DNA of 53,382 bases from Salinicola peritrichatus. Its GTDB lineage: Bacteria; Pseudomonadota; Gammaproteobacteria; Pseudomonadales; Halomonadaceae. This document shows positions 1 to 53,382 of this stretch, one piece after another. The DNA lies in assembly GCF_003206715.1 (NCBI RefSeq), contig NZ_PZJU01000018.1, positions 223 through 53,604 of the forward strand, written 5' to 3'. Position 1 is the stretch's first letter. The number at the start of each line of letters is the position of its first letter. The notes beneath the pieces are model-generated. The model saw only the letters and a list, made by a program, of their open reading frames with translations. It did no database searches and was not told the origin of the DNA. The position numbers and the translations under genes are program-made.

Positions 1-693
1 GCCATCGCCGACGACTACAGCCACGTGCTGGCCGCCGCCACCACCGGCGGCAAGAACGTCATGCCGCGCCTGGCCGCGCTCGAGAACGTCAACCAGATCT
101 CCGACATCATCGCCGTGGAGAGCGCCGACACCTTCAAGCGGCCGATCTACGCCGGCAACGCCATCGCCACCGTCAAATCGAACGACCCGCTCAAGGTGAT
201 CACCATACGCACCACCGCCTTCGACGCCGTGAGCGAGGGCGGTCCAGCCGTCATCGAAGCGCTCGACAGCGTCGTCGCCAACGACACCTCCCGCTTCCTC
301 GGCGAAGAACTCGCCCAGAGCGAGCGTCCCGAACTCGGCGGCGCCCGAGTGGTCATCTCCGGCGGTCGCGGCATGGGCAATGGCGACAACTTCAAGCTGC
401 TCGACGGCATCGCCGACAAGCTCGGTGCCGCCATCGGCGCATCAAGAGCGGCGGTGGACGCCGGCTTCGTGCCCAACGACATGCAGGTGGGGCAGACCGG
501 CAAGATCGTCGCGCCCGAGCTTTATATTGCGGTGGGCATCAGCGGCGCGATCCAGCATCTCGCCGGGATGAAGGACTCCAAGGTGATCGTGGCGATCAAC
601 AAGGACGAGGAGGCGCCGATCTTCCAGGTGGCGGATTACGGCTTGGTGGGCGACCTGTTCGAGATCCTGCCGGAGCTGGAGCGGAAGCTGTAA
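1..693 (+). CDS. etfA: Electron transfer flavoprotein alpha subunit, C-terminal part (5' end outside window)
   Basis: The frame is open from base 1 and ends with TAA at 693, leaving 230 codons; a full ETF alpha subunit is about 310 residues, so roughly the first 80 are missing. The remaining part is the FAD-binding domain: GGRGMG motif, the SRAAVDAGF stretch, [14 protein letters not shown], then [14 protein letters not shown] and the NKDEEAPIF motif that contacts FAD. The protein accepts electrons from acyl-CoA and related dehydrogenases and passes them through ETF-ubiquinone oxidoreductase to the respiratory quinone pool in the cytoplasm/inner membrane. etfB is expected just upstream, outside the window. 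Identification is secure from the motifs. Confidence 0.95.
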
Positions 694-710
694 CCCGCCA
701 TTCCGGCAAG

Positions 711-739
711 ACCGGCATCCGTTTCAGACGGGTGTCGGT
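711..739. terminator. Hairpin between convergent etfA and merR
   Basis: A 12-bp stem (711-722 with 728-739, two G-T type mismatches, 5-nt loop) sits right after the etfA stop and overlaps the last codons of the minus-strand MerR gene. There is no clear U-tract, so a terminator role for the convergent pair is an inference. Confidence 0.4.
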
Positions 740-1164
740 TCGTCGCGCCGCGACAAGGCTTCGATGATCTTGCACGCTTCGACGGTTTCGGCCTGACAGC
801 CAAGCTCGAGCCGCTCCAGCTCCCGTTCGAGCGACTGCAGATCGCGAATCCGCTCTCGTACCTGCTCGAGTTGGCGATGAATGATGGCATCCACTTGCCG
901 GCACGGGGCCGCGCGATCGTCGGATAGTCGCAGCAGGGCTCTGACCTCGTCGAGGCCGAGGCCCAGACGCCGGCAGCGCCTGATGAAGTCCAGGCGATCC
1001 CGCTCGTTGGGTGTGTACAGGCGGTAGCCCGCAGCCGAGCGATTCGCGGGGGATAACAGACCCGTGCGCTCGTAGTAGCGGATGGTGACGGGCTTGGTTC
1101 CCGTCAATGTGGCCAATTGACCGATGGTGAAGTGGTCGCGGGCCGCTGTCGTGTGATGCTTCAT
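724..1164 (-). CDS. MerR-family metal-responsive transcriptional regulator
   Basis: A 146-residue protein with an N-terminal winged helix-turn-helix (about residues 12-80: FTIGQLATLTG, VTIRYYERTGLL, YRLYTPNERDRL) followed by a coiled dimerisation helix. The metal-binding layout shows Cys88 at the start of the dimerisation helix and Cys123 and Cys131 in the C-terminal loop, resembling the three-Cys arrangement of Pb/Cd/Zn/Co sensors (PbrR, CadR, ZntR) rather than copper-sensing CueR, which lacks the first Cys. It is divergent from a CDF-like exporter across a 62-bp gap that holds a long-spacer promoter. It probably twists that promoter into an active form when metal is bound. The metal cannot be named from the sequence; a divalent ion is most likely. 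Confidence 0.88.
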   Translation of the reverse strand: MKHHTTAARDHFTIGQLATLTGTKPVTIRYYERTGLLSPANRSAAGYRLYTPNERDRLDFIRRCRRLGLGLDEVRALLRLSDDRAAPCRQVDAIIHRQLEQVRERIRDLQSLERELERLELGCQAETVEACKIIEALSRRDEPTPV

Positions 1165-1167
1165 GGC

Positions 1168-1198
1168 TTGACCTTGTAGCGACTATAACCTTCATCCT
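1168..1198 (+). promoter_or_regulatory. MerR-type promoter/operator of the metal exporter
   Basis: TTGACC (1168-1173) is followed after 19 bp by CATCCT (1193-1198). The spacer holds an imperfect dyad, CTTGTAG-CGA-CTATAA. A 19-20 bp spacer with a central dyad is the hallmark of promoters activated by MerR-family proteins. The exporter start codon is at 1227. Confidence 0.6.
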
Positions 1199-1226
1199 AG
1201 CAGCCTTCTGGTGAAGGAGTCGGATC

Positions 1227-1937
1227 ATGGATGCCTGCTGCGAAAACAAGCTTGGCGAGCTTGCCCTGCTGCGCGAGCGTCAGGCTCGCGTGCTCTATGC
1301 CGTCCTGGTCATCAATGGCGTAATGTTCCTGTTCGAATTCATCGCCGGCTGGGTGATTGGCTCCACCGCGCTGCTGGGCGATTCGCTCGATATGTTCGGC
1401 GATACCACCGTCTATGCGCTGACGCTGTACGCGCTGCACCGCAGCGACCGGATTCGCGCGGGGACCGCGTTGATCAAAGGCGCTTTCATGTTGCTCTTCG
1501 GCATTGCCGTGATCGCCGAAGCCATCCACAAGAGCGTTGTCGGTAGCGTTCCCGAGGCAGGCGCGATGGGCGTGGTCGGTGCCATCGCGCTGGTGGCGAA
1601 CAGCGTCTGTTTCTTGTTGCTCTATCGCTATCGCAGCGCGGATCTGAACATGCGCTCGACTTGGCTTTGCTCACGCAATGACCTGGTGGCCAATGTCAGT
1701 GTCATCGTTGCTGCCGGCGCCGTCGCAATGACCGGGACGCTATGGCCGGATGTCATCGTCGGGCTGGCGATCGCCGTGTTGTTCCTGCATTCCGCATGGC
1801 AAGTTCTCTGGGAATCATGCCAGGCGTGGCGTGCCGCTTGTTGTCCTTCGGTGGCGGTGGAGGCCGCAGGCCCTCAAGAGACTGACTCCTGCTGTTCCCG
1901 AAGCCGCGCCAGCCGGTCGAGCGATTGCTGCCGCTAG
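1227..1937 (+). CDS. CDF-like cation transporter with Cys-rich tail
   Basis: A 236-residue membrane protein with about six hydrophobic segments. Two putative metal-site pairs of the cation diffusion facilitator type are visible: DSLDMFGD in TM2 (Asp55 and Asp59, spacing 4) and NDLVAN in TM5 (Asp152 and Asn156). It probably exports a divalent metal from the cytoplasm. Unlike classical CDF proteins it lacks the roughly 90-residue cytoplasmic metallochaperone-like domain; instead the last 40 residues carry Cys198, CC205-206, CC222-223 and CC234-235, and Cys4-Cys5 lie at the N-terminus. The start is set by GAAGGAG 11 nt upstream. It is divergent from and presumably controlled by the MerR gene. 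Confidence 0.82.
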   Translation: MDACCENKLGELALLRERQARVLYAVLVINGVMFLFEFIAGWVIGSTALLGDSLDMFGDTTVYALTLYALHRSDRIRAGTALIKGAFMLLFGIAVIAEAIHKSVVGSVPEAGAMGVVGAIALVANSVCFLLLYRYRSADLNMRSTWLCSRNDLVANVSVIVAAGAVAMTGTLWPDVIVGLAIAVLFLHSAWQVLWESCQAWRAACCPSVAVEAAGPQETDSCCSRSRASRSSDCCR

Positions 1938-2110
1938 CCGGTTGCGACATAAAACCGCGCCCGGACGGTAATCGTTGCGTCCCGTCGGCTCCGATAGCAA
2001 TATCGGCAGCGATGTGGACCCGCTCGCCAGGGGGCGCATCGGAGATACAATAAGTCGCATGAGACCGTGTCGGCGCGCATAGCCGCCGAGGCCATGAACA
2101 GGGAGCGCGC

Positions 2111-2716
2111 ATGTTGACTGTTTTGATGCTGTTTTTGATCTTCGCTGGCGTCGCCATTGCCGTCTATCAGGTTTACGACATCTACTATGACCAGAACTTC
2201 GGGGACGACGAGAGACGCCCTGAAACCGCCGCTGCCGAAGCCGACGGGGCTGATGCCTATGCATCGGCTCGTTCGGCAAGCTGGATGCAGCGATTCGAGG
2301 CCCTGCTCGGCAGCGATATCGATCGGCGTGTGGTGCAGGCCGCCCTGGCGGGTAATGACACCGCTGCCATGGTCGAACCGCTGCGTCGACGCAAGCGACG
2401 GCTCGTTTGCAACGGCAAGATCCAGATCCGCCACCTGCCGTTCTGGAAGACGAGCCCTCCCCGGAGGGACTTGCGCCCAGCGTTGTTGATCGCCGTACTG
2501 GTGAACTGTCTACTCGTGCTCTTCCTGGGTGGTTTGAGCCTGTATACCATCGCCTACGAAGTGCCGGGACAGGCTTTCGCCTGGACGAATAGCAAGTTCG
2601 TCTTGATGGTCATGATCTACACACTGATCGTGTTGACCTACCTGATATCCCGCTTCGACCGGTACATGCACGATCTGTATCAGATCGGCAAGCTGAACCG
2701 CTATCTCGGCGCCTAA
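2111..2716 (+). CDS. Membrane protein of unknown function
   Basis: A 201-residue protein that I do not recognise. It has one hydrophobic segment at residues 2-18, then an acidic, alanine-rich linker (about 30-60), a soluble stretch with a basic cluster (PLRRRKRR, about 90-97), and two further membrane segments (about 122-146 and 162-180), ending in a charged tail rich in Tyr and Arg. AGGGAG lies upstream of the ATG. Composition and codon use match the surrounding genes, so it is likely a real gene. Neighbours (the metal exporter 173 bp upstream) do not reveal a role. Confidence 0.65.
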   Translation: MLTVLMLFLIFAGVAIAVYQVYDIYYDQNFGDDERRPETAAAEADGADAYASARSASWMQRFEALLGSDIDRRVVQAALAGNDTAAMVEPLRRRKRRLVCNGKIQIRHLPFWKTSPPRRDLRPALLIAVLVNCLLVLFLGGLSLYTIAYEVPGQAFAWTNSKFVLMVMIYTLIVLTYLISRFDRYMHDLYQIGKLNRYLGA

Positions 2717-2720
2717 GCTC

Positions 2721-2738
2721 TGTCTGAAAAATCGACGA
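2721..2738. repeat. 18-bp repeat, copy 1
   Basis: TGTCTGAAAAATCGACGA starts 4 bp after the stop of the unknown membrane protein. An identical copy in the same orientation lies at 52849-52866. The following 80 bp (about 2739-2820) contain no gene and look like intergenic repeat or insertion-element-end sequence; this last point is only an impression. Confidence 0.5.
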
Positions 2739-2849
2739 GCGATGGGCAGGCAAGGCGCAACGACCGTAGGGAGTAACAGCCGAAGGCTGGCCCGAAGGAT
2801 TCGCTATATGGACGAGCACAGCGTAGTCGTGGAAAGCGCCTAGCTTGAA

Positions 2850-2882
2850 AGAGGCCATCAAGAGGAGAGCTTGATGGCCTCT
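2850..2882. terminator. Strong hairpin, probable bidirectional terminator
   Basis: A perfect 13-bp stem (2850-2862 with 2870-2882, AGAGGCCATCAAG / CTTGATGGCCTCT) with a 7-nt loop lies between the plus-strand gene ending at 2716 and the minus-strand gene ending at 2930. On the minus side it is followed by TTTC; there is no long U-tract on either side. Confidence 0.6.
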
Positions 2883-2929
2883 CTATTGTGAACGGGGCTA
2901 ATTTAGAGTTAGCGAAGGGGATTGCTGCA

Positions 2930-3118
2930 CTAGGCGGCTCGTGTCCGCGCCTTTTCCCGCTGGGCATCAAGCAATGCAATCTCAAGATCGTCGGTATCGC
3001 ATTGAAACGCGTTGCAATGGGTGCATGTTACGCGATCGTCGTTATCACGAGACGTGGGAACGTAGAATTCTTCATGACCGCAGTGACTGCAGCGTAAATC
3101 GAGTATGATCCGCATCAT
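2930..3118 (-). CDS. Small zinc-ribbon-like protein
   Basis: 62 residues. Two Cys pairs, C10-x2-C13 and C32-x2-C35, give a four-Cys zinc-ribbon pattern (RCSHCG and TCTHCN), followed by an acidic helix (DTDDLEIALLDAQREKA). The start at 3118 is chosen because its ATG overlaps the stop of the upstream gene (ATGA) and AAGG lies 9 nt before it; a longer reading frame exists but has no ribosome site. Function unknown. Codon use is more AT-rich than the surrounding core genes. Confidence 0.55.
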   Translation of the reverse strand: MMRIILDLRCSHCGHEEFYVPTSRDNDDRVTCTHCNAFQCDTDDLEIALLDAQREKARTRAA

Positions 3119-3366
3119 GTCAGTGCCTTGTCCGAAAAGCTTGGTTCGTTCGGCTTGCGGCCTGTATGAACCGTTTTCAGGATCATGCCGCATGCCATGT
3201 TAAGAACCTGTATGGGATAACTCACTTCATGCCTATCCGTATGCGAGCCGCAGGTCGTGAGAAACTCTCCGCACTCCATACAGGTGATTTCGTCCCAATC
3301 CAAACAGCTATTTGGCAGGCATCGCTTCGTCGCTGCCGCAACGTGAACAAAAGATCCTGTATTCAT
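3115..3366 (-). CDS. Small Cys-containing hypothetical protein
   Basis: 83 residues, with AGGAGA about 8 nt before the ATG. It contains CMECGEF (Cys29-x2-Cys32) and further Cys at 16, 21 and 39, so metal binding is possible. The C-terminal half has no recognisable family. Its stop overlaps the start of the downstream zinc-ribbon gene by 4 nt, which suggests translational coupling and supports both as genes. Upstream, the operon is cut by the IS3 remnant. Confidence 0.45.
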   Translation of the reverse strand: MNTGSFVHVAAATKRCLPNSCLDWDEITCMECGEFLTTCGSHTDRHEVSYPIQVLNMACGMILKTVHTGRKPNEPSFSDKALT

Positions 3367-3387
3367 CGATTGGCTCTCCTGGCTTGC

Positions 3388-3510
3388 CTAGTCATGAGGC
3401 AGGGTAGCGCTGGATGTTTTCGAGATGATGACACCGTGTGCAAGGGCTTCGGAGATGGTGTTTTTCAAGATCGTTGTCGCGCCCCTGTCTTATCGGGCTG
3501 GTTCGGAAGC
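3388..3510 (-). pseudogene. 3' end of an unidentified gene truncated next to the IS3 remnant
   Basis: On the minus strand a frame opens just after the transposase homology ends and runs to TAG at 3388-3390, reading ATTILKNTISEALAHGVIIS and onward. It ends 21 bp before the 83-residue gene. It has protein-like composition but no start, so it may be the surviving end of the first gene of this small operon, or chance. Confidence 0.25.
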
Positions 3511-3661
3511 GATCCGGCCCGGTGGTGGTCGTAGATTCGGCGTATGCGCGTTTTCAGCGCGGCGTACTTGTCACCCGTGCCCTGAGCCTTGCGCTGATAG
3601 TAGAACGTACTGCGCGAGAGACCGGCCGCTCGCAACAGCAAGGCGAGTGGTTGTTCATGCC
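3510..3661 (-). pseudogene. IS3-family transposase orfB, N-terminal fragment
   Basis: In the -1 frame relative to orfA, as expected for the family's programmed frameshift, the minus strand reads HEQPLALLLRAAGLSRSTFY, then YQRKAQGTGDKYAALKTRIR and RIYDHH, which is the start of the IS3 integrase-type OrfB. Homology stops before the conserved GRYGYRR segment, so the whole DDE catalytic core is absent. Confidence 0.8.
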
Positions 3662-4184
3662 TTAATCCTTGGACGACTTGCGCTTTTTGCCTCGCGCCGC
3701 CTGCTCCTCCTGGATCAAGGCATCGAGCTTTTTTAGATAAGCGTTCTCTGCCCGCAGATACGCCAACTCTTCAAGCAACTCCTCGTGGGAGCGCTCTTCA
3801 TCAGCGGGCGGTGGTGAAGGAGGTTTCTGGGGCATCGGTTGGCGTCCCTTGCGTTGTGGCTCCAAGGCGGTCAAACATCCACTATGGTACTGACGCTCTC
3901 ATCTGCCAATAGCGCTGCGCTCGCGGATATCGAACAACGTAGCCGTCTGGCGCTGTGACAGGCCATCCCGCCACATTCGCTCAAGCACCTCCCGCTTGAA
4001 AGCCGCACTGCGGACTGTACTTCTTGCGCAGGCCCAGCACGCCATGCTGCCGGTAGTTCTCTAGCCATTGCGATACGGTGGACTTATCCAGACCATGCTG
4101 GTGAGCGACTTCCCCTAGACTGACGTCCTCATGCAAACACTGCTGAACGACCAGCAGCTTGAACCTCTCGTCATATCTCGCCAT
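3662..4184 (-). pseudogene. IS3-family transposase orfA, inactivated
   Basis: The reading starts at MARYDERFKLLVVQQ with a clear helix-turn-helix (VAHQHGLDKSTVSQWLENYRQHG). Near 4010 a frameshift moves the homology to another frame (SAAFKREVLERMWRDGLSQRQTATLFDIRERSAIGR), where a Trp codon of the family motif has become TGA. The frame then resumes (ERQYHSGCLTALEPQ) and ends with a leucine-zipper-like stretch (LLEELAYLRAENAYLKKLDAL) and a Lys-rich tail. One frameshift and one nonsense mutation therefore destroy the gene. Confidence 0.85.
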
Positions 4185-4234
4185 CAAAAACACCCGAAGG
4201 TTGGATCGGTGTCCAACTTTCGGGGTGCAGTTCA

Positions 4235-4475
4235 GATTTGGGGGCGGCGTTATGATCGCGGATTGTTCGGCGCGGATCTGCTGGCGGCGACAATCGTAAC
4301 GCTGACGTTGTTCCCACAGGCACTGGCATTCGCCATGTTGGCGGGACTACCCCCGGTAGTGGGGCTTTATGCTAGCTTGTTACCGTTGTTGCTTTACACC
4401 CTTCTAGGTAGCAGTTCCACGCTATCGGTCGACCCATGGCTGCTGTCTCGCTGATGACGGCTGCCGCTCTCGGCG
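4235..4475 (+). pseudogene. SulP-family anion permease, N-terminal fragment
   Basis: Immediately after the IS3 end the plus strand encodes RRYDRGLFGADLLAATIVTL, then FPQALAFAMLAGLPPVVGLY and ASLLPLLLYTLLGSSSTLSV, the first membrane segments of a SulP sulfate/anion permease. A one-base deletion near 4432 shifts the frame; homology continues as MAAVSLMTAAALG. The 5' end was removed by the IS3 insertion and the rest of the gene is missing. It is a non-functional relic. Confidence 0.85.
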
Positions 4476-4573
4476 GGTGGGCGCACCGGGCTCGGCGGAC
4501 TACCTTGCTTGCCGCTGCCGTGTTGACGGTCTTCGTGACGCGCCACTGGCTGGGGCTGGGAGGAATGCCATGA
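4476..4573 (+). pseudogene. YeeE/YedE-type transporter, C-terminal fragment fused to the SulP relic
   Basis: In the same frame as the shifted SulP relic the sequence continues GWAHRARRTTLLAAAVLTVF and ends VTRHWLGLGGMP. This resembles the C-terminus of the YeeE/YedE protein that usually precedes DUF6691 proteins. Its TGA stop overlaps the DUF6691 start codon (ATGA), the usual arrangement for that gene pair, which supports the reading. The SulP and YeeE parts were joined by a deletion. Confidence 0.6.
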
Positions 4574-4962
4574 AAGCGCTGGCAGGGTATCTGGCTGGCG
4601 TGCTGTTCGGCCTCGGCCTGGCGATCAGCGGCATGACCGACCCGGCACGGGTGGTCGGTTTTCTCGACGTGGCCGGCGACTGGGACCCGACTCTGATCTT
4701 CGTTCTCGGAAGTGCCGTCATTATTACCTTCATCGGCTATCGTCTGGTCTGGCGGCGTGCCGCGCCGCTCTTCGCTTCGCGGTTCCAGCTACCGACGCGA
4801 CACGATCTGGATGCGCGACTGTTTGGCGGCGCGGCCCTGTTCGGTGTGGGATGGGGGCTCTCGGGCTACTGCCCGGGTCCGGCAGTGGCGTCGGTCGCGG
4901 GGCTTTCCTGGCCGTTGGCGGCCTTCTTGCTTGCCATGGCTGCGGGCTGGTGCGCCGCCTGA
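4570..4962 (+). CDS. DUF6691 (YeeE/YedE-like) membrane protein
   Basis: 130 residues with four hydrophobic segments (about 3-22, 40-60, 84-100 and 108-128). It has the family motifs GYLAGVLFGLGLAISGMTDP near the N-terminus and GVGWGLSGYCPGP (about 92-104, Cys101), related to the Cys-containing motif of thiosulfate/sulfur-compound transporters of the YeeE class. GGGAGGA precedes the ATG. It normally works with a larger YeeE/YedE partner, but here the partner survives only as a C-terminal stub directly upstream, so this protein may be an orphan without function or depend on a partner elsewhere. The downstream gap to anr (4963-5056) holds nothing recognisable. Confidence 0.78.
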   Translation: MKALAGYLAGVLFGLGLAISGMTDPARVVGFLDVAGDWDPTLIFVLGSAVIITFIGYRLVWRRAAPLFASRFQLPTRHDLDARLFGGAALFGVGWGLSGYCPGPAVASVAGLSWPLAAFLLAMAAGWCAA

Positions 4963-5056
4963 CGCCCGCTCGCTGAGGTTGGTCGCCTCGTTTTGAGGTT
5001 ACCGGTTGTGAGCGTGTCGAGCGACGGTCGAGAGCCGCATTCTAATCCGCGCATGG

Positions 5057-5830
5057 CTACCCTCTACTCCGGGATAACGCCGGGTTGCCGTGACAATGGG
5101 AGGACTCGGATAGCTGATAGAGGGCTTCCGGTTGCAGGATATGGAGCTCTCTCCCCTTGAGTGCGATCAGTGACTGCTGCTGTAGCCGGCCGAGAATACG
5201 GCTGACCGTTTCCAACACCAGACCCAGATAGTTGGCAATATCGGTGCGGGACATCGGCAGGCGGAAAGTCGCCGGAGAATAACCGTAACGCTCGAAGCGG
5301 CGTGCCAGATCCAGCAGAAAGCTCGCCATTCTCTCGTCGGCACTTTTGCAGGTCAACAATCGAATCAAACGGCGATCTTCACCCATGCCCCGGCTCATGC
5401 AGCGATAAAGTTGATTGCGCAACGCCGGCAAGCGCTCGGTCAAGACATCCAACTGATGAAAAGGGATTTCACAAACCGCTGCCCGCTCCAGGGCAATAAT
5501 AAAGCCAGCATGGCTGCCTTCCTCGATACTTTCCAGCCCCATCAATTCGCCCGGCAGATAAAAATGGGTGATCTGTTCTTCGCCTTCATGGTCGAGAACG
5601 ACCTGCTTGAAGCTTCCCGAACGGACCGTAAAGACTTGCGAGAATGGCTCTCCCTGGCGGCAGAGGGACTCACCGCGAACCAAGGGCGCCCGCCGCTTGA
5701 TGATGGCATCGAACTCTTCCATGGCCTGCGCTTCCAGCGCCAACGGCAGGCAAAGTGAACTCAAGCTGCAGGTGCGGCAGTGGGTGCCGGACCCAGGGCG
5801 GTGTGGGCCACTGATGGGCGATACGGACAT
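5057..5830 (-). CDS. anr: FNR/ANR-type oxygen-sensing transcriptional regulator
   Basis: 257 residues. The N-terminal cluster Cys18-x2-Cys21-x5-Cys27 plus Cys120 supplies the four ligands of the oxygen-labile [4Fe-4S] cluster of FNR/ANR. A cyclic-nucleotide-like beta-barrel follows (about 40-150), then the dimer helix and a C-terminal helix-turn-helix (MSRTDIANYLGLVLETVSRI, about 193-212). Recognition-helix residues Glu207, Ser210 and Arg211 match the FNR pattern E-x2-S-R that reads TTGAT half-sites. Six such sites lie within the window. AGAGGA lies 8 nt before the ATG. The 71-bp region upstream is also duplicated together with a broken second copy at 10250-10975. Function is secure by family knowledge. 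Confidence 0.95.
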   Translation of the reverse strand: MSVSPISGPHRPGSGTHCRTCSLSSLCLPLALEAQAMEEFDAIIKRRAPLVRGESLCRQGEPFSQVFTVRSGSFKQVVLDHEGEEQITHFYLPGELMGLESIEEGSHAGFIIALERAAVCEIPFHQLDVLTERLPALRNQLYRCMSRGMGEDRRLIRLLTCKSADERMASFLLDLARRFERYGYSPATFRLPMSRTDIANYLGLVLETVSRILGRLQQQSLIALKGRELHILQPEALYQLSESSHCHGNPALSRSRG

Positions 5831-6040
5831 GACGCCATCCTCTCGCTTCGTGGTTAATTATAAAGCGTCGATTATGAGCCCGGGGCATGAGGATAACGGT
5901 GGCGCAAGTCCCAAGACTATCGGGGGACAGTAGCGCGAGGAAAAGGGAAAAGACAAGGACTACGACAGCGGCATCGCGATCTCGAAATGGAACCCCTTTG
6001 TATTCAGTGAATTGACAGCGTGTGAATAATTCATCTCTTG
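5330..6040 (-). repeat. Long direct repeat, intact copy (anr N-terminal two thirds plus upstream region)
   Basis: This stretch is homologous, in the same orientation, to about 10250-10975. Both contain the anr coding sequence up to the point before the DNA-binding domain and about 200 bp upstream, including shared strings such as GAGCCCGGG, AGGATAACG, GCGAGGAAAAG and ATAATTCAT. The copies have diverged and one is broken. Confidence 0.8.
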
Positions 6041-6373
6041 TCTATTTAATCTGAATTAACTGCAACCTGTTTTTCCGTTGGCCACCCAACCCACCCATGC
6101 AGCATGGTCGTTACCCAGCCTATGGCTTGCGCTGAGGGAAGCACCCTCGGTTCTGCCCGTCAACTCGGTTGGCCGGCGCGGACTTGGCTCCAGTCACCAT
6201 GCGCATTGACTCCGCCTTTTGACTCGCGACATCCCGGTCGCTCGCGCTCCAAGCGGCAGGGCCGCCCAATCGTCGCTGCTGACGATCTGTCGTTAGATTT
6301 TACTTTGTCTTGCCTCCGTTCGCCTATGTTGTCAATTTCCGCTGGCGTCCGAGTGAAGCAGTATGCGACTAAC
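6041..6373. other. Non-coding stretch between anr and phosphoketolase
   Basis: About 330 bp between the 5' region of anr and the 3' end of the phosphoketolase gene. It is AT-richer next to anr, where the anr promoter is expected. I see no convincing gene, no FNR-type site, and no strong terminator hairpin for the phosphoketolase operon. Confidence 0.5.
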
Positions 6374-8764
6374 TTATTCGGAGCCAGTGGTGGCGTCTCG
6401 CGACCAGCTCCAGTCACGAATCTCCGGCGGGTCATCGAAGTGCTCGCGGATATAGTCGTGGTGCCGCGCCAGTTGCGCTTCCAGATGGGTGATGAGTCTG
6501 GCACTGCGGGCGAGCTGACCGTGAACGTAGCGCAGCACATCCAGACAGAGATGAAGTCGGCTGATGCGGTTGAGTACTACCATGTCGAACGGTGTGGTGG
6601 TGGTGCCTTCCTCGAGATAGCCGCGTACATGAAAGCGTTCGGCGGCAGGGCGACCGTGCAGCAGTTGATGGATCACCCCAGGATAGCCATGAAAGGCGAA
6701 CAGCACCGGTCGGCTGGCGGTAAACAGCGATAGGAAGTGCGACTCGCTGATACCGTGGGGATGGCGTTCCGCTGGCGGCAAAATCATCAGGTCGACCACA
6801 TTGACCACGCGAATCCTCAGATCGGGAAGAAAATCGCGTAACAGATCGACCGCCGCCAGCGTCTCCTGGGTGGGAATGTCGCCGGCACAGGCCATGACGA
6901 TATCGGGCTCTTCGCTGCCGCAGTTGCTCGCCCACTTCCAGATACTGCCGCCCCGGGCACAGTGGGAGCGCGCCTCGTCAAGCGTCAGATACTGCAACTG
7001 AGGTTGTTTGTCGATGATAATGGCATTGAGGTAGTTGACGCTTTTCAGGCAGTGTTCGGCCACCGACAGCAGACAATTGGCATCCGGCGGCAGGTAGATG
7101 CGCACCACCGATGGCTGCTTGGTCAGCAGGGCGTCGATGAACCCCGGCCCCTGATGACTGAAGCCATTGTGGTCGTTGCGCCAGCAGGTCGAGGTCAGCA
7201 GGTAGTTGAGCGAAGCGATCGAGGCCCGCCAGGGGACATCCCGAGCATGTTCCAGCCACTTGGCATGCTGAGTGGCCATGGAATCGACGATGGTGGCGAA
7301 AGCCTCATAACTGGCGAACAGGCCGTGGCGCCCGGTGAGCAGGTAGCCCTCTAGCCAGCCGTGGCAGCTGTGCTCGCTAAGCACTTCCATGACCCGTCCC
7401 TGGGGCGAGACATGATCGTCGTCGGGGAGGGTTCTGGCAACCAGGCAGCGGTCGCTGGCCTCGAACACTGCCCCCAGCCGATTAGAGTTGGTCTCATCCG
7501 GACAGAACAAGCGGAAATTGCGAGGATTGTCGTGATAGATATCGCGCAGCATGGCGCCCAGTACCCGGGTGGATTCATGGCGCCGACGCGCACGCCGGGC
7601 GGGATCGATGGGCAGTGCATACTCGCTCAGGTTCCGCAGTTCGAGCGCTATGCTCAGCCGGCCGCCGTTGGCGTGCGGATTCGAGCCCATGCGTCGCCGA
7701 CCTTCGGGCGCCAACGCCAGGATCTCGGGCGCCGGTCGGCCAGCCTCATCGAACAGTGTCTCGGGCCGGTAACTGGCCAGCCACTGCTCGAGCTGGCGCA
7801 GATGTTCAGGGTGGTTTTCCACTCCAGCAAGCGGTACCTGGTGGGCGCGGAAGGTGCCCTCCACCGGTTTGCCATCCACCTGTTCGGGGCCGGTCCAACC
7901 CTTGGGCGTGCGCAATATGATCATCGGCCATACCGGTAGTTGCTGCAGTCCATCGCGACGGGCCCGTTGTTGGATGGCGGCGATATCGTCGAACGCTTCT
8001 TCCAGTGCCATGGCCAGTGCCTGATGTACCTCGGTCGGGTCATCGCCGCAGACAAAGCGTGGCGCATAGCCGTGCCCTGCGAACAGCCGGCTCAAGGCTG
8101 TGTTGCTCTGACGCCCCAGCACCGTGGGGCCGGCAATCTTGTAGCCGTTGAGATGCAGTATTGGCAGTACCGCGCCATCGCGCTCGGGGTTGAGAAATCG
8201 CACGCCCTTCCACGAACCTTCCAGCGGTGCGGTCTCCGCCTCGCCATCACCGATCACGGCGGTGGCGATCAGCTCCGGGTTATCGAATACCGCGCCGAAG
8301 GCGTGCATCAGCACGTAGCCGAGTTCGCCACCTTCATGAATGGAGCCTGGGGTGGGTACGCTGACGTGACTGGGGACACCGCCTGGCGTCGAGAACTGAC
8401 GAAACAGTTTCAGCATACCGGTGGCATCCCGGGGGATGTCGGGAAAGTGCTCGCTGTAACTGCCTTCCAGCCAGACATTGGCGAGTAGCGCCGGTCCACC
8501 GTGGCCGGGCCCGGTCAGATAGAGCATGTCGAGATCGCGTTCGTGGATCAGCCGGTTGAGGTGAGCATAGATCAGATTGAGACCCGGCGAGGTACCCCAG
8601 TGGCCCAGCAGGCGTGGCTTGATGTGCTCGACCGTCAGTGGATCGCGCAGCAGTGGATTGGCCTGCAGATAGATTTGGCCCACCGTCAGATAATTGGCGG
8701 CGCGCCACCAGGCATTGATGCGTGCAAGCTCCCGTTCGTCCAGGAGTGGTTGGGTATCGGACAT
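6374..8764 (-). CDS. xfp: Xylulose-5-phosphate/fructose-6-phosphate phosphoketolase
   Basis: 796 residues, the usual length for the family. It uses thiamine diphosphate to split xylulose-5-P or fructose-6-P with phosphate into acetyl phosphate plus glyceraldehyde-3-P or erythrose-4-P. Visible motifs: [20 protein letters not shown] near residue 55, [11 protein letters not shown] (about 82-92), [13 protein letters not shown] (about 137-149), and the ThDP/Mg motif [14 protein letters not shown] (from about 172; Ala replaces the commoner Gly after Thr). The start is placed at 8764, where GAGG precedes the ATG; an upstream ATG at 8815 has no ribosome site. The gene follows the alcohol dehydrogenase by 54 bp and is probably co-transcribed from the FNR-controlled promoter at 9966-9938. 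The acetyl phosphate can feed acetate kinase (37321). Confidence 0.95.
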
Positions 8765-8818
8765 GGCGACCTCGTCGCTTTTTGCAATCATGCCGGACAT
8801 TGGCCCGGCGTTCATTGA

Positions 8819-9892
8819 TCACGGCGTGATGGCGACCTTGAGAACACCATCACGCTGGTGAGCGAACAGGTCGTAGGCCTCGACGATGTCGTCGAGGGCG
8901 TAGCGATGCGTGACCAGCGAGGCGGTATCGACTCGCCCCGCCGATACGACATCGACTAATCGGCGCATGCGCTCTTTTCCACCGGGGCACAGCGAGGTGA
9001 CGATACGGTGATCGCCGAGGCCGGAACAAAAGGCGTCGAGCGGCAGGGTCAAGTCGCTGGAGTAGACTCCAAGGCTGGAGAGCGTGCCGCCGGGCTTGAG
9101 CACGCGCAATGCCGACTCGAAGGTGGCCTGGGTGCCCAGCGCCTCGATTGCCGCATCGACGCCGCGGCCGCCGGTGAGCTTGAGAATCTCGCTGATGACG
9201 TCGACCTCGTGAAAGTTCAGTGTGACATCGGCGCCCATGTTGCGCGAGATGGCCAGGCGCTGGTCGATACCATCGACCGCGATGATGCAACTCGCGCCGT
9301 GCAGCCGGGCGCCGGCGGTTGCGCATAGTCCGATCGGCCCCTGGGCGAAGATCGCCACGATATCGCCGATGCCGATAGCGGCACTTTCAGCCCCGACGAA
9401 ACCGGTCGACATGATGTCGGGGCACATCAGCACTTGCTCGTCGTTGAGTCCGTCGGGGATCGGCGCTAGGTTAGCTTGGGCATCGGGGACCCGTACATAC
9501 TCGGCTTGAACCCCATCGATGGTATTGCCAAAGCGCCAGCCGCCCATCGGCTTGTAGCCGTGGCCGTGGCCTCCTCCATCCTGCGCCGGATGGCCGTCCT
9601 GGCAGGCGAAGGAGGTGAAACCCGGACAGATCGCCCCGGCGATGACGCGCTGGCCCTCGTAATAGCCCTGCAAATTGGCGCCAAGCTTCTCGATGACGCC
9701 GACTGGTTCATGGCCAACGGTCAGCCCCGGTGTGACTGGATACTCACCCTTCAAGATGTGCACATCGGTGCCGCAGATGGTGGTTGTCGTGATACGCATC
9801 AAGGCATCGTCGGGGCCGATGGCGGGCAACGGTTTCTCGGTCAGCTCGATGCGACCAGGTTCGACATAGACAGCGGCTTTCATCGTGGTCAT
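8819..9892 (-). CDS. Zinc-dependent alcohol dehydrogenase, secondary-alcohol type
   Basis: 357 residues of the medium-chain dehydrogenase family. Catalytic zinc ligands appear as Cys40, His61-Glu62 and Asp159 (MCPDIMSTGF). The four-Cys structural zinc loop is absent. The C-terminal CPGGKERMRRLVDVVSAGRV and the DIMSTGF segment closely resemble bacterial isopropanol (secondary alcohol) dehydrogenases. Those enzymes prefer NADP, but here strand 2 of the Rossmann fold ends in Asp207 (IIAVDG), suggesting NAD. The dinucleotide loop is AQGPIG. The start at 9892 is supported by GGAGACAAGCC before the ATG. First gene of the adh-xfp operon, with an FNR site at the -41.5 position; probably re-oxidises NADH under low oxygen. 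Confidence 0.88.
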   Translation of the reverse strand: MTTMKAAVYVEPGRIELTEKPLPAIGPDDALMRITTTTICGTDVHILKGEYPVTPGLTVGHEPVGVIEKLGANLQGYYEGQRVIAGAICPGFTSFACQDGHPAQDGGGHGHGYKPMGGWRFGNTIDGVQAEYVRVPDAQANLAPIPDGLNDEQVLMCPDIMSTGFVGAESAAIGIGDIVAIFAQGPIGLCATAGARLHGASCIIAVDGIDQRLAISRNMGADVTLNFHEVDVISEILKLTGGRGVDAAIEALGTQATFESALRVLKPGGTLSSLGVYSSDLTLPLDAFCSGLGDHRIVTSLCPGGKERMRRLVDVVSAGRVDTASLVTHRYALDDIVEAYDLFAHQRDGVLKVAITP

Positions 9893-9937
9893 GGCTTGTC
9901 TCCTGCGCTCAATGGGGCATTGTCCGAGGACGGAATC

Positions 9938-9943
9938 AGTATC
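9938..9943 (-). promoter_or_regulatory. Predicted -10 element of the adh-xfp promoter
   Basis: GATACT on the minus strand. Its position puts the predicted start of transcription near 9931 and the FNR site at 9966-9979 centred at about -41.5, the class II activator position for FNR. Confidence 0.55.
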
Positions 9944-9965
9944 CGGCGGGACGCACATCGTCGAT

Positions 9966-9979
9966 TTGACTTGGATCAA
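9966..9979 (-). promoter_or_regulatory. FNR/ANR binding site for adh-xfp
   Basis: TTGACTTGGATCAA matches the FNR consensus TTGAT-N4-ATCAA with one change. It is centred at about -41.5 from the inferred start of transcription of the alcohol dehydrogenase. Confidence 0.8.
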
Positions 9980-10029
9980 GCCGGCATCGGCGGTATCCGG
10001 AAGCCGTTGGCTTTTGCGCTGGTCGATTC

Positions 10030-10043
10030 TTGATCCGGATCAA
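10030..10043 (+). promoter_or_regulatory. FNR/ANR binding site for the otsA fragment
   Basis: TTGATCCGGATCAA is a perfect match to the FNR consensus and a perfect palindrome. It lies about 95 bp upstream of the otsA start codon with a possible -10 (GATGGT, 10065-10070) at activator distance. It could also act on the divergent adh-xfp operon. Confidence 0.85.
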
Positions 10044-10137
10044 GGGGCATTCCGGGATCGCAAGGATGGTGATAGTCGGTCTGTCCGAAACGCGGTCAGT
10101 CGCCGGCATTCCAGCCATGATAATGGAGGATCCGGAG

Positions 10138-10248
10138 ATGAGTAGAGAGCGTCTGGTGATGGTGTCGAATCGAGTGCCGGCAAGCGATGGAAGTGCCGCA
10201 GCGGGTGGGTTGGCCGTGGGGCTCGATGCGGCCCTCAAGGCCAGCGCC
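10138..10248 (+). pseudogene. otsA: Trehalose-6-phosphate synthase, N-terminal fragment
   Basis: GGAGGA precedes an ATG and the frame reads MSRERLVMVSNRVPASDGSA followed by AAGGLAVGLDAALKAS. This is the N-terminus of OtsA, including the conserved VSNR and GGLAVGL loop that contacts the substrates. After about 37 residues the sequence switches into the inverted, broken anr copy; the frame stays open to 10350 as an unrelated tail. More than 90% of the enzyme (normally about 460 residues) is missing, so no synthase activity is possible. The FNR site upstream suggests the intact gene was once induced at low oxygen. Confidence 0.85.
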
Positions 10249-10771
10249 GTGCCAGATCAGCAGAAAGCTTGCCATTCGCTCGTCGGCGCTTTTACGGTCA
10301 AGCGGATCAGACGTCGATCATCGCCCATGCCCTGGCTCATGCTGCGATAAAGTTGATTGCGCAACGCCGGTAAACGCTCGGTCAATACAACCAATTGATG
10401 GAACGGGATTTCACAGACCGTCGCCCGCTCCAGAGCGATAATGAAGCTCACATGGCTGCCTTCAGAGATGCTTTCCAGCCCCATCAGTTCGTCCGGTAGG
10501 TGAAAGTGGGTGATCTGTTCTACGCCTTCCTGATCGAGAACGACCTGTTTGAAGCTACCGGAACGGACTGCGAAGGCCTCGGAGAAAGGCTCCTCCCTGG
10601 CGGCAGAGGACTTCACCGCGAATCAGGGAGACCGGCGCTTGATGATGGCATCGAACTCTTCCATGGCCTGCACTTTCAGTGCCATGGCAAACATAACGAA
10701 CTGAGACTACAAGTGCGACAGTGGATGCCGGGCCCGGGATGGTGCGAGCCGCCGATGGGTGATAAGGACAT
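10249..10771 (-). pseudogene. Second anr/fnr copy, truncated and frameshifted
   Basis: From an ATG at 10771 the minus strand encodes MSLSPIGG, then the same Cys cluster as the intact gene (HCRTCSLSSLC). A one-base deletion just after this breaks the frame; a stop and further indels follow before homology resumes as EEPFSEAFAVRSGSFKQVVL and continues through CEIPFHQLVVLTERLPALRN. The copy ends abruptly at the junction with the otsA fragment, before the helix-turn-helix. It therefore cannot bind DNA. It is clearly a diverged duplicate of the anr gene at 5057-5830. Confidence 0.9.
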
Positions 10772-10975
10772 GGCGCTATCCCTTGCTCCGTGGCTGATCA
10801 ATCGATGTCGAATTTGTGAGCCCGGGCGTAAGGATAACGACTGACACGAGTCCCAAGCGCAACGGAGGCAGTAGAGTGAGTAAAGCGAGGAAAAGAAAAA
10901 AGACAAGGGCTGCCATCAGGGCATGTTGAAATCGAGAGGCAAACGCTTTGGATTCAATGGATTAATGAATTTAAA
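10250..10975 (-). repeat. Long direct repeat, degraded copy
   Basis: Homologous and in the same orientation as 5330-6040, covering anr codons before the DNA-binding domain and about 200 bp of upstream sequence. The pair flanks xfp, adh and the otsA stub. Confidence 0.8.
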
Positions 10976-11147
10976 ATAATTCATATATTAATGATTTTAC
11001 ATGAATTTCTCGTATCTTTCATTCGATCCGCTCACTATCGCAACATACCGCCACGATCCTACTATCAAGTCCCGCAGCTTTTCGCCGATGGGAAACCCTG
11101 GAGTCTCATCGTCATCTGCCTGTCCGAATCGATCGGTTGCTGTGGAT

Positions 11148-11161
11148 TTGATCCCGATCAA
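11148..11161 (+). promoter_or_regulatory. FNR/ANR binding site, orphan promoter
   Basis: TTGATCCCGATCAA is a perfect match to the FNR consensus. A possible -10 (CATAGC, about 11182-11187) lies at the right distance. No intact gene follows within 500 bp; only the 13-codon frame at 11273 and the 17-bp repeats lie downstream. Confidence 0.75.
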
Positions 11162-11202
11162 GATTCTCCAGCCAGCAATGCCATAGCATGGTCCCGTCAC
11201 TT

Positions 11203-11258
11203 CGGTTCGATACTATATCCGGTTCGACACTACATCCGGTTCGATACTACATCCGGTT
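11203..11258. repeat. 17-bp tandem repeat, 3.3 copies
   Basis: Unit CGGTTCGATACTACATC at 11203-11219, 11220-11236 and 11237-11253, with one or two changes in the first two copies, followed by a partial unit CGGTT. It starts about where transcription from the orphan FNR promoter would begin. Confidence 0.9.
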
Positions 11259-11593
11259 AAAAGGATAGAGACATGCCTGAGATAATGAGAGGATCCGTAA
11301 ATTTGGGAGAGTAATATCGGAGCGGCGCCGGAGACTGGATTTATATTGTCCGGTACTCAAGATAGAAGATGTCGGCAAAGTCAGCGGTGATGATAATCGA
11401 AGTTGTCATGCAGGAATAAAACATGGTGGATTTTACTGCTAGGATTTCCCCGGCATGGAATGGGTATGCCTGCATCCGGGAAGACTCCCGAATTATTGGA
11501 TACCGGCAATTCCGGCTTAGCCCAATGAATGTAAGGTGTGCTAGGAAGACAGCGCCATGGCAGATTCAATTTTGGTTGGAAATTGGCGCATTT

Positions 11594-11607
11594 TTGATAT
11601 GGATCAA
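11594..11607 (+). promoter_or_regulatory. FNR/ANR binding site for the HAD/trehalose-phosphatase gene
   Basis: TTGATATGGATCAA is a perfect FNR consensus match, 100 bp upstream of the start codon. A weak -10 (AATGAT, 11629-11634) lies at activator distance. Two palindromes follow in the predicted leader: ATGGGTTAAACCCAT (11641-11655) and CGCCATATGGCG (11682-11693). Confidence 0.8.
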
Positions 11608-11706
11608 GTTGGCCATTCTCATAGGGAGAATGATGGAAAAATGGGTTAAACCCATGCGAGTTTCATGCATTCGCCTGAGAGCGCCATATGGCGTAGGAGC
11701 TACCAA

Positions 11707-13269
11707 ATGCTTACTTTACGTCTATCCGATAACAATACGAGCTTTGATGAGGGAAAGCTTATCGAGGCTTGTGTTTTCGATCTCGATGGTGTCGTCACGC
11801 GGACACAAAAGCTACATTGCCAAGCGTGGAAATCTATATTCGATGATTATTTGAAATCCAGAACCGCCCGCCATAATAAATCCTTTATACCCTTCGATGC
11901 GGAAAAAGACTACTGGCTTCATGTCGATGGTCGATCACCTGTTGAAGGAGTCAAACGGTTTTTGACATCAAGATCGATGATTTTACCAGAAGGCAATGAA
12001 AATGATTCGGTCGAGCAAGAAACCGTTCAGGGGCTGGCAAATAAAAAAGACGAGCTATTCCGTATGTTGCTGGAGCGCGATGGTGTAGAGGTTATCGAAA
12101 CGACTGTCGTGTTCATTCGTAGCATCAGGGCGGCAGGCCTGAAATCGGCACTGGTGTCATCGAGTCGAAATGCACGACAGGTTCTAGATAAGGCCGGTTT
12201 GACGGGACTGTTCGATGTGTGCATCGATGGGGTCGAGGCAGAAGTACAAAGGTTGCATGGCAAGCCCAGTCCGGATGTTTATCGTTATGCCGCTAAAAAA
12301 CTGAACCTTGAACCGATCCGGTTGTTAACGATTGAAGGGACGCTATCAGGTATCGAATCCGCTAAGTCCGCCGGATATGGATTGATTGTGGCAATTGGCG
12401 GTGATGGGAAAAGATCGGTTTTGATTCAACATGGCGCGGACATGGTTATTACCGACTTGATGGAGTTGCATCGATCGGATCTCTTTCGACAATCTGGCGT
12501 TAATCAATACTTTTCCATCATTGTAAGACGACTGGAAAACAAGGCTCCGGCTATATTTCTAGACTATGATGGCGCCTTGAGACCAATGATAGCGCGTCCG
12601 GAGATGGCTCTACTCGATATAACCATGCGGGAAACCCTGGATCGGCTGTCCAAAAAAGTCTTTATCGGCATAATTAGTAGCCGTGATCTATACGATGTCG
12701 CGGATCTCATGGGGTCGGATAATCTTGTATATACAGGTAGCCACGGCCTGGATATAGCGGAACCGAATGGCATTCGTATGGAATGCCCGGAGGCCATCGA
12801 ACATCTCCCCATACTGGATTGGGCGGAACGTCGACTTAGACGGCAGTTGGCGACAGTCGAAGGAGTGATTGTCGAACGTAAGCGGTTCTCGATTGCCGTA
12901 CATTACCGGTTGGTGTCTTCGGAAAATGTCAATGCGATTGATAATCTGGTGGCCAGAGTCATTGAGATGGCATTGCCCGCCTTGCGTCGGACTGGTGGAA
13001 AAAAGACCTTTGAAATCAGGCCGGCGGTGGAATGGGATAAAGGAAAAGCGCTGTTGTGGTTGTTGAAAACTTTGGATGTGAATAGTTCAAGGCTATTGCC
13101 GTTCTGTATCGGTGGCGATGAGGCGGATGAAGACGCCTTCGATGTGTCGCAGGGAAAAAATGGCATTGGGGTGATTGTTTTTTCGGTATCCTCTTTGACA
13201 ACTGCATGCTTCCGCCTAAATGATGTTGCGGACGTGAAAACCGTTCTAGACCGTCTAGCAAACTATTGA
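11707..13269 (+). CDS. Fusion of HAD (beta-phosphoglucomutase-like) and trehalose-phosphatase domains
   Basis: 520 residues; TAGGAG lies 7 nt before the ATG chosen. The N-terminal HAD domain (about 20-240) has FDLDGVV (Asp25, Asp27), the Ser loop LVSSSR (150-154) and the Lys motif GKPSPDVY (Lys186), but the acidic metal motif, usually E-D, reads IEG (Glu210, Gly211). The C-terminal OtsB-like domain (about 282-515) keeps VERKRFSIAVHYR, KKTFEIRP, WDKGKAL and DEDAF, but its catalytic DxDxT reads DYDGA (Ala290), and the GDDxTDE metal motif reads GGDEADE. Both active sites thus look altered. The gene is AT-rich: line 11881-11940 is 28/60 GC against 39/60 in 16981-17040. It may once have formed a trehalose or sugar-phosphate pathway with the otsA now truncated upstream. 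Confidence 0.8.
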   Translation: MLTLRLSDNNTSFDEGKLIEACVFDLDGVVTRTQKLHCQAWKSIFDDYLKSRTARHNKSFIPFDAEKDYWLHVDGRSPVEGVKRFLTSRSMILPEGNENDSVEQETVQGLANKKDELFRMLLERDGVEVIETTVVFIRSIRAAGLKSALVSSSRNARQVLDKAGLTGLFDVCIDGVEAEVQRLHGKPSPDVYRYAAKKLNLEPIRLLTIEGTLSGIESAKSAGYGLIVAIGGDGKRSVLIQHGADMVITDLMELHRSDLFRQSGVNQYFSIIVRRLENKAPAIFLDYDGALRPMIARPEMALLDITMRETLDRLSKKVFIGIISSRDLYDVADLMGSDNLVYTGSHGLDIAEPNGIRMECPEAIEHLPILDWAERRLRRQLATVEGVIVERKRFSIAVHYRLVSSENVNAIDNLVARVIEMALPALRRTGGKKTFEIRPAVEWDKGKALLWLLKTLDVNSSRLLPFCIGGDEADEDAFDVSQGKNGIGVIVFSVSSLTTACFRLNDVADVKTVLDRLANY

Positions 13270-13323
13270 AAGCCGTCCGTCCGGCAGCGCACTCATGGAA
13301 TGTTCTCCGTCCCGTCGTGAACC

Positions 13324-13337
13324 TTGACCCAGATCAA
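13324..13337 (+). promoter_or_regulatory. FNR/ANR binding site for hsp20
   Basis: TTGACCCAGATCAA, one change from the FNR consensus, centred 84 bp before the hsp20 start codon. No good -10 is evident at the class II distance. Confidence 0.7.
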
Positions 13338-13414
13338 GTCTGGGTTCACCCATCGGCGCAAACTGAGCATGGCTTCGGCCACTTTCATAGCCCTGGACAG
13401 GGAGAGAGCAAGTC

Positions 13415-13831
13415 ATGGAACTAACCACCTGGAATCCTTTCCGCGAAATGGAAGCGTTCTTCGATCGCTATAACCGCAACCGCCCGGCGTCTTCCCGCGA
13501 GGTTTGGGCACCGGCAGTGGATATCAGCGAAACCGACAAGGAGTACGTCATCACAGCGGAACTGGCTGGTATCGACGGCAAGGATGTCGAGATCACGGTA
13601 CAGAACAACGTGCTGACGCTCAGGGGTGAGCGGCATGACACGAAAGAGAGCAAGGACGCCAAGCACCACCTGGTCGAGACCAGCTATGGTCGCTTTTCGC
13701 GCAGTTTCTCGCTGCCATCCGATGTCATCGAGGAGCGGATCAGTGCCAATGGCAAGGACGGCATGTTGACCATCCATGTGCCGAAGGCGGAGATCGCCCC
13801 AGCCAAGAAGATCACCGTGAAGTCGGAATGA
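13415..13831 (+). CDS. Small heat shock protein, Hsp20 family
   Basis: 138 residues with a short N-terminal arm (MELTTWNPFREMEAFFDRYN), an alpha-crystallin domain from about residue 30 to 125 (VDISETDKEYVITAELAGID, VEITVQNNVLTLRGER, the ISANGKDGMLTIHVPKAE strand ending in the A-x-x-x-G-x-L-type motif), and a short tail. It acts as an ATP-independent holdase chaperone in the cytoplasm, forming oligomers. A good ribosome site (GGGAGAGAG) precedes the ATG. The FNR-type site upstream suggests induction at low oxygen rather than, or in addition to, heat. Confidence 0.93.
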   Translation: MELTTWNPFREMEAFFDRYNRNRPASSREVWAPAVDISETDKEYVITAELAGIDGKDVEITVQNNVLTLRGERHDTKESKDAKHHLVETSYGRFSRSFSLPSDVIEERISANGKDGMLTIHVPKAEIAPAKKITVKSE

Positions 13832-13854
13832 GCAGGAAGCGCTGAGACAGGATT

Positions 13855-13892
13855 GCCGCATCGGTTGCATGGTCGGTGCGGTTTTTCTTTTT
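13855..13892 (+). terminator. Rho-independent terminator after hsp20
   Basis: Stem CCGCA (13856-13860) with TGCGG (13877-13881), loop able to pair further, followed directly by TTTTTCTTTTT. It lies 24 bp after the hsp20 stop and just before the 3' end of the convergent ABC permease gene. Confidence 0.75.
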
Positions 13893-13901
13893 ACCATTGC
13901 T

Positions 13902-15017
13902 TCAGGCGAGCGAACGGCGCAGGCGGAGCAGAGCGAAAAGGAAAAACACGGTACCGATCACGGCCAGCGCCAGCAGTTGTGGCCAGACGATGGCCAGACC
14001 GGCACCGCGAAACAGGATGTGTTGACCGAGCTCGACGAAGTGTGTGGTCGGTGCCAGCAGCATGATGTGCTGAACCACTTCAGGCATGCTTTCTCGCGGG
14101 GTCATGCCGCCGGAGAGGACTTGCAACGGGATCAGCGCCAGGATGATGAGCAGGCCGAGTTGTGGCATCGAGCGGGCAACGGTGCCGAAGAAGATGCCCA
14201 TCGATGTGGTAGCGAACAGGTGCAGGGCCGTACCTAGCAGGAATAGCGTCATCGAGCCTCGCAATGGTATCCCCATCCAGCCGCCGACGATGAAATAAAG
14301 TGACAGCGCGGTGCTTACCAATACCACCAGTCCCATCGACCACACTTTGGCCGCCATGATCTCGAACGGCGTGAGCGGCATGACCAGCAGGTGCTCGATC
14401 GTGCCGTGCTCCCGTTCCCGGATGAGTGCGGCACCGGTCAGGATGATCGACAGCATGGTGATTTGATTGATGACTTCGTTGATCGCGCCGAACCAGGATT
14501 GGGTCAGGTTGGGGTTGTAGCGCGTGCGGATCACCGCCTGCACGGGGCGGGTAGAAGGGACTCCGCTGCCTTGCAGGAATACCATGACCTCGTCGTTGAT
14601 GATCTGCTGGATATAGCCGGCGCCGGTGAATGCCTGGCTGATTTGGGTGGCGTCGACATTCAACTGGATCGAGGTCTGCCCTCCGCGCAGCAGGTCATGC
14701 TGGAAATCGGGCGGGATGTTCAGGGCGAAGGTATAGCGCCCCTCGTCCATGCCCTCGTCCATGTCGGCATGGTCGGTCAGTACCGGTTCGAGAAAGTAGG
14801 GTTCCTGAAAGGCATCGATGAGGCGTTGAGAGATGGGTGAGCGATCCTCGTCCACCATCGCGATACTGGCACGGTGGGGCGTTTCCGGGACACTGGTGGA
14901 ACTCGAATAGACGCTCAGGGTGAAGGCATAGAGAATCAGCACGGCCATGGCCGGATCGCGTGCCAGGGTACGCAACTCCTTGATGCCCAGATACAGGATG
15001 TTCGATAGCGAGCGCAT
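13902..15017 (-). CDS. yhhJ: ABC transporter permease, YhhJ type
   Basis: 371 residues of the ABC-2 membrane family. One N-terminal membrane helix (about 22-38), a periplasmic domain of about 130 residues with STSVPETP and VPSTRPVQAVIRTRYNPN, then five to six helices from about residue 175 and the typical EREHGTIEHLLVMPLTPFEI cytoplasmic coupling segment. It forms the export channel together with the permease half of the RbbA-like protein encoded upstream, from which it is separated by one base. The C-terminal Arg-rich end (RLRRSLA) is usual. The substrate cannot be told from sequence. Confidence 0.88.
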   Translation of the reverse strand: MRSLSNILYLGIKELRTLARDPAMAVLILYAFTLSVYSSSTSVPETPHRASIAMVDEDRSPISQRLIDAFQEPYFLEPVLTDHADMDEGMDEGRYTFALNIPPDFQHDLLRGGQTSIQLNVDATQISQAFTGAGYIQQIINDEVMVFLQGSGVPSTRPVQAVIRTRYNPNLTQSWFGAINEVINQITMLSIILTGAALIREREHGTIEHLLVMPLTPFEIMAAKVWSMGLVVLVSTALSLYFIVGGWMGIPLRGSMTLFLLGTALHLFATTSMGIFFGTVARSMPQLGLLIILALIPLQVLSGGMTPRESMPEVVQHIMLLAPTTHFVELGQHILFRGAGLAIVWPQLLALAVIGTVFFLFALLRLRRSLA

Positions 15018-15018
15018 C

Positions 15019-17748
15019 CTATTTCTCCTGCTTCTTCAGGCCCGCCAGACTCGCCAACGTGAGTACCGGGATCGTGATTGCCAGCGCCAGGAAGTAGGGC
15101 CATAGCTCGAACATGCCAAGCGACTTGGAAAAGACGCCACGACTGATGGTCAGGAAGTGGCTGGTTGGGTAGAGGTGGCCCACGACTGTCGCGGCACCCT
15201 CCAGCGTGGAGACCGGGTGCAGCAACCCTGAGAACTGGATGGCGGGAACCAGGGTGGCGATGGCGGTGCCGAATACCGCGGCGATCTGACTGTTGAGCAG
15301 TGCCGAGATCAACAGTCCCAATCCGGTGGCGCAGAGCACGTAGAGCAGAGCCCCCACGCCGAGTACCAGCAGGCTGCCTTTGACGGGTACGTCGAAAACG
15401 AAGATCGACAGCAGTACCAACAGCAGGAAGTTGACCATCCCCATGGCCACGTAGGGCAACTGCTTGCCGATAAGGAACTCCAGACGCGTGACCGGAGTGA
15501 CGTAGAAGTTGATGATCGAACCCAGTTCCTTCTCCCTGACCACGCCGAGTGCGGTGAGCATCGCAGGGATCATCATCAGCAGCAGCGGAATGACCGCCGG
15601 CACCATCGCCGGCAGGCTCTGTACATCGGGGTTGTAGCGATAGCGCAGGGCAACGTCGACCGGCTGAGCCGTGTCGCTGCCGGCCTCCCGGGCCAATTGC
15701 TGCAGATAGGCGGTATGGATACCTTGCACATAGCCGGTAATCGTCTGGGCCCGGCTCGGCATCGCACCGTCGACCCAGAATGCCACCTCGGGGGAATCGC
15801 CGCGCTTGAGATCACGGCCGAACCGGGGCGGAATTTCCACCGCGAGGCTGATCTCTCCACGTTGCAGGCGTTCGTCCATCTCGTCGTAGCTTTGCAACGG
15901 TGCCTTTTCGCTGAAGTAGCGTGAGCCGGAGAGATTGAGGGTGTAGTTCTGGCTGGTGGTGGTCTGGTCACGGTCGAGCACGGCGAAGGAAAGATTCTCG
16001 ACGTCCATGTTGATGCCATAGCCAATGATGAACATCAAAATCAGCGTGCCTGCCAGGGCCAGGGTGGCGCGGATCGGATCGCGCCGCAGCTCCATGCTCT
16101 CGCGTCGGGCATAACTCGACAGTCGACGCCAACTGAAGCGGGGCGGCGCGCTCTCCGAGGCGGTGTCGCTGGCTGGAACGACGACGATCTCCCCGTTCGT
16201 GGCCGTTGGGGGCTCCGGCGTATCGCTGGCCTCCTTCAGGTACTCGATGAAGGTCTCTTCCAGGTCGTCGTGTCCACGCTTGGCCATCAACGCCTGGGGA
16301 GTGTCGCTATCGAGCACTCTGCCGGCGTGCATCAGCGAGATGCGATCGCAGCGCAGCGCCTCGTTCATGAAATGGGTGGAGATGAAGATGGTGACGCTGT
16401 CCTCGCGCGACATCCTCACCAGCAGCGACCAGAAACCGTCCCGGGCCACCGGATCGACCCCCGAGGTGGGCTCGTCCAGGATCAGGATTTCCGGTTCGTG
16501 CAGCACCGCCACCGCCAGCGAGAGACGCTGTCGGATACCGAGGGGTAGACTCCCCGGCAACTGGTCGGCGACATCGCCCAGGTCGAACTGCTCCAGCAAC
16601 TGTTGGCGGCGAGTGGCATGCCGCTGTGGCGAGAGCTGGAACAGCCGCGCATGCAGGTCGATGTTCTGGCGCACCGTCAACTCGCCATAGAGCGAAAATG
16701 CCTGCGACATGTAACCGACCCGGCGCCGGGTCTCGATATCCCTGGGATCGACCGGCTGGCCGAACAGCGAAGCTTCGCCTTCCTCGAACGACAGCAGACC
16801 CGTCAGCATCTTCATGGTGGTGGACTTGCCACAGCCGTTGGAGCCGAGAAAACCGAAGATTTCTCCACGTTCGATGCGAAAGTCGACATGGTCGACGGCG
16901 GTGAAATCGCCGAAACGCTTGGTCAGGCCGTGGGCCTCGATCGCCACCTCGGTATCGGTCTGGCGCGGTGGGATCTCCAACTCGACGTGACCCCGGCGTT
17001 TCTCCTCGGGCAGCAATTGGACGAAGGCGGCTTCCAGCGAGTTGCAGAGGGTTCGTTCGAGCAGTGCCCCGGGTTCGCCCCGGTCGAGTATCACGCCGGC
17101 ATCCATGGCGATCAGCCAGTCGAAACCCTGGGCTTCGTCCATATAGGCGGTGGCGACGATCACGCTCATCTGCGGACGCTGCTGGCGTATGCGCGAAATC
17201 AGCTCCCAGAACTGACTGCGCGACAGCGGATCGACCCCGGTCGTGGGCTCGTCGAGAATCAACAGGTCGGGATCGTGAATCAGCGCGCAGCAGAGTCCCA
17301 GCTTCTGTTTCATGCCGCCGGAGAGCTTGCCCGCCGGCCGCTCGGTGAACTGCTCCAATCCGGTACTGGCGGTCAGTTCGCGGATGCGGCGATCGCGTTC
17401 CTGGCCATCCTGGCCGAACAGACGGCCGAAGAACTCGAGATTCTCGCGCACGCTGAGGGTAGGGTAGAGGTTCTTGCCCAGGCCCTGGGGCATATAGGCG
17501 ATCCGGGGGCCGGTCAGGCGGCGCTGGGTGGCATCGCTCATGTCCGCGCCGAGCACCTGGATCCGCCCCGACTGGATTCGCCGGGCGCCGGCGATCAGCG
17601 CCAGCAAGCTGGATTTACCGACTCCATCGGGCCCGATCAGACCGACCATGCGCCGGGCGGGAATCTCCAGGGTCAGGTCGTCGAGCGCGAGGTTGTTGCC
17701 ATAGCGCAGGGTGATTTCCGACAGGACGGCGACGGTATCCTCGCTCAT
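15019..17748 (-). CDS. rbbA: RbbA-type ABC transporter: two ATPase domains fused to a permease
   Basis: 909 residues. The first ATPase domain (about 5-245) has Walker [10 protein letters not shown] (39-47), signature LSGGMKQKL and Walker [14 protein letters not shown]. The second (about 265-500) has Walker [10 protein letters not shown] (302-310), Walker [15 protein letters not shown], and a non-standard signature LPLGIRQRL in place of LSGGQ, a known feature of this family. From about residue 545 follows an ABC-2 permease half with a large periplasmic loop and the [20 protein letters not shown] coupling segment. The start codon overlaps the stop of the HlyD gene (ATGA). E. coli RbbA has been linked both to ribosome binding and to membrane export; here the gene order points to efflux. 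Confidence 0.9.
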
Positions 17749-18821
17749 GAGGCGACGTTCACGCGCAGTTCATCCGGCCACTCGGCGTCCGGGTCGAGCT
17801 TCAGATAAGCTTCGCCGGGCAGCCCCGTCTTGACCTGCTGGATATGCTCGTGCAGCAGTTGGGGGGCGATACGGGCGCGGATGCGGAACATCAGTTTTTC
17901 CCGCTCGTTTTCGGTTTCCACCGTCTTGGGGGTGAACTGGGCCACGCTGGAGACGAAGCTGACCCTGGCCGGCAGCACGTAACCGGGCGCGGCGTCCAGG
18001 ATCAGGTGGACTTCGTCGCCGAGGGCGACCCGGCCGGCCTGGCTGGTGGGCAGGAAGAAGGTCATGTAGACGTCGGTGAGATCGACCAGGTTGAGCACCT
18101 TGCCACCGGCCGCGAGCACCTCGCCGGGTTCCACCACACGATACTGCACCCGGGCCAGACGGTCGGAACGCAGCAGGCTGTCCTCGATGTCCGATTGCAC
18201 CCGCTCGACGCTGGCCTGGGCCGCGGCGATCGCCGACTGCGCTTCGATCACCTGGGAGCGGGCCGCGGCCACACTGGCCTGGGCCGCCGAGACCTGGGCC
18301 CGGGAAGCCGCCAATGCCGCCTGGGCGCTCTGCATCGCGGCACGATCGTCGTCGACCTGCTGGTGAGAGATCACGTTGCGCTCGAGCAAGGCGTTGGAAC
18401 GTTCGAAGCGCTTCCGGGCGGCGTTGAGTTCGGCTTCGCGTTGATGCACCGTCGCTTCGGCGGCGGCCTGGTTGCTCTCGTTCTGGGCCACCCCGGCGCG
18501 AGCGGTCTGCAGGGCGTTGCGGCTGCGTTGCAGCTCCGCCTCGGTCTGGCGCCGCTCGGCTTCCAAACTCTGGGTATCCATGCGAGCCACCACCTGGCCA
18601 GGTTCCACGAAGTCGCCCTCTTTGACCAGGATTTCCGTCACCCGTCCGGCGAGCTTGGTGGCGACATCGATCTCGGTCGCCTCGATGCGTCCGTTGCCAC
18701 TGGCGATGGCATCGCCGTAGCCCTGGGGTTTCAGCATTTGCCAGGCCAGCGCTCCCGCCACGGCCACCACGACCACGGCGATCGATGCTCGAATCAGGAG
18801 TCGCTTCTGCTTGGGGGTCAT
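17745..18821 (-). CDS. yhiI: HlyD-family membrane fusion protein, YhiI type
   Basis: 358 residues, with an N-terminal membrane anchor (about 8-28), a first lipoyl half ([20 protein letters not shown]), a long alpha-helical hairpin rich in Ala, Gln and Glu (about 85-215), the second lipoyl half and a beta-barrel region. It bridges the inner-membrane ABC exporter to an outer-membrane channel. The ATG at 18821 with GAGG upstream is preferred over a TTG 33 nt further upstream. It is the first gene of the yhiI-rbbA-yhhJ operon; no outer-membrane TolC-like gene is present here. Confidence 0.9.
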
Positions 18822-18860
18822 CGTGGCGCGTCCTCGTGGCGTCGTTGTCGGCAAGGGGAA

Positions 18861-18885
18861 GTGATCAAGGCGGGAGCATGATCAC
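18861..18885. promoter_or_regulatory. Inverted repeat upstream of the ABC exporter operon
   Basis: GTGATCA (18861-18867) and TGATCAC (18879-18885) form a perfect 7-bp inverted repeat with an 11-bp spacer, 40-64 bp upstream of the yhiI start. It may be an operator for an unlinked repressor. The role is inferred from position only. Confidence 0.35.
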
Positions 18886-19169
18886 GCAAAATCGTGGCAC
18901 ATTCCCCGTGACATAACCGCGCAACCCGCGGTCGATGACGGAAAAAGGCTTGCTGTTCAGGCCGGCTCCGATCGTTCCTCAGCCTTAACGTAACGGTATC
19001 GCCTTCGAACTGCCAGCCTGGCCGCTTCGGCAAGTCGTTCCCCAGTCTTGCCTGCGGCAATTTTACCCTTGTGGTGGCCAGATATCTGGAGTTGAGTGGA
19101 GGCGTCGACATGCGAATGCCGACTCCGTATCCAATCGAACCGGCCCTGGGCCGAGATGAGGAGGGAGGT

Positions 19170-20198
19170 ATGTCCGATGTCATGAAGGCGGCGGTTGTCC
19201 ACGCGTTTGGCCAGCCGCTAGCGATCGAAGAGGTGCCAGTGCCGCAACCCGGGCCGGGAGAGGTGCTGGTCAAGATCAAGGCCAGCGGTGTCTGTCACAC
19301 CGATCTGCACGCCGCCCATGGAGATTGGCCGGTCAAGCCGACACCTCCTTTCATTCCGGGGCACGAGGGCGCCGGCGTAGTCGTTGCCCTGGGCGATGGC
19401 GTCACGCATCTCAAGGAGGGCGATTCCGTCGGCATCGCGTGGCTGCACGACGCCTGTGGGCACTGCGAATTCTGCCTCACCGGATGGGAGACGCTGTGCG
19501 AAAGCCAGAACATGAGCGGTTATACCGTCAACGGTAGCTTCGCCGAGTACGCCATCGGCAACGCCGACTATGTCGCACGCTTGCCGGAAGGTGTCGACTA
19601 TGCCGCCATCGCGCCGATCCTGTGTGCCGGCATCACCACCTACAAAGGTATCAAGGAGACCGACGCCAAGCCGGGGGAGTGGGTCGCGATCTCCGGTATC
19701 GGCGGCCTGGGCCACGTGGCGGTGCAGTATGCCAAGGCGATGGGCCTGCACGTGGTGGCGCTGGACGTCTCTCCAGAGAAGCTAGACCTGGCCAAACGGC
19801 TCGGTGCCGATGTCGCGGTCAATGCCCGGGACGATGACGCCGTCGATCAGGTGATCGCCGCGACGCAAGGCGGTGCGCACGGGGTGCTGGTCACCGCGGT
19901 TTCGGTGCCGGCTTTCAATCAGGCGCTCAACTACGTGCGTCGCAAGGGGACCATCAGCCTCAACGGTCTGCCGCCGGGAGAGTTCGAGACACCGATCTTC
20001 GACGTCGTGCTGAAGCGCATTACCTTGCGCGGTTCCATCGTCGGGACGCGCAACGATATGGCGGAGGCCTTGCGCTTTGCCGCCGAGGGCAAGGTCAAGA
20101 CCCATATCCACAAGGCCAAGCTCGAGGATGTCAATCAGATCTTCAGCGATCTCGAGAACGGCACCGTAGATGGCCGCATGGTCATGGTCATGGAGTGA
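19170..20198 (+). CDS. adhP: Zinc-dependent alcohol dehydrogenase, AdhP type
   Basis: 342 residues. Catalytic zinc ligands Cys42, His65-Glu66 and a later Cys ([13 protein letters not shown]), and the structural zinc set Cys96, Cys99, Cys102 and Cys110 ([15 protein letters not shown]) are all present. The Rossmann motif is GIGGLGHVA and strand 2 ends in Asp (VVALDVS), typical of NAD-dependent enzymes. It interconverts ethanol or other primary alcohols and aldehydes. GGAGGGAGG before the ATG at 19170 defines the start; the upstream in-frame extension has no ribosome site. Single gene, convergent with the V-ATPase operon. No FNR-type site is seen upstream (18886-19169). Confidence 0.93.
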
Positions 20199-20240
20199 CT
20201 CTTGGCGGTTGCTTTGACAATCAATGGTAATGGACGTAGG

Positions 20241-20293
20241 GGCGCTTTCCTGGAGTGGTGGCGGCAATCAGCCCACCATTCCGGGGAAGCGCC
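20241..20293. terminator. Long hairpin between convergent adhP and V-ATPase operon
   Basis: An imperfect stem of about 21 bp (GGCGCTTTCCTGGAGTGGTG from 20241 paired with the region ending at 20293) sits in the 119-bp gap between the two convergent 3' ends. There is no U-tract, so it may work as a bidirectional barrier. Confidence 0.5.
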
Positions 20294-20317
20294 TCGCCAT
20301 GTTGCCCGAACTCCCGT

Positions 20318-22231
20318 TCAGCTTTGTTCCGTGCTTCTTGCCTTGTCCCCGGTGACCGTCGTCTTGGCTTCGGTCCCGGTTCCGCCCTGTGTGGATGTCT
20401 CGAGCAGACTCTCGATGGCTTGCCGGTATTGCCGATAGCTGTCGCTGTCGAACTCGGCATAGTTGAGGTTGCGGAACAGGTCGGTGAAGCGGGTGAAGGT
20501 CTCGCGGATGCGCTGTTTGCCATCGAACGTCAGCGGTGCATCGATCAGCCGCATCAGCAGTTCGATCGTAGCCTTCTGACGATCGAGAGAGGTGGAGGCA
20601 TCGACCTTGTCGAAGGCGTCCTGCTGCAGGTAGACCATGTCGATCAGCAATGCCTTCTGCTGGGTCAGGAAGTCGGCATCGCCGATCCCTTCCTCGCCGG
20701 TGACCTGCATCATGCGCTGGATCTCGTCGCCTTCATGGAGCAACGCCTTGAGCCGGTCGATGTCGGCCTGCCAGTGTTCGCCCATGGTCTTGCGGAACCA
20801 GGCGGAAAGCTGGTCGGCATAGCGCGACCAGGAGATCAGCGGGTCGACGGCGGGGTAGAAGCGCTTGTAGGCGCGATCGTAGCTCAGGCCGAGAAAGGTC
20901 TTGACGGTGCTCAGCGTGCCCTGGGTCACCGGCTCCTCGAAGTTGCCGCCGGCGGGGGAGACGGTACCGATCAGGGTCAGGCTGCCGCTCTCCTCATGGG
21001 CGGTACCGAGCACGCCGGCGCGTTCGTAGAGCTTGCGGATCGATGACTCGAGGTAGGCGGGGAACGCTTCCTCGCCGGGAATCTCCTCCAGCCGCCCGGA
21101 AGTCTCGCGCATCGCCTGGGCCCAGCGCGAGGTGGAATCGGCGATCAACAGCACGTCGTAGCCCATCTGCCGGTAGTATTCGCCGAGTGTCGTGCCGGTA
21201 TGGATCGAAGCCTCGCGCGCGGCGACCGGCATCGAGGAGGTATTGCAGACGATGATGGTGCGGTCCATCAGCGTGCCGCCGGTGCGAGGGTCCGCCAATT
21301 GCGGGTATTCGGTGATGGTCTCCACCACTTCCCCGGCGCGTTCGCCACAGGCCACGATGATCACGATATCGACGTCCGAATAACGCGAGATCAGGTTCTG
21401 CAGCACCGTCTTGCCGGCGCCGAAGGGACCGGGAATGCAGGCGGTGCCGCCCTTGGCGATGGGAAAGAAGGTGTCGATCAGGCGGATGGTGGTGGTCAGC
21501 GGGGTCTCGGGATAGCGCCTTTCGATCTGGCCTTGGTCGACCAGTTCCTGGCTCAGCGGATGGCGTACCGGCCAGTGCTGGGTCATGGTCACCGGATGCT
21601 CGCTGCCCGCCTCGTCGACCAGCCGAGCGACGACGGTATCGATGGTGAAGGTCCCGGCCTGGATCCAGGCCACCTTGAAGCTTCCGCGCAGCGCGAAGGG
21701 GACGAAGATCCGATGACTGAAGCGACCCTCCTGGACCGTGCCCAGCACGTCTCCGGAAACGACCTCGTCGCCGCTGCGCACGTGGGCTTCGAACGACCAC
21801 TCGCGCTTGTCGTCCAGCGCGCGCTCCTCGGTGCCGCGCTGGAGAAAGGTGCCACCGCGTTCCAGCAGGCGTGGCAGCGGGTTTTGCAGGCCATCGTAGA
21901 TCTGCCCCAGCAGGCCGGGGCCGAGTTCCACCGTCAACTGTTCGCCGCTCTGGATCACCGGGTCGCCGACCCCCAGGTTGCGGGTATCCTCGTAGACCTG
22001 GACGTCGGCCTGGCCGCCGCGAACCCGAAGTACCTCGGCCTTGAGCAGCGTGCGGGCCATGCCGGCATCCGGGGGTGGGCAGAGATAGACCACCTCGTTC
22101 TTGATCAGACTGCCCTGGGCAGTATCGTCGAGCATGATGGTAACGACGTCGTCGTTGATGGCGACGACCCTGGCGGTGGCGTCCGTCGGCGTCCCGGGGG
22201 CCGGCGTTGGGGAAGTGGCAGCCTGTGTCAT
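20318..22231 (-). CDS. V-type ATPase catalytic subunit A
   Basis: 637 residues; the catalytic subunit of the V1/A1 head. Walker A is GPFGAGKT (about 268-275), Walker B and the arginine-containing [20 protein letters not shown] segment follow, and the long non-homologous region (about 110-210) special to V-type A subunits is present. The start ATG overlaps the stop of the DUF2764 gene (ATGA). It is the last gene of the ATPase series, whereas in most bacterial V-ATPase operons A directly precedes B. Confidence 0.95.
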
Positions 22232-22950
22232 GATGCGTTGGTCTCGAAGTGAGTGACGAAATCCTGGGCGGGAATGGCATCCACCCACCGCAGGAAGCGC
22301 TCGCGGGCGACATCGGTATCGCGTGGGGCGGCACGCTCCACCAGCCACCAGCGGTAGAGATAGAGCATGACATCCTCCAGTCCATAGGGATGGTCGGCGC
22401 GCTGGCGGCTGAAATGAGCCCAGGCGATCTCGACCAGCGCGCGTTCCAGTACCTCGGCGCGTTCACTGGATACCTGAGCGGCAAGGGACTCCAGGTAGGC
22501 ATGGCGGTGGTCGAGTTGGAACAGCGGGTGCGACCAGTGACGCACCAACTGGCGGCCCACCGTTGGCAACTCGGCCAGGGGGCCGGGCGCGATGCCACCG
22601 TGCTGGCGCAAGCGCAGGGCAGCGGTGAGGCCGTTGAGGGTCAGCCACCACTGCAGCCAGGCATGGGGTCGGCTCAGGGGATCGAGTTTTCCCAGCAGTT
22701 GGCGAGCACTGCGCAGCAACGCCACGTCGTCGTCGAAATGCCCCAGCCGCTGCGGAACCAGCAGGCGCTCCAATGCGTCGATCCAGGCCCGATCCTGTGT
22801 CTCCAGCAGGCCGAGGCGCTGTTCGAGCTGGACCCGCGTGATCGGCAGGCGCTGGTACTCATAAGGCCGTGGCAGGTGCGGCAAAGAACTCAGCAGCATG
22901 GTGTAGCGATAGGCGGTGAACGACAAACCGACCTCCTTACGATTGCGCAT
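22228..22950 (-). CDS. DUF2764-type V-ATPase-associated protein
   Basis: 240 residues, soluble, rich in Leu, Arg and Trp. It occupies the place between subunits E and A that in spirochaete, chlamydial and Bacteroidetes V-ATPase operons is filled by a DUF2764 protein, thought to play the part of subunit C/d linking head and membrane sector. N-terminal features (YRYTMLLSSLPHL) fit this family, in which a Tyr/Leu-rich N-terminus is common. The assignment rests largely on gene order. Confidence 0.7.
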   Translation of the reverse strand: MRNRKEVGLSFTAYRYTMLLSSLPHLPRPYEYQRLPITRVQLEQRLGLLETQDRAWIDALERLLVPQRLGHFDDDVALLRSARQLLGKLDPLSRPHAWLQWWLTLNGLTAALRLRQHGGIAPGPLAELPTVGRQLVRHWSHPLFQLDHRHAYLESLAAQVSSERAEVLERALVEIAWAHFSRQRADHPYGLEDVMLYLYRWWLVERAAPRDTDVARERFLRWVDAIPAQDFVTHFETNAS

Positions 22951-22985
22951 CCATCAACCGGTACCGCGCTTTCCCGGCCCTTGAA

Positions 22986-23660
22986 TCAATTGACCACCCC
23001 TTCCAGCAGGGCACGAAAACGCGGCTGCAGGTGGCGCAACAACATCGCGGCGATCGCCTCGTCGCTCAGGTCGACCTCGACCTGCCCGTTTTCGAGCACG
23101 AAGCGCACCCCGGCGGCGACCGTCTTGTCGCCCTTGAGCACGATGCCGCGTTCCAGCATCTTGCCGGCGACTTCCGCCAGCAGCGCCGGCAGCGGGCCCT
23201 CGTGCAGTGCCTTGGAATTGGCGCGCAACTCCTCGACGCCAACCACCCGTTCCGGCAGCAGAGCCTTGCCCTTCAAGTCTGGCGGAACCGGTTCACGGCC
23301 GGCCGCCTCCAGAATCAGTCGCGACAGCATCTCCGGAGACTCCAGCGACTCCCGGATCAGTGTCTGCAACTCGCGGGCGAACTGCTTGGCGAAAGTATCC
23401 TTGGCGGTCAGACAGAGATCGCGATAGGCCAACTGCAGCGCCTGGTGGCCGGATTGCCTCAGGGCCTCGGCCTCGGCCTCGGCCGCCGCGCGCACCGCGG
23501 TCGCCTCCTCCTCGGCCTGCTTGACCAGCCACTCGGCGCGTTGCTGCGCCTCCTCGATCATCTGCGTGGCTTGCTGGCGTCCCGCTTCGACGCCCTGCTC
23601 GCGCAGGCTGTCGATCAGCGCCTGGATGCCTTGGCTATTCGACTCGGCGGAAGAACTCAT
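22986..23660 (-). CDS. V-type ATPase subunit E
   Basis: 224 residues. A long charged coiled coil (about 15-110: EEAQQRAEWLVKQAEEEATA and an Ala/Glu-rich stretch) followed by a compact C-terminal domain (GVRFVLENGQVEVDLSDEAI and AAMLLRHLQPRFRALL) is the standard architecture of the peripheral stalk subunit E. It lies 9 bp after subunit K and 35 bp before the DUF2764 gene. No separate peripheral-stalk partner gene (G/H) is visible. Confidence 0.88.
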   Translation of the reverse strand: MSSSAESNSQGIQALIDSLREQGVEAGRQQATQMIEEAQQRAEWLVKQAEEEATAVRAAAEAEAEALRQSGHQALQLAYRDLCLTAKDTFAKQFARELQTLIRESLESPEMLSRLILEAAGREPVPPDLKGKALLPERVVGVEELRANSKALHEGPLPALLAEVAGKMLERGIVLKGDKTVAAGVRFVLENGQVEVDLSDEAIAAMLLRHLQPRFRALLEGVVN

Positions 23661-23669
23661 GGGTTGGCC

Positions 23670-24116
23670 TCAATCCGGTAACGATCCGCTCAGCACGAGC
23701 GCGAAGACGAAGGTGAACACCGCGAACCCCTCGACGATGGCCGCCGGCGCCAGCGACATGCCGAAGACCTCCGGCTTGTGCTTGGAGGCATCGATGGCAC
23801 TGACCAGGGAACGTCCCTGGTAGATGCCGTTGAACAGAAACGCGATACCCGAAAGCAGGCCGATGGCGGCGATGCCGGCACCGTTGGCCACGGTAACCTC
23901 GCGGTTGAGCGTGAACATGATCACGATGCCGAGGATCGCCTGGGTCGAGGGCATCGCGGCAACGCCGATGAACTTGCCGTAGCCGCTCTCGACATCCAGC
24001 ATCGCCCCGGCGGCGGCCTGGCCGGCCAGGGTACAGCCGATCGAACTGGCGATCGTACCTAGGGCAACCGGGGCATAGATGCCCATCCATCCGAGCACCA
24101 GAATCACTTGATCCAC
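23670..24116 (-). CDS. V-type ATPase rotor subunit K, with sodium-site residues
   Basis: 148 residues forming four membrane helices, a duplicated hairpin. The ion-site residues described for the sodium-transporting NtpK ring of Enterococcus hirae (Thr64, Gln65, Gln110, Glu139) have counterparts in Thr58 and Gln59 (AMPSTQA), Gln100 (IYQGR) and Glu129 (AAIVEGF). This suggests that the ring carries Na+. The start is a GTG at 24116 with GGAGGAG 6 nt upstream, inside the end of subunit I (13-nt overlap). Confidence 0.9.
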   Translation of the reverse strand: MDQVILVLGWMGIYAPVALGTIASSIGCTLAGQAAAGAMLDVESGYGKFIGVAAMPSTQAILGIVIMFTLNREVTVANGAGIAAIGLLSGIAFLFNGIYQGRSLVSAIDASKHKPEVFGMSLAPAAIVEGFAVFTFVFALVLSGSLPD

Positions 24117-25909
24117 GTCGACTCCTCCTTGTTGGCGAATGCACGATAGGGGCGGCCCTCGCCATGAACGCCCCAGCGTAGGAATTCGATCAGATTGAGG
24201 CGCAGGCCATGGACGACGCCGCCCATCAGCGCCAGCGCGAAATTGAGCACGTGCCCGAGCAGCAGGATCATCAGGAAGGCCAGCGTGCCGCCGCCATCCA
24301 GGCCGTCGCGCGCTTGCAGCGCGAGCTGATTGAAGGTGACCGCCAGCGAGGCACTGGAGAGCCCTAGCGCGAACAGTCGCATGTAGCTCAAGGCGTTGCC
24401 GAAAGCCTGGGTCAGTTCGGCCAGCGAGGTCAGTCCACCGGTCAGGTGTTCGAGCCGGTGGCGCCAGGTATCGAAGGGCGCCTCGCTGGAGAAGCCCAGT
24501 ACGAGCAGGGCGCCGGCGATCAGGCCATAGGGCCAGGGTGTGTCGAACAACGGCGCGGGTATCGTCTGCTGGGTCGACCGCCACAGCAGGAAGCCACAGG
24601 CCAGCATCGCGACCCAGCCGAGATAGCCCAGTGCCCGCCAGCGGGGCCGGGCGTACCAGCCGGCGATGGCGTTGGCCAGGATCAGGTGGAGTACGCCGAC
24701 TGCGATCGACAGCGTCATCATGGTGCCGAAGTCGTCCATGTCGAGCCAATGCAACCGGTCGAGCCAAGAATCCGCTGGCGGGGTGACACCGAAGTAGCTG
24801 CCCACCACCACGCCGTAGATCAGCGAAACGCCGAACATCGACAGTCCCAGGTTGCCCAGGCGGCGACCGGTACGACTGTGCTTCCAGCGCGGCCGGGCGA
24901 GCAGGCAGAGCAGCCCGCCCGCGAGCGCATAGCCGGCATCGGCGAGGATCACGGCGAAGAACAGCGAGAACGAGAAGAACAGCATCATCGACGGGTCCCA
25001 ACTACGATAGCCGGGCAGTTGGAAGAATTTCAGCGCTTCCTCTCCGCCCGCCGCCCACTCCGGGTTGTCGAGCAGGATCGGCGGTTCCTCGCCGGGTTCG
25101 GGCGGGCGATGAACCAGAGCAGCGCGAGACACTTCGCACAGCGACTCCAGCGCCGGAATCCGGTCGGCGGGCACCCAGGCTTCCAGCACGAACAGGTCAT
25201 CGTCGTCATGGCTGGCGCGTTCCACCTGGCCCAGTGCATCGGCGTTGCTGGCCTGGGCGACCTGACCGGCCAGGTAGCGGATCCATTGGGTCAACAGGTA
25301 GCGTTCGGCATCGAGTTGCTCCAGTTCGGCCTGCAGCGAGGTCTCCTCGGCGTTCATTGCGCGTAGCGACAGGCCTCCGGTATGGGAGCGCTCGAACGGA
25401 ACCTGCTCCGGGGCGGGCTCGGTAGGGGAGATCACCACCAGATAGAGTTGGCGGTGGTCCCGGTTGACCACCACCCAGGGCAGCGCGATATCGGTGACGG
25501 CGTGGCGCTGTCCCAGCGGCACCAGATAGAACCAGAATCGCTGGCCGCCGATGGCATCGAACTCGGGGAATTCGAACTCGCCCCAGGGCAGCAGTTCCTG
25601 GCGGTGGCGATGGAGCAGGGTCAGGCGATCCTGAATTTGCTCGCGCTGGCTGCGGTTATCATGAATCTCTCGCAGCAGGGGCCTGAGTTCGGGGCGGCTA
25701 TCCGGCCAGTGCAGGCGTCGTCGCTGAGGGCAGGCCAGCAGATAGTCCAGGGCCTCGAGCAACTGCACGTGGTCGCGATGGGGCTCACCGCTGCTGAGGT
25801 TGCGAGTATCGACGTGGGCGACGCCGGCGGCCTGGAGCTGGCGCAGCACGTCGCGCTTGTACCGGCGGCTGCCGATCAGGGTGGCTCGGCGCATGCTGAC
25901 GATGCTCAT
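24104..25909 (-). CDS. V-type ATPase membrane subunit I (a)
   Basis: 601 residues. The N-terminal half (about 1-300) is cytoplasmic and coiled (MSIVSMRRATLIGSRRYKRD is a typical opening); the C-terminal half has about seven membrane helices and the stretch LTQAFGNALSYMRLFALGLS, whose Arg is the stator residue needed for ion transfer. It forms the half-channels against the K ring. The start overlaps the stop of subunit D (ATGA) and the stop overlaps subunit K, so the genes are tightly coupled. Confidence 0.92.
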   Translation of the reverse strand: MSIVSMRRATLIGSRRYKRDVLRQLQAAGVAHVDTRNLSSGEPHRDHVQLLEALDYLLACPQRRRLHWPDSRPELRPLLREIHDNRSQREQIQDRLTLLHRHRQELLPWGEFEFPEFDAIGGQRFWFYLVPLGQRHAVTDIALPWVVVNRDHRQLYLVVISPTEPAPEQVPFERSHTGGLSLRAMNAEETSLQAELEQLDAERYLLTQWIRYLAGQVAQASNADALGQVERASHDDDDLFVLEAWVPADRIPALESLCEVSRAALVHRPPEPGEEPPILLDNPEWAAGGEEALKFFQLPGYRSWDPSMMLFFSFSLFFAVILADAGYALAGGLLCLLARPRWKHSRTGRRLGNLGLSMFGVSLIYGVVVGSYFGVTPPADSWLDRLHWLDMDDFGTMMTLSIAVGVLHLILANAIAGWYARPRWRALGYLGWVAMLACGFLLWRSTQQTIPAPLFDTPWPYGLIAGALLVLGFSSEAPFDTWRHRLEHLTGGLTSLAELTQAFGNALSYMRLFALGLSSASLAVTFNQLALQARDGLDGGGTLAFLMILLLGHVLNFALALMGGVVHGLRLNLIEFLRWGVHGEGRPYRAFANKEESTWIK

Positions 25910-26517
25910 CGCTTGCCCTCCGCGGCGTGCTTCTGCTTGGCCAGCTTGGAACGCACCACCGCAGCGCGTTCCTGGTCGGCGAGATAGAGATCGATGCGCG
26001 CGATCTGGTGGCTGACCGTCGGTATCATCACCTTGGAAAAGAGATTGACGCGCTGGGTCACCGTACGGCTGGCCTCGTCCAGCAGCGCGAGCCGCCGTTC
26101 CATCACCTGGGTTTCGATGCGTAGTCGCAGCATCGTCTCGCTGCGTTCGACCAGGCGCTCCATCCAGTGCGCCTGGCTGAGCAAGCCATAGGCGTGGCGC
26201 TCGATGTCGATACCCTCCAGGCGTGGCAGGGTGACGCCGACCAGGTTCTCCTCCACCACCCGCACGCCGGAAACCTGCAGCGGCGCTTGCGGCAGCGGCA
26301 TGTCGTCGGCCAGCATCGACAGTTCCTCGCCGACCTCCGCCTGCAATGCCTCCCTCTGTTCGCGCAACTCGTGCATGCGTGACTGCGCCTGCTTCTGCAG
26401 CATCAGCAGCATGCGTTGCTTCATTTCCAGCGCCGGCAGATAGCGCTGGTACATTTCCCGCTGTCGTTTAAGACGACTGAGCGAGCTCTTGTTCAGCGTC
26501 GGCGTTGTCGTCTGCAT
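25906..26517 (-). CDS. V-type ATPase central stalk subunit D
   Basis: 203 residues, almost entirely helical. The opening TPTLNKSSLSRLKRQREM and LPALEMKQRMLLMLQKQAQ match the family, as does the C-terminal RVNLFSKVMIPTVSHQIARI followed by a Lys/Ala-rich tail. It forms the rotor shaft. The start at 26517 lies 50 nt inside the end of subunit B; no shorter start preserves the conserved N-terminus, so the overlap is probably real. Confidence 0.88.
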   Translation of the reverse strand: MQTTTPTLNKSSLSRLKRQREMYQRYLPALEMKQRMLLMLQKQAQSRMHELREQREALQAEVGEELSMLADDMPLPQAPLQVSGVRVVEENLVGVTLPRLEGIDIERHAYGLLSQAHWMERLVERSETMLRLRIETQVMERRLALLDEASRTVTQRVNLFSKVMIPTVSHQIARIDLYLADQERAAVVRSKLAKQKHAAEGKR

Positions 26518-27850
26518 GGTCGGGCCAGTAGGTGTCCTTGAGGGATTGCTTGATGACGATCTCGTCGCGCTCGAAACACTCGGCCAGCAGGGCCCAGCAG
26601 GCATCCAGCGCGGATTCCAGCGGCATCTGCACGTCGAGCCGCATGAAGCGCTCACGGAAGGCGGTGGCGAAGCGCAGCAGCTTGCGGTCGAACGGCGACA
26701 GATCGAAGGCCATGGACTGTTTCTGCTCGGCTTCGACGCCTTCGGCATAGTAGCGGATCATCGTGTTCATGATCTGGCTGTGATCCTCGCGGGTCTGCTT
26801 GCCGACCACATTCTGTTTGAGACGCGACAGCGAGCCGAACGGGTCGATCACGCCATCGTGGAGATAGAACTGGCCCTCGGTGATATAGCCGGTGTTGTCC
26901 GGCACCGGATGGGTGACGTCGTTGCCGGGCATGGTCGTCACGCTGAGAATGGTGACCGAACCGGCGCCCTTGTAATCGCAGGCCTTCTCGTAGCGGCGCG
27001 CGAGCTGCGAGTAGAGGTCGCCCATGTAGCCACGGTTGGAGGGAATGTGCTCCATGGCGATACCGAGCTCCTTGAGCGCGTCGGCGAACGCGGTCATGTC
27101 CGACAGCAGCACCAGCACCCGCTTGCCTTCCTCCACCGCCAGGTGTTCCGCCACCGCCAGCGCGAGATCGGGAATCAGCGTGCGCTCGACCACAGGGTCC
27201 GAGGCCAGGTTGGCGAACATCACGCTGCGTGACAGCACCCCGGCATCCTCGAATGCCTTGCGGAAGGTATGGAAGTCGTCGTAGATCAGGCCGATGCCGC
27301 CGAACACCACCACGTCGGCGTCGGCCTGGATGCCGATACGCGCCATCAGCGCGTTGTGGGGTTCGCCGGCCACCGAGAAGATCGGAATCTTCTGGCTTTC
27401 CACCAGGCAATTGAAGACATCGATCATCGGGATGTCGGTGCGGATCATGCGCGAGGCGAGAATGCGCGCCATCGGGTTGACGGTGGGGCCGGCGATCTCC
27501 ACCCGTGGGTCCTCGTCGAGCCGGGGGCCGAAATCCACCGGCTGGCCGGCACCGTTGAACACCCGGCCGAAAATGTTGGTGGAGTAGATCGCCTGCATCA
27601 ACTGACCGAGAAAACGCACCTGGGCCCGATTGGACAGCCCCTGGGTACCGGCGAACACCTGCAGCGAGACCCGGTCGCGGTCGATGCGCGCCACCTGGGC
27701 CAGCGAAAACGCGCGGCCATCCTGTTCGATCATCGCCAGTTCGCGGTTGCGGGGCAGAATGCCCAGGCGCTGGGCGGATTGGGCGTCGACCTCGACGATA
27801 TCGCCGACGATCGACAGGATGCCGCGGAAGGAAGTCGATTCGCGTGTCAT
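26468..27850 (-). CDS. V-type ATPase regulatory subunit B
   Basis: 460 residues; the non-catalytic head subunit. It shows DVFNCLVESQKIPIFSVAGE, where a P-loop is replaced by SVAGEPHNA, as usual for B subunits, and SVTILSVTTMPGNDVTHPVP near the interface with A. An AGGAG lies upstream of the ATG. It is the first ATPase gene here, 73 bp after the phosphate acetyltransferase gene, with no promoter or terminator evident between them, so the ATPase is likely co-transcribed with pta and the PFOR genes. Confidence 0.95.
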   Translation of the reverse strand: MTRESTSFRGILSIVGDIVEVDAQSAQRLGILPRNRELAMIEQDGRAFSLAQVARIDRDRVSLQVFAGTQGLSNRAQVRFLGQLMQAIYSTNIFGRVFNGAGQPVDFGPRLDEDPRVEIAGPTVNPMARILASRMIRTDIPMIDVFNCLVESQKIPIFSVAGEPHNALMARIGIQADADVVVFGGIGLIYDDFHTFRKAFEDAGVLSRSVMFANLASDPVVERTLIPDLALAVAEHLAVEEGKRVLVLLSDMTAFADALKELGIAMEHIPSNRGYMGDLYSQLARRYEKACDYKGAGSVTILSVTTMPGNDVTHPVPDNTGYITEGQFYLHDGVIDPFGSLSRLKQNVVGKQTREDHSQIMNTMIRYYAEGVEAEQKQSMAFDLSPFDRKLLRFATAFRERFMRLDVQMPLESALDACWALLAECFERDEIVIKQSLKDTYWPDHADDNADAEQELAQSS

Positions 27851-27923
27851 GAGAGGATACTGCTCCTGTTCCCGAATCTTGCGACGGTGAGATTCATGAT
27901 AGGCCTTTCCGCCGCATGGCGGT

Positions 27924-28862
27924 TCAACCGGCCAACGATGCCAGCGCGCGCTCGAGCCGGGCCGAGGCGAGCAGGGTGCCGATGCCGCAACTGGCGATGC
28001 GCGCGCGAATCGAATCGGAACGGCTGGTCAGCACGATCGGTACCCGTGCGCCGAGCACGATGCCGGCGGCCTCGGCGCCGGCCAGATAGATCAACTGCTT
28101 GGCCAGGATATTGCCGGCCTCCAGATCCGGTACCAGCAGGACATCGGGGTCGCCCGCCACCTCGGAGTCGATGCCCTTGGTCTGCGCGGCTTCCAGGCTG
28201 ATCGCATTGTCGAACGCCAGCGGCCCGTCGAGCAAAGCGCCCTCGATCTGGTGGCGGTGCGACATCGTCACCAGCGCGGCGGCTTCCAGGGTCGAGGGCA
28301 GCTTGGCGGTGATGGTCTCCACCGCGGACAGGATCGCGACCTTGGGCCGCTCCACGCGCAATACCTTGAGCAGGTCGATGGCGTTGCGGCAGATATCGGC
28401 CTTGTCGTCCAGGGTGGGAAAGATATTGACCGCCGCATCGGTGACGAACAGCGGCTTGTGGTAGCTGGGTACGCTCATCGCGAACACGTGGCTCAGGCGG
28501 CGCTCGGTGCGCAAGCCGCTGTCGTGGGCGGCCACCGCGTGCAGCAGTTCGTCGCTGTGCAGACTGCCCTTCATCAGCATCTCCGCGCGTCCCTCGCGCA
28601 CCAGTGCCACGCCGCGCTCGGCGGCGGCGTGACTGTGCGCCACGTCTTCGACCGGCAAGTCGCCGAGCGAGACACCGAGCGCCTCGGCGGTGGCTTCGAT
28701 CTTGTCCCGCGGCCCTACCAGCAGCGGTGCGATCAGGCCGAGCCTAGCGGCCTCCAGCGCGCCTTCCAGGGCATGGGCCTCGCACGGATGGACGACGGCC
28801 GTCGGCACCGGTTGCAAGCCGTTGCAGCGTTCGAGCAGGGCCTGATAGTGGTCACGGGACAC
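27924..28862 (-). CDS. pta: Phosphate acetyl/butyryltransferase family protein
   Basis: 312 residues, the size of the catalytic domain alone (short Pta or Ptb). Family segments visible include LMKGSLHSDELLHAVAAHDS, RRLSHVFAMSVPSYHKPLFV, TDAAVNIFPTLDDKADICRN and the C-terminal AKQLIYLAGAEAAGIVLGAR VPIVLTSRSDS region. It interconverts acetyl-CoA and acetyl phosphate in the cytoplasm, linking PFOR to acetate kinase. The start is GTG at 28862 with AAGGAG 9 nt upstream, overlapping the end of the DHOD-like gene by 11 nt. Butyryl-CoA or propionyl-CoA could be alternative substrates. Confidence 0.88.
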   Translation of the reverse strand: MSRDHYQALLERCNGLQPVPTAVVHPCEAHALEGALEAARLGLIAPLLVGPRDKIEATAEALGVSLGDLPVEDVAHSHAAAERGVALVREGRAEMLMKGSLHSDELLHAVAAHDSGLRTERRLSHVFAMSVPSYHKPLFVTDAAVNIFPTLDDKADICRNAIDLLKVLRVERPKVAILSAVETITAKLPSTLEAAALVTMSHRHQIEGALLDGPLAFDNAISLEAAQTKGIDSEVAGDPDVLLVPDLEAGNILAKQLIYLAGAEAAGIVLGARVPIVLTSRSDSIRARIASCGIGTLLASARLERALASLAG

Positions 28863-29925
28863 GATGATGGGCTCCTTTGCCGAACAAGGCTCGATAAGCC
28901 TGGTGACTGGAATAATGCGCTATCAGGTGCAGATAATTCGCGCGTTCATAGACGCCTGCGACATTATCCCGCAGGCGCTCCCGGCTCATCAGGCCGCGAA
29001 TCTCCGCCAGCGACGCCACGCCTCGCGCCTCGCACCACGCGCGCAGCCCGGCCAGCAGGGTGGCAACGTGCCCCGGCCCGTGACGCAGCAACGCCGAAGT
29101 GGTCATCACCACGTCGGCACCCGCCAGCAGATACTTGACCACTTGCTCCGAGGTTTCGACGCCAGTGGAAGCCGCCAGCGAACAGCGCAGGCGGCCATGG
29201 AGCACCGCGACCCACAGCAACGCCAGACGCATCTCCTCAGGTTGACTCAGCGCCAACTCGCTGGAGAGCGTCATGCGCGACAGATCGATGTCGGGCTGCA
29301 GGAAGCGATTGAACACCACCAGGCCATCGGCGCCACCATCGACGAAGCGGCTGGCCATGTCGGCGATCGCGCTGAAATAGGGCGGCATCTTCACCACGAC
29401 CGGGATTCGAACCTTGGCGCGAACCGCACTCAGCACCTGAAGGTAGCGCTCCTCGATCTCCCTGCCGCCCTGTTCGAGTTCCACCGGCACATAATAGATG
29501 TTGAGTTCGAGCGCATCGGCGCCGGCGGCTTCGATGGCGGCCGCGTGATCGACCCAGCCGCCCGGCGTCGCCCCATTGAGACTGGCGATCACCGGCACGT
29601 CCAGCGCCGCCCTGGCCTGGCGGATCAGCTCGAGGTAGGCATCCGGACCGACCCCGTAGGGGCCTTCCAGTACCTGAGGCGGGAAGTAGCCGCTGGCCTC
29701 GGGGTTATGGGCCTCGGTGTTCCGTTCGAGATCGTCCAGCCAGCGCGCCCGGGCCGAAAGCTGCTCCTCGAACAGCGAGGGCAGCACCACCGCGCCGATA
29801 CCGTTGTCCTCCAGTTGCCGCAGATGGCCCAGATCGGCATTGTCCGGCGACGGCGAGGCAACCAGCGGATTGCGCAGGGTCAGGCCGAGATAGCCGGTGG
29901 TGAGATCCAGGGTCGTGGTATCCAT
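28852..29925 (-). CDS. Dihydroorotate dehydrogenase-like flavoprotein
   Basis: 357 residues forming an FMN-binding TIM barrel of the class 1 dihydroorotate dehydrogenase superfamily (LGLTLRNPLVASPSPD at the N-terminus, DALELNIYYVP, PVVVKMPPYFS, a DGLVVFNRF segment, and ASTGVETSEQVVKYLLAGAD at the phosphate site). Such DHOD-like proteins are often found beside pyruvate:ferredoxin oxidoreductase, where their substrate is not known; a role in pyrimidine synthesis is unlikely given the context. GGGAGAGC precedes the ATG at 29925. Confidence 0.82.
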   Translation of the reverse strand: MDTTTLDLTTGYLGLTLRNPLVASPSPDNADLGHLRQLEDNGIGAVVLPSLFEEQLSARARWLDDLERNTEAHNPEASGYFPPQVLEGPYGVGPDAYLELIRQARAALDVPVIASLNGATPGGWVDHAAAIEAAGADALELNIYYVPVELEQGGREIEERYLQVLSAVRAKVRIPVVVKMPPYFSAIADMASRFVDGGADGLVVFNRFLQPDIDLSRMTLSSELALSQPEEMRLALLWVAVLHGRLRCSLAASTGVETSEQVVKYLLAGADVVMTTSALLRHGPGHVATLLAGLRAWCEARGVASLAEIRGLMSRERLRDNVAGVYERANYLHLIAHYSSHQAYRALFGKGAHHRVP

Positions 29926-29985
29926 GTCAGCTCTCCCGATACGAGAGTGGGGTAAAGGCAGAGAATGGGGCAAAGGCATATCGGT

Positions 29986-33599
<3,614 letters not shown>

Positions 33600-33603
<4 letters not shown>

Positions 33604-35264
33604 CGTGCGACCTCCAGTGCGTGCCCATCCGTTTCGGGAACCGCCGTCTCGGCAACCATGTCGATGGCGTGGCAGGGGCACTGCTCGTAGCAGGCCTCGC
33701 AGCCGGTGCAGAGTGTCAGGTCCACCTGGTATCCCTGGCCGGGGCCGAGCTTGAGAATGGCGTCCTCGGGGCAGGCGGCGTAGCAGTTGTCGCATTCGTA
33801 GCAGTTGCCGCAGGAGAGGCATCGACTGGCTTCGTGGCGAGCGCTGGGCTCGTCGATGCCCTGCACGACCTCGTCGAAATCGAGGCGCTCGGCCAACGAT
33901 AGCTCCCGCGGATGGGCCTGGGCGGCATCGTCGAACAGCGGCAGATGCAGGGCCTCGAAATCGACCACGCGGCGGCTGGGCGGGGACTGCCAGCGTCCAC
34001 CCGCCAACCAGGCGTCGATATGCCGCGCGGCCCGCTTGCCGAGCCCGGTGGCCTGGGTCACGCTGCGTTGGGTCGGGACCACGTCGCCGCCGGCGAAGAT
34101 ACCGGGATGGCCGGTCTGCATGTCCTCGCCGACCAGTACGGTACCGTCCGCGGCGATCTCGATGTCCGGCACCCGGCGCAGGAAGTCGACATCGGTGATC
34201 TGCCCCAGGGCGAGCACCAGGGTGTCGGCCTGCAGCGTCTCGTATTCACCGGTCGGTTGCGGCTGGCCGTCGTCGTCCAGGGCCATCTTCTCCACGGTGA
34301 CGTTGTGTCCGTCCATGTCCTTGACGCTCGACAGCCACTTCACCTCGATGCCCTCGCTCAGCGCGTCCTGCAGTTCCGAGGGTTGCGCGCCCATCCGGGT
34401 CTGATCGCGATGGTAGATCACCATCGCTTCGTCGATGCCGAGCCGACGCGCGGTTCGCGCGGCGTCCATCGCGGTATTGCCGCCGCCATACACCGCCACT
34501 CGTCGGCCCAGTCGCGGGCGTTCGCCAGTGGCCGTGGCGTGCAGCAGGGCGACCGCGTCCAGCACCTGGGCGGCGTCGCGCGCGGGGATATCGATGTGGC
34601 GCCCGACCTGGGCGCCGATGGCAACGTAGACCGCATCGAAGTTGCCCGAGCGTTGCACGTCGAGCAGATCCTCGATCTGGTGTTCCAGCACGAATTTCAC
34701 GCCCAGCGCTTCGACGCGTGCGATCTCCCGGTCGAGCACGTCGCGTGGCAATCGGTAGGCGGGAATGCCGTAGCGCATCATCCCTCCCGCCTGGTTCCCG
34801 GCGTCGTGAATCTCGACCTCGTGTCCACGAATCGCCAGGTGCCAGGCGGCGGAAAGCCCGCTGGGACCGGCGCCCACCACCAGCACGCGTTTGCCGCTGG
34901 GGGAGGCCTTGGGTACTACCCAGCCTTCGCGCTGGGCCAGATCGCCCAGATAGCGTTCGACCGAATGGATGCTGACCGGGCTATCGAGCTGGCCGCGATT
35001 GCACCCGCCCTCGCACGGGTGATAGCAGACCCGTCCGTGGATCGCTGGAAACGGATTGTCGGCGACCAGGATCTCCCAGGCTTCCCGCCAGCGCCCGGCC
35101 TGGGCCTTGTCCAGCCAGGCCTGGATGTTCTCGCCAGCCGGGCAGGCGTGGTTGCAGGGAGGCTTCAGATCGACGTACTCGGGATGCTGGGTCCGCCTGC
35201 GACCCACCGCATGACGCTGGGTGAAGTCGACCCTGGGGCTCATGTCGTCGTGCAAGGAACTCAT
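33600..35264 (-). CDS. GltD-like FAD/NAD(P) oxidoreductase with C-terminal ferredoxin domain
   Basis: 554 residues. N-terminal Cys-rich [Fe-S] domain as in glutamate synthase small chains (PPCNHACPAGENIQAWLDKA, CYHPCEGGCNRGQLD), an FAD Rossmann motif (VLVVGAGPSGLSAAW, about residue 127), an NAD(P) Rossmann motif (VAVYGGGNTAMDAAR), and C-terminal Cys clusters (CLSCGNCYECDNCYAACP near 478 and CTGCEACYEQCP near 518). It probably moves electrons between reduced ferredoxin from PFOR and NAD(P). No glutamate synthase large subunit is nearby. Confidence 0.88.
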
Positions 35265-35404
35265 CTCGGAGGACTCCTCTGGCTATAACGGTCGGGGACT
35301 GCGGCGGTGCCGTGGTCCCGGAATGCGACGGGCTGCTTCGGCCCTCGCTGTCGTGGTCGGTCGGGTGGGCAGGGGACGACTTGCCGGGCCGGCCCCCATG
35401 ATGC

Positions 35405-36715
35405 TCACGGATCGACGGTATGAACCCGAGGCGGCCTGCCGGTGCCGGATTCACGGATAAAGAACGTCAGCACGATGGCGAGTACCAGTCCCGCCACGTA
35501 GATCATGTCCACTTCCCGGAACAAGGCCACGGTCAGGTCGCCGGTACCGGAGAGATGGCCGATGAAATTACCGATGATGGGGGTCGCCACCGCGCTTGAG
35601 GCGAACACGATGAAATTGATCGTGCCCGTGGCGGTGCCCTTGACCCTGTCCGGATTCAACTCCTTGATCATGGTGTAGGGAATCATCGCGGCCCCGGAGG
35701 CGACGCCGAACAGCAGTCCCATGACGTAGGGCGGCGTGGAGCCGGATGGCAGGTAGACGATCGTCGCGCCGAACACCAGCATCAACACGATGCCGCCGAT
35801 CAGCACCGGCTTGCGGCGGCCGAGTGCGTCGGCGATATAACCCAGCAGCGGGGCACCGATCACCCAGCCCAGGGGGATCATGCTGATGCGGGTCACGGCC
35901 TGTTCGTAGCTGACGCCCTGGGCCTGCTCCAGAAAAGGAATCCCCCAGATCATGTCGGCGATGTTGGTCGGCATGAACATCAGGCCGGAGACGATGCCAC
36001 AGAGATAGGAGTGCGGATTGCGCAGCACCACCTTGTAGGGTTCCAGCAGGCTCTCGCGCTCGCTGCCATCGGCTGCCTCGATGGGCACCGGACGCCGGTT
36101 TCCCGGTGTCACGGCCAGCATGGCCATGCTCATCAGCACCAGCACGCCACCGGCGAAGAACCAGAACTGCTGCCAGCCGATGACCGAATGTATCAACGGG
36201 CCCACCACCGATTGCCCAATGGAACCTCCCAGCATGCCGAAGCACTGGGTCACTCCCACCGCCGTGGCCAGCCACTGGCGTGGAAAACCGCGTGTCGCCA
36301 GGTAGACCGCGCCGGTGAAGGCGACGCCAGAGCCGGCGCCCTGGAGTAGACGCCCTAGGCTGGCGGCGAACACCGAGCCGAGGCCGAACAGTATCGCTCC
36401 CAAGGCCAATAGCAGGATGCCCGCGGGCACGACCCGGCGTGGACCGATGCGATCGAGCAGCAACCCCGACACCAGGGCAGAGAGGGCATAGGTATAGAAA
36501 TAGAGTCCGATGATGGAGGTAATGGTGCCGCTGGTGGCATTCAATGCCTGCTCCAGCTCCGGCAGCATGATTCCCGGTGCCGAGCGCATCCCGTATTGGG
36601 TGAAATAGAACAGGACGCAGACCAGCCAGGCGGCAACGAAGACAGGATTGAGGCGTTGATTCTCATCGCCGGACAGCGCGGCGGAAGGATTATTTACGGA
36701 ATAATGACGTGTCAT
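35405..36715 (-). CDS. Major facilitator superfamily transporter
   Basis: 436 residues with twelve predicted membrane helices and a central cytoplasmic loop near residue 210. The MFS signature between helices 2 and 3 reads LLLDRIGPRRVV and its repeat in the second half reads YIADALGRRKPVL. The substrate is unknown; an organic acid fits the metabolic setting, but no residue proves it. It is the first gene of the long minus-strand train ending with ATPase subunit A (140 bp before the GltD-like gene) and is divergent from ackA. Confidence 0.85.
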   Translation of the reverse strand: MTRHYSVNNPSAALSGDENQRLNPVFVAAWLVCVLFYFTQYGMRSAPGIMLPELEQALNATSGTITSIIGLYFYTYALSALVSGLLLDRIGPRRVVPAGILLLALGAILFGLGSVFAASLGRLLQGAGSGVAFTGAVYLATRGFPRQWLATAVGVTQCFGMLGGSIGQSVVGPLIHSVIGWQQFWFFAGGVLVLMSMAMLAVTPGNRRPVPIEAADGSERESLLEPYKVVLRNPHSYLCGIVSGLMFMPTNIADMIWGIPFLEQAQGVSYEQAVTRISMIPLGWVIGAPLLGYIADALGRRKPVLIGGIVLMLVFGATIVYLPSGSTPPYVMGLLFGVASGAAMIPYTMIKELNPDRVKGTATGTINFIVFASSAVATPIIGNFIGHLSGTGDLTVALFREVDMIYVAGLVLAIVLTFFIRESGTGRPPRVHTVDP

Positions 36716-36811
36716 TATCTGGTTCCCAATGTGGCTGATTTCGATCCCACTCAGAAAATTCCAAACCCACTTTGGCAGAAGTTAGCACGCATAAGATGTG
36801 ATGAAAGCGAG

Positions 36812-36828
36812 TGCGTCAATTGACCACA
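36812..36828 (-). promoter_or_regulatory. 17-bp shared motif TGTGGTCAATTGACGCA, copy 1
   Basis: On the minus strand this reads TGTGGTCAATTGACGCA, with the 10-bp palindrome GTCAATTGAC at its core. It is identical to the motif at 52429-52445 and lies 97 bp upstream of the MFS start codon. A binding site for an unidentified regulator is inferred. Confidence 0.6.
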
Positions 36829-36984
36829 ACTCAGTTCGGTACAGCATGAGATGAGTTCCATTTTTTAGTCATTCGACGGGAAGGGGTGAATCGTTTCAAG
36901 CGAATTCCAATTATGATTTCTATAATCAATAGTTATTGAGGAATGGCAGAGGTTTTGTGCGGCTCACGATGTTTTTCATCGTTT

Positions 36985-36998
36985 TTGATTTAAATCAA
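36985..36998. promoter_or_regulatory. FNR/ANR binding site between the MFS gene and ackA
   Basis: TTGATTTAAATCAA is a perfect FNR consensus and a perfect palindrome. It lies 270 bp from the MFS start and 323 bp from the ackA start, so it could serve either direction; the leaders would be long in both cases. Confidence 0.8.
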
Positions 36999-37320
36999 TG
37001 AATTGTTTGTATGTGTGGTTTTTATGTGGCGTCCAATCGTTGGTAATGATTTGCGTTTATATGATTTATTCTTAGCTGTCAGTTAGAAAAACAATGAGTT
37101 GTATTCAATAAAGCATTGTTGGTGCAATTCACGAAATATCGCGATATCTTGTGAAGCCTCGGGCGCGGGGAGGACGCGGATAACGGAATCGTTCGCGTTT
37201 TGAACCTCTCCCGTGAATCTGCGAATGGACGCTGAGAGACTTCGCGCGACTGTCCTGTTCGTGTCCTCGATTTCTTACCCTCGATTGAACGATCGAAACA
37301 CCGTGGAGAATGGCCTTTCG

Positions 37321-38529
37321 ATGAAAACACAGCACCCCGGTATCGTGATCGTCAATGCGGGCTCCTCGAGTATCAAACTCTCCTTTTTCGAACTCGATGC
37401 CCAGGGGCCGGTGATCTATGCGCATGGACACATGGAGGGTATCGGCGCACACCGGCCCCACATGGCGTTGGTCGATGCCACCGGCGAGACGCTGGAGTCG
37501 CATACCTTCGCCGCCGGCGACGTCGCCGACCATACCGCGGCGTACCGGTTGTTGCGCGAAGCCATCGAGCGCGACTTGAGTGGATTCCAGCCGTTCGCCA
37601 TCGGCCATCGGGTCGTGCACGGCGGTTCCCACTTCGACGCTTCCGTGGTGATCGACGCGGCGGTCAAGCGCGAAATCGAGGCCCTCGGCGTACTGGCGCC
37701 GTTGCATCAGCCACCGGCGCTGGCGGCCATCGAGATGATCGAGTCCATCGCTCCCGATATTCTGCAGATCGCCGGCTTCGACACCGCCTTCCACTTTCAC
37801 CGCGACACCTTGCATCAGTTGACCGGGTTGCCATACGACCATTTCGAGCAAGGGTTGCGACGCTATGGCTTCCATGGCCTCTCCTACGAGTACATTGCCC
37901 AGTGCCTGGAGGCCGATGCGCCGCATCTGTTCCACGGCCGCACCGTGGTCGCGCACCTGGGGGGCGGGGCGAGCCTGTGCGCGATGCAGGCCGGGCGCAG
38001 CATCGACACCACCATGAGCCTGACCCCGCTGGATGGTTTACCGATGGGCACGCGTTGCGGATCGCTCGACCCCGGTGCCTTGCTTTATCTGCTGGGGCAG
38101 GGCATGAGCGTCGACCGCTTGCGTCACCTGCTCTACTATGATTCCGGGCTCAAGGGACTCTCGGGGATATCGAGCGACATGCGTGAACTGCTCGCCAGCC
38201 GCGAACCGAGAGCCGCCATGGCCGTGGAATACTTCGTCGAGCGTCTGGCCCAGGAGTGCGCGCGCATGGCCCAGGTGATGCAGGGCTTCGATGGCCTGGT
38301 GTTCACTGGCGGCATCGGCGAGCACGCGGCGCCGATCCGCGAGCGGCTATGCGCCCGATTGCAGCCGCTTTTCGGGGTGGATTGTGACCGGGAAGCCAAT
38401 CGTGGCTCCCCGGTCGGAGTGATCTCCAGCGCCGAAAGCCGCGTCGAGGTCCGCGTGATGCCCACCGATGAAGAAGGCATGCTGGCGCGCCACGTATGGC
38501 GATTGTGGCGTCAGCGCAACGGCGAGTAG
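37321..38529 (+). CDS. ackA: Acetate kinase
   Basis: 402 residues. ASKHA-fold motifs: VIVNAGSSSIKLSFF at the N-terminus, GHRVVHGG (about 95), the FDTAFH segment (about 155), RYGFHGLSYEY, the adenosine motif HLGGGASLCAM, and FTGGIGEHAAPIRERLC near the C-terminus. It makes ATP and acetate from acetyl phosphate supplied by phosphoketolase or by PFOR plus Pta. The ATG at 37321 begins the conserved N-terminus and has GGAG upstream; earlier in-frame codons have no homology. Confidence 0.95.
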   Translation: MKTQHPGIVIVNAGSSSIKLSFFELDAQGPVIYAHGHMEGIGAHRPHMALVDATGETLESHTFAAGDVADHTAAYRLLREAIERDLSGFQPFAIGHRVVHGGSHFDASVVIDAAVKREIEALGVLAPLHQPPALAAIEMIESIAPDILQIAGFDTAFHFHRDTLHQLTGLPYDHFEQGLRRYGFHGLSYEYIAQCLEADAPHLFHGRTVVAHLGGGASLCAMQAGRSIDTTMSLTPLDGLPMGTRCGSLDPGALLYLLGQGMSVDRLRHLLYYDSGLKGLSGISSDMRELLASREPRAAMAVEYFVERLAQECARMAQVMQGFDGLVFTGGIGEHAAPIRERLCARLQPLFGVDCDREANRGSPVGVISSAESRVEVRVMPTDEEGMLARHVWRLWRQRNGE

Positions 38530-38533
38530 CGTT

Positions 38534-38555
38534 CCATGGCAGTCGTGTGCCATGG
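38534..38555 (+). terminator. Small hairpin between ackA and glgP
   Basis: CCATGGCA (38534-38541) and TGCCATGG (38548-38555) form a perfect 8-bp stem with a 6-nt loop 5 bp after the ackA stop, without a U-tract. It may attenuate or stabilise rather than end transcription. Confidence 0.3.
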
Positions 38556-38655
38556 CATTGGATCGATGGTGCCCGCAAAGGCGTCGTCGAATGGTCGGCC
38601 CGGCCCGCGTCGTCATGACCGACGACGAGCGTGGCCCCTGCGATGAGATGAATCG

Positions 38656-41172
38656 ATGGCGTCCCCCAGCGAATCCACGGCAAGCGACGTTCCCGGCTAT
38701 GAACATCTGGTCGAGTTGGCACTGGACCTGAGCCGTAATTGGCACCAGGAGAGCGACTGGATCTGGCGCGCCCTGGATGCGCGTCTATGGGAACTCACCC
38801 ACAACCCCTGGGCGGTGCTGCAGACGGCCTCCCGCGAACGGCTATCCGCCTTTCTCTCCGACGCCGAGACGGCCGCCCAACTGCGCGGACTGATAGCGGA
38901 TCGCCAGCGGCATGCGACACCGCATCCCGAGGGCTCGCTGGGCGGCGATGGCGAACCCTTTACCATTGCCTACTTCAGCATGGAATTCATGCTCAGCGAA
39001 GCGCTGCCGATCTACTCCGGCGGACTCGGCAACGTCGCCGGTGACCAACTCAAGGCAGCCAGCGATTTCCATCTGCCGCTGGTCGGCGTGGGGTTGCTCT
39101 ACCAGCGCGGCTATTTCCGCCAGAGCCTGGATGTCCAGGGGCGCCAGCAGGCGCTCTACCCCTACAACGATCCCGGTCAATTGCCGATCTCGCCGGTGCG
39201 CACGGCGGACGGTGAATGGCTGCGGATCGAGGTCCGGCTACCGGGCTACTCGATCTGGCTGCGGGCCTGGGAAGCGCGGGTTGGCAACACCAAACTCTAT
39301 CTGCTGGATAGCAACGATGTCGCCAACTATCCCACCTACCGCGGGATAACCAGCGAATTGTACGGCGGCGACGAGGAAGTGCGCCTGAAGCAGGAGATGC
39401 TGCTCGGCATTGGCGGCTGGCGCCTGTTGGAACTGCTGGGTATCGAGCCCCAGGTTTGCCACCTCAACGAAGGCCATGCCGCGCTGGTGGTGCTGGAACG
39501 GGCCAGGGCACGCATGGAGCGTACCGGGGAACCCTTCGATGTCGCCTTCGCGATCACCCGTGCCGGCAACCTGTTCACGACCCATACCGCCGTGGAGGCG
39601 GGCTTCGACCGCTTCTCGCCGGCGCTGATCGCCAGCTATCTGGGCGAGTACGCCGACCGGCGTCTCGGCATCGGCATCGAGTCGCTGCTGGCGCTGGGGC
39701 GCAGCGCCCCCGAGGATACCAGCGAACGTTTCAACATGGCCTATCTGGCCTGTCGCGGCAGCCATGCGGTGAATGCCGTCAGTCGCCTTCATGGGCAAGT
39801 CTCGCGGGAGATTTTCCGGCCGCTGTTCCCGCGTTGGCCGACCCATCAACTCCCCATCGGCCATGTCACCAATGGCGTCCACATGCCGACCTGGGCCTCG
39901 CACGCCGCAGAGTCGTTGTGGAGCCATTTCTGCGGTCAGCCGCACTGGCTCTCGGGAGAGGACGAACTGAGCGCCGCCATGTGCGAGGTACCCGCGGCGC
40001 GGCTGTGGGAATTCCGCAAGACCGCCAGCGAGCAATTGATCGCCTACGCCCGTGAATTGCTGACCCGTCAGGTGGCGGTCTCCGGCGGCGGCGTCGAGAC
40101 CATCGAGTGGGCCCGTCACGTACTCGACCCCAACGCGTTGACGCTCGGTTTCGCCCGACGCTTCGCGACCTACAAGCGTCCCAACCTGCTGTTGCACGAT
40201 CCCGAGCGGCTGGCGCGCCTGCTCAACGACCCGGCGCGGCCGATGCAACTGCTGGTGGCCGGCAAGGCGCATCCGGCGGATCTCGCCGGGCAGGAAATGA
40301 TCCGCCAGTGGGTGGCGTTCTCGCGCCGTCCCGACGCCCGGTCGCGGGTGATCTTCCTGGCCGACTACGATATGCGCCTGACCCAGGAGTTGGTGCGTGG
40401 CGTGGATGTGTGGGTCAACACGCCACGCCGGCCCTGGGAAGCCTGCGGCACCAGTGGCATGAAGGTGCTGGTGAACGGTGGCCTCAATCTATCCGAACTC
40501 GATGGCTGGTGGGTGGAAGCGTATCGTCCCGAGGTCGGCTGGGCCCTGGGCGACGAGCAGGAGCACGGCGACGATCCCGCCAGGGATGCAGCTCAGGCCG
40601 AGGCGCTCTACGACCTGCTCGAACACTCGATCCTGCCAGCCTTCTTCGAGCGCGATGATCAGGGCGTTCCCCAGGCCTGGGTTGAACGCATGCGTGCCAG
40701 CATGAGCAGTCTGACGCCGCGATTCTCCGTCAGCCGCACGCTGCGGGAATATTACCAACGCTATTACCGCCCGGCGGCGGAGGCTTTCCGGCGCCGGGCC
40801 GCCAACGCTGGCGCCTTGGGGCGGGAGATCGCCGACTGGCGCCATTCGATCGAGCAGACCTGGCCGGCACTGCGCTTCGGCGATTGTCGCGTGGTCAGCG
40901 CGGACGGCCGGCACCGCTTCGAAGCCTGGCTGCACCTCGGGGGGCTCGCGCCCGACGAGGTGCGTGTCGAACTCTATGCCGAGGCTACCGAACGAGACCA
41001 ATCGGCCTGTGTCGACATGCCTGCCGAACCCGGCGCCAGGCCGGATGCCTGTCTTTTCACGGTCGACATCGAAGCCAGTCGGCCGGTAGACGACTATACG
41101 ATACGAGTGCGTCCCTGGCACGACGCAGTGGCGTTGCCGATGGAGGAGCCGCGCGTTCTGTGGCAACGCTGA
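38656..41172 (+). CDS. glgP: Alpha-glucan (glycogen) phosphorylase
   Basis: 838 residues of the alpha-glucan phosphorylase subfamily with an N-terminal DUF3417 region (about 12-115, DLSRNWHQESDWIWRALD). Active-site segments include YFSMEFMLSEALPIYSGGLG, HLNEGHAAL, FVTNGVHMPTW-type GHVTNGVHMPTW, FARRFATYKRPNLLL, and the PLP lysine motif ACGTSGMKVLVNGG. It releases glucose-1-phosphate from storage glucan. It follows ackA by 126 bp on the same strand, so stored glucan and acetyl phosphate use may be co-expressed. The ribosome site before the ATG is weak. Confidence 0.93.
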   Translation: MASPSESTASDVPGYEHLVELALDLSRNWHQESDWIWRALDARLWELTHNPWAVLQTASRERLSAFLSDAETAAQLRGLIADRQRHATPHPEGSLGGDGEPFTIAYFSMEFMLSEALPIYSGGLGNVAGDQLKAASDFHLPLVGVGLLYQRGYFRQSLDVQGRQQALYPYNDPGQLPISPVRTADGEWLRIEVRLPGYSIWLRAWEARVGNTKLYLLDSNDVANYPTYRGITSELYGGDEEVRLKQEMLLGIGGWRLLELLGIEPQVCHLNEGHAALVVLERARARMERTGEPFDVAFAITRAGNLFTTHTAVEAGFDRFSPALIASYLGEYADRRLGIGIESLLALGRSAPEDTSERFNMAYLACRGSHAVNAVSRLHGQVSREIFRPLFPRWPTHQLPIGHVTNGVHMPTWASHAAESLWSHFCGQPHWLSGEDELSAAMCEVPAARLWEFRKTASEQLIAYARELLTRQVAVSGGGVETIEWARHVLDPNALTLGFARRFATYKRPNLLLHDPERLARLLNDPARPMQLLVAGKAHPADLAGQEMIRQWVAFSRRPDARSRVIFLADYDMRLTQELVRGVDVWVNTPRRPWEACGTSGMKVLVNGGLNLSELDGWWVEAYRPEVGWALGDEQEHGDDPARDAAQAEALYDLLEHSILPAFFERDDQGVPQAWVERMRASMSSLTPRFSVSRTLREYYQRYYRPAAEAFRRRAANAGALGREIADWRHSIEQTWPALRFGDCRVVSADGRHRFEAWLHLGGLAPDEVRVELYAEATERDQSACVDMPAEPGARPDACLFTVDIEASRPVDDYTIRVRPWHDAVALPMEEPRVLWQR

Positions 41173-41287
41173 GAGAGGTGGACTAGGGCGGGAGAGAAAC
41201 ACCCATGGTCTCGATGCTTGAGTGAATGGCATTACGGCAAGCACTGGCTCATCGGAAACTCGGGCCTTGCCGTTAACCTCGTTATTA

Positions 41288-41349
41288 TTTGAAGTTGACC
41301 ATGGGGCATGGCACTCTTTGGTCAACTTCAAAAAACATGAAGGTTGACT
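41288..41349 (+). promoter_or_regulatory. Inverted repeat upstream of bioB, probable biotin operon operator
   Basis: Perfect 14-bp arms TTTGAAGTTGACCA (41288-41301) and its complement (41319-41332), with a third half-like element AGGTTGACT (41341-41349) just before bioB. Position suggests a BirA-type operator, but the halves match the known TTGTAAACC consensus only partly and the 19-bp spacing between GACC and GGTC differs from the usual 14-16. There is no U-tract, so a terminator is less likely. Confidence 0.45.
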
Positions 41350-41355
41350 GAGACC

Positions 41356-42444
41356 ATGACCCAGCCGACGACGTCGAATCAGGGACTTCCGGACTTACCG
41401 GCGACGCTGCGCCACGACTGGCGTCGCGGCGAGATCCAGGCATTGCTGGCGCTGCCGTTCAACGACCTGCTGTTTCGCGCCCAGCGCGTTCACCGTGAAC
41501 ACTTCGACCCCAACGCGGTGCAGATCTCCACGCTGCTCTCGATCAAGACCGGTGCCTGCCCGGAGGATTGCAAGTACTGCCCGCAGTCCGGTCACTACGA
41601 CACCGGGCTCGAGCGCGAGAAGCTGATGCGGGTCGAAGCGGTACTCGAACAGGCGCGCAAGGCCCGCGAGGTCGGGGCCAGCCGTTTCTGCATGGGCGCG
41701 GCGTGGAAACACCCCAGTGCCCGCGACATGCCCTACGTGCTGGAGATGGTTCGCGGCGTCCGTGAGATGGGGCTGGAGACCTGCATGACGCTGGGCATGT
41801 TGAGTCCCGAGCAGGCGCAGCAGCTCAGCGACGCCGGGCTCGACTACTACAATCACAATCTCGACACCTCGCCCGAGTACTACGGCGAGATCATCACCAC
41901 CCGCACCTACGCCGACCGTCTGGAGACGCTGGACAACGTGCGTCGGGCGGGCATGAAGATCTGCTGCGGCGGCATTCTCGGTATGGGCGAGAGCGTCGAT
42001 GACCGCGCCGGCCTGCTGCAGCAGTTGGCGAATCTGCCCGAACATCCGGAAAGCGTGCCGATCAACATGCTGATCCGTGTCGAGGGAACGCCGCTGGCGC
42101 ACGTCGAGGATCTCGACCCGATCGACTTCCTGCGCACCATTGCCGTTGCCCGAATCCTCATGCCGCGCTCTCATGTACGCCTCGCCGCCGGTCGCGAATT
42201 GATGAGCGACGAGACCCAGGCCATGGCATTCTTCGCCGGTGCCAACTCCATCTTCTACGGCGAACGCCTGCTTACCGCGCAGAACCCCCAGGCCAGCCAC
42301 GACCGCCAACTGTTCGAGCGCCTCGGTCTGCATCCGGAACGCCGCGAAGACTTCGACGACGCCACCCACGAAGCCGCGATTCGCGAAACGCTGGCCCAGG
42401 CCAGGATCGGCGAGAGAGTCACCGACGCCGCCGCGCCGCGCTGA
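41356..42444 (+). CDS. bioB: Biotin synthase
   Basis: 362 residues, radical-SAM enzyme inserting sulfur into dethiobiotin. The cluster motif [10 protein letters not shown] (C-x3-C-x2-C), the second-cluster cysteines ([27 protein letters not shown]) and the late RLAAGRELM arginine motif are all present. The ATG at 41356 is used; a TTG 12 nt upstream is in frame but lacks a ribosome site. First gene of a six-gene biotin operon. Confidence 0.97.
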
Positions 42445-42450
42445 ATCGCG

Positions 42451-43692
42451 ATGACTCTCTCTATGAACGCCGCTCTCGAAGCGGCGCTGGCTGGCCGGCT
42501 CGCGCAGCAGCGCGAGCGACACCGCTACCGCGAGCGCCACGTCACGCAAGGCGTTGGCGTCCGAACCTCGCGCGATAGTCGCGAGATGCTCGCCTTCTGC
42601 AGCAACGACTACCTCGGACTGGCCGGTGACCCACGGCTGGCTGCGTCACTGGCGGAAGGGGCGCGCCGCTTCGGCACCGGTGGTGGCGCCTCTCACCTGG
42701 TCTGCGGTCACAACGAAGCCCACACACGTCTCGAAGCGCGCCTCGCCGAGTGGACGGGCTGCGAGCGCGCGCTGCTCTTCTCCAGCGGTTACCAGGCCAA
42801 TCTAGGCGTGATCTCCGCCTTGCTCGGTCGTGGCGACACCGCGCTGCACGATCGCCTGAACCACGCCTCGCTGCTCGATGGCACCCGGCTGGCCGGTGCC
42901 AGGCTCGAGCGCTTCACCCACGCCGACGTCGAGGATTGCGACCGCCGCCTGGCCTCGTTCGATCCGGCGCGGCGTCGTTTGGTCGTGACCGACGGCGTGT
43001 TCAGCATGGATGGCGATACCGCCGATCTCGCCGCGCTGACAACGCAATGCGAGAAGCACCGAGCCTGGCTGATGGTCGACGACGCCCACGGCCTGGGCGT
43101 GCTCGGCGCCCGGGGGCGCGGTACGCGGGAAGCGCAAGGGCTGGCGTCCGGCGATATCCCGATTCTGGTCGGCACGCTGGGCAAGGCGCTCGGCACGCAC
43201 GGCGCCTTCGTTGCCGGCAGCGAGACGCTGATCGAGTCACTGATCCAGTTCTCGCGCCCCTACGTCTACACCACCAGCCTATCGCCCGCGCTGGCCTGGG
43301 CCACGTTGACCAGCTTGGATATCGTCGAGCGCGAGCCAGAACGCCGTGCGCATCTCGCCGCGCTGATCGCGCATTTTCGCCGCGAAGCCGCCGGCCTGCG
43401 GGATCTCGGCCTCGAACCGATGCCTTCCCGGACGCCGATTCAGCCGCTGGTTCTCGGCGCCGAATCCGATGATCGCGTCGATAACGACCGCGCGGCGCTC
43501 GATATGGCGCAAGCGTTGGAAGAGAAGGGCATCTGGTGCAGCGCGATCCGCCCGCCCACGGTACCGGCCGGCAGCGCCCGGCTGCGTGTCACGCTGTCGG
43601 CCGCGCATGAAATGGCCGACGTCGACCGGCTGCTGGAAGCGCTCTTCGCGGTTGCGCGCCGGCTGGCACCGTGGGAGGAGGCTTCTTCGTGA
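42451..43692 (+). CDS. bioF: 8-amino-7-oxononanoate synthase
   Basis: 413 residues, PLP-dependent alpha-oxoamine synthase. It condenses pimeloyl-ACP (or -CoA) with alanine. Visible are FCSNDYLGLAGDPRL, GTGGGASHLVCGH, the PLP Asp in VDDAHGLGVLG, and the PLP lysine in LVGTLGKALGTHGAFV. Starts 6 bp after bioB. Confidence 0.97.
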   Translation: MTLSMNAALEAALAGRLAQQRERHRYRERHVTQGVGVRTSRDSREMLAFCSNDYLGLAGDPRLAASLAEGARRFGTGGGASHLVCGHNEAHTRLEARLAEWTGCERALLFSSGYQANLGVISALLGRGDTALHDRLNHASLLDGTRLAGARLERFTHADVEDCDRRLASFDPARRRLVVTDGVFSMDGDTADLAALTTQCEKHRAWLMVDDAHGLGVLGARGRGTREAQGLASGDIPILVGTLGKALGTHGAFVAGSETLIESLIQFSRPYVYTTSLSPALAWATLTSLDIVEREPERRAHLAALIAHFRREAAGLRDLGLEPMPSRTPIQPLVLGAESDDRVDNDRAALDMAQALEEKGIWCSAIRPPTVPAGSARLRVTLSAAHEMADVDRLLEALFAVARRLAPWEEASS

Positions 43693-44483
43693 GCAATACC
43701 ATGTTCGTGAGTAGCACCATGCGCGATGCCACGCGCGAACCGACGCTGATACTGCTGCCCGGCTGGGCGCTAGGCCCGGCGCCGTTGGCGCCCCTGGTCG
43801 TTGCGTTGCGCTGCCGGCTGCCCGAATGGCGCGTCGAATGCGTTGCCTATCCCGAGTCGACCAGTCACCGCCCCGAGAGCTGGGTCGCGCGGCTCGACCA
43901 GGCATTGCCCCAAGGCACATGGCTGGCGGGATGGTCGCTGGGTGGCATGCTCGCCGCCGCCCTGGCGCGTTGGCGGGGCGGCCAGGCGCGCGGCCTGATC
44001 ACGCTGGGCGCGAACGCCAGTTTCGTCGTCCGCCCGGATTGGCCGGGCGCCATGGCGAAGGAGACCTTTACCGCTTTTGGCGACGGTTTGCGCCTTGGGC
44101 CCCGGCGCGCGCTGACCCGCTTCGCCCAACTGACCGCGCAGGGCGGGCGCGATTCGCGCCGGCTGAGCCGGGAACTGCTGACGGCGCTGGAAACGACGCC
44201 GCTCGATCAGGCCCTGGCCGGGCTGTCGATTCTCGCCGAACTCGATCTCCGCGACACGCTCGAGCGTCTGCGCATGCCGCAGCTTCATCTTTTCGCGGAC
44301 AATGACCTGCTGATACCGGCGGCGGCGCGGGCGGCAATGGCCGAATGTCTGCCCGTCGGCGGGCGCACCGAATGTCTCGAGGGGGTCGGCCATGCGTTTC
44401 CGCTGGAGCGCGCCGAGGAGACCGCCGAACGCATGGCGGCGTTCATCCACGCCTCGGAAGCAACGGCGGAGCGGCCAACATGA
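43689..44483 (+). CDS. bioH: Pimeloyl-ACP methyl ester esterase
   Basis: 264 residues, alpha/beta hydrolase. The nucleophile elbow GWSLGGM, the acidic segment FADNDLLIP and the terminal GVGHAFPLE histidine form the catalytic triad. It removes the methyl group placed by BioC once pimeloyl-ACP is complete. A GTG start at 43689 overlaps the bioF stop (GTGA) and has GGGAGGAGG 7 nt upstream; ATG codons at 43701 and 43719 are alternatives, nearer to the conserved start. Confidence 0.9.
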   Translation: MSNTMFVSSTMRDATREPTLILLPGWALGPAPLAPLVVALRCRLPEWRVECVAYPESTSHRPESWVARLDQALPQGTWLAGWSLGGMLAAALARWRGGQARGLITLGANASFVVRPDWPGAMAKETFTAFGDGLRLGPRRALTRFAQLTAQGGRDSRRLSRELLTALETTPLDQALAGLSILAELDLRDTLERLRMPQLHLFADNDLLIPAAARAAMAECLPVGGRTECLEGVGHAFPLERAEETAERMAAFIHASEATAERPT

Positions 44484-45319
44484 GTGTCATCCGCATGGAA
44501 CGCTCGTTGGGTGACGCGCGGCAGCGGAGAATCGCTCGCAACTTCTCCCGCGCGGCGAGTGGCTACGACGCCGAAGCCCGGCTACAGCGCGAGGTCGCCG
44601 ATCTGCTGATCCAAGCGATACCGCAAGGAATTCGGCCTAAAACGGTGCTCGACGTGGGTTGCGGCACCGGCTACGTCATCGCCGCGCTCGCGCAGCGCGC
44701 CAGCCAGCAAGGAACCGGCATGACCGGTATCGGGCTGGATATCGCCCCGGGCATGATCGAGAGTGCCCGCAAGCGCCATGCCGCGCTGCCGATCCACTGG
44801 ATCGTGGGATGCGCGGAACGGCTTCCCATGGCCGATGCCAGTCTCGATCTGGTCGTCTCCAGCCTGGCGCTGCAGTGGTGCGACTCGCTCGATGCAGTGC
44901 TCATCGAGGCTGCCCGCGTGCTGCGTCCCGGTGGCTGGCTCGCCTTCACCACGCTCGGCGACGAGAGCCTGAGCGAGTTGCGCGAGTCCTGGCGACGGGT
45001 GGATGGCGAAGCGCACGTCAACCGCTTCATGGCCCCGTCCGATTTGGACGCGATCCTGGCCGCCGCCCGCTTGTGTCTGCATCGCTGCGATTGGGCCACG
45101 CACCGGACCTGGCACGCGGATGCGCGCTCGGCGCTGCGCTCGCTCAAGCGCATCGGCGCCAACACTGTCACCGCACGTTCCGGCCAGGCGGGGCTCGCCG
45201 GGCGTGGGCGAATGATCCAACTGCAGCGCGAGCTGGAAACCCATCGCCATCCGCGAGGCATCCCCACGAGTTATCGCGTCGCGACGGTGTTGATGCAGCG
45301 TCAATCGAGTCGGGAATGA
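44480..45319 (+). CDS. bioC: Malonyl-ACP O-methyltransferase
   Basis: 279 residues, class I SAM-dependent methyltransferase. N-terminal IARNFSRAASGYDAEARLQR is typical of BioC; the SAM loop reads LDVGCGTGYV, followed by GLDIAPGM and the LVVSSLALQWCDSL segment. It starts the pimeloyl pathway by methylating malonyl-ACP. The ATG overlaps the bioH stop (ATGA). Confidence 0.95.
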   Translation: MSVIRMERSLGDARQRRIARNFSRAASGYDAEARLQREVADLLIQAIPQGIRPKTVLDVGCGTGYVIAALAQRASQQGTGMTGIGLDIAPGMIESARKRHAALPIHWIVGCAERLPMADASLDLVVSSLALQWCDSLDAVLIEAARVLRPGGWLAFTTLGDESLSELRESWRRVDGEAHVNRFMAPSDLDAILAAARLCLHRCDWATHRTWHADARSALRSLKRIGANTVTARSGQAGLAGRGRMIQLQRELETHRHPRGIPTSYRVATVLMQRQSSRE

Positions 45320-45322
45320 GCC

Positions 45323-46045
45323 ATGAATGCCTATTTTCTCACCGCCACCGATACCGATGCCGGCAAGACGCTCGTCACCGCCGGTATTCTGGCCGCCGCG
45401 CGGCGCCGGGGGCTGACCACCGCCGGCGGCAAACCCATTGCTTCTGGCTGCGAGCGCACGCCCGAGGGGCTGCGTAACGCCGACGCGCTGGCGATCCAGG
45501 CGCAGTGCCAGCCGGCGCTGGCGTACGACGCGATCAACCCGGTCGCGCTGGCGCCGGCCGTCGCGCCACATATCGCCGCCCTCGAGGCGGGCATGTCAGT
45601 GAACGTCGCCGCGTTGGCGCCGCCCATGCGCGCATTGCTGGCTCGCGGCGCCGACCTCTGCGTGATCGAGGGCGCGGGCGGCTGGCGGGTGCCGCTCGGC
45701 GAAGGCGAATCGCTATCGGATCTTGCCATCGCGCTCGAGTTACCGGTGATCCTGGTGGTCGGCGTGCGCCTCGGCGCGATCAATCACGCCCGGCTCACGC
45801 TGGAAGCGATCCAGCGCGACGGGCTTCGCGTCGCTGGTTGGGTTGCCAATGTCATCGACGCCGGCATGCCGCGCGAGGAAGAGAATCTCGATGCATTGGC
45901 GCACTGGCTGGGAGAGCGGGGCGGCGCACCGTGCCTGGGCGTGGTGCCCTGGCTCGAAGCCCCGACGGCGGACATCGTCGCCGGCCTGCTCGATATCGAG
46001 CCGTTGACCCACGAGGTCGGCGCCAGGACGGCCAGGGAGCGGTGA
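45323..46045 (+). CDS. bioD: Dethiobiotin synthetase
   Basis: 240 residues. P-loop ATDTDAGKTLVTAGIL (Thr/Asp where many have GTDTxxGKT), GKPIASGC, EGAGGWRVPL and VVGVRLGAINHA are the standard motifs. It closes the ureido ring with CO2 and ATP. Starts 3 bp after bioC. Confidence 0.96.
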   Translation: MNAYFLTATDTDAGKTLVTAGILAAARRRGLTTAGGKPIASGCERTPEGLRNADALAIQAQCQPALAYDAINPVALAPAVAPHIAALEAGMSVNVAALAPPMRALLARGADLCVIEGAGGWRVPLGEGESLSDLAIALELPVILVVGVRLGAINHARLTLEAIQRDGLRVAGWVANVIDAGMPREEENLDALAHWLGERGGAPCLGVVPWLEAPTADIVAGLLDIEPLTHEVGARTARER

Positions 46046-46072
46046 TGGGAAAACGACGACGATGCCAGACAT

Positions 46073-46133
46073 AAGATGAAACAAGAGACGAGACGAAGCA
46101 GAGGCGAGATGAAGCAAGAGACGAGACAGGGAT
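46073..46133 (+). repeat. Purine-rich direct repeat between bioD and bioA
   Basis: GATGAAACAAGAGACGAGAC is repeated 37 bp later as GATGAAGCAAGAGACGAGAC, separated by GAAGCAGAGGCGA-like purine sequence. It forms nearly the whole bioD-bioA gap and could be translated as an N-terminal extension of BioA, though a better start lies after it. Confidence 0.75.
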
Positions 46134-46144
46134 GGGAAGAACGT

Positions 46145-47494
46145 ATGGGAGCGAATGACGATTGGATGCGGCGGGATCTCGTCAGCGTCTGGCATCCCTG
46201 CACGCAGATGAAGGACCACGAAACGCTACCGATGGTGCCGATTCGCCGGGGAAAAGGCGTTTGGTTGGAGGACTTCGAGGGCAAGCGCTATCTGGATATC
46301 GTCAGCTCCTGGTGGGTCAACGTCTTCGGCCATGCCAACGAACGCATCAACGCACGCGTCAAGGCGCAGCTCGACGAACTCGAGCACGTCATCCTCTCCG
46401 GTTTCACGCATCGGCCGGTGATCGAACTGTCCGAGCGGCTCGAACGCCTGGCGCCGGAAGGACTTGGCCACTGCTTCTACGCCGACAACGGCTCCTCGGC
46501 GATCGAAGTCGCGCTCAAGATGAGCTATCACTATTGGCGCAACGTCGGCCGCCCCGAGAAACGGCGCTTTCTGACCATCACCAACGGCTACCATGGCGAG
46601 ACCCTGGGCGCGCTCTCCGTCGGCGACGTCGCCATCTTCACCGAGACCTATCGCTCGCTGCTGCTCGACGTGATCAAGGTGCCAGCGCCGGATGGCTTCG
46701 GCTTGCCGCGAGATCGCTGGGTCGAGCAGGCGAGGGCGCGCTTCGTCGAGATGGAACTGGCGCTCGAACGCCACGCCCACGAACTCTCGGCGGTGATCGT
46801 CGAGCCGCTGATCCAGTGCGCCGGTGGCATGCGCATGTACCCACCGGAGTACCTGACCTGGCTACGCGAGGCCTGCGATCGCCACGGCGTCCAACTGATC
46901 TTCGACGAGATCGCGGTGGGGTTCGGGCGCACCGGTACGCTGTTCGCCTGCGAGCAGGCCGGCGTGCGGCCCGACTTCCTATGTCTCTCCAAGGCGCTGA
47001 CCGGCGGCTATCTGCCGCTCTCGGTGGTGATGACCACCGACGAAGTCTACGCCGCCTTCTACGATGACTACGAAAAACTGAGCGCCTTTCTCCACTCCCA
47101 TAGCTATACCGGCAATCCGCTGGCCTGCGCCGCCGCGCTTGCCACGTTGGATATCTTCGAGCAGGACGACGTCATCGCCGCCAACCGCGACAAGGCCGCG
47201 CTGATGGAGCGGTTGGCCGAACCGCTGCGCGATCACCCACACGTCGGCGACGTGCGCCAGACCGGCATGGTGCTGGCGATCGAGATGGTCAACGACAAAG
47301 CCACGCTCGAACCCTACGACTACCGCGAGCGCCGGGGGCTTCGCGTCTTCCGCCACGCCATCTCTCGCGGTGTCATGCTGCGCCCGCTCGGCAACGTCAT
47401 CTACTGGATGCCGCCCTACGTCATCACCCCGGAAGAGTTGGAATGGGTGGCGGAGGTCACCCGTGAAGGATTGGAGTCGGCCACCGCGACTTGA
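46145..47494 (+). CDS. bioA: Adenosylmethionine-8-amino-7-oxononanoate aminotransferase
   Basis: 449 residues, PLP-dependent class III aminotransferase using SAM as amino donor. It has VSVWHPCTQMKDHE at the N-terminus, SSWWVNVFGHANERIN, YADNGSSAIEVALKMSYHYW, the FDEIAVGFGRTGTLFA segment and PLP lysine motif CLSKALTGGYLPLSV. The ATG at 46145 is chosen because GGGAAG precedes it and the conserved N-terminus follows; an in-frame start at 46076 would add 23 residues encoded by the purine repeat. Last gene of the bio operon. Confidence 0.96.
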   Translation: MGANDDWMRRDLVSVWHPCTQMKDHETLPMVPIRRGKGVWLEDFEGKRYLDIVSSWWVNVFGHANERINARVKAQLDELEHVILSGFTHRPVIELSERLERLAPEGLGHCFYADNGSSAIEVALKMSYHYWRNVGRPEKRRFLTITNGYHGETLGALSVGDVAIFTETYRSLLLDVIKVPAPDGFGLPRDRWVEQARARFVEMELALERHAHELSAVIVEPLIQCAGGMRMYPPEYLTWLREACDRHGVQLIFDEIAVGFGRTGTLFACEQAGVRPDFLCLSKALTGGYLPLSVVMTTDEVYAAFYDDYEKLSAFLHSHSYTGNPLACAAALATLDIFEQDDVIAANRDKAALMERLAEPLRDHPHVGDVRQTGMVLAIEMVNDKATLEPYDYRERRGLRVFRHAISRGVMLRPLGNVIYWMPPYVITPEELEWVAEVTREGLESATAT

Positions 47495-47498
47495 AGAT

Positions 47499-47522
47499 GG
47501 CCGTGGCGTCGAAGCCACGGCC
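47499..47522. terminator. Hairpin between convergent bioA and arcC
   Basis: Perfect 9-bp GC-rich stem GGCCGTGGC / GCCACGGCC with a 6-nt loop in the 46-bp gap between convergent 3' ends. No U-tract. Confidence 0.5.
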
Positions 47523-47540
47523 CCGAGCGGGCTACCCGGC

Positions 47541-48473
47541 TCAGCGATAGGCGATGCCCTGGATGGCGGTGGAGACCCGCGTGCCGGCATCGCTTCCCGA
47601 GATGATGGCCCGGATTTCCCCAAGCGATCCGATGACGGCGGGTTTGCCCGTGTGGCGGGCGAAACGGCAGGCGGCCTCGACCTTGGGCCCCATGGAACCC
47701 GCGGCGAAGCCCAACTTGGACAGGTGGTCCGGATGCGCCGTGGCGATGGCTCTCTGGCCGGGAGCGTGCCAATCGACATAGGCGGCATCGACATCGGTGG
47801 CGATCACCAGGAGATCGGCGTCGAGCTGCTCGGCCAACAGCGCCGAGCAGAGATCCTTGTCGATCACCGCTTCGACGCCTTGCAGACGGCGGTCGCCGGC
47901 ATACACGGTGGGAATGCCGCCACCGCCGGCGCAGATCACGATAGTGCCGCGTTCCAACAGCCACTTCACCGGGCGAATCTCGAAGATGCGCTTGGGGTCC
48001 GGACTGGGTACCACGCGGCGGAACTTGTCGCCATCCGGCTGGATGCTCCAGCCTTTCTCGCGGGCGAGACGCTCCGCCTCCTCGCTATCGTAGACGGGGC
48101 CGATGGGTTTGCTCGGCGCCCGGAAAGCGGGATCGTCGGCGTCCACTTCCACTTGGGTCAGCAGGGTGGCGAGGGGCTGTTCCGCCGGCAGCAGGTTGCC
48201 CAGCTCCTGTTCGATCATGTAGCCGATCATGCCCTCCGTCTGGGCGCCGAGGACATCGAGAGGATAGGGAGAAACCTCCGTATAGGCGGCACCCTGCAAG
48301 GCCAGCAACCCGACCTGCGGGCCATTGCCGTGGGCGATGACCAGTTCGTTGCCGGGTATGGCGAGCGCCAACTGCTCGCAGGCCTTTCTCACGTTGGCGC
48401 GTTGCGCTTCGGCGGTCAGGGGCTCGCCACGGCGCAGCAGGGCGTTGCCGCCCAGGGCGACTACGATACGCAT
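47541..48473 (-). CDS. arcC: Carbamate kinase
   Basis: 310 residues, amino acid kinase fold: [20 protein letters not shown] at the start, [13 protein letters not shown], the [15 protein letters not shown] loop, [20 protein letters not shown] and the [11 protein letters not shown] segment. It transfers phosphate from carbamoyl phosphate to ADP, giving ATP, CO2 and ammonia. Last gene of arcDABC, 21 bp after arcB. Confidence 0.96.
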
Positions 48474-48494
48474 GTCGGGACTCCTTCCGTCATG

Positions 48495-49505
48495 TCAGAG
48501 TCCGCCGAGGGAGGAGACCAACACGGCCTTGATGGTATGCATGCGGTTTTCCGCCTGTTCGAATGCGATGCAGGCAGGGGACTCGAAAACCGCATCCGTC
48601 ACCTCGATGCCCTGGGCCAACTCGGGATACTGGTCCGCGATCTGCTTGCCGACCTTGGTTTCGGTATTGTGGAAGGCGGGCAGGCAGTGCATGAACTTCA
48701 CCCGAGGATTACCCGCTCGTTCCATCAGTGCCGGGTTGACCTGATAAGGCAGCAACCACTCGATGCGCTCGGCCCATGTCTCCACCGGCTCGCCCATGGA
48801 GACCCAGACATCGGTATGGATGAAGTCGACGCCGGCGACCGCGTCCCCTGGATTTTCTGTCAGTGTGATCCGCGCGCCGCTTGCGGCCGCAAAGCGTTGG
48901 CAGGCGTCGACGTGCTCCTGGTGCGGCCATAGCGCCTTGGGCGCGGCGATGCGAACGTCCATGCCCAACTTGGCACCGATCAACAGCAGCGAATTGCCCA
49001 TGTTGTTGCGTGCGTCGCCCAGATAGGCATAGCGGATCTGATGCAGCGGTTTCTCGCTATGCTCGCGCATGGTCATCACGTCGGCGAACATCTGGGTCGG
49101 ATGATATTCGTCGGTCAGGCCATTGAAGACAGGAACGCCGGCGTATTTGGCCAGTTCCTCGACGATCTCCTGACTGAATCCCCGGTACTCGATGGCATCG
49201 TAGAATCGCCCCAGGACCCGCGCGGTATCCTTCATGCTCTCCTTGTGGCCGATCTGCGACGAGTTGGGGTCGATGTAGGTGACATTGGCGCCCTGATCGT
49301 AGGCCGCCACCTCGAAGGCGCAGCGTGTGCGAGTGGACGTCTTCTCGAAGATGAGTGCGATGTTCTTGCCGATCAGCCGACGCTGTTCCGCCCCGGCGTA
49401 TTTGGCTCGCTTGAGATCGCGGGAGAGGTCGAGCAAATAAAGAATCTCCCGCTCGCTATGGTGCATCAGGCTCAATAGATGACGGTTGTGGAGATTGAAG
49501 GCCAT
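48495..49505 (-). CDS. arcB: Ornithine carbamoyltransferase, catabolic
   Basis: 336 residues. Carbamoyl-phosphate site [20 protein letters not shown], the IEYRGFSQE and ornithine-side motifs, and [14 protein letters not shown] with the catalytic Cys. It forms carbamoyl phosphate and ornithine from citrulline. The catabolic role comes from its place between arcA and arcC. Confidence 0.95.
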
Positions 49506-49519
49506 CTCGAACTCCTCGT

Positions 49520-50776
49520 TCAGTAGTCGATGGGGTCGCGGACGATGGGGCAGGTCATGCAGTGGCCGCCACCACGGCCCCGGCCCAGCTCCCCGGAGCT
49601 GATGGTGACGACCTCGACGCCGGCCTTGCGCAATAGGGTATTGGTCGAGACGTTACGGTCGTAGCCGATCACCACGCCCGGCTCTAGTGCGACCACATTG
49701 TTGCCGTCGTCCCACTGCTCGCGCTCCGACTCGTAGCTGTCGCCACCGGTTTCGACCACCCGCAGCGCCTCGAGCCCCAAGGCATCCGCGACCACGTTCA
49801 GGAACCCTCCCTGCTCGTGGCGCAGGTCGATGCCGTCCGGTTTGGACTCGTCCGGGCGCAGGCTGAATGGCACGATGCCTTGAACGACCTCGGGGAAGAT
49901 CGTCACCAGGTCGTAGTCGCAGAAACTGAAAACGGTATCGAGGTGCATGCTGGAGCGGGATCTCGGCAACCCGGCGACGATGATGCGCTCCACCTCTCCA
50001 CTGTCGAACAAGCGTCGCGCCAGTTGGCCGATCGCCTGCCGCGAGGTGCGCTCGCCCATGCCGATCAGCACGATGCCCCGGCCGATCGGCATCACGTCGC
50101 CGCCCTCGAGAGAGGCGGAGCCATGATCCTGCTCCGGGTCCCCATACCAGATCTGGAAATCGGCCTCGGTGAATTCCGGATGAAACCGGTAGATGGCGGC
50201 CGCCAGCAAGGTCTCCTGGCGCCGCGCCGGCCAGTACATGGGATTCAGGGTGACGCCTTCGTAGATCCAGCAGGTGGTGTCGCGCGTGAACTGCGTATTG
50301 GGCAGTGGCGGCAGGATGAAACTGGAATGCCCCAGATAGTCGCGGAACATTTTGGCCATTTCGCCACTGTGGGTGCCACTGAGATCGCTCCCTGAGACGC
50401 CGCCGATCAGAAATTCCGCGATCTGCCTCGGTGGCAGTTGTTCCAGCCATTCCCGTACCTCGCCCATCAGCCCGAGGCCGACCAGATTCGGCGTGATCTT
50501 GCGATCCAGAATCCAGGCCAGGGCGGTGGGGTTCTGAACGACATCGGTGAGCAGATTGTGCATCTCCAGCACCTCGATGCCACGCTCGCGCATCTTGGTC
50601 ACGAAATCGAAATGATCGCGCTTGGCCTGGCTGACCCACAACACATCGTCGAACAGCAGCTCGTCACAGTTGCCCGGCGTCAGTCGCTGATGTGCCAGGC
50701 CCGGAGAACAGACCATGACCTTACGCAGTTTTCCGGCTTCCGAATGAACCCCGTACTTGGGCTTCTGGGTAGACAT
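49520..50776 (-). CDS. arcA: Arginine deiminase
   Basis: 418 residues. N-terminal [65 protein letters not shown] and the catalytic Cys motif [10 protein letters not shown] close to the C-terminus. It converts arginine to citrulline and ammonia. The ATG at 50776 has AAGGAG 6 nt upstream. Confidence 0.97.
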
Positions 50777-50842
50777 CACACACTCCTTGCTAGCGTTTGC
50801 CCGGTGGCTCCCAGGGAGACCGGGCGAGGACGAGCGATCGCC

Positions 50843-52258
50843 TTACAGTGTCAGCGCACCGGTATACAGGCCATAGATCGCCAGGGCGGCGCCGATCAGC
50901 ACGACGGCGAAAATCACTTTCTCCACGGTCGTGAAGATAGGCGAGTGGGTTTCGCGTTTGGCTTTCGCGAAGAGAATCGCGCCAGGGGCGTAGAGCAGCG
51001 CGGAAAGCAGCAAATACTGGATGCCGCCGGCGTAGACCAGCCAGATGGCGTAGAGCGTGGCGATCAGCGCGATGGTCAGATCCTTGCGCCGCTCCCGGGG
51101 AGCCTGTTCGTAGGTTTCCCGTCGCCAGGCGAGCAGCAGCGCATAAGCGGCGGACCAGAAGTAAGGCACCAGAATCATCGAAGTGGCGAGATAGAGCAGA
51201 CTCAGGTAAGTCGATTCGTTGAACAATGTGATGATCAGAAACAGCTGGATCAGGCCGTTGGAGAGCCACAGCGCGTTGACAGGTACCTGCCGGTCGTTCT
51301 CCTTGCGCAGAAACGCCGGCATGGTGTGGTCCTTGGCGGTGGTGTGCAGGATCTCGGCGCAGAGCAGCGTCCACGAGAGCAGAGCGCCCGATAACGAGAC
51401 GATCAGGCCGACACCGATCAATATCGCCCCCCATCTGCCGACCACGTGTTCCAGCACGCCCGCCATCGATGGGTTGCTGAGTTGGGCCAGTTGGGGTTGG
51501 GTCAGAACCCCCATCGACAGTACATTGACCAGCACCAGCAACAGCAAGACGAGCAGAAAGCCCATGACGGTGGCGCGACCGACGTCGCGACGGTTCTCGG
51601 CGCGAGCCGAGAACACGCTGGCGCCTTCGATGCCGATGAATACCCACACGGTCACCAGCATCATGTTGCGCACCTGATCGGAGATGCCACCGAGATCGAG
51701 TTCGGCGTTACCCCAGAAGTCCTGAGTGAAGATACCGAAATCGAAAGCGATGGCAGTGATCACGATGAACAGAACCAACGGCACCAGCTTGGCGATCGTC
51801 GTTACCAGGTTGATGAAAGCGGCTTCCTTGATGCCTCGCAATACCAGAAAGTGGACGCACCATAACAACAGGGAGGCGCAGAGGATCGAGACCAGGGTGT
51901 TGCCTTCGCCAAAGACAGGAAAGAAGATTCCCAGCGTGCTGAACAGCAGGACGAAATAGCTGACGTTGCCGATCCAGGCACTGATCCAGTATCCCCATGC
52001 CGACGAGAAACCCATGTAGTCGCCGAACCCCGCCTTGGCATAGGCATAGATCCCGCCATCCAATTCGGGCTTGCGGTTGGCCAGCGTCTGAAAGACGAAA
52101 GCCAACGTCAACATGCCCACCGCGGTGATCGCCCAGCCAAGCAGGATCGCACCAGCCCCGGCGCTTACCGCCATGTTCTGGGGGAGGGAGAAAATACCGC
52201 CACCGACCATGGAACCGACCACCAACGCGGTCAACGCACCCAACCCTAGCTTTGGCAT
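50843..52258 (-). CDS. arcD: Arginine/ornithine antiporter
   Basis: 471 residues, APC-superfamily transporter with about 12-13 membrane helices. The N-terminal VVGSMVGGGIFSLPQNMA loop is the typical substrate-binding break of helix 1. It swaps external arginine for internal ornithine, so the deiminase pathway runs without energy cost for uptake. First gene of arcDABC. Confidence 0.95.
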   Translation of the reverse strand: MPKLGLGALTALVVGSMVGGGIFSLPQNMAVSAGAGAILLGWAITAVGMLTLAFVFQTLANRKPELDGGIYAYAKAGFGDYMGFSSAWGYWISAWIGNVSYFVLLFSTLGIFFPVFGEGNTLVSILCASLLLWCVHFLVLRGIKEAAFINLVTTIAKLVPLVLFIVITAIAFDFGIFTQDFWGNAELDLGGISDQVRNMMLVTVWVFIGIEGASVFSARAENRRDVGRATVMGFLLVLLLLVLVNVLSMGVLTQPQLAQLSNPSMAGVLEHVVGRWGAILIGVGLIVSLSGALLSWTLLCAEILHTTAKDHTMPAFLRKENDRQVPVNALWLSNGLIQLFLIITLFNESTYLSLLYLATSMILVPYFWSAAYALLLAWRRETYEQAPRERRKDLTIALIATLYAIWLVYAGGIQYLLLSALLYAPGAILFAKAKRETHSPIFTTVEKVIFAVVLIGAALAIYGLYTGALTL

Positions 52259-52428
52259 CTTTCTCCCTCTCCAAGACCCTGAAAATGAGTTTGAACCTAT
52301 TCCTATTTAATAAAGCTCTTTAAAGCCCTGTTAAGCGTTTTCTCTGATTTGAAATAGAGTTTAATTCTATGATTTATAGCGCCGATATATCTTTGATGAA
52401 TTGAAGTAAAAATTAAAGCGTTTCGCTG

Positions 52429-52445
52429 TGTGGTCAATTGACGCA
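52429..52445 (+). promoter_or_regulatory. 17-bp shared motif TGTGGTCAATTGACGCA, copy 2
   Basis: Exact match to the motif at 36812-36828. It lies 171 bp upstream of the arcD start codon. Confidence 0.6.
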
Positions 52446-52701
52446 GGCTGTGGATGGTGCGTATCCAATTATATTGCCGCTGGCAATGCTACGTTATTCT
52501 TATAATGGCATGACAGCCGCTTTAAGTATCATTTGGAAAACGCTGGATGAAATGGTGGATAGAAGGACGTGAATGGTCTCGGTCGCAAGATGAGACAAAT
52601 ATAAGTTAATGTTTTTTAATGATTTATGTCGGGCCTGAGCATCGGTGTCGCGCAACGCAACGATGCACATGTGTCGATGTTTATTAGGGTTTCCTTAGAT
52701 G

Positions 52702-52718
52702 TGTGGCCAATTGACGCA
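52702..52718 (+). promoter_or_regulatory. 17-bp shared motif, copy 3 (one mismatch)
   Basis: TGTGGCCAATTGACGCA differs at one position from the other two copies and lies 444 bp upstream of arcD. About 35 bp downstream of both arcD copies the sequence also agrees (ending in TTGCCG), so the second and third copies may be part of a longer degenerate duplication. Confidence 0.5.
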
Positions 52719-52848
52719 GATCATGAATGATACCTGTCCGATTAGGTTGCCGTTATCCATATTTCGATAATTTTATCGCGATAGCGATAACCATTTTATG
52801 ATGGGAATGTTCAAGGACTATCTGCTTGATTTCTGTCCGCTTGATGTT

Positions 52849-52866
52849 TGTCTGAAAAATCGACGA
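52849..52866. repeat. 18-bp repeat, copy 2
   Basis: TGTCTGAAAAATCGACGA, identical to and in the same direction as 2721-2738. Confidence 0.5.
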
Positions 52867-53189
52867 ACATCATTGTCCGGATATGCATTGCGCATGACGG
52901 CGTTTCCGGAGCTTTATGTCCAGCTCCGCACGGCATTCGCCACCTTGGTGGTGTTTCGCGGCCTCGAGACATGAGTCTTGGCGATCCGCTGGCGTAACCA
53001 AAACGCAGCATGGAAGTAACAAATGATTACCATTGCTCGCTGAACTTGGCATATTTCCTATAGCTCTAAGCAAGGCTGCGATACAGGCCGGGAGACGATC
53101 ACGGCCCGATTGCTGTCGTTCCCTGGAAATCGGCAAGGATGGAGACATGGACAAGTCACGCACCCCCGCCCCGCGCCCCTCGGGCGACA

Positions 53190-53381
53190 TCACGGATACC
53201 TGGGTCGACGCTTGAGACGTCCAATGACCTCACCCGTCGCCACGTCCAGGGCAGCGAACAGCGACGTCGTCCCATGGCGCTGGAAGTCATGGGTGCGCGT
53301 TGCAAGTTTGCCGACAGTCAGCGGGAGTCCGGGTTGGGTGCGGTTCAGCGCTTGAATCTGGCTTTTCTCATCAACCGATAA
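53190..53381 (-). pseudogene. IS630-family transposase fragment (N-terminal part outside window)
   Basis: The minus strand entering from the window edge reads [20 protein letters not shown], then [20 protein letters not shown] and [11 protein letters not shown] before a stop at 53190-53192. The DEKSQIQAL motif with the first catalytic Asp and the [10 protein letters not shown] segment are characteristic of the IS630 DDE domain. The remaining catalytic residues, normally further on, are missing, so the gene is truncated at this end. The first codons lie beyond the window. Confidence 0.82.
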
Positions 53382-53382
53382 C

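What the first reader, a model, noticed from the sequence alone, without database searches (positions are those of the whole stretch)
20318..36715. PFOR, Pta and a V-type ATPase in one gene train
MFS, GltD-like, nifJ, DHOD-like, pta and seven V-ATPase genes run in one direction over 16 kb, with start/stop overlaps at nifJ, pta, D, I, K and A. Only two gaps exceed 70 bp. This joins acetyl-CoA/acetyl phosphate production directly to an ATP-driven ion pump. The idea that fermentative ATP drives ion export when respiration stops, in a presumed halophile, is an inference that I do not know to be described.
Basis: partly seen in the sequence, partly recalled or inferred. Interest (0 to 1): 0.8.

Follow-up and report, generated by a model that had tools for sequence, protein, structure and literature searches.

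The report
Fermentation genes wired to ion pump
A salt-loving bacterium keeps genes for making ATP without oxygen, an ATP-driven membrane ion pump and a likely oxygen sensor together in one stretch of DNA, and some relatives have a different oxygen-free ATP pathway beside the same pump, which suggests that the pump keeps the membrane charged when breathing stops.

Summary
The gene train is real: MFS, GltD-like, nifJ, DHOD-like, pta, then V-ATPase B-D-I-K-E-X-A, minus strand, with the stated overlaps. X (DUF2764) models as the V-ATPase C/d subunit. The exact nifJ-pta-V-ATPase adjacency is not conserved: nifJ is in 2 of 151 family genomes and beside the ATPase only here, and a Salinicola sister is colinear but lacks the 10.9-kb ackA-to-pta block. 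Yet the same pump cassette recurs beside other ATP-yielding genes: arcDABC 35 bp before B in a close relative, arcC overlapping B in alphaproteobacteria, acetate kinase elsewhere. Of 108 distinct loci (window included) 23 carry such genes, 66 do not, 19 are too short. Best reading: an FNR-controlled, probably Na+-exporting V-ATPase that spends fermentation ATP to energise the membrane in anoxia. Co-transcription, FNR control, direction and ion are inferred. New variant of a known kind.

The parts
35405..36715 (-). MFS transporter, substrate unknown
   Evidence: Pfam MFS_1 4.6e-52
33600..35264 (-). GltD-like flavoprotein with Fe-S domains, likely electron partner of PFOR (inference)
   Evidence: PRK12771 over cut-off
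29986..33603 (-). nifJ, pyruvate:ferredoxin (flavodoxin) oxidoreductase
   Evidence: TIGR02176 over cut-off; start ATG 33603
28852..29925 (-). dihydroorotate dehydrogenase-like protein
   Evidence: PRK07565 over cut-off
27924..28862 (-). pta, phosphate acetyltransferase
   Evidence: PRK11890 over cut-off; only full-length match in the genome
26468..27850 (-). V-ATPase subunit B
   Evidence: PRK02118 over cut-off
25906..26517 (-). V-ATPase subunit D
   Evidence: PF01813
24104..25909 (-). V-ATPase subunit I
   Evidence: V-ATPase I models, below cut-off
23670..24116 (-). V-ATPase rotor subunit K, double hairpin
   Evidence: matches 2bl2; T64, Q65, Q110, E139 kept, M at 61, L at 68
22986..23660 (-). 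V-ATPase subunit E
   Evidence: PRK01558 7.4e-25, below cut-off
22228..22926 (-). X, DUF2764, probable V-ATPase C/d subunit
20318..22231 (-). V-ATPase subunit A
   Evidence: PRK04192 over cut-off
37213..38529 (+). ackA, acetate/propionate kinase
   Evidence: TIGR00016 321.1 against 293.4; only PF00871 match in the genome
36985..36998 (.). perfect FNR/Anr box TTGATTTAAATCAA between ackA and the train
5057..5830 (-). fnr/anr-type regulator
   Evidence: NF008365 253.9 against 228; only one over cut-off in the genome
6374..8815 (-). xfp, phosphoketolase
   Evidence: XFP domains
8819..9979 (-). zinc alcohol dehydrogenase upstream of xfp
9966..9979 (.). FNR-type box, one mismatch
10030..10043 (.). 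perfect FNR box before adh-xfp
11148..11161 (.). perfect FNR box
11594..11607 (.). perfect FNR box before the HAD/trehalose-phosphatase gene
13324..13337 (.). FNR-type box, one mismatch, before Hsp20
13415..13831 (+). Hsp20-type small heat-shock protein
   Evidence: below model cut-offs
47541..48473 (-). arcC, carbamate kinase
   Evidence: TIGR00746 over cut-off
48495..49505 (-). arcB, ornithine carbamoyltransferase
49520..50779 (-). arcA, arginine deiminase
   Evidence: only match in the genome at E 1e-20
50843..52258 (-). arcD-like amino-acid permease

Best explanation
An anoxia-response energy locus. PFOR, with the GltD-like protein as likely electron partner, turns pyruvate into acetyl-CoA; Pta makes acetyl phosphate (phosphoketolase makes it from sugar phosphates); AckA turns it into ATP; the arc operon gives a second ATP source from arginine. 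The V-ATPase, probably read through from the same transcript as nifJ-pta, hydrolyses that ATP and exports ions, most likely Na+, so that the cell keeps a membrane gradient when respiration stops. FNR, encoded in the same window, would switch it on at low oxygen. The cassette B-D-I-K-E-X-A is a movable consumer that some lineages have placed beside different ATP-yielding genes. Shown here: gene content, order and spacing, single-copy status, perfect FNR boxes and an FNR gene, and a recurrent but minority linkage. Inferred: co-transcription, FNR control, hydrolysis direction, Na+ as the ion.
For: (1) Train and junctions. (2) The genome's only ack, only full-length pta match, only nifJ and V-type B over cut-off and only arginine deiminase at the thresholds used lie on one 53.6-kb contig of a 4.62-Mb genome. 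(3) Four perfect TTGATNNNNATCAA sites in the window; 300 shuffles give 0.037 on average and at most 1. The genome's only FNR over cut-off is in the window. (4) Module swapping: G074 has arcDABC then B-D-I-K-E-X-A in one direction, arcC-B gap 35 bp, and no ack or pta match; G090 has arcDABC divergent from B, an FNR-type box 98 bp before B and the end of an fnr-like gene after A; arcC overlaps B by 4-11 bp in L037, L073, L119. (5) 23 of 108 distinct B loci, window included, carry arc or acetyl-phosphate genes; bioA, bioB and bioF, used as controls, occur in 1 of 108 each. (6) The linked state needs 8 changes on a quick tree of B. (7) FNR-type box within 400 bp before B in 6 of 105 loci, 0.24 in shuffles. 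(8) In H. elongata V-ATPase and ANR transcripts both fall as salt rises (PMC9006882 passages).
Against: 66 of 108 loci show no such gene and 19 have too little upstream DNA; in the methanotroph, Photobacterium and Neptunomonas loci whose neighbours were identified these are ordinary genes. 8 of the 23 have only arcB, which makes no ATP by itself. In five arc loci the arcC-B gap is 376-1767 bp, not tight. Three of the six FNR-boxed promoters are close relatives of one genus. Arginine deiminase does not significantly co-occur with the V-ATPase (5 of 23 against 10 of 128, p 0.055). ackA is a separate transcription unit. The nifJ-pta-B junction is a single case. The Na+ site is incomplete (Tyr68 is Leu). 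No expression, transport or mutant data for this organism.
Confidence: 0.6

Rival explanations
1. The V-ATPase runs the other way, as a Na+-driven ATP synthase. PFOR reduces ferredoxin, Rnf (or Na+-NQR) pumps Na+, and the V-type enzyme makes ATP from the Na+ gradient.
For: PFOR makes reduced ferredoxin and an rnfB gene over cut-off is in the genome. The H. elongata paper considers direct ATP production by its V-ATPase (PMC9006882 passage). Part of the Na+ site is kept.
Against: In arc-linked clusters the neighbour supplies ATP, not ferredoxin or Na+ pumping. The train's neighbour is ackA, which already makes ATP.
Confidence: 0.17
2. The genes merely lie together: an island gathered by transfer and insertion, with the fermentation block landing next to the V-ATPase by chance and no functional coupling.
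For: S. avicenniae has the same neighbourhood without the 10.9-kb block. nifJ-pta-B is a single case. V-ATPase clusters occur on plasmids. Most loci lack the linkage.
Against: Different ATP-yielding genes recur beside the cassette, with overlapping genes in three loci. Control genes do not recur. FNR boxes are enriched before B.
Confidence: 0.15
3. The pump serves salt or pH homeostasis, exporting Na+ as in Enterococcus hirae, independent of anoxia.
For: Halophile relatives; partial Na+ site in K; E. hirae precedent (PMC9006882 passage).
Against: In H. elongata the V-ATPase genes fall as salt rises. FNR boxes and ATP-yielding neighbours.
Confidence: 0.08

Closest known systems
Enterococcus hirae Na+ V-ATPase
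   Same: In a fermenting bacterium ATP drives a V-type Na+ pump; double-hairpin K with T64, Q65, Q110, E139 (PMC9006882 passage)
   Different: Here a proteobacterial type with DUF2764 and no F subunit found, next to FNR boxes and ATP-yielding genes; residue 68 is Leu, 61 is Met
V-ATPase of Halomonas elongata (PMC9006882, passages read)
   Same: Same K residues at 61, 64, 65, 68, 110, 139 as in its Table 3; falls together with ANR as salt rises
   Different: The passages seen do not treat gene context or fermentation, and an ATP-synthase role is considered
Anr-controlled ackA-pta and arc fermentation of Pseudomonas (PMC12491237, PMC6588701, passages read)
   Same: Same ATP routes and the same TTGATNNNNATCAA box
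   Different: No V-ATPase in those passages
E-X-A-B-D-I-K type bacterial V-ATPases (order of Chlamydia, Spirochaetes, Bacteroidetes; recalled)
   Same: Same subunit set with DUF2764
   Different: Order here is B-D-I-K-E-X-A, like a circular permutation; in two distant relatives A lies before B (L140, L141)

Membership tests
V-type ATPase, NF002555/DUF2764 branch | Catalytic A and non-catalytic B subunits | tested here: met
   A 749.7 bits (cut-off 470), B 670.5 (431)
V-type ATPase, NF002555/DUF2764 branch | D, E, I and K subunits in the same cluster | tested here: met
   E and I below NCBIfam cut-offs
V-type ATPase, NF002555/DUF2764 branch | C/d-type socket subunit | tested here: met
Canonical V/A-ATPase with F subunit | F subunit (PF01990) | tested here: not met
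   no match in the own genome at E up to 10
Na+-translocating V-ATPase | Na+ ligand set in K (L61 backbone, T64, Q65, Q110, E139; Y68 support) | tested here: inconclusive
   T, Q, Q, E kept; M at 61, L at 68 (criteria from PMC2359735 passages)
PFOR-Pta-AckA acetate fermentation | All three enzymes present | tested here: met
   TIGR02176 and PRK11890 and TIGR00016 over cut-off
FNR/Anr regulon | Consensus box before the genes and an FNR with four Cys | tested here: met
   4 perfect boxes, 0.037 expected; FNR over cut-off, Cys18, 21, 27, 120 (the role of the four Cys is recalled)
FNR/Anr regulon | FNR-dependent transcription at low oxygen | not testable with these tools
   needs RNA data

The most novel reading that the evidence does not exclude
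A clade of proteobacterial V-ATPases works as an emergency membrane charger: a mobile seven-gene pump, often FNR-controlled, that evolution has repeatedly wired beside whichever substrate-level-phosphorylation route a lineage has (arginine deiminase, PFOR-Pta-Ack, phosphoketolase-Ack), letting respiring bacteria keep an ion gradient in anoxia by burning fermentation ATP; DUF2764 is its shortened C/d socket subunit.
Probability: 0.45. Interest if true: 0.75.

Novelty: new variant of a known kind. Interest (0 to 1): 0.62.

Why it matters
V-ATPases are patchy in these proteobacteria (23 of 151 genomes of the family; 10 of 369 of the class) and their role there is unsettled: the H. elongata paper, whose species also has an F-type enzyme, left ion and direction open (passages). 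A recurrent link to ATP-yielding genes and FNR boxes gives a specific, testable answer: the pump serves anoxic survival rather than salt stress. It also points to an identity (subunit C/d) for a Pfam family still called DUF2764.

Tried and rejected
Conserved nifJ-pta-V-ATPase adjacency as such: rejected, 1 of 108 loci and 1 of 151 genomes. A simple salt-stress pump: disfavoured. Presence/absence association in 151 genomes: arginine deiminase 5 of 23 V-ATPase genomes against 10 of 128 others, p 0.055; acetate kinase 21 of 23 against 81 of 128, p 0.005 (hand counts, test); the genomes are related, so both are weak. tRNA and Rfam scans gave nothing. Foldseek gave no match at E 0.001 for X; only the VIA second look placed it. 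A profile of X against PDB sequences gave two hits, E 0.15 and 0.98, both taken as chance. My first translation of K was out of frame, so one search is void; it was redone. The neighbour clustering used crude ORF calls with many antisense ORFs and served only to choose proteins.

Rows dropped or limited. Five loci with a B identical to another's were dropped (L080, L132, L137, L138, L144), 113 to 108. 19 loci with under 4 kb upstream and no label stay in the 108 as 'short'. L132 (G114), with ack-pta about 10 kb before B, was one of the dropped rows and is not among the 23. The genome-contig scan kept the best 80 of 452 relatives, so the sample leans to close kin. The two whole-genome surveys were draws of 151 (family) and 369 (class) genomes. 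The tree is the 'quick' kind, with long branches and many weak forks.

Literature. Searches (listings, several cut at 10-20 rows) and passages of PMC9006882, PMC5231179, PMC2359735, PMC6588701 and PMC12491237. Those aimed at the linkage listed no title or abstract start about V-ATPase joined to arc or ack/pta genes; the listed papers were not opened beyond the five named, and most subscription papers are not held.
Full report
Observation. The minus-strand train is as described. Starts chosen from the sequence: nifJ ATG 33603, DHOD ATG 29925, D ATG 26517, K GTG 24116, X TTG 22926, A ATG 22231. Six junctions overlap; the only gaps over 70 bp are MFS-GltD (140 bp) and pta-B (73 bp).

What surrounds it. 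Divergent from the train across 497 bp is ackA, the only acetate kinase match in the genome. The window also holds phosphoketolase with an alcohol dehydrogenase, an Hsp20-type protein, and arcDABC. The genome's only nifJ and V-type B over cut-off, its only full-length pta match and its only arginine deiminase at E 1e-20 are on this contig too. If three units (ack, nifJ-pta, arc) were placed at random, all lying within 25 kb of the V-ATPase would have odds near 1e-6, a rough figure. Other ATP-synthase alpha/beta-type genes lie elsewhere in the genome and were not typed. Four perfect TTGATNNNNATCAA sites occur in the window; 300 shuffles give 0.037 on average, at most 1. They are at 10030 (51 bp before the longest adh ORF), 11148, 11594 (71 bp before a HAD/trehalose-phosphatase gene) and 36985 (270 bp before MFS, 228 bp before the ackA ORF). 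For the last, 0.24% of 5000 shuffles of the intergenic region hold one. Looser sites lie 91 bp before Hsp20 and 453 bp before arcD. The motif is the Anr consensus used in PMC6588701 (passage). The only FNR over the model cut-off in the genome lies in the window, 5057-5830. It aligns over residues 13-243 with a solved FNR and has Cys 18, 21, 27 and 120. A broken second fnr copy lies near 10.3 kb.

Is the linkage conserved? As written, no. In 151 genomes of the family the V-ATPase marker is over cut-off in 23 and nifJ in 2 (G000 and G016); only the window's genome has both. In 369 genomes drawn from the class the marker is over cut-off in 10, the window's included. Salinicola avicenniae (L040) is colinear with the window from the biotin genes through glgP, V-ATPase, AdhP and HlyD-RbbA, except that window 27836-38691, holding ackA, MFS, GltD, nifJ, DHOD and pta, has no counterpart. 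Whether this is gain or loss is not known. G016 has MFS-GltD-nifJ-DHOD-pta (69-85% identical) with a perfect FNR box upstream, no V-ATPase marker over cut-off, and its ack on another contig. So the window joins two cassettes that exist apart.

A wider pattern. In G074 the cassette (B 89% identical) is preceded in the same direction by arcD-arcA-arcB-arcC with a 35-bp gap, in a genome without ack or pta matches. In G090 arcDABC is divergent from B, an FNR-type box lies 98 bp before B, and the end of an fnr-like gene (53 residues at the edge of the fetched stretch) follows A. arcC overlaps B by 4-11 bp in Tateyamaria (L037, L119) and Aestuariivita (L073); the gap is 78 bp in a Kiloniellales bacterium (L106), and 376-1767 bp in L051, L054, L061, L065 and L086. 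Tateyamaria and Qingshengfaniella carry such clusters on plasmids, the latter with arcDABC divergent. Kistimonas and Parendozoicomonas have arcA, arcB and arcC upstream; Endozoicomonas-type loci have only arcB. A Lambdaproteobacterium has ack and xfp, and a BD1-7 bacterium ack, downstream of A. G114 has ack-pta followed by PHB and alcohol dehydrogenase genes about 10 kb upstream, and an FNR-type box 158 bp before B.

Counts. Eleven have two or more of arcABC, 8 only arcB, 3 (window included) acetyl-phosphate genes, 1 arcC plus acetyl-phosphate genes, 66 none, and 19 too little upstream DNA. Control genes bioA, bioB and bioF occur in 1 of 108 each, all in L040; the window's own trehalose-phosphatase and Hsp20 genes in 0. 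On a quick tree of B the linked state needs 8 changes and the arc group 6, so it arose or was lost several times; counts cannot tell gain from loss. An FNR-type box (TTGAYNNNNRTCAA) lies within 400 bp before B in 6 of 105 loci, where shuffles give 0.24 (at most 2 in 300) and the same loci elsewhere 0.38. Three of the six (L041, L042, L139) are close relatives.

How it works, in my reading. At low oxygen FNR switches on ackA and the train. PFOR, Pta and AckA, and the arc route, make ATP by substrate-level phosphorylation. The V-ATPase spends it to export ions and keep the gradient that transport and motility need. In H. elongata three V-ATPase genes are up at low salt and the rest fall steadily as salt rises, and ANR falls sharply at high salt (passages), which fits oxygen and energy control better than Na+ extrusion. 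The strongest rival is the reverse direction, an Rnf-charged Na+ ATP synthase; rnfB is present. Against it, arc-linked clusters bring ATP but no ferredoxin. I give 0.6 to the main reading, 0.17 to ATP synthase, 0.15 to mere neighbourhood and 0.08 to salt homeostasis.

Novelty. Anr control of ackA-pta and arc fermentation is known in Pseudomonas (PMC12491237 and PMC6588701 passages), and ATP-driven V-type Na+ pumping in E. hirae (PMC9006882 passage). What none of the listings showed is the repeated physical joining of a V-ATPase to these genes.

Noticed in passing
window 22228-22926: DUF2764, a Pfam family of unknown function, models as the V-ATPase C/d subunit, shorter (232 residues) than the solved ones (320-350).
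   Followed up: yes
window 10275-10688: A second, broken fnr copy with an internal stop, 70.5% identical to the intact fnr over 146 residues.
   Followed up: partly
window 11665-13269: HAD plus trehalose-phosphatase fusion gene with G+C 0.48 (third positions 0.49) in a 0.62 window, foreign-looking, with a perfect FNR box 71 bp upstream.
   Followed up: partly
window 13902-18854: HlyD, RbbA-like double ABC ATPase and ABC permease genes; the same trio lies downstream of the V-ATPase on the Qingshengfaniella plasmid (L039), and HlyD-RbbA in S. avicenniae (L040).
   Followed up: partly
   Followed up: no
G110 contig C12 96191-102663: A second V-ATPase B match in two pieces about 5 kb apart, with ack and pta about 10 kb away.
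   Followed up: no
L066, L075, L078, L079, L085, L088, L092, L110: Only an ornithine carbamoyltransferase gene 170-600 bp before V-ATPase B, without arcA or arcC nearby; unexplained.
   Followed up: partly
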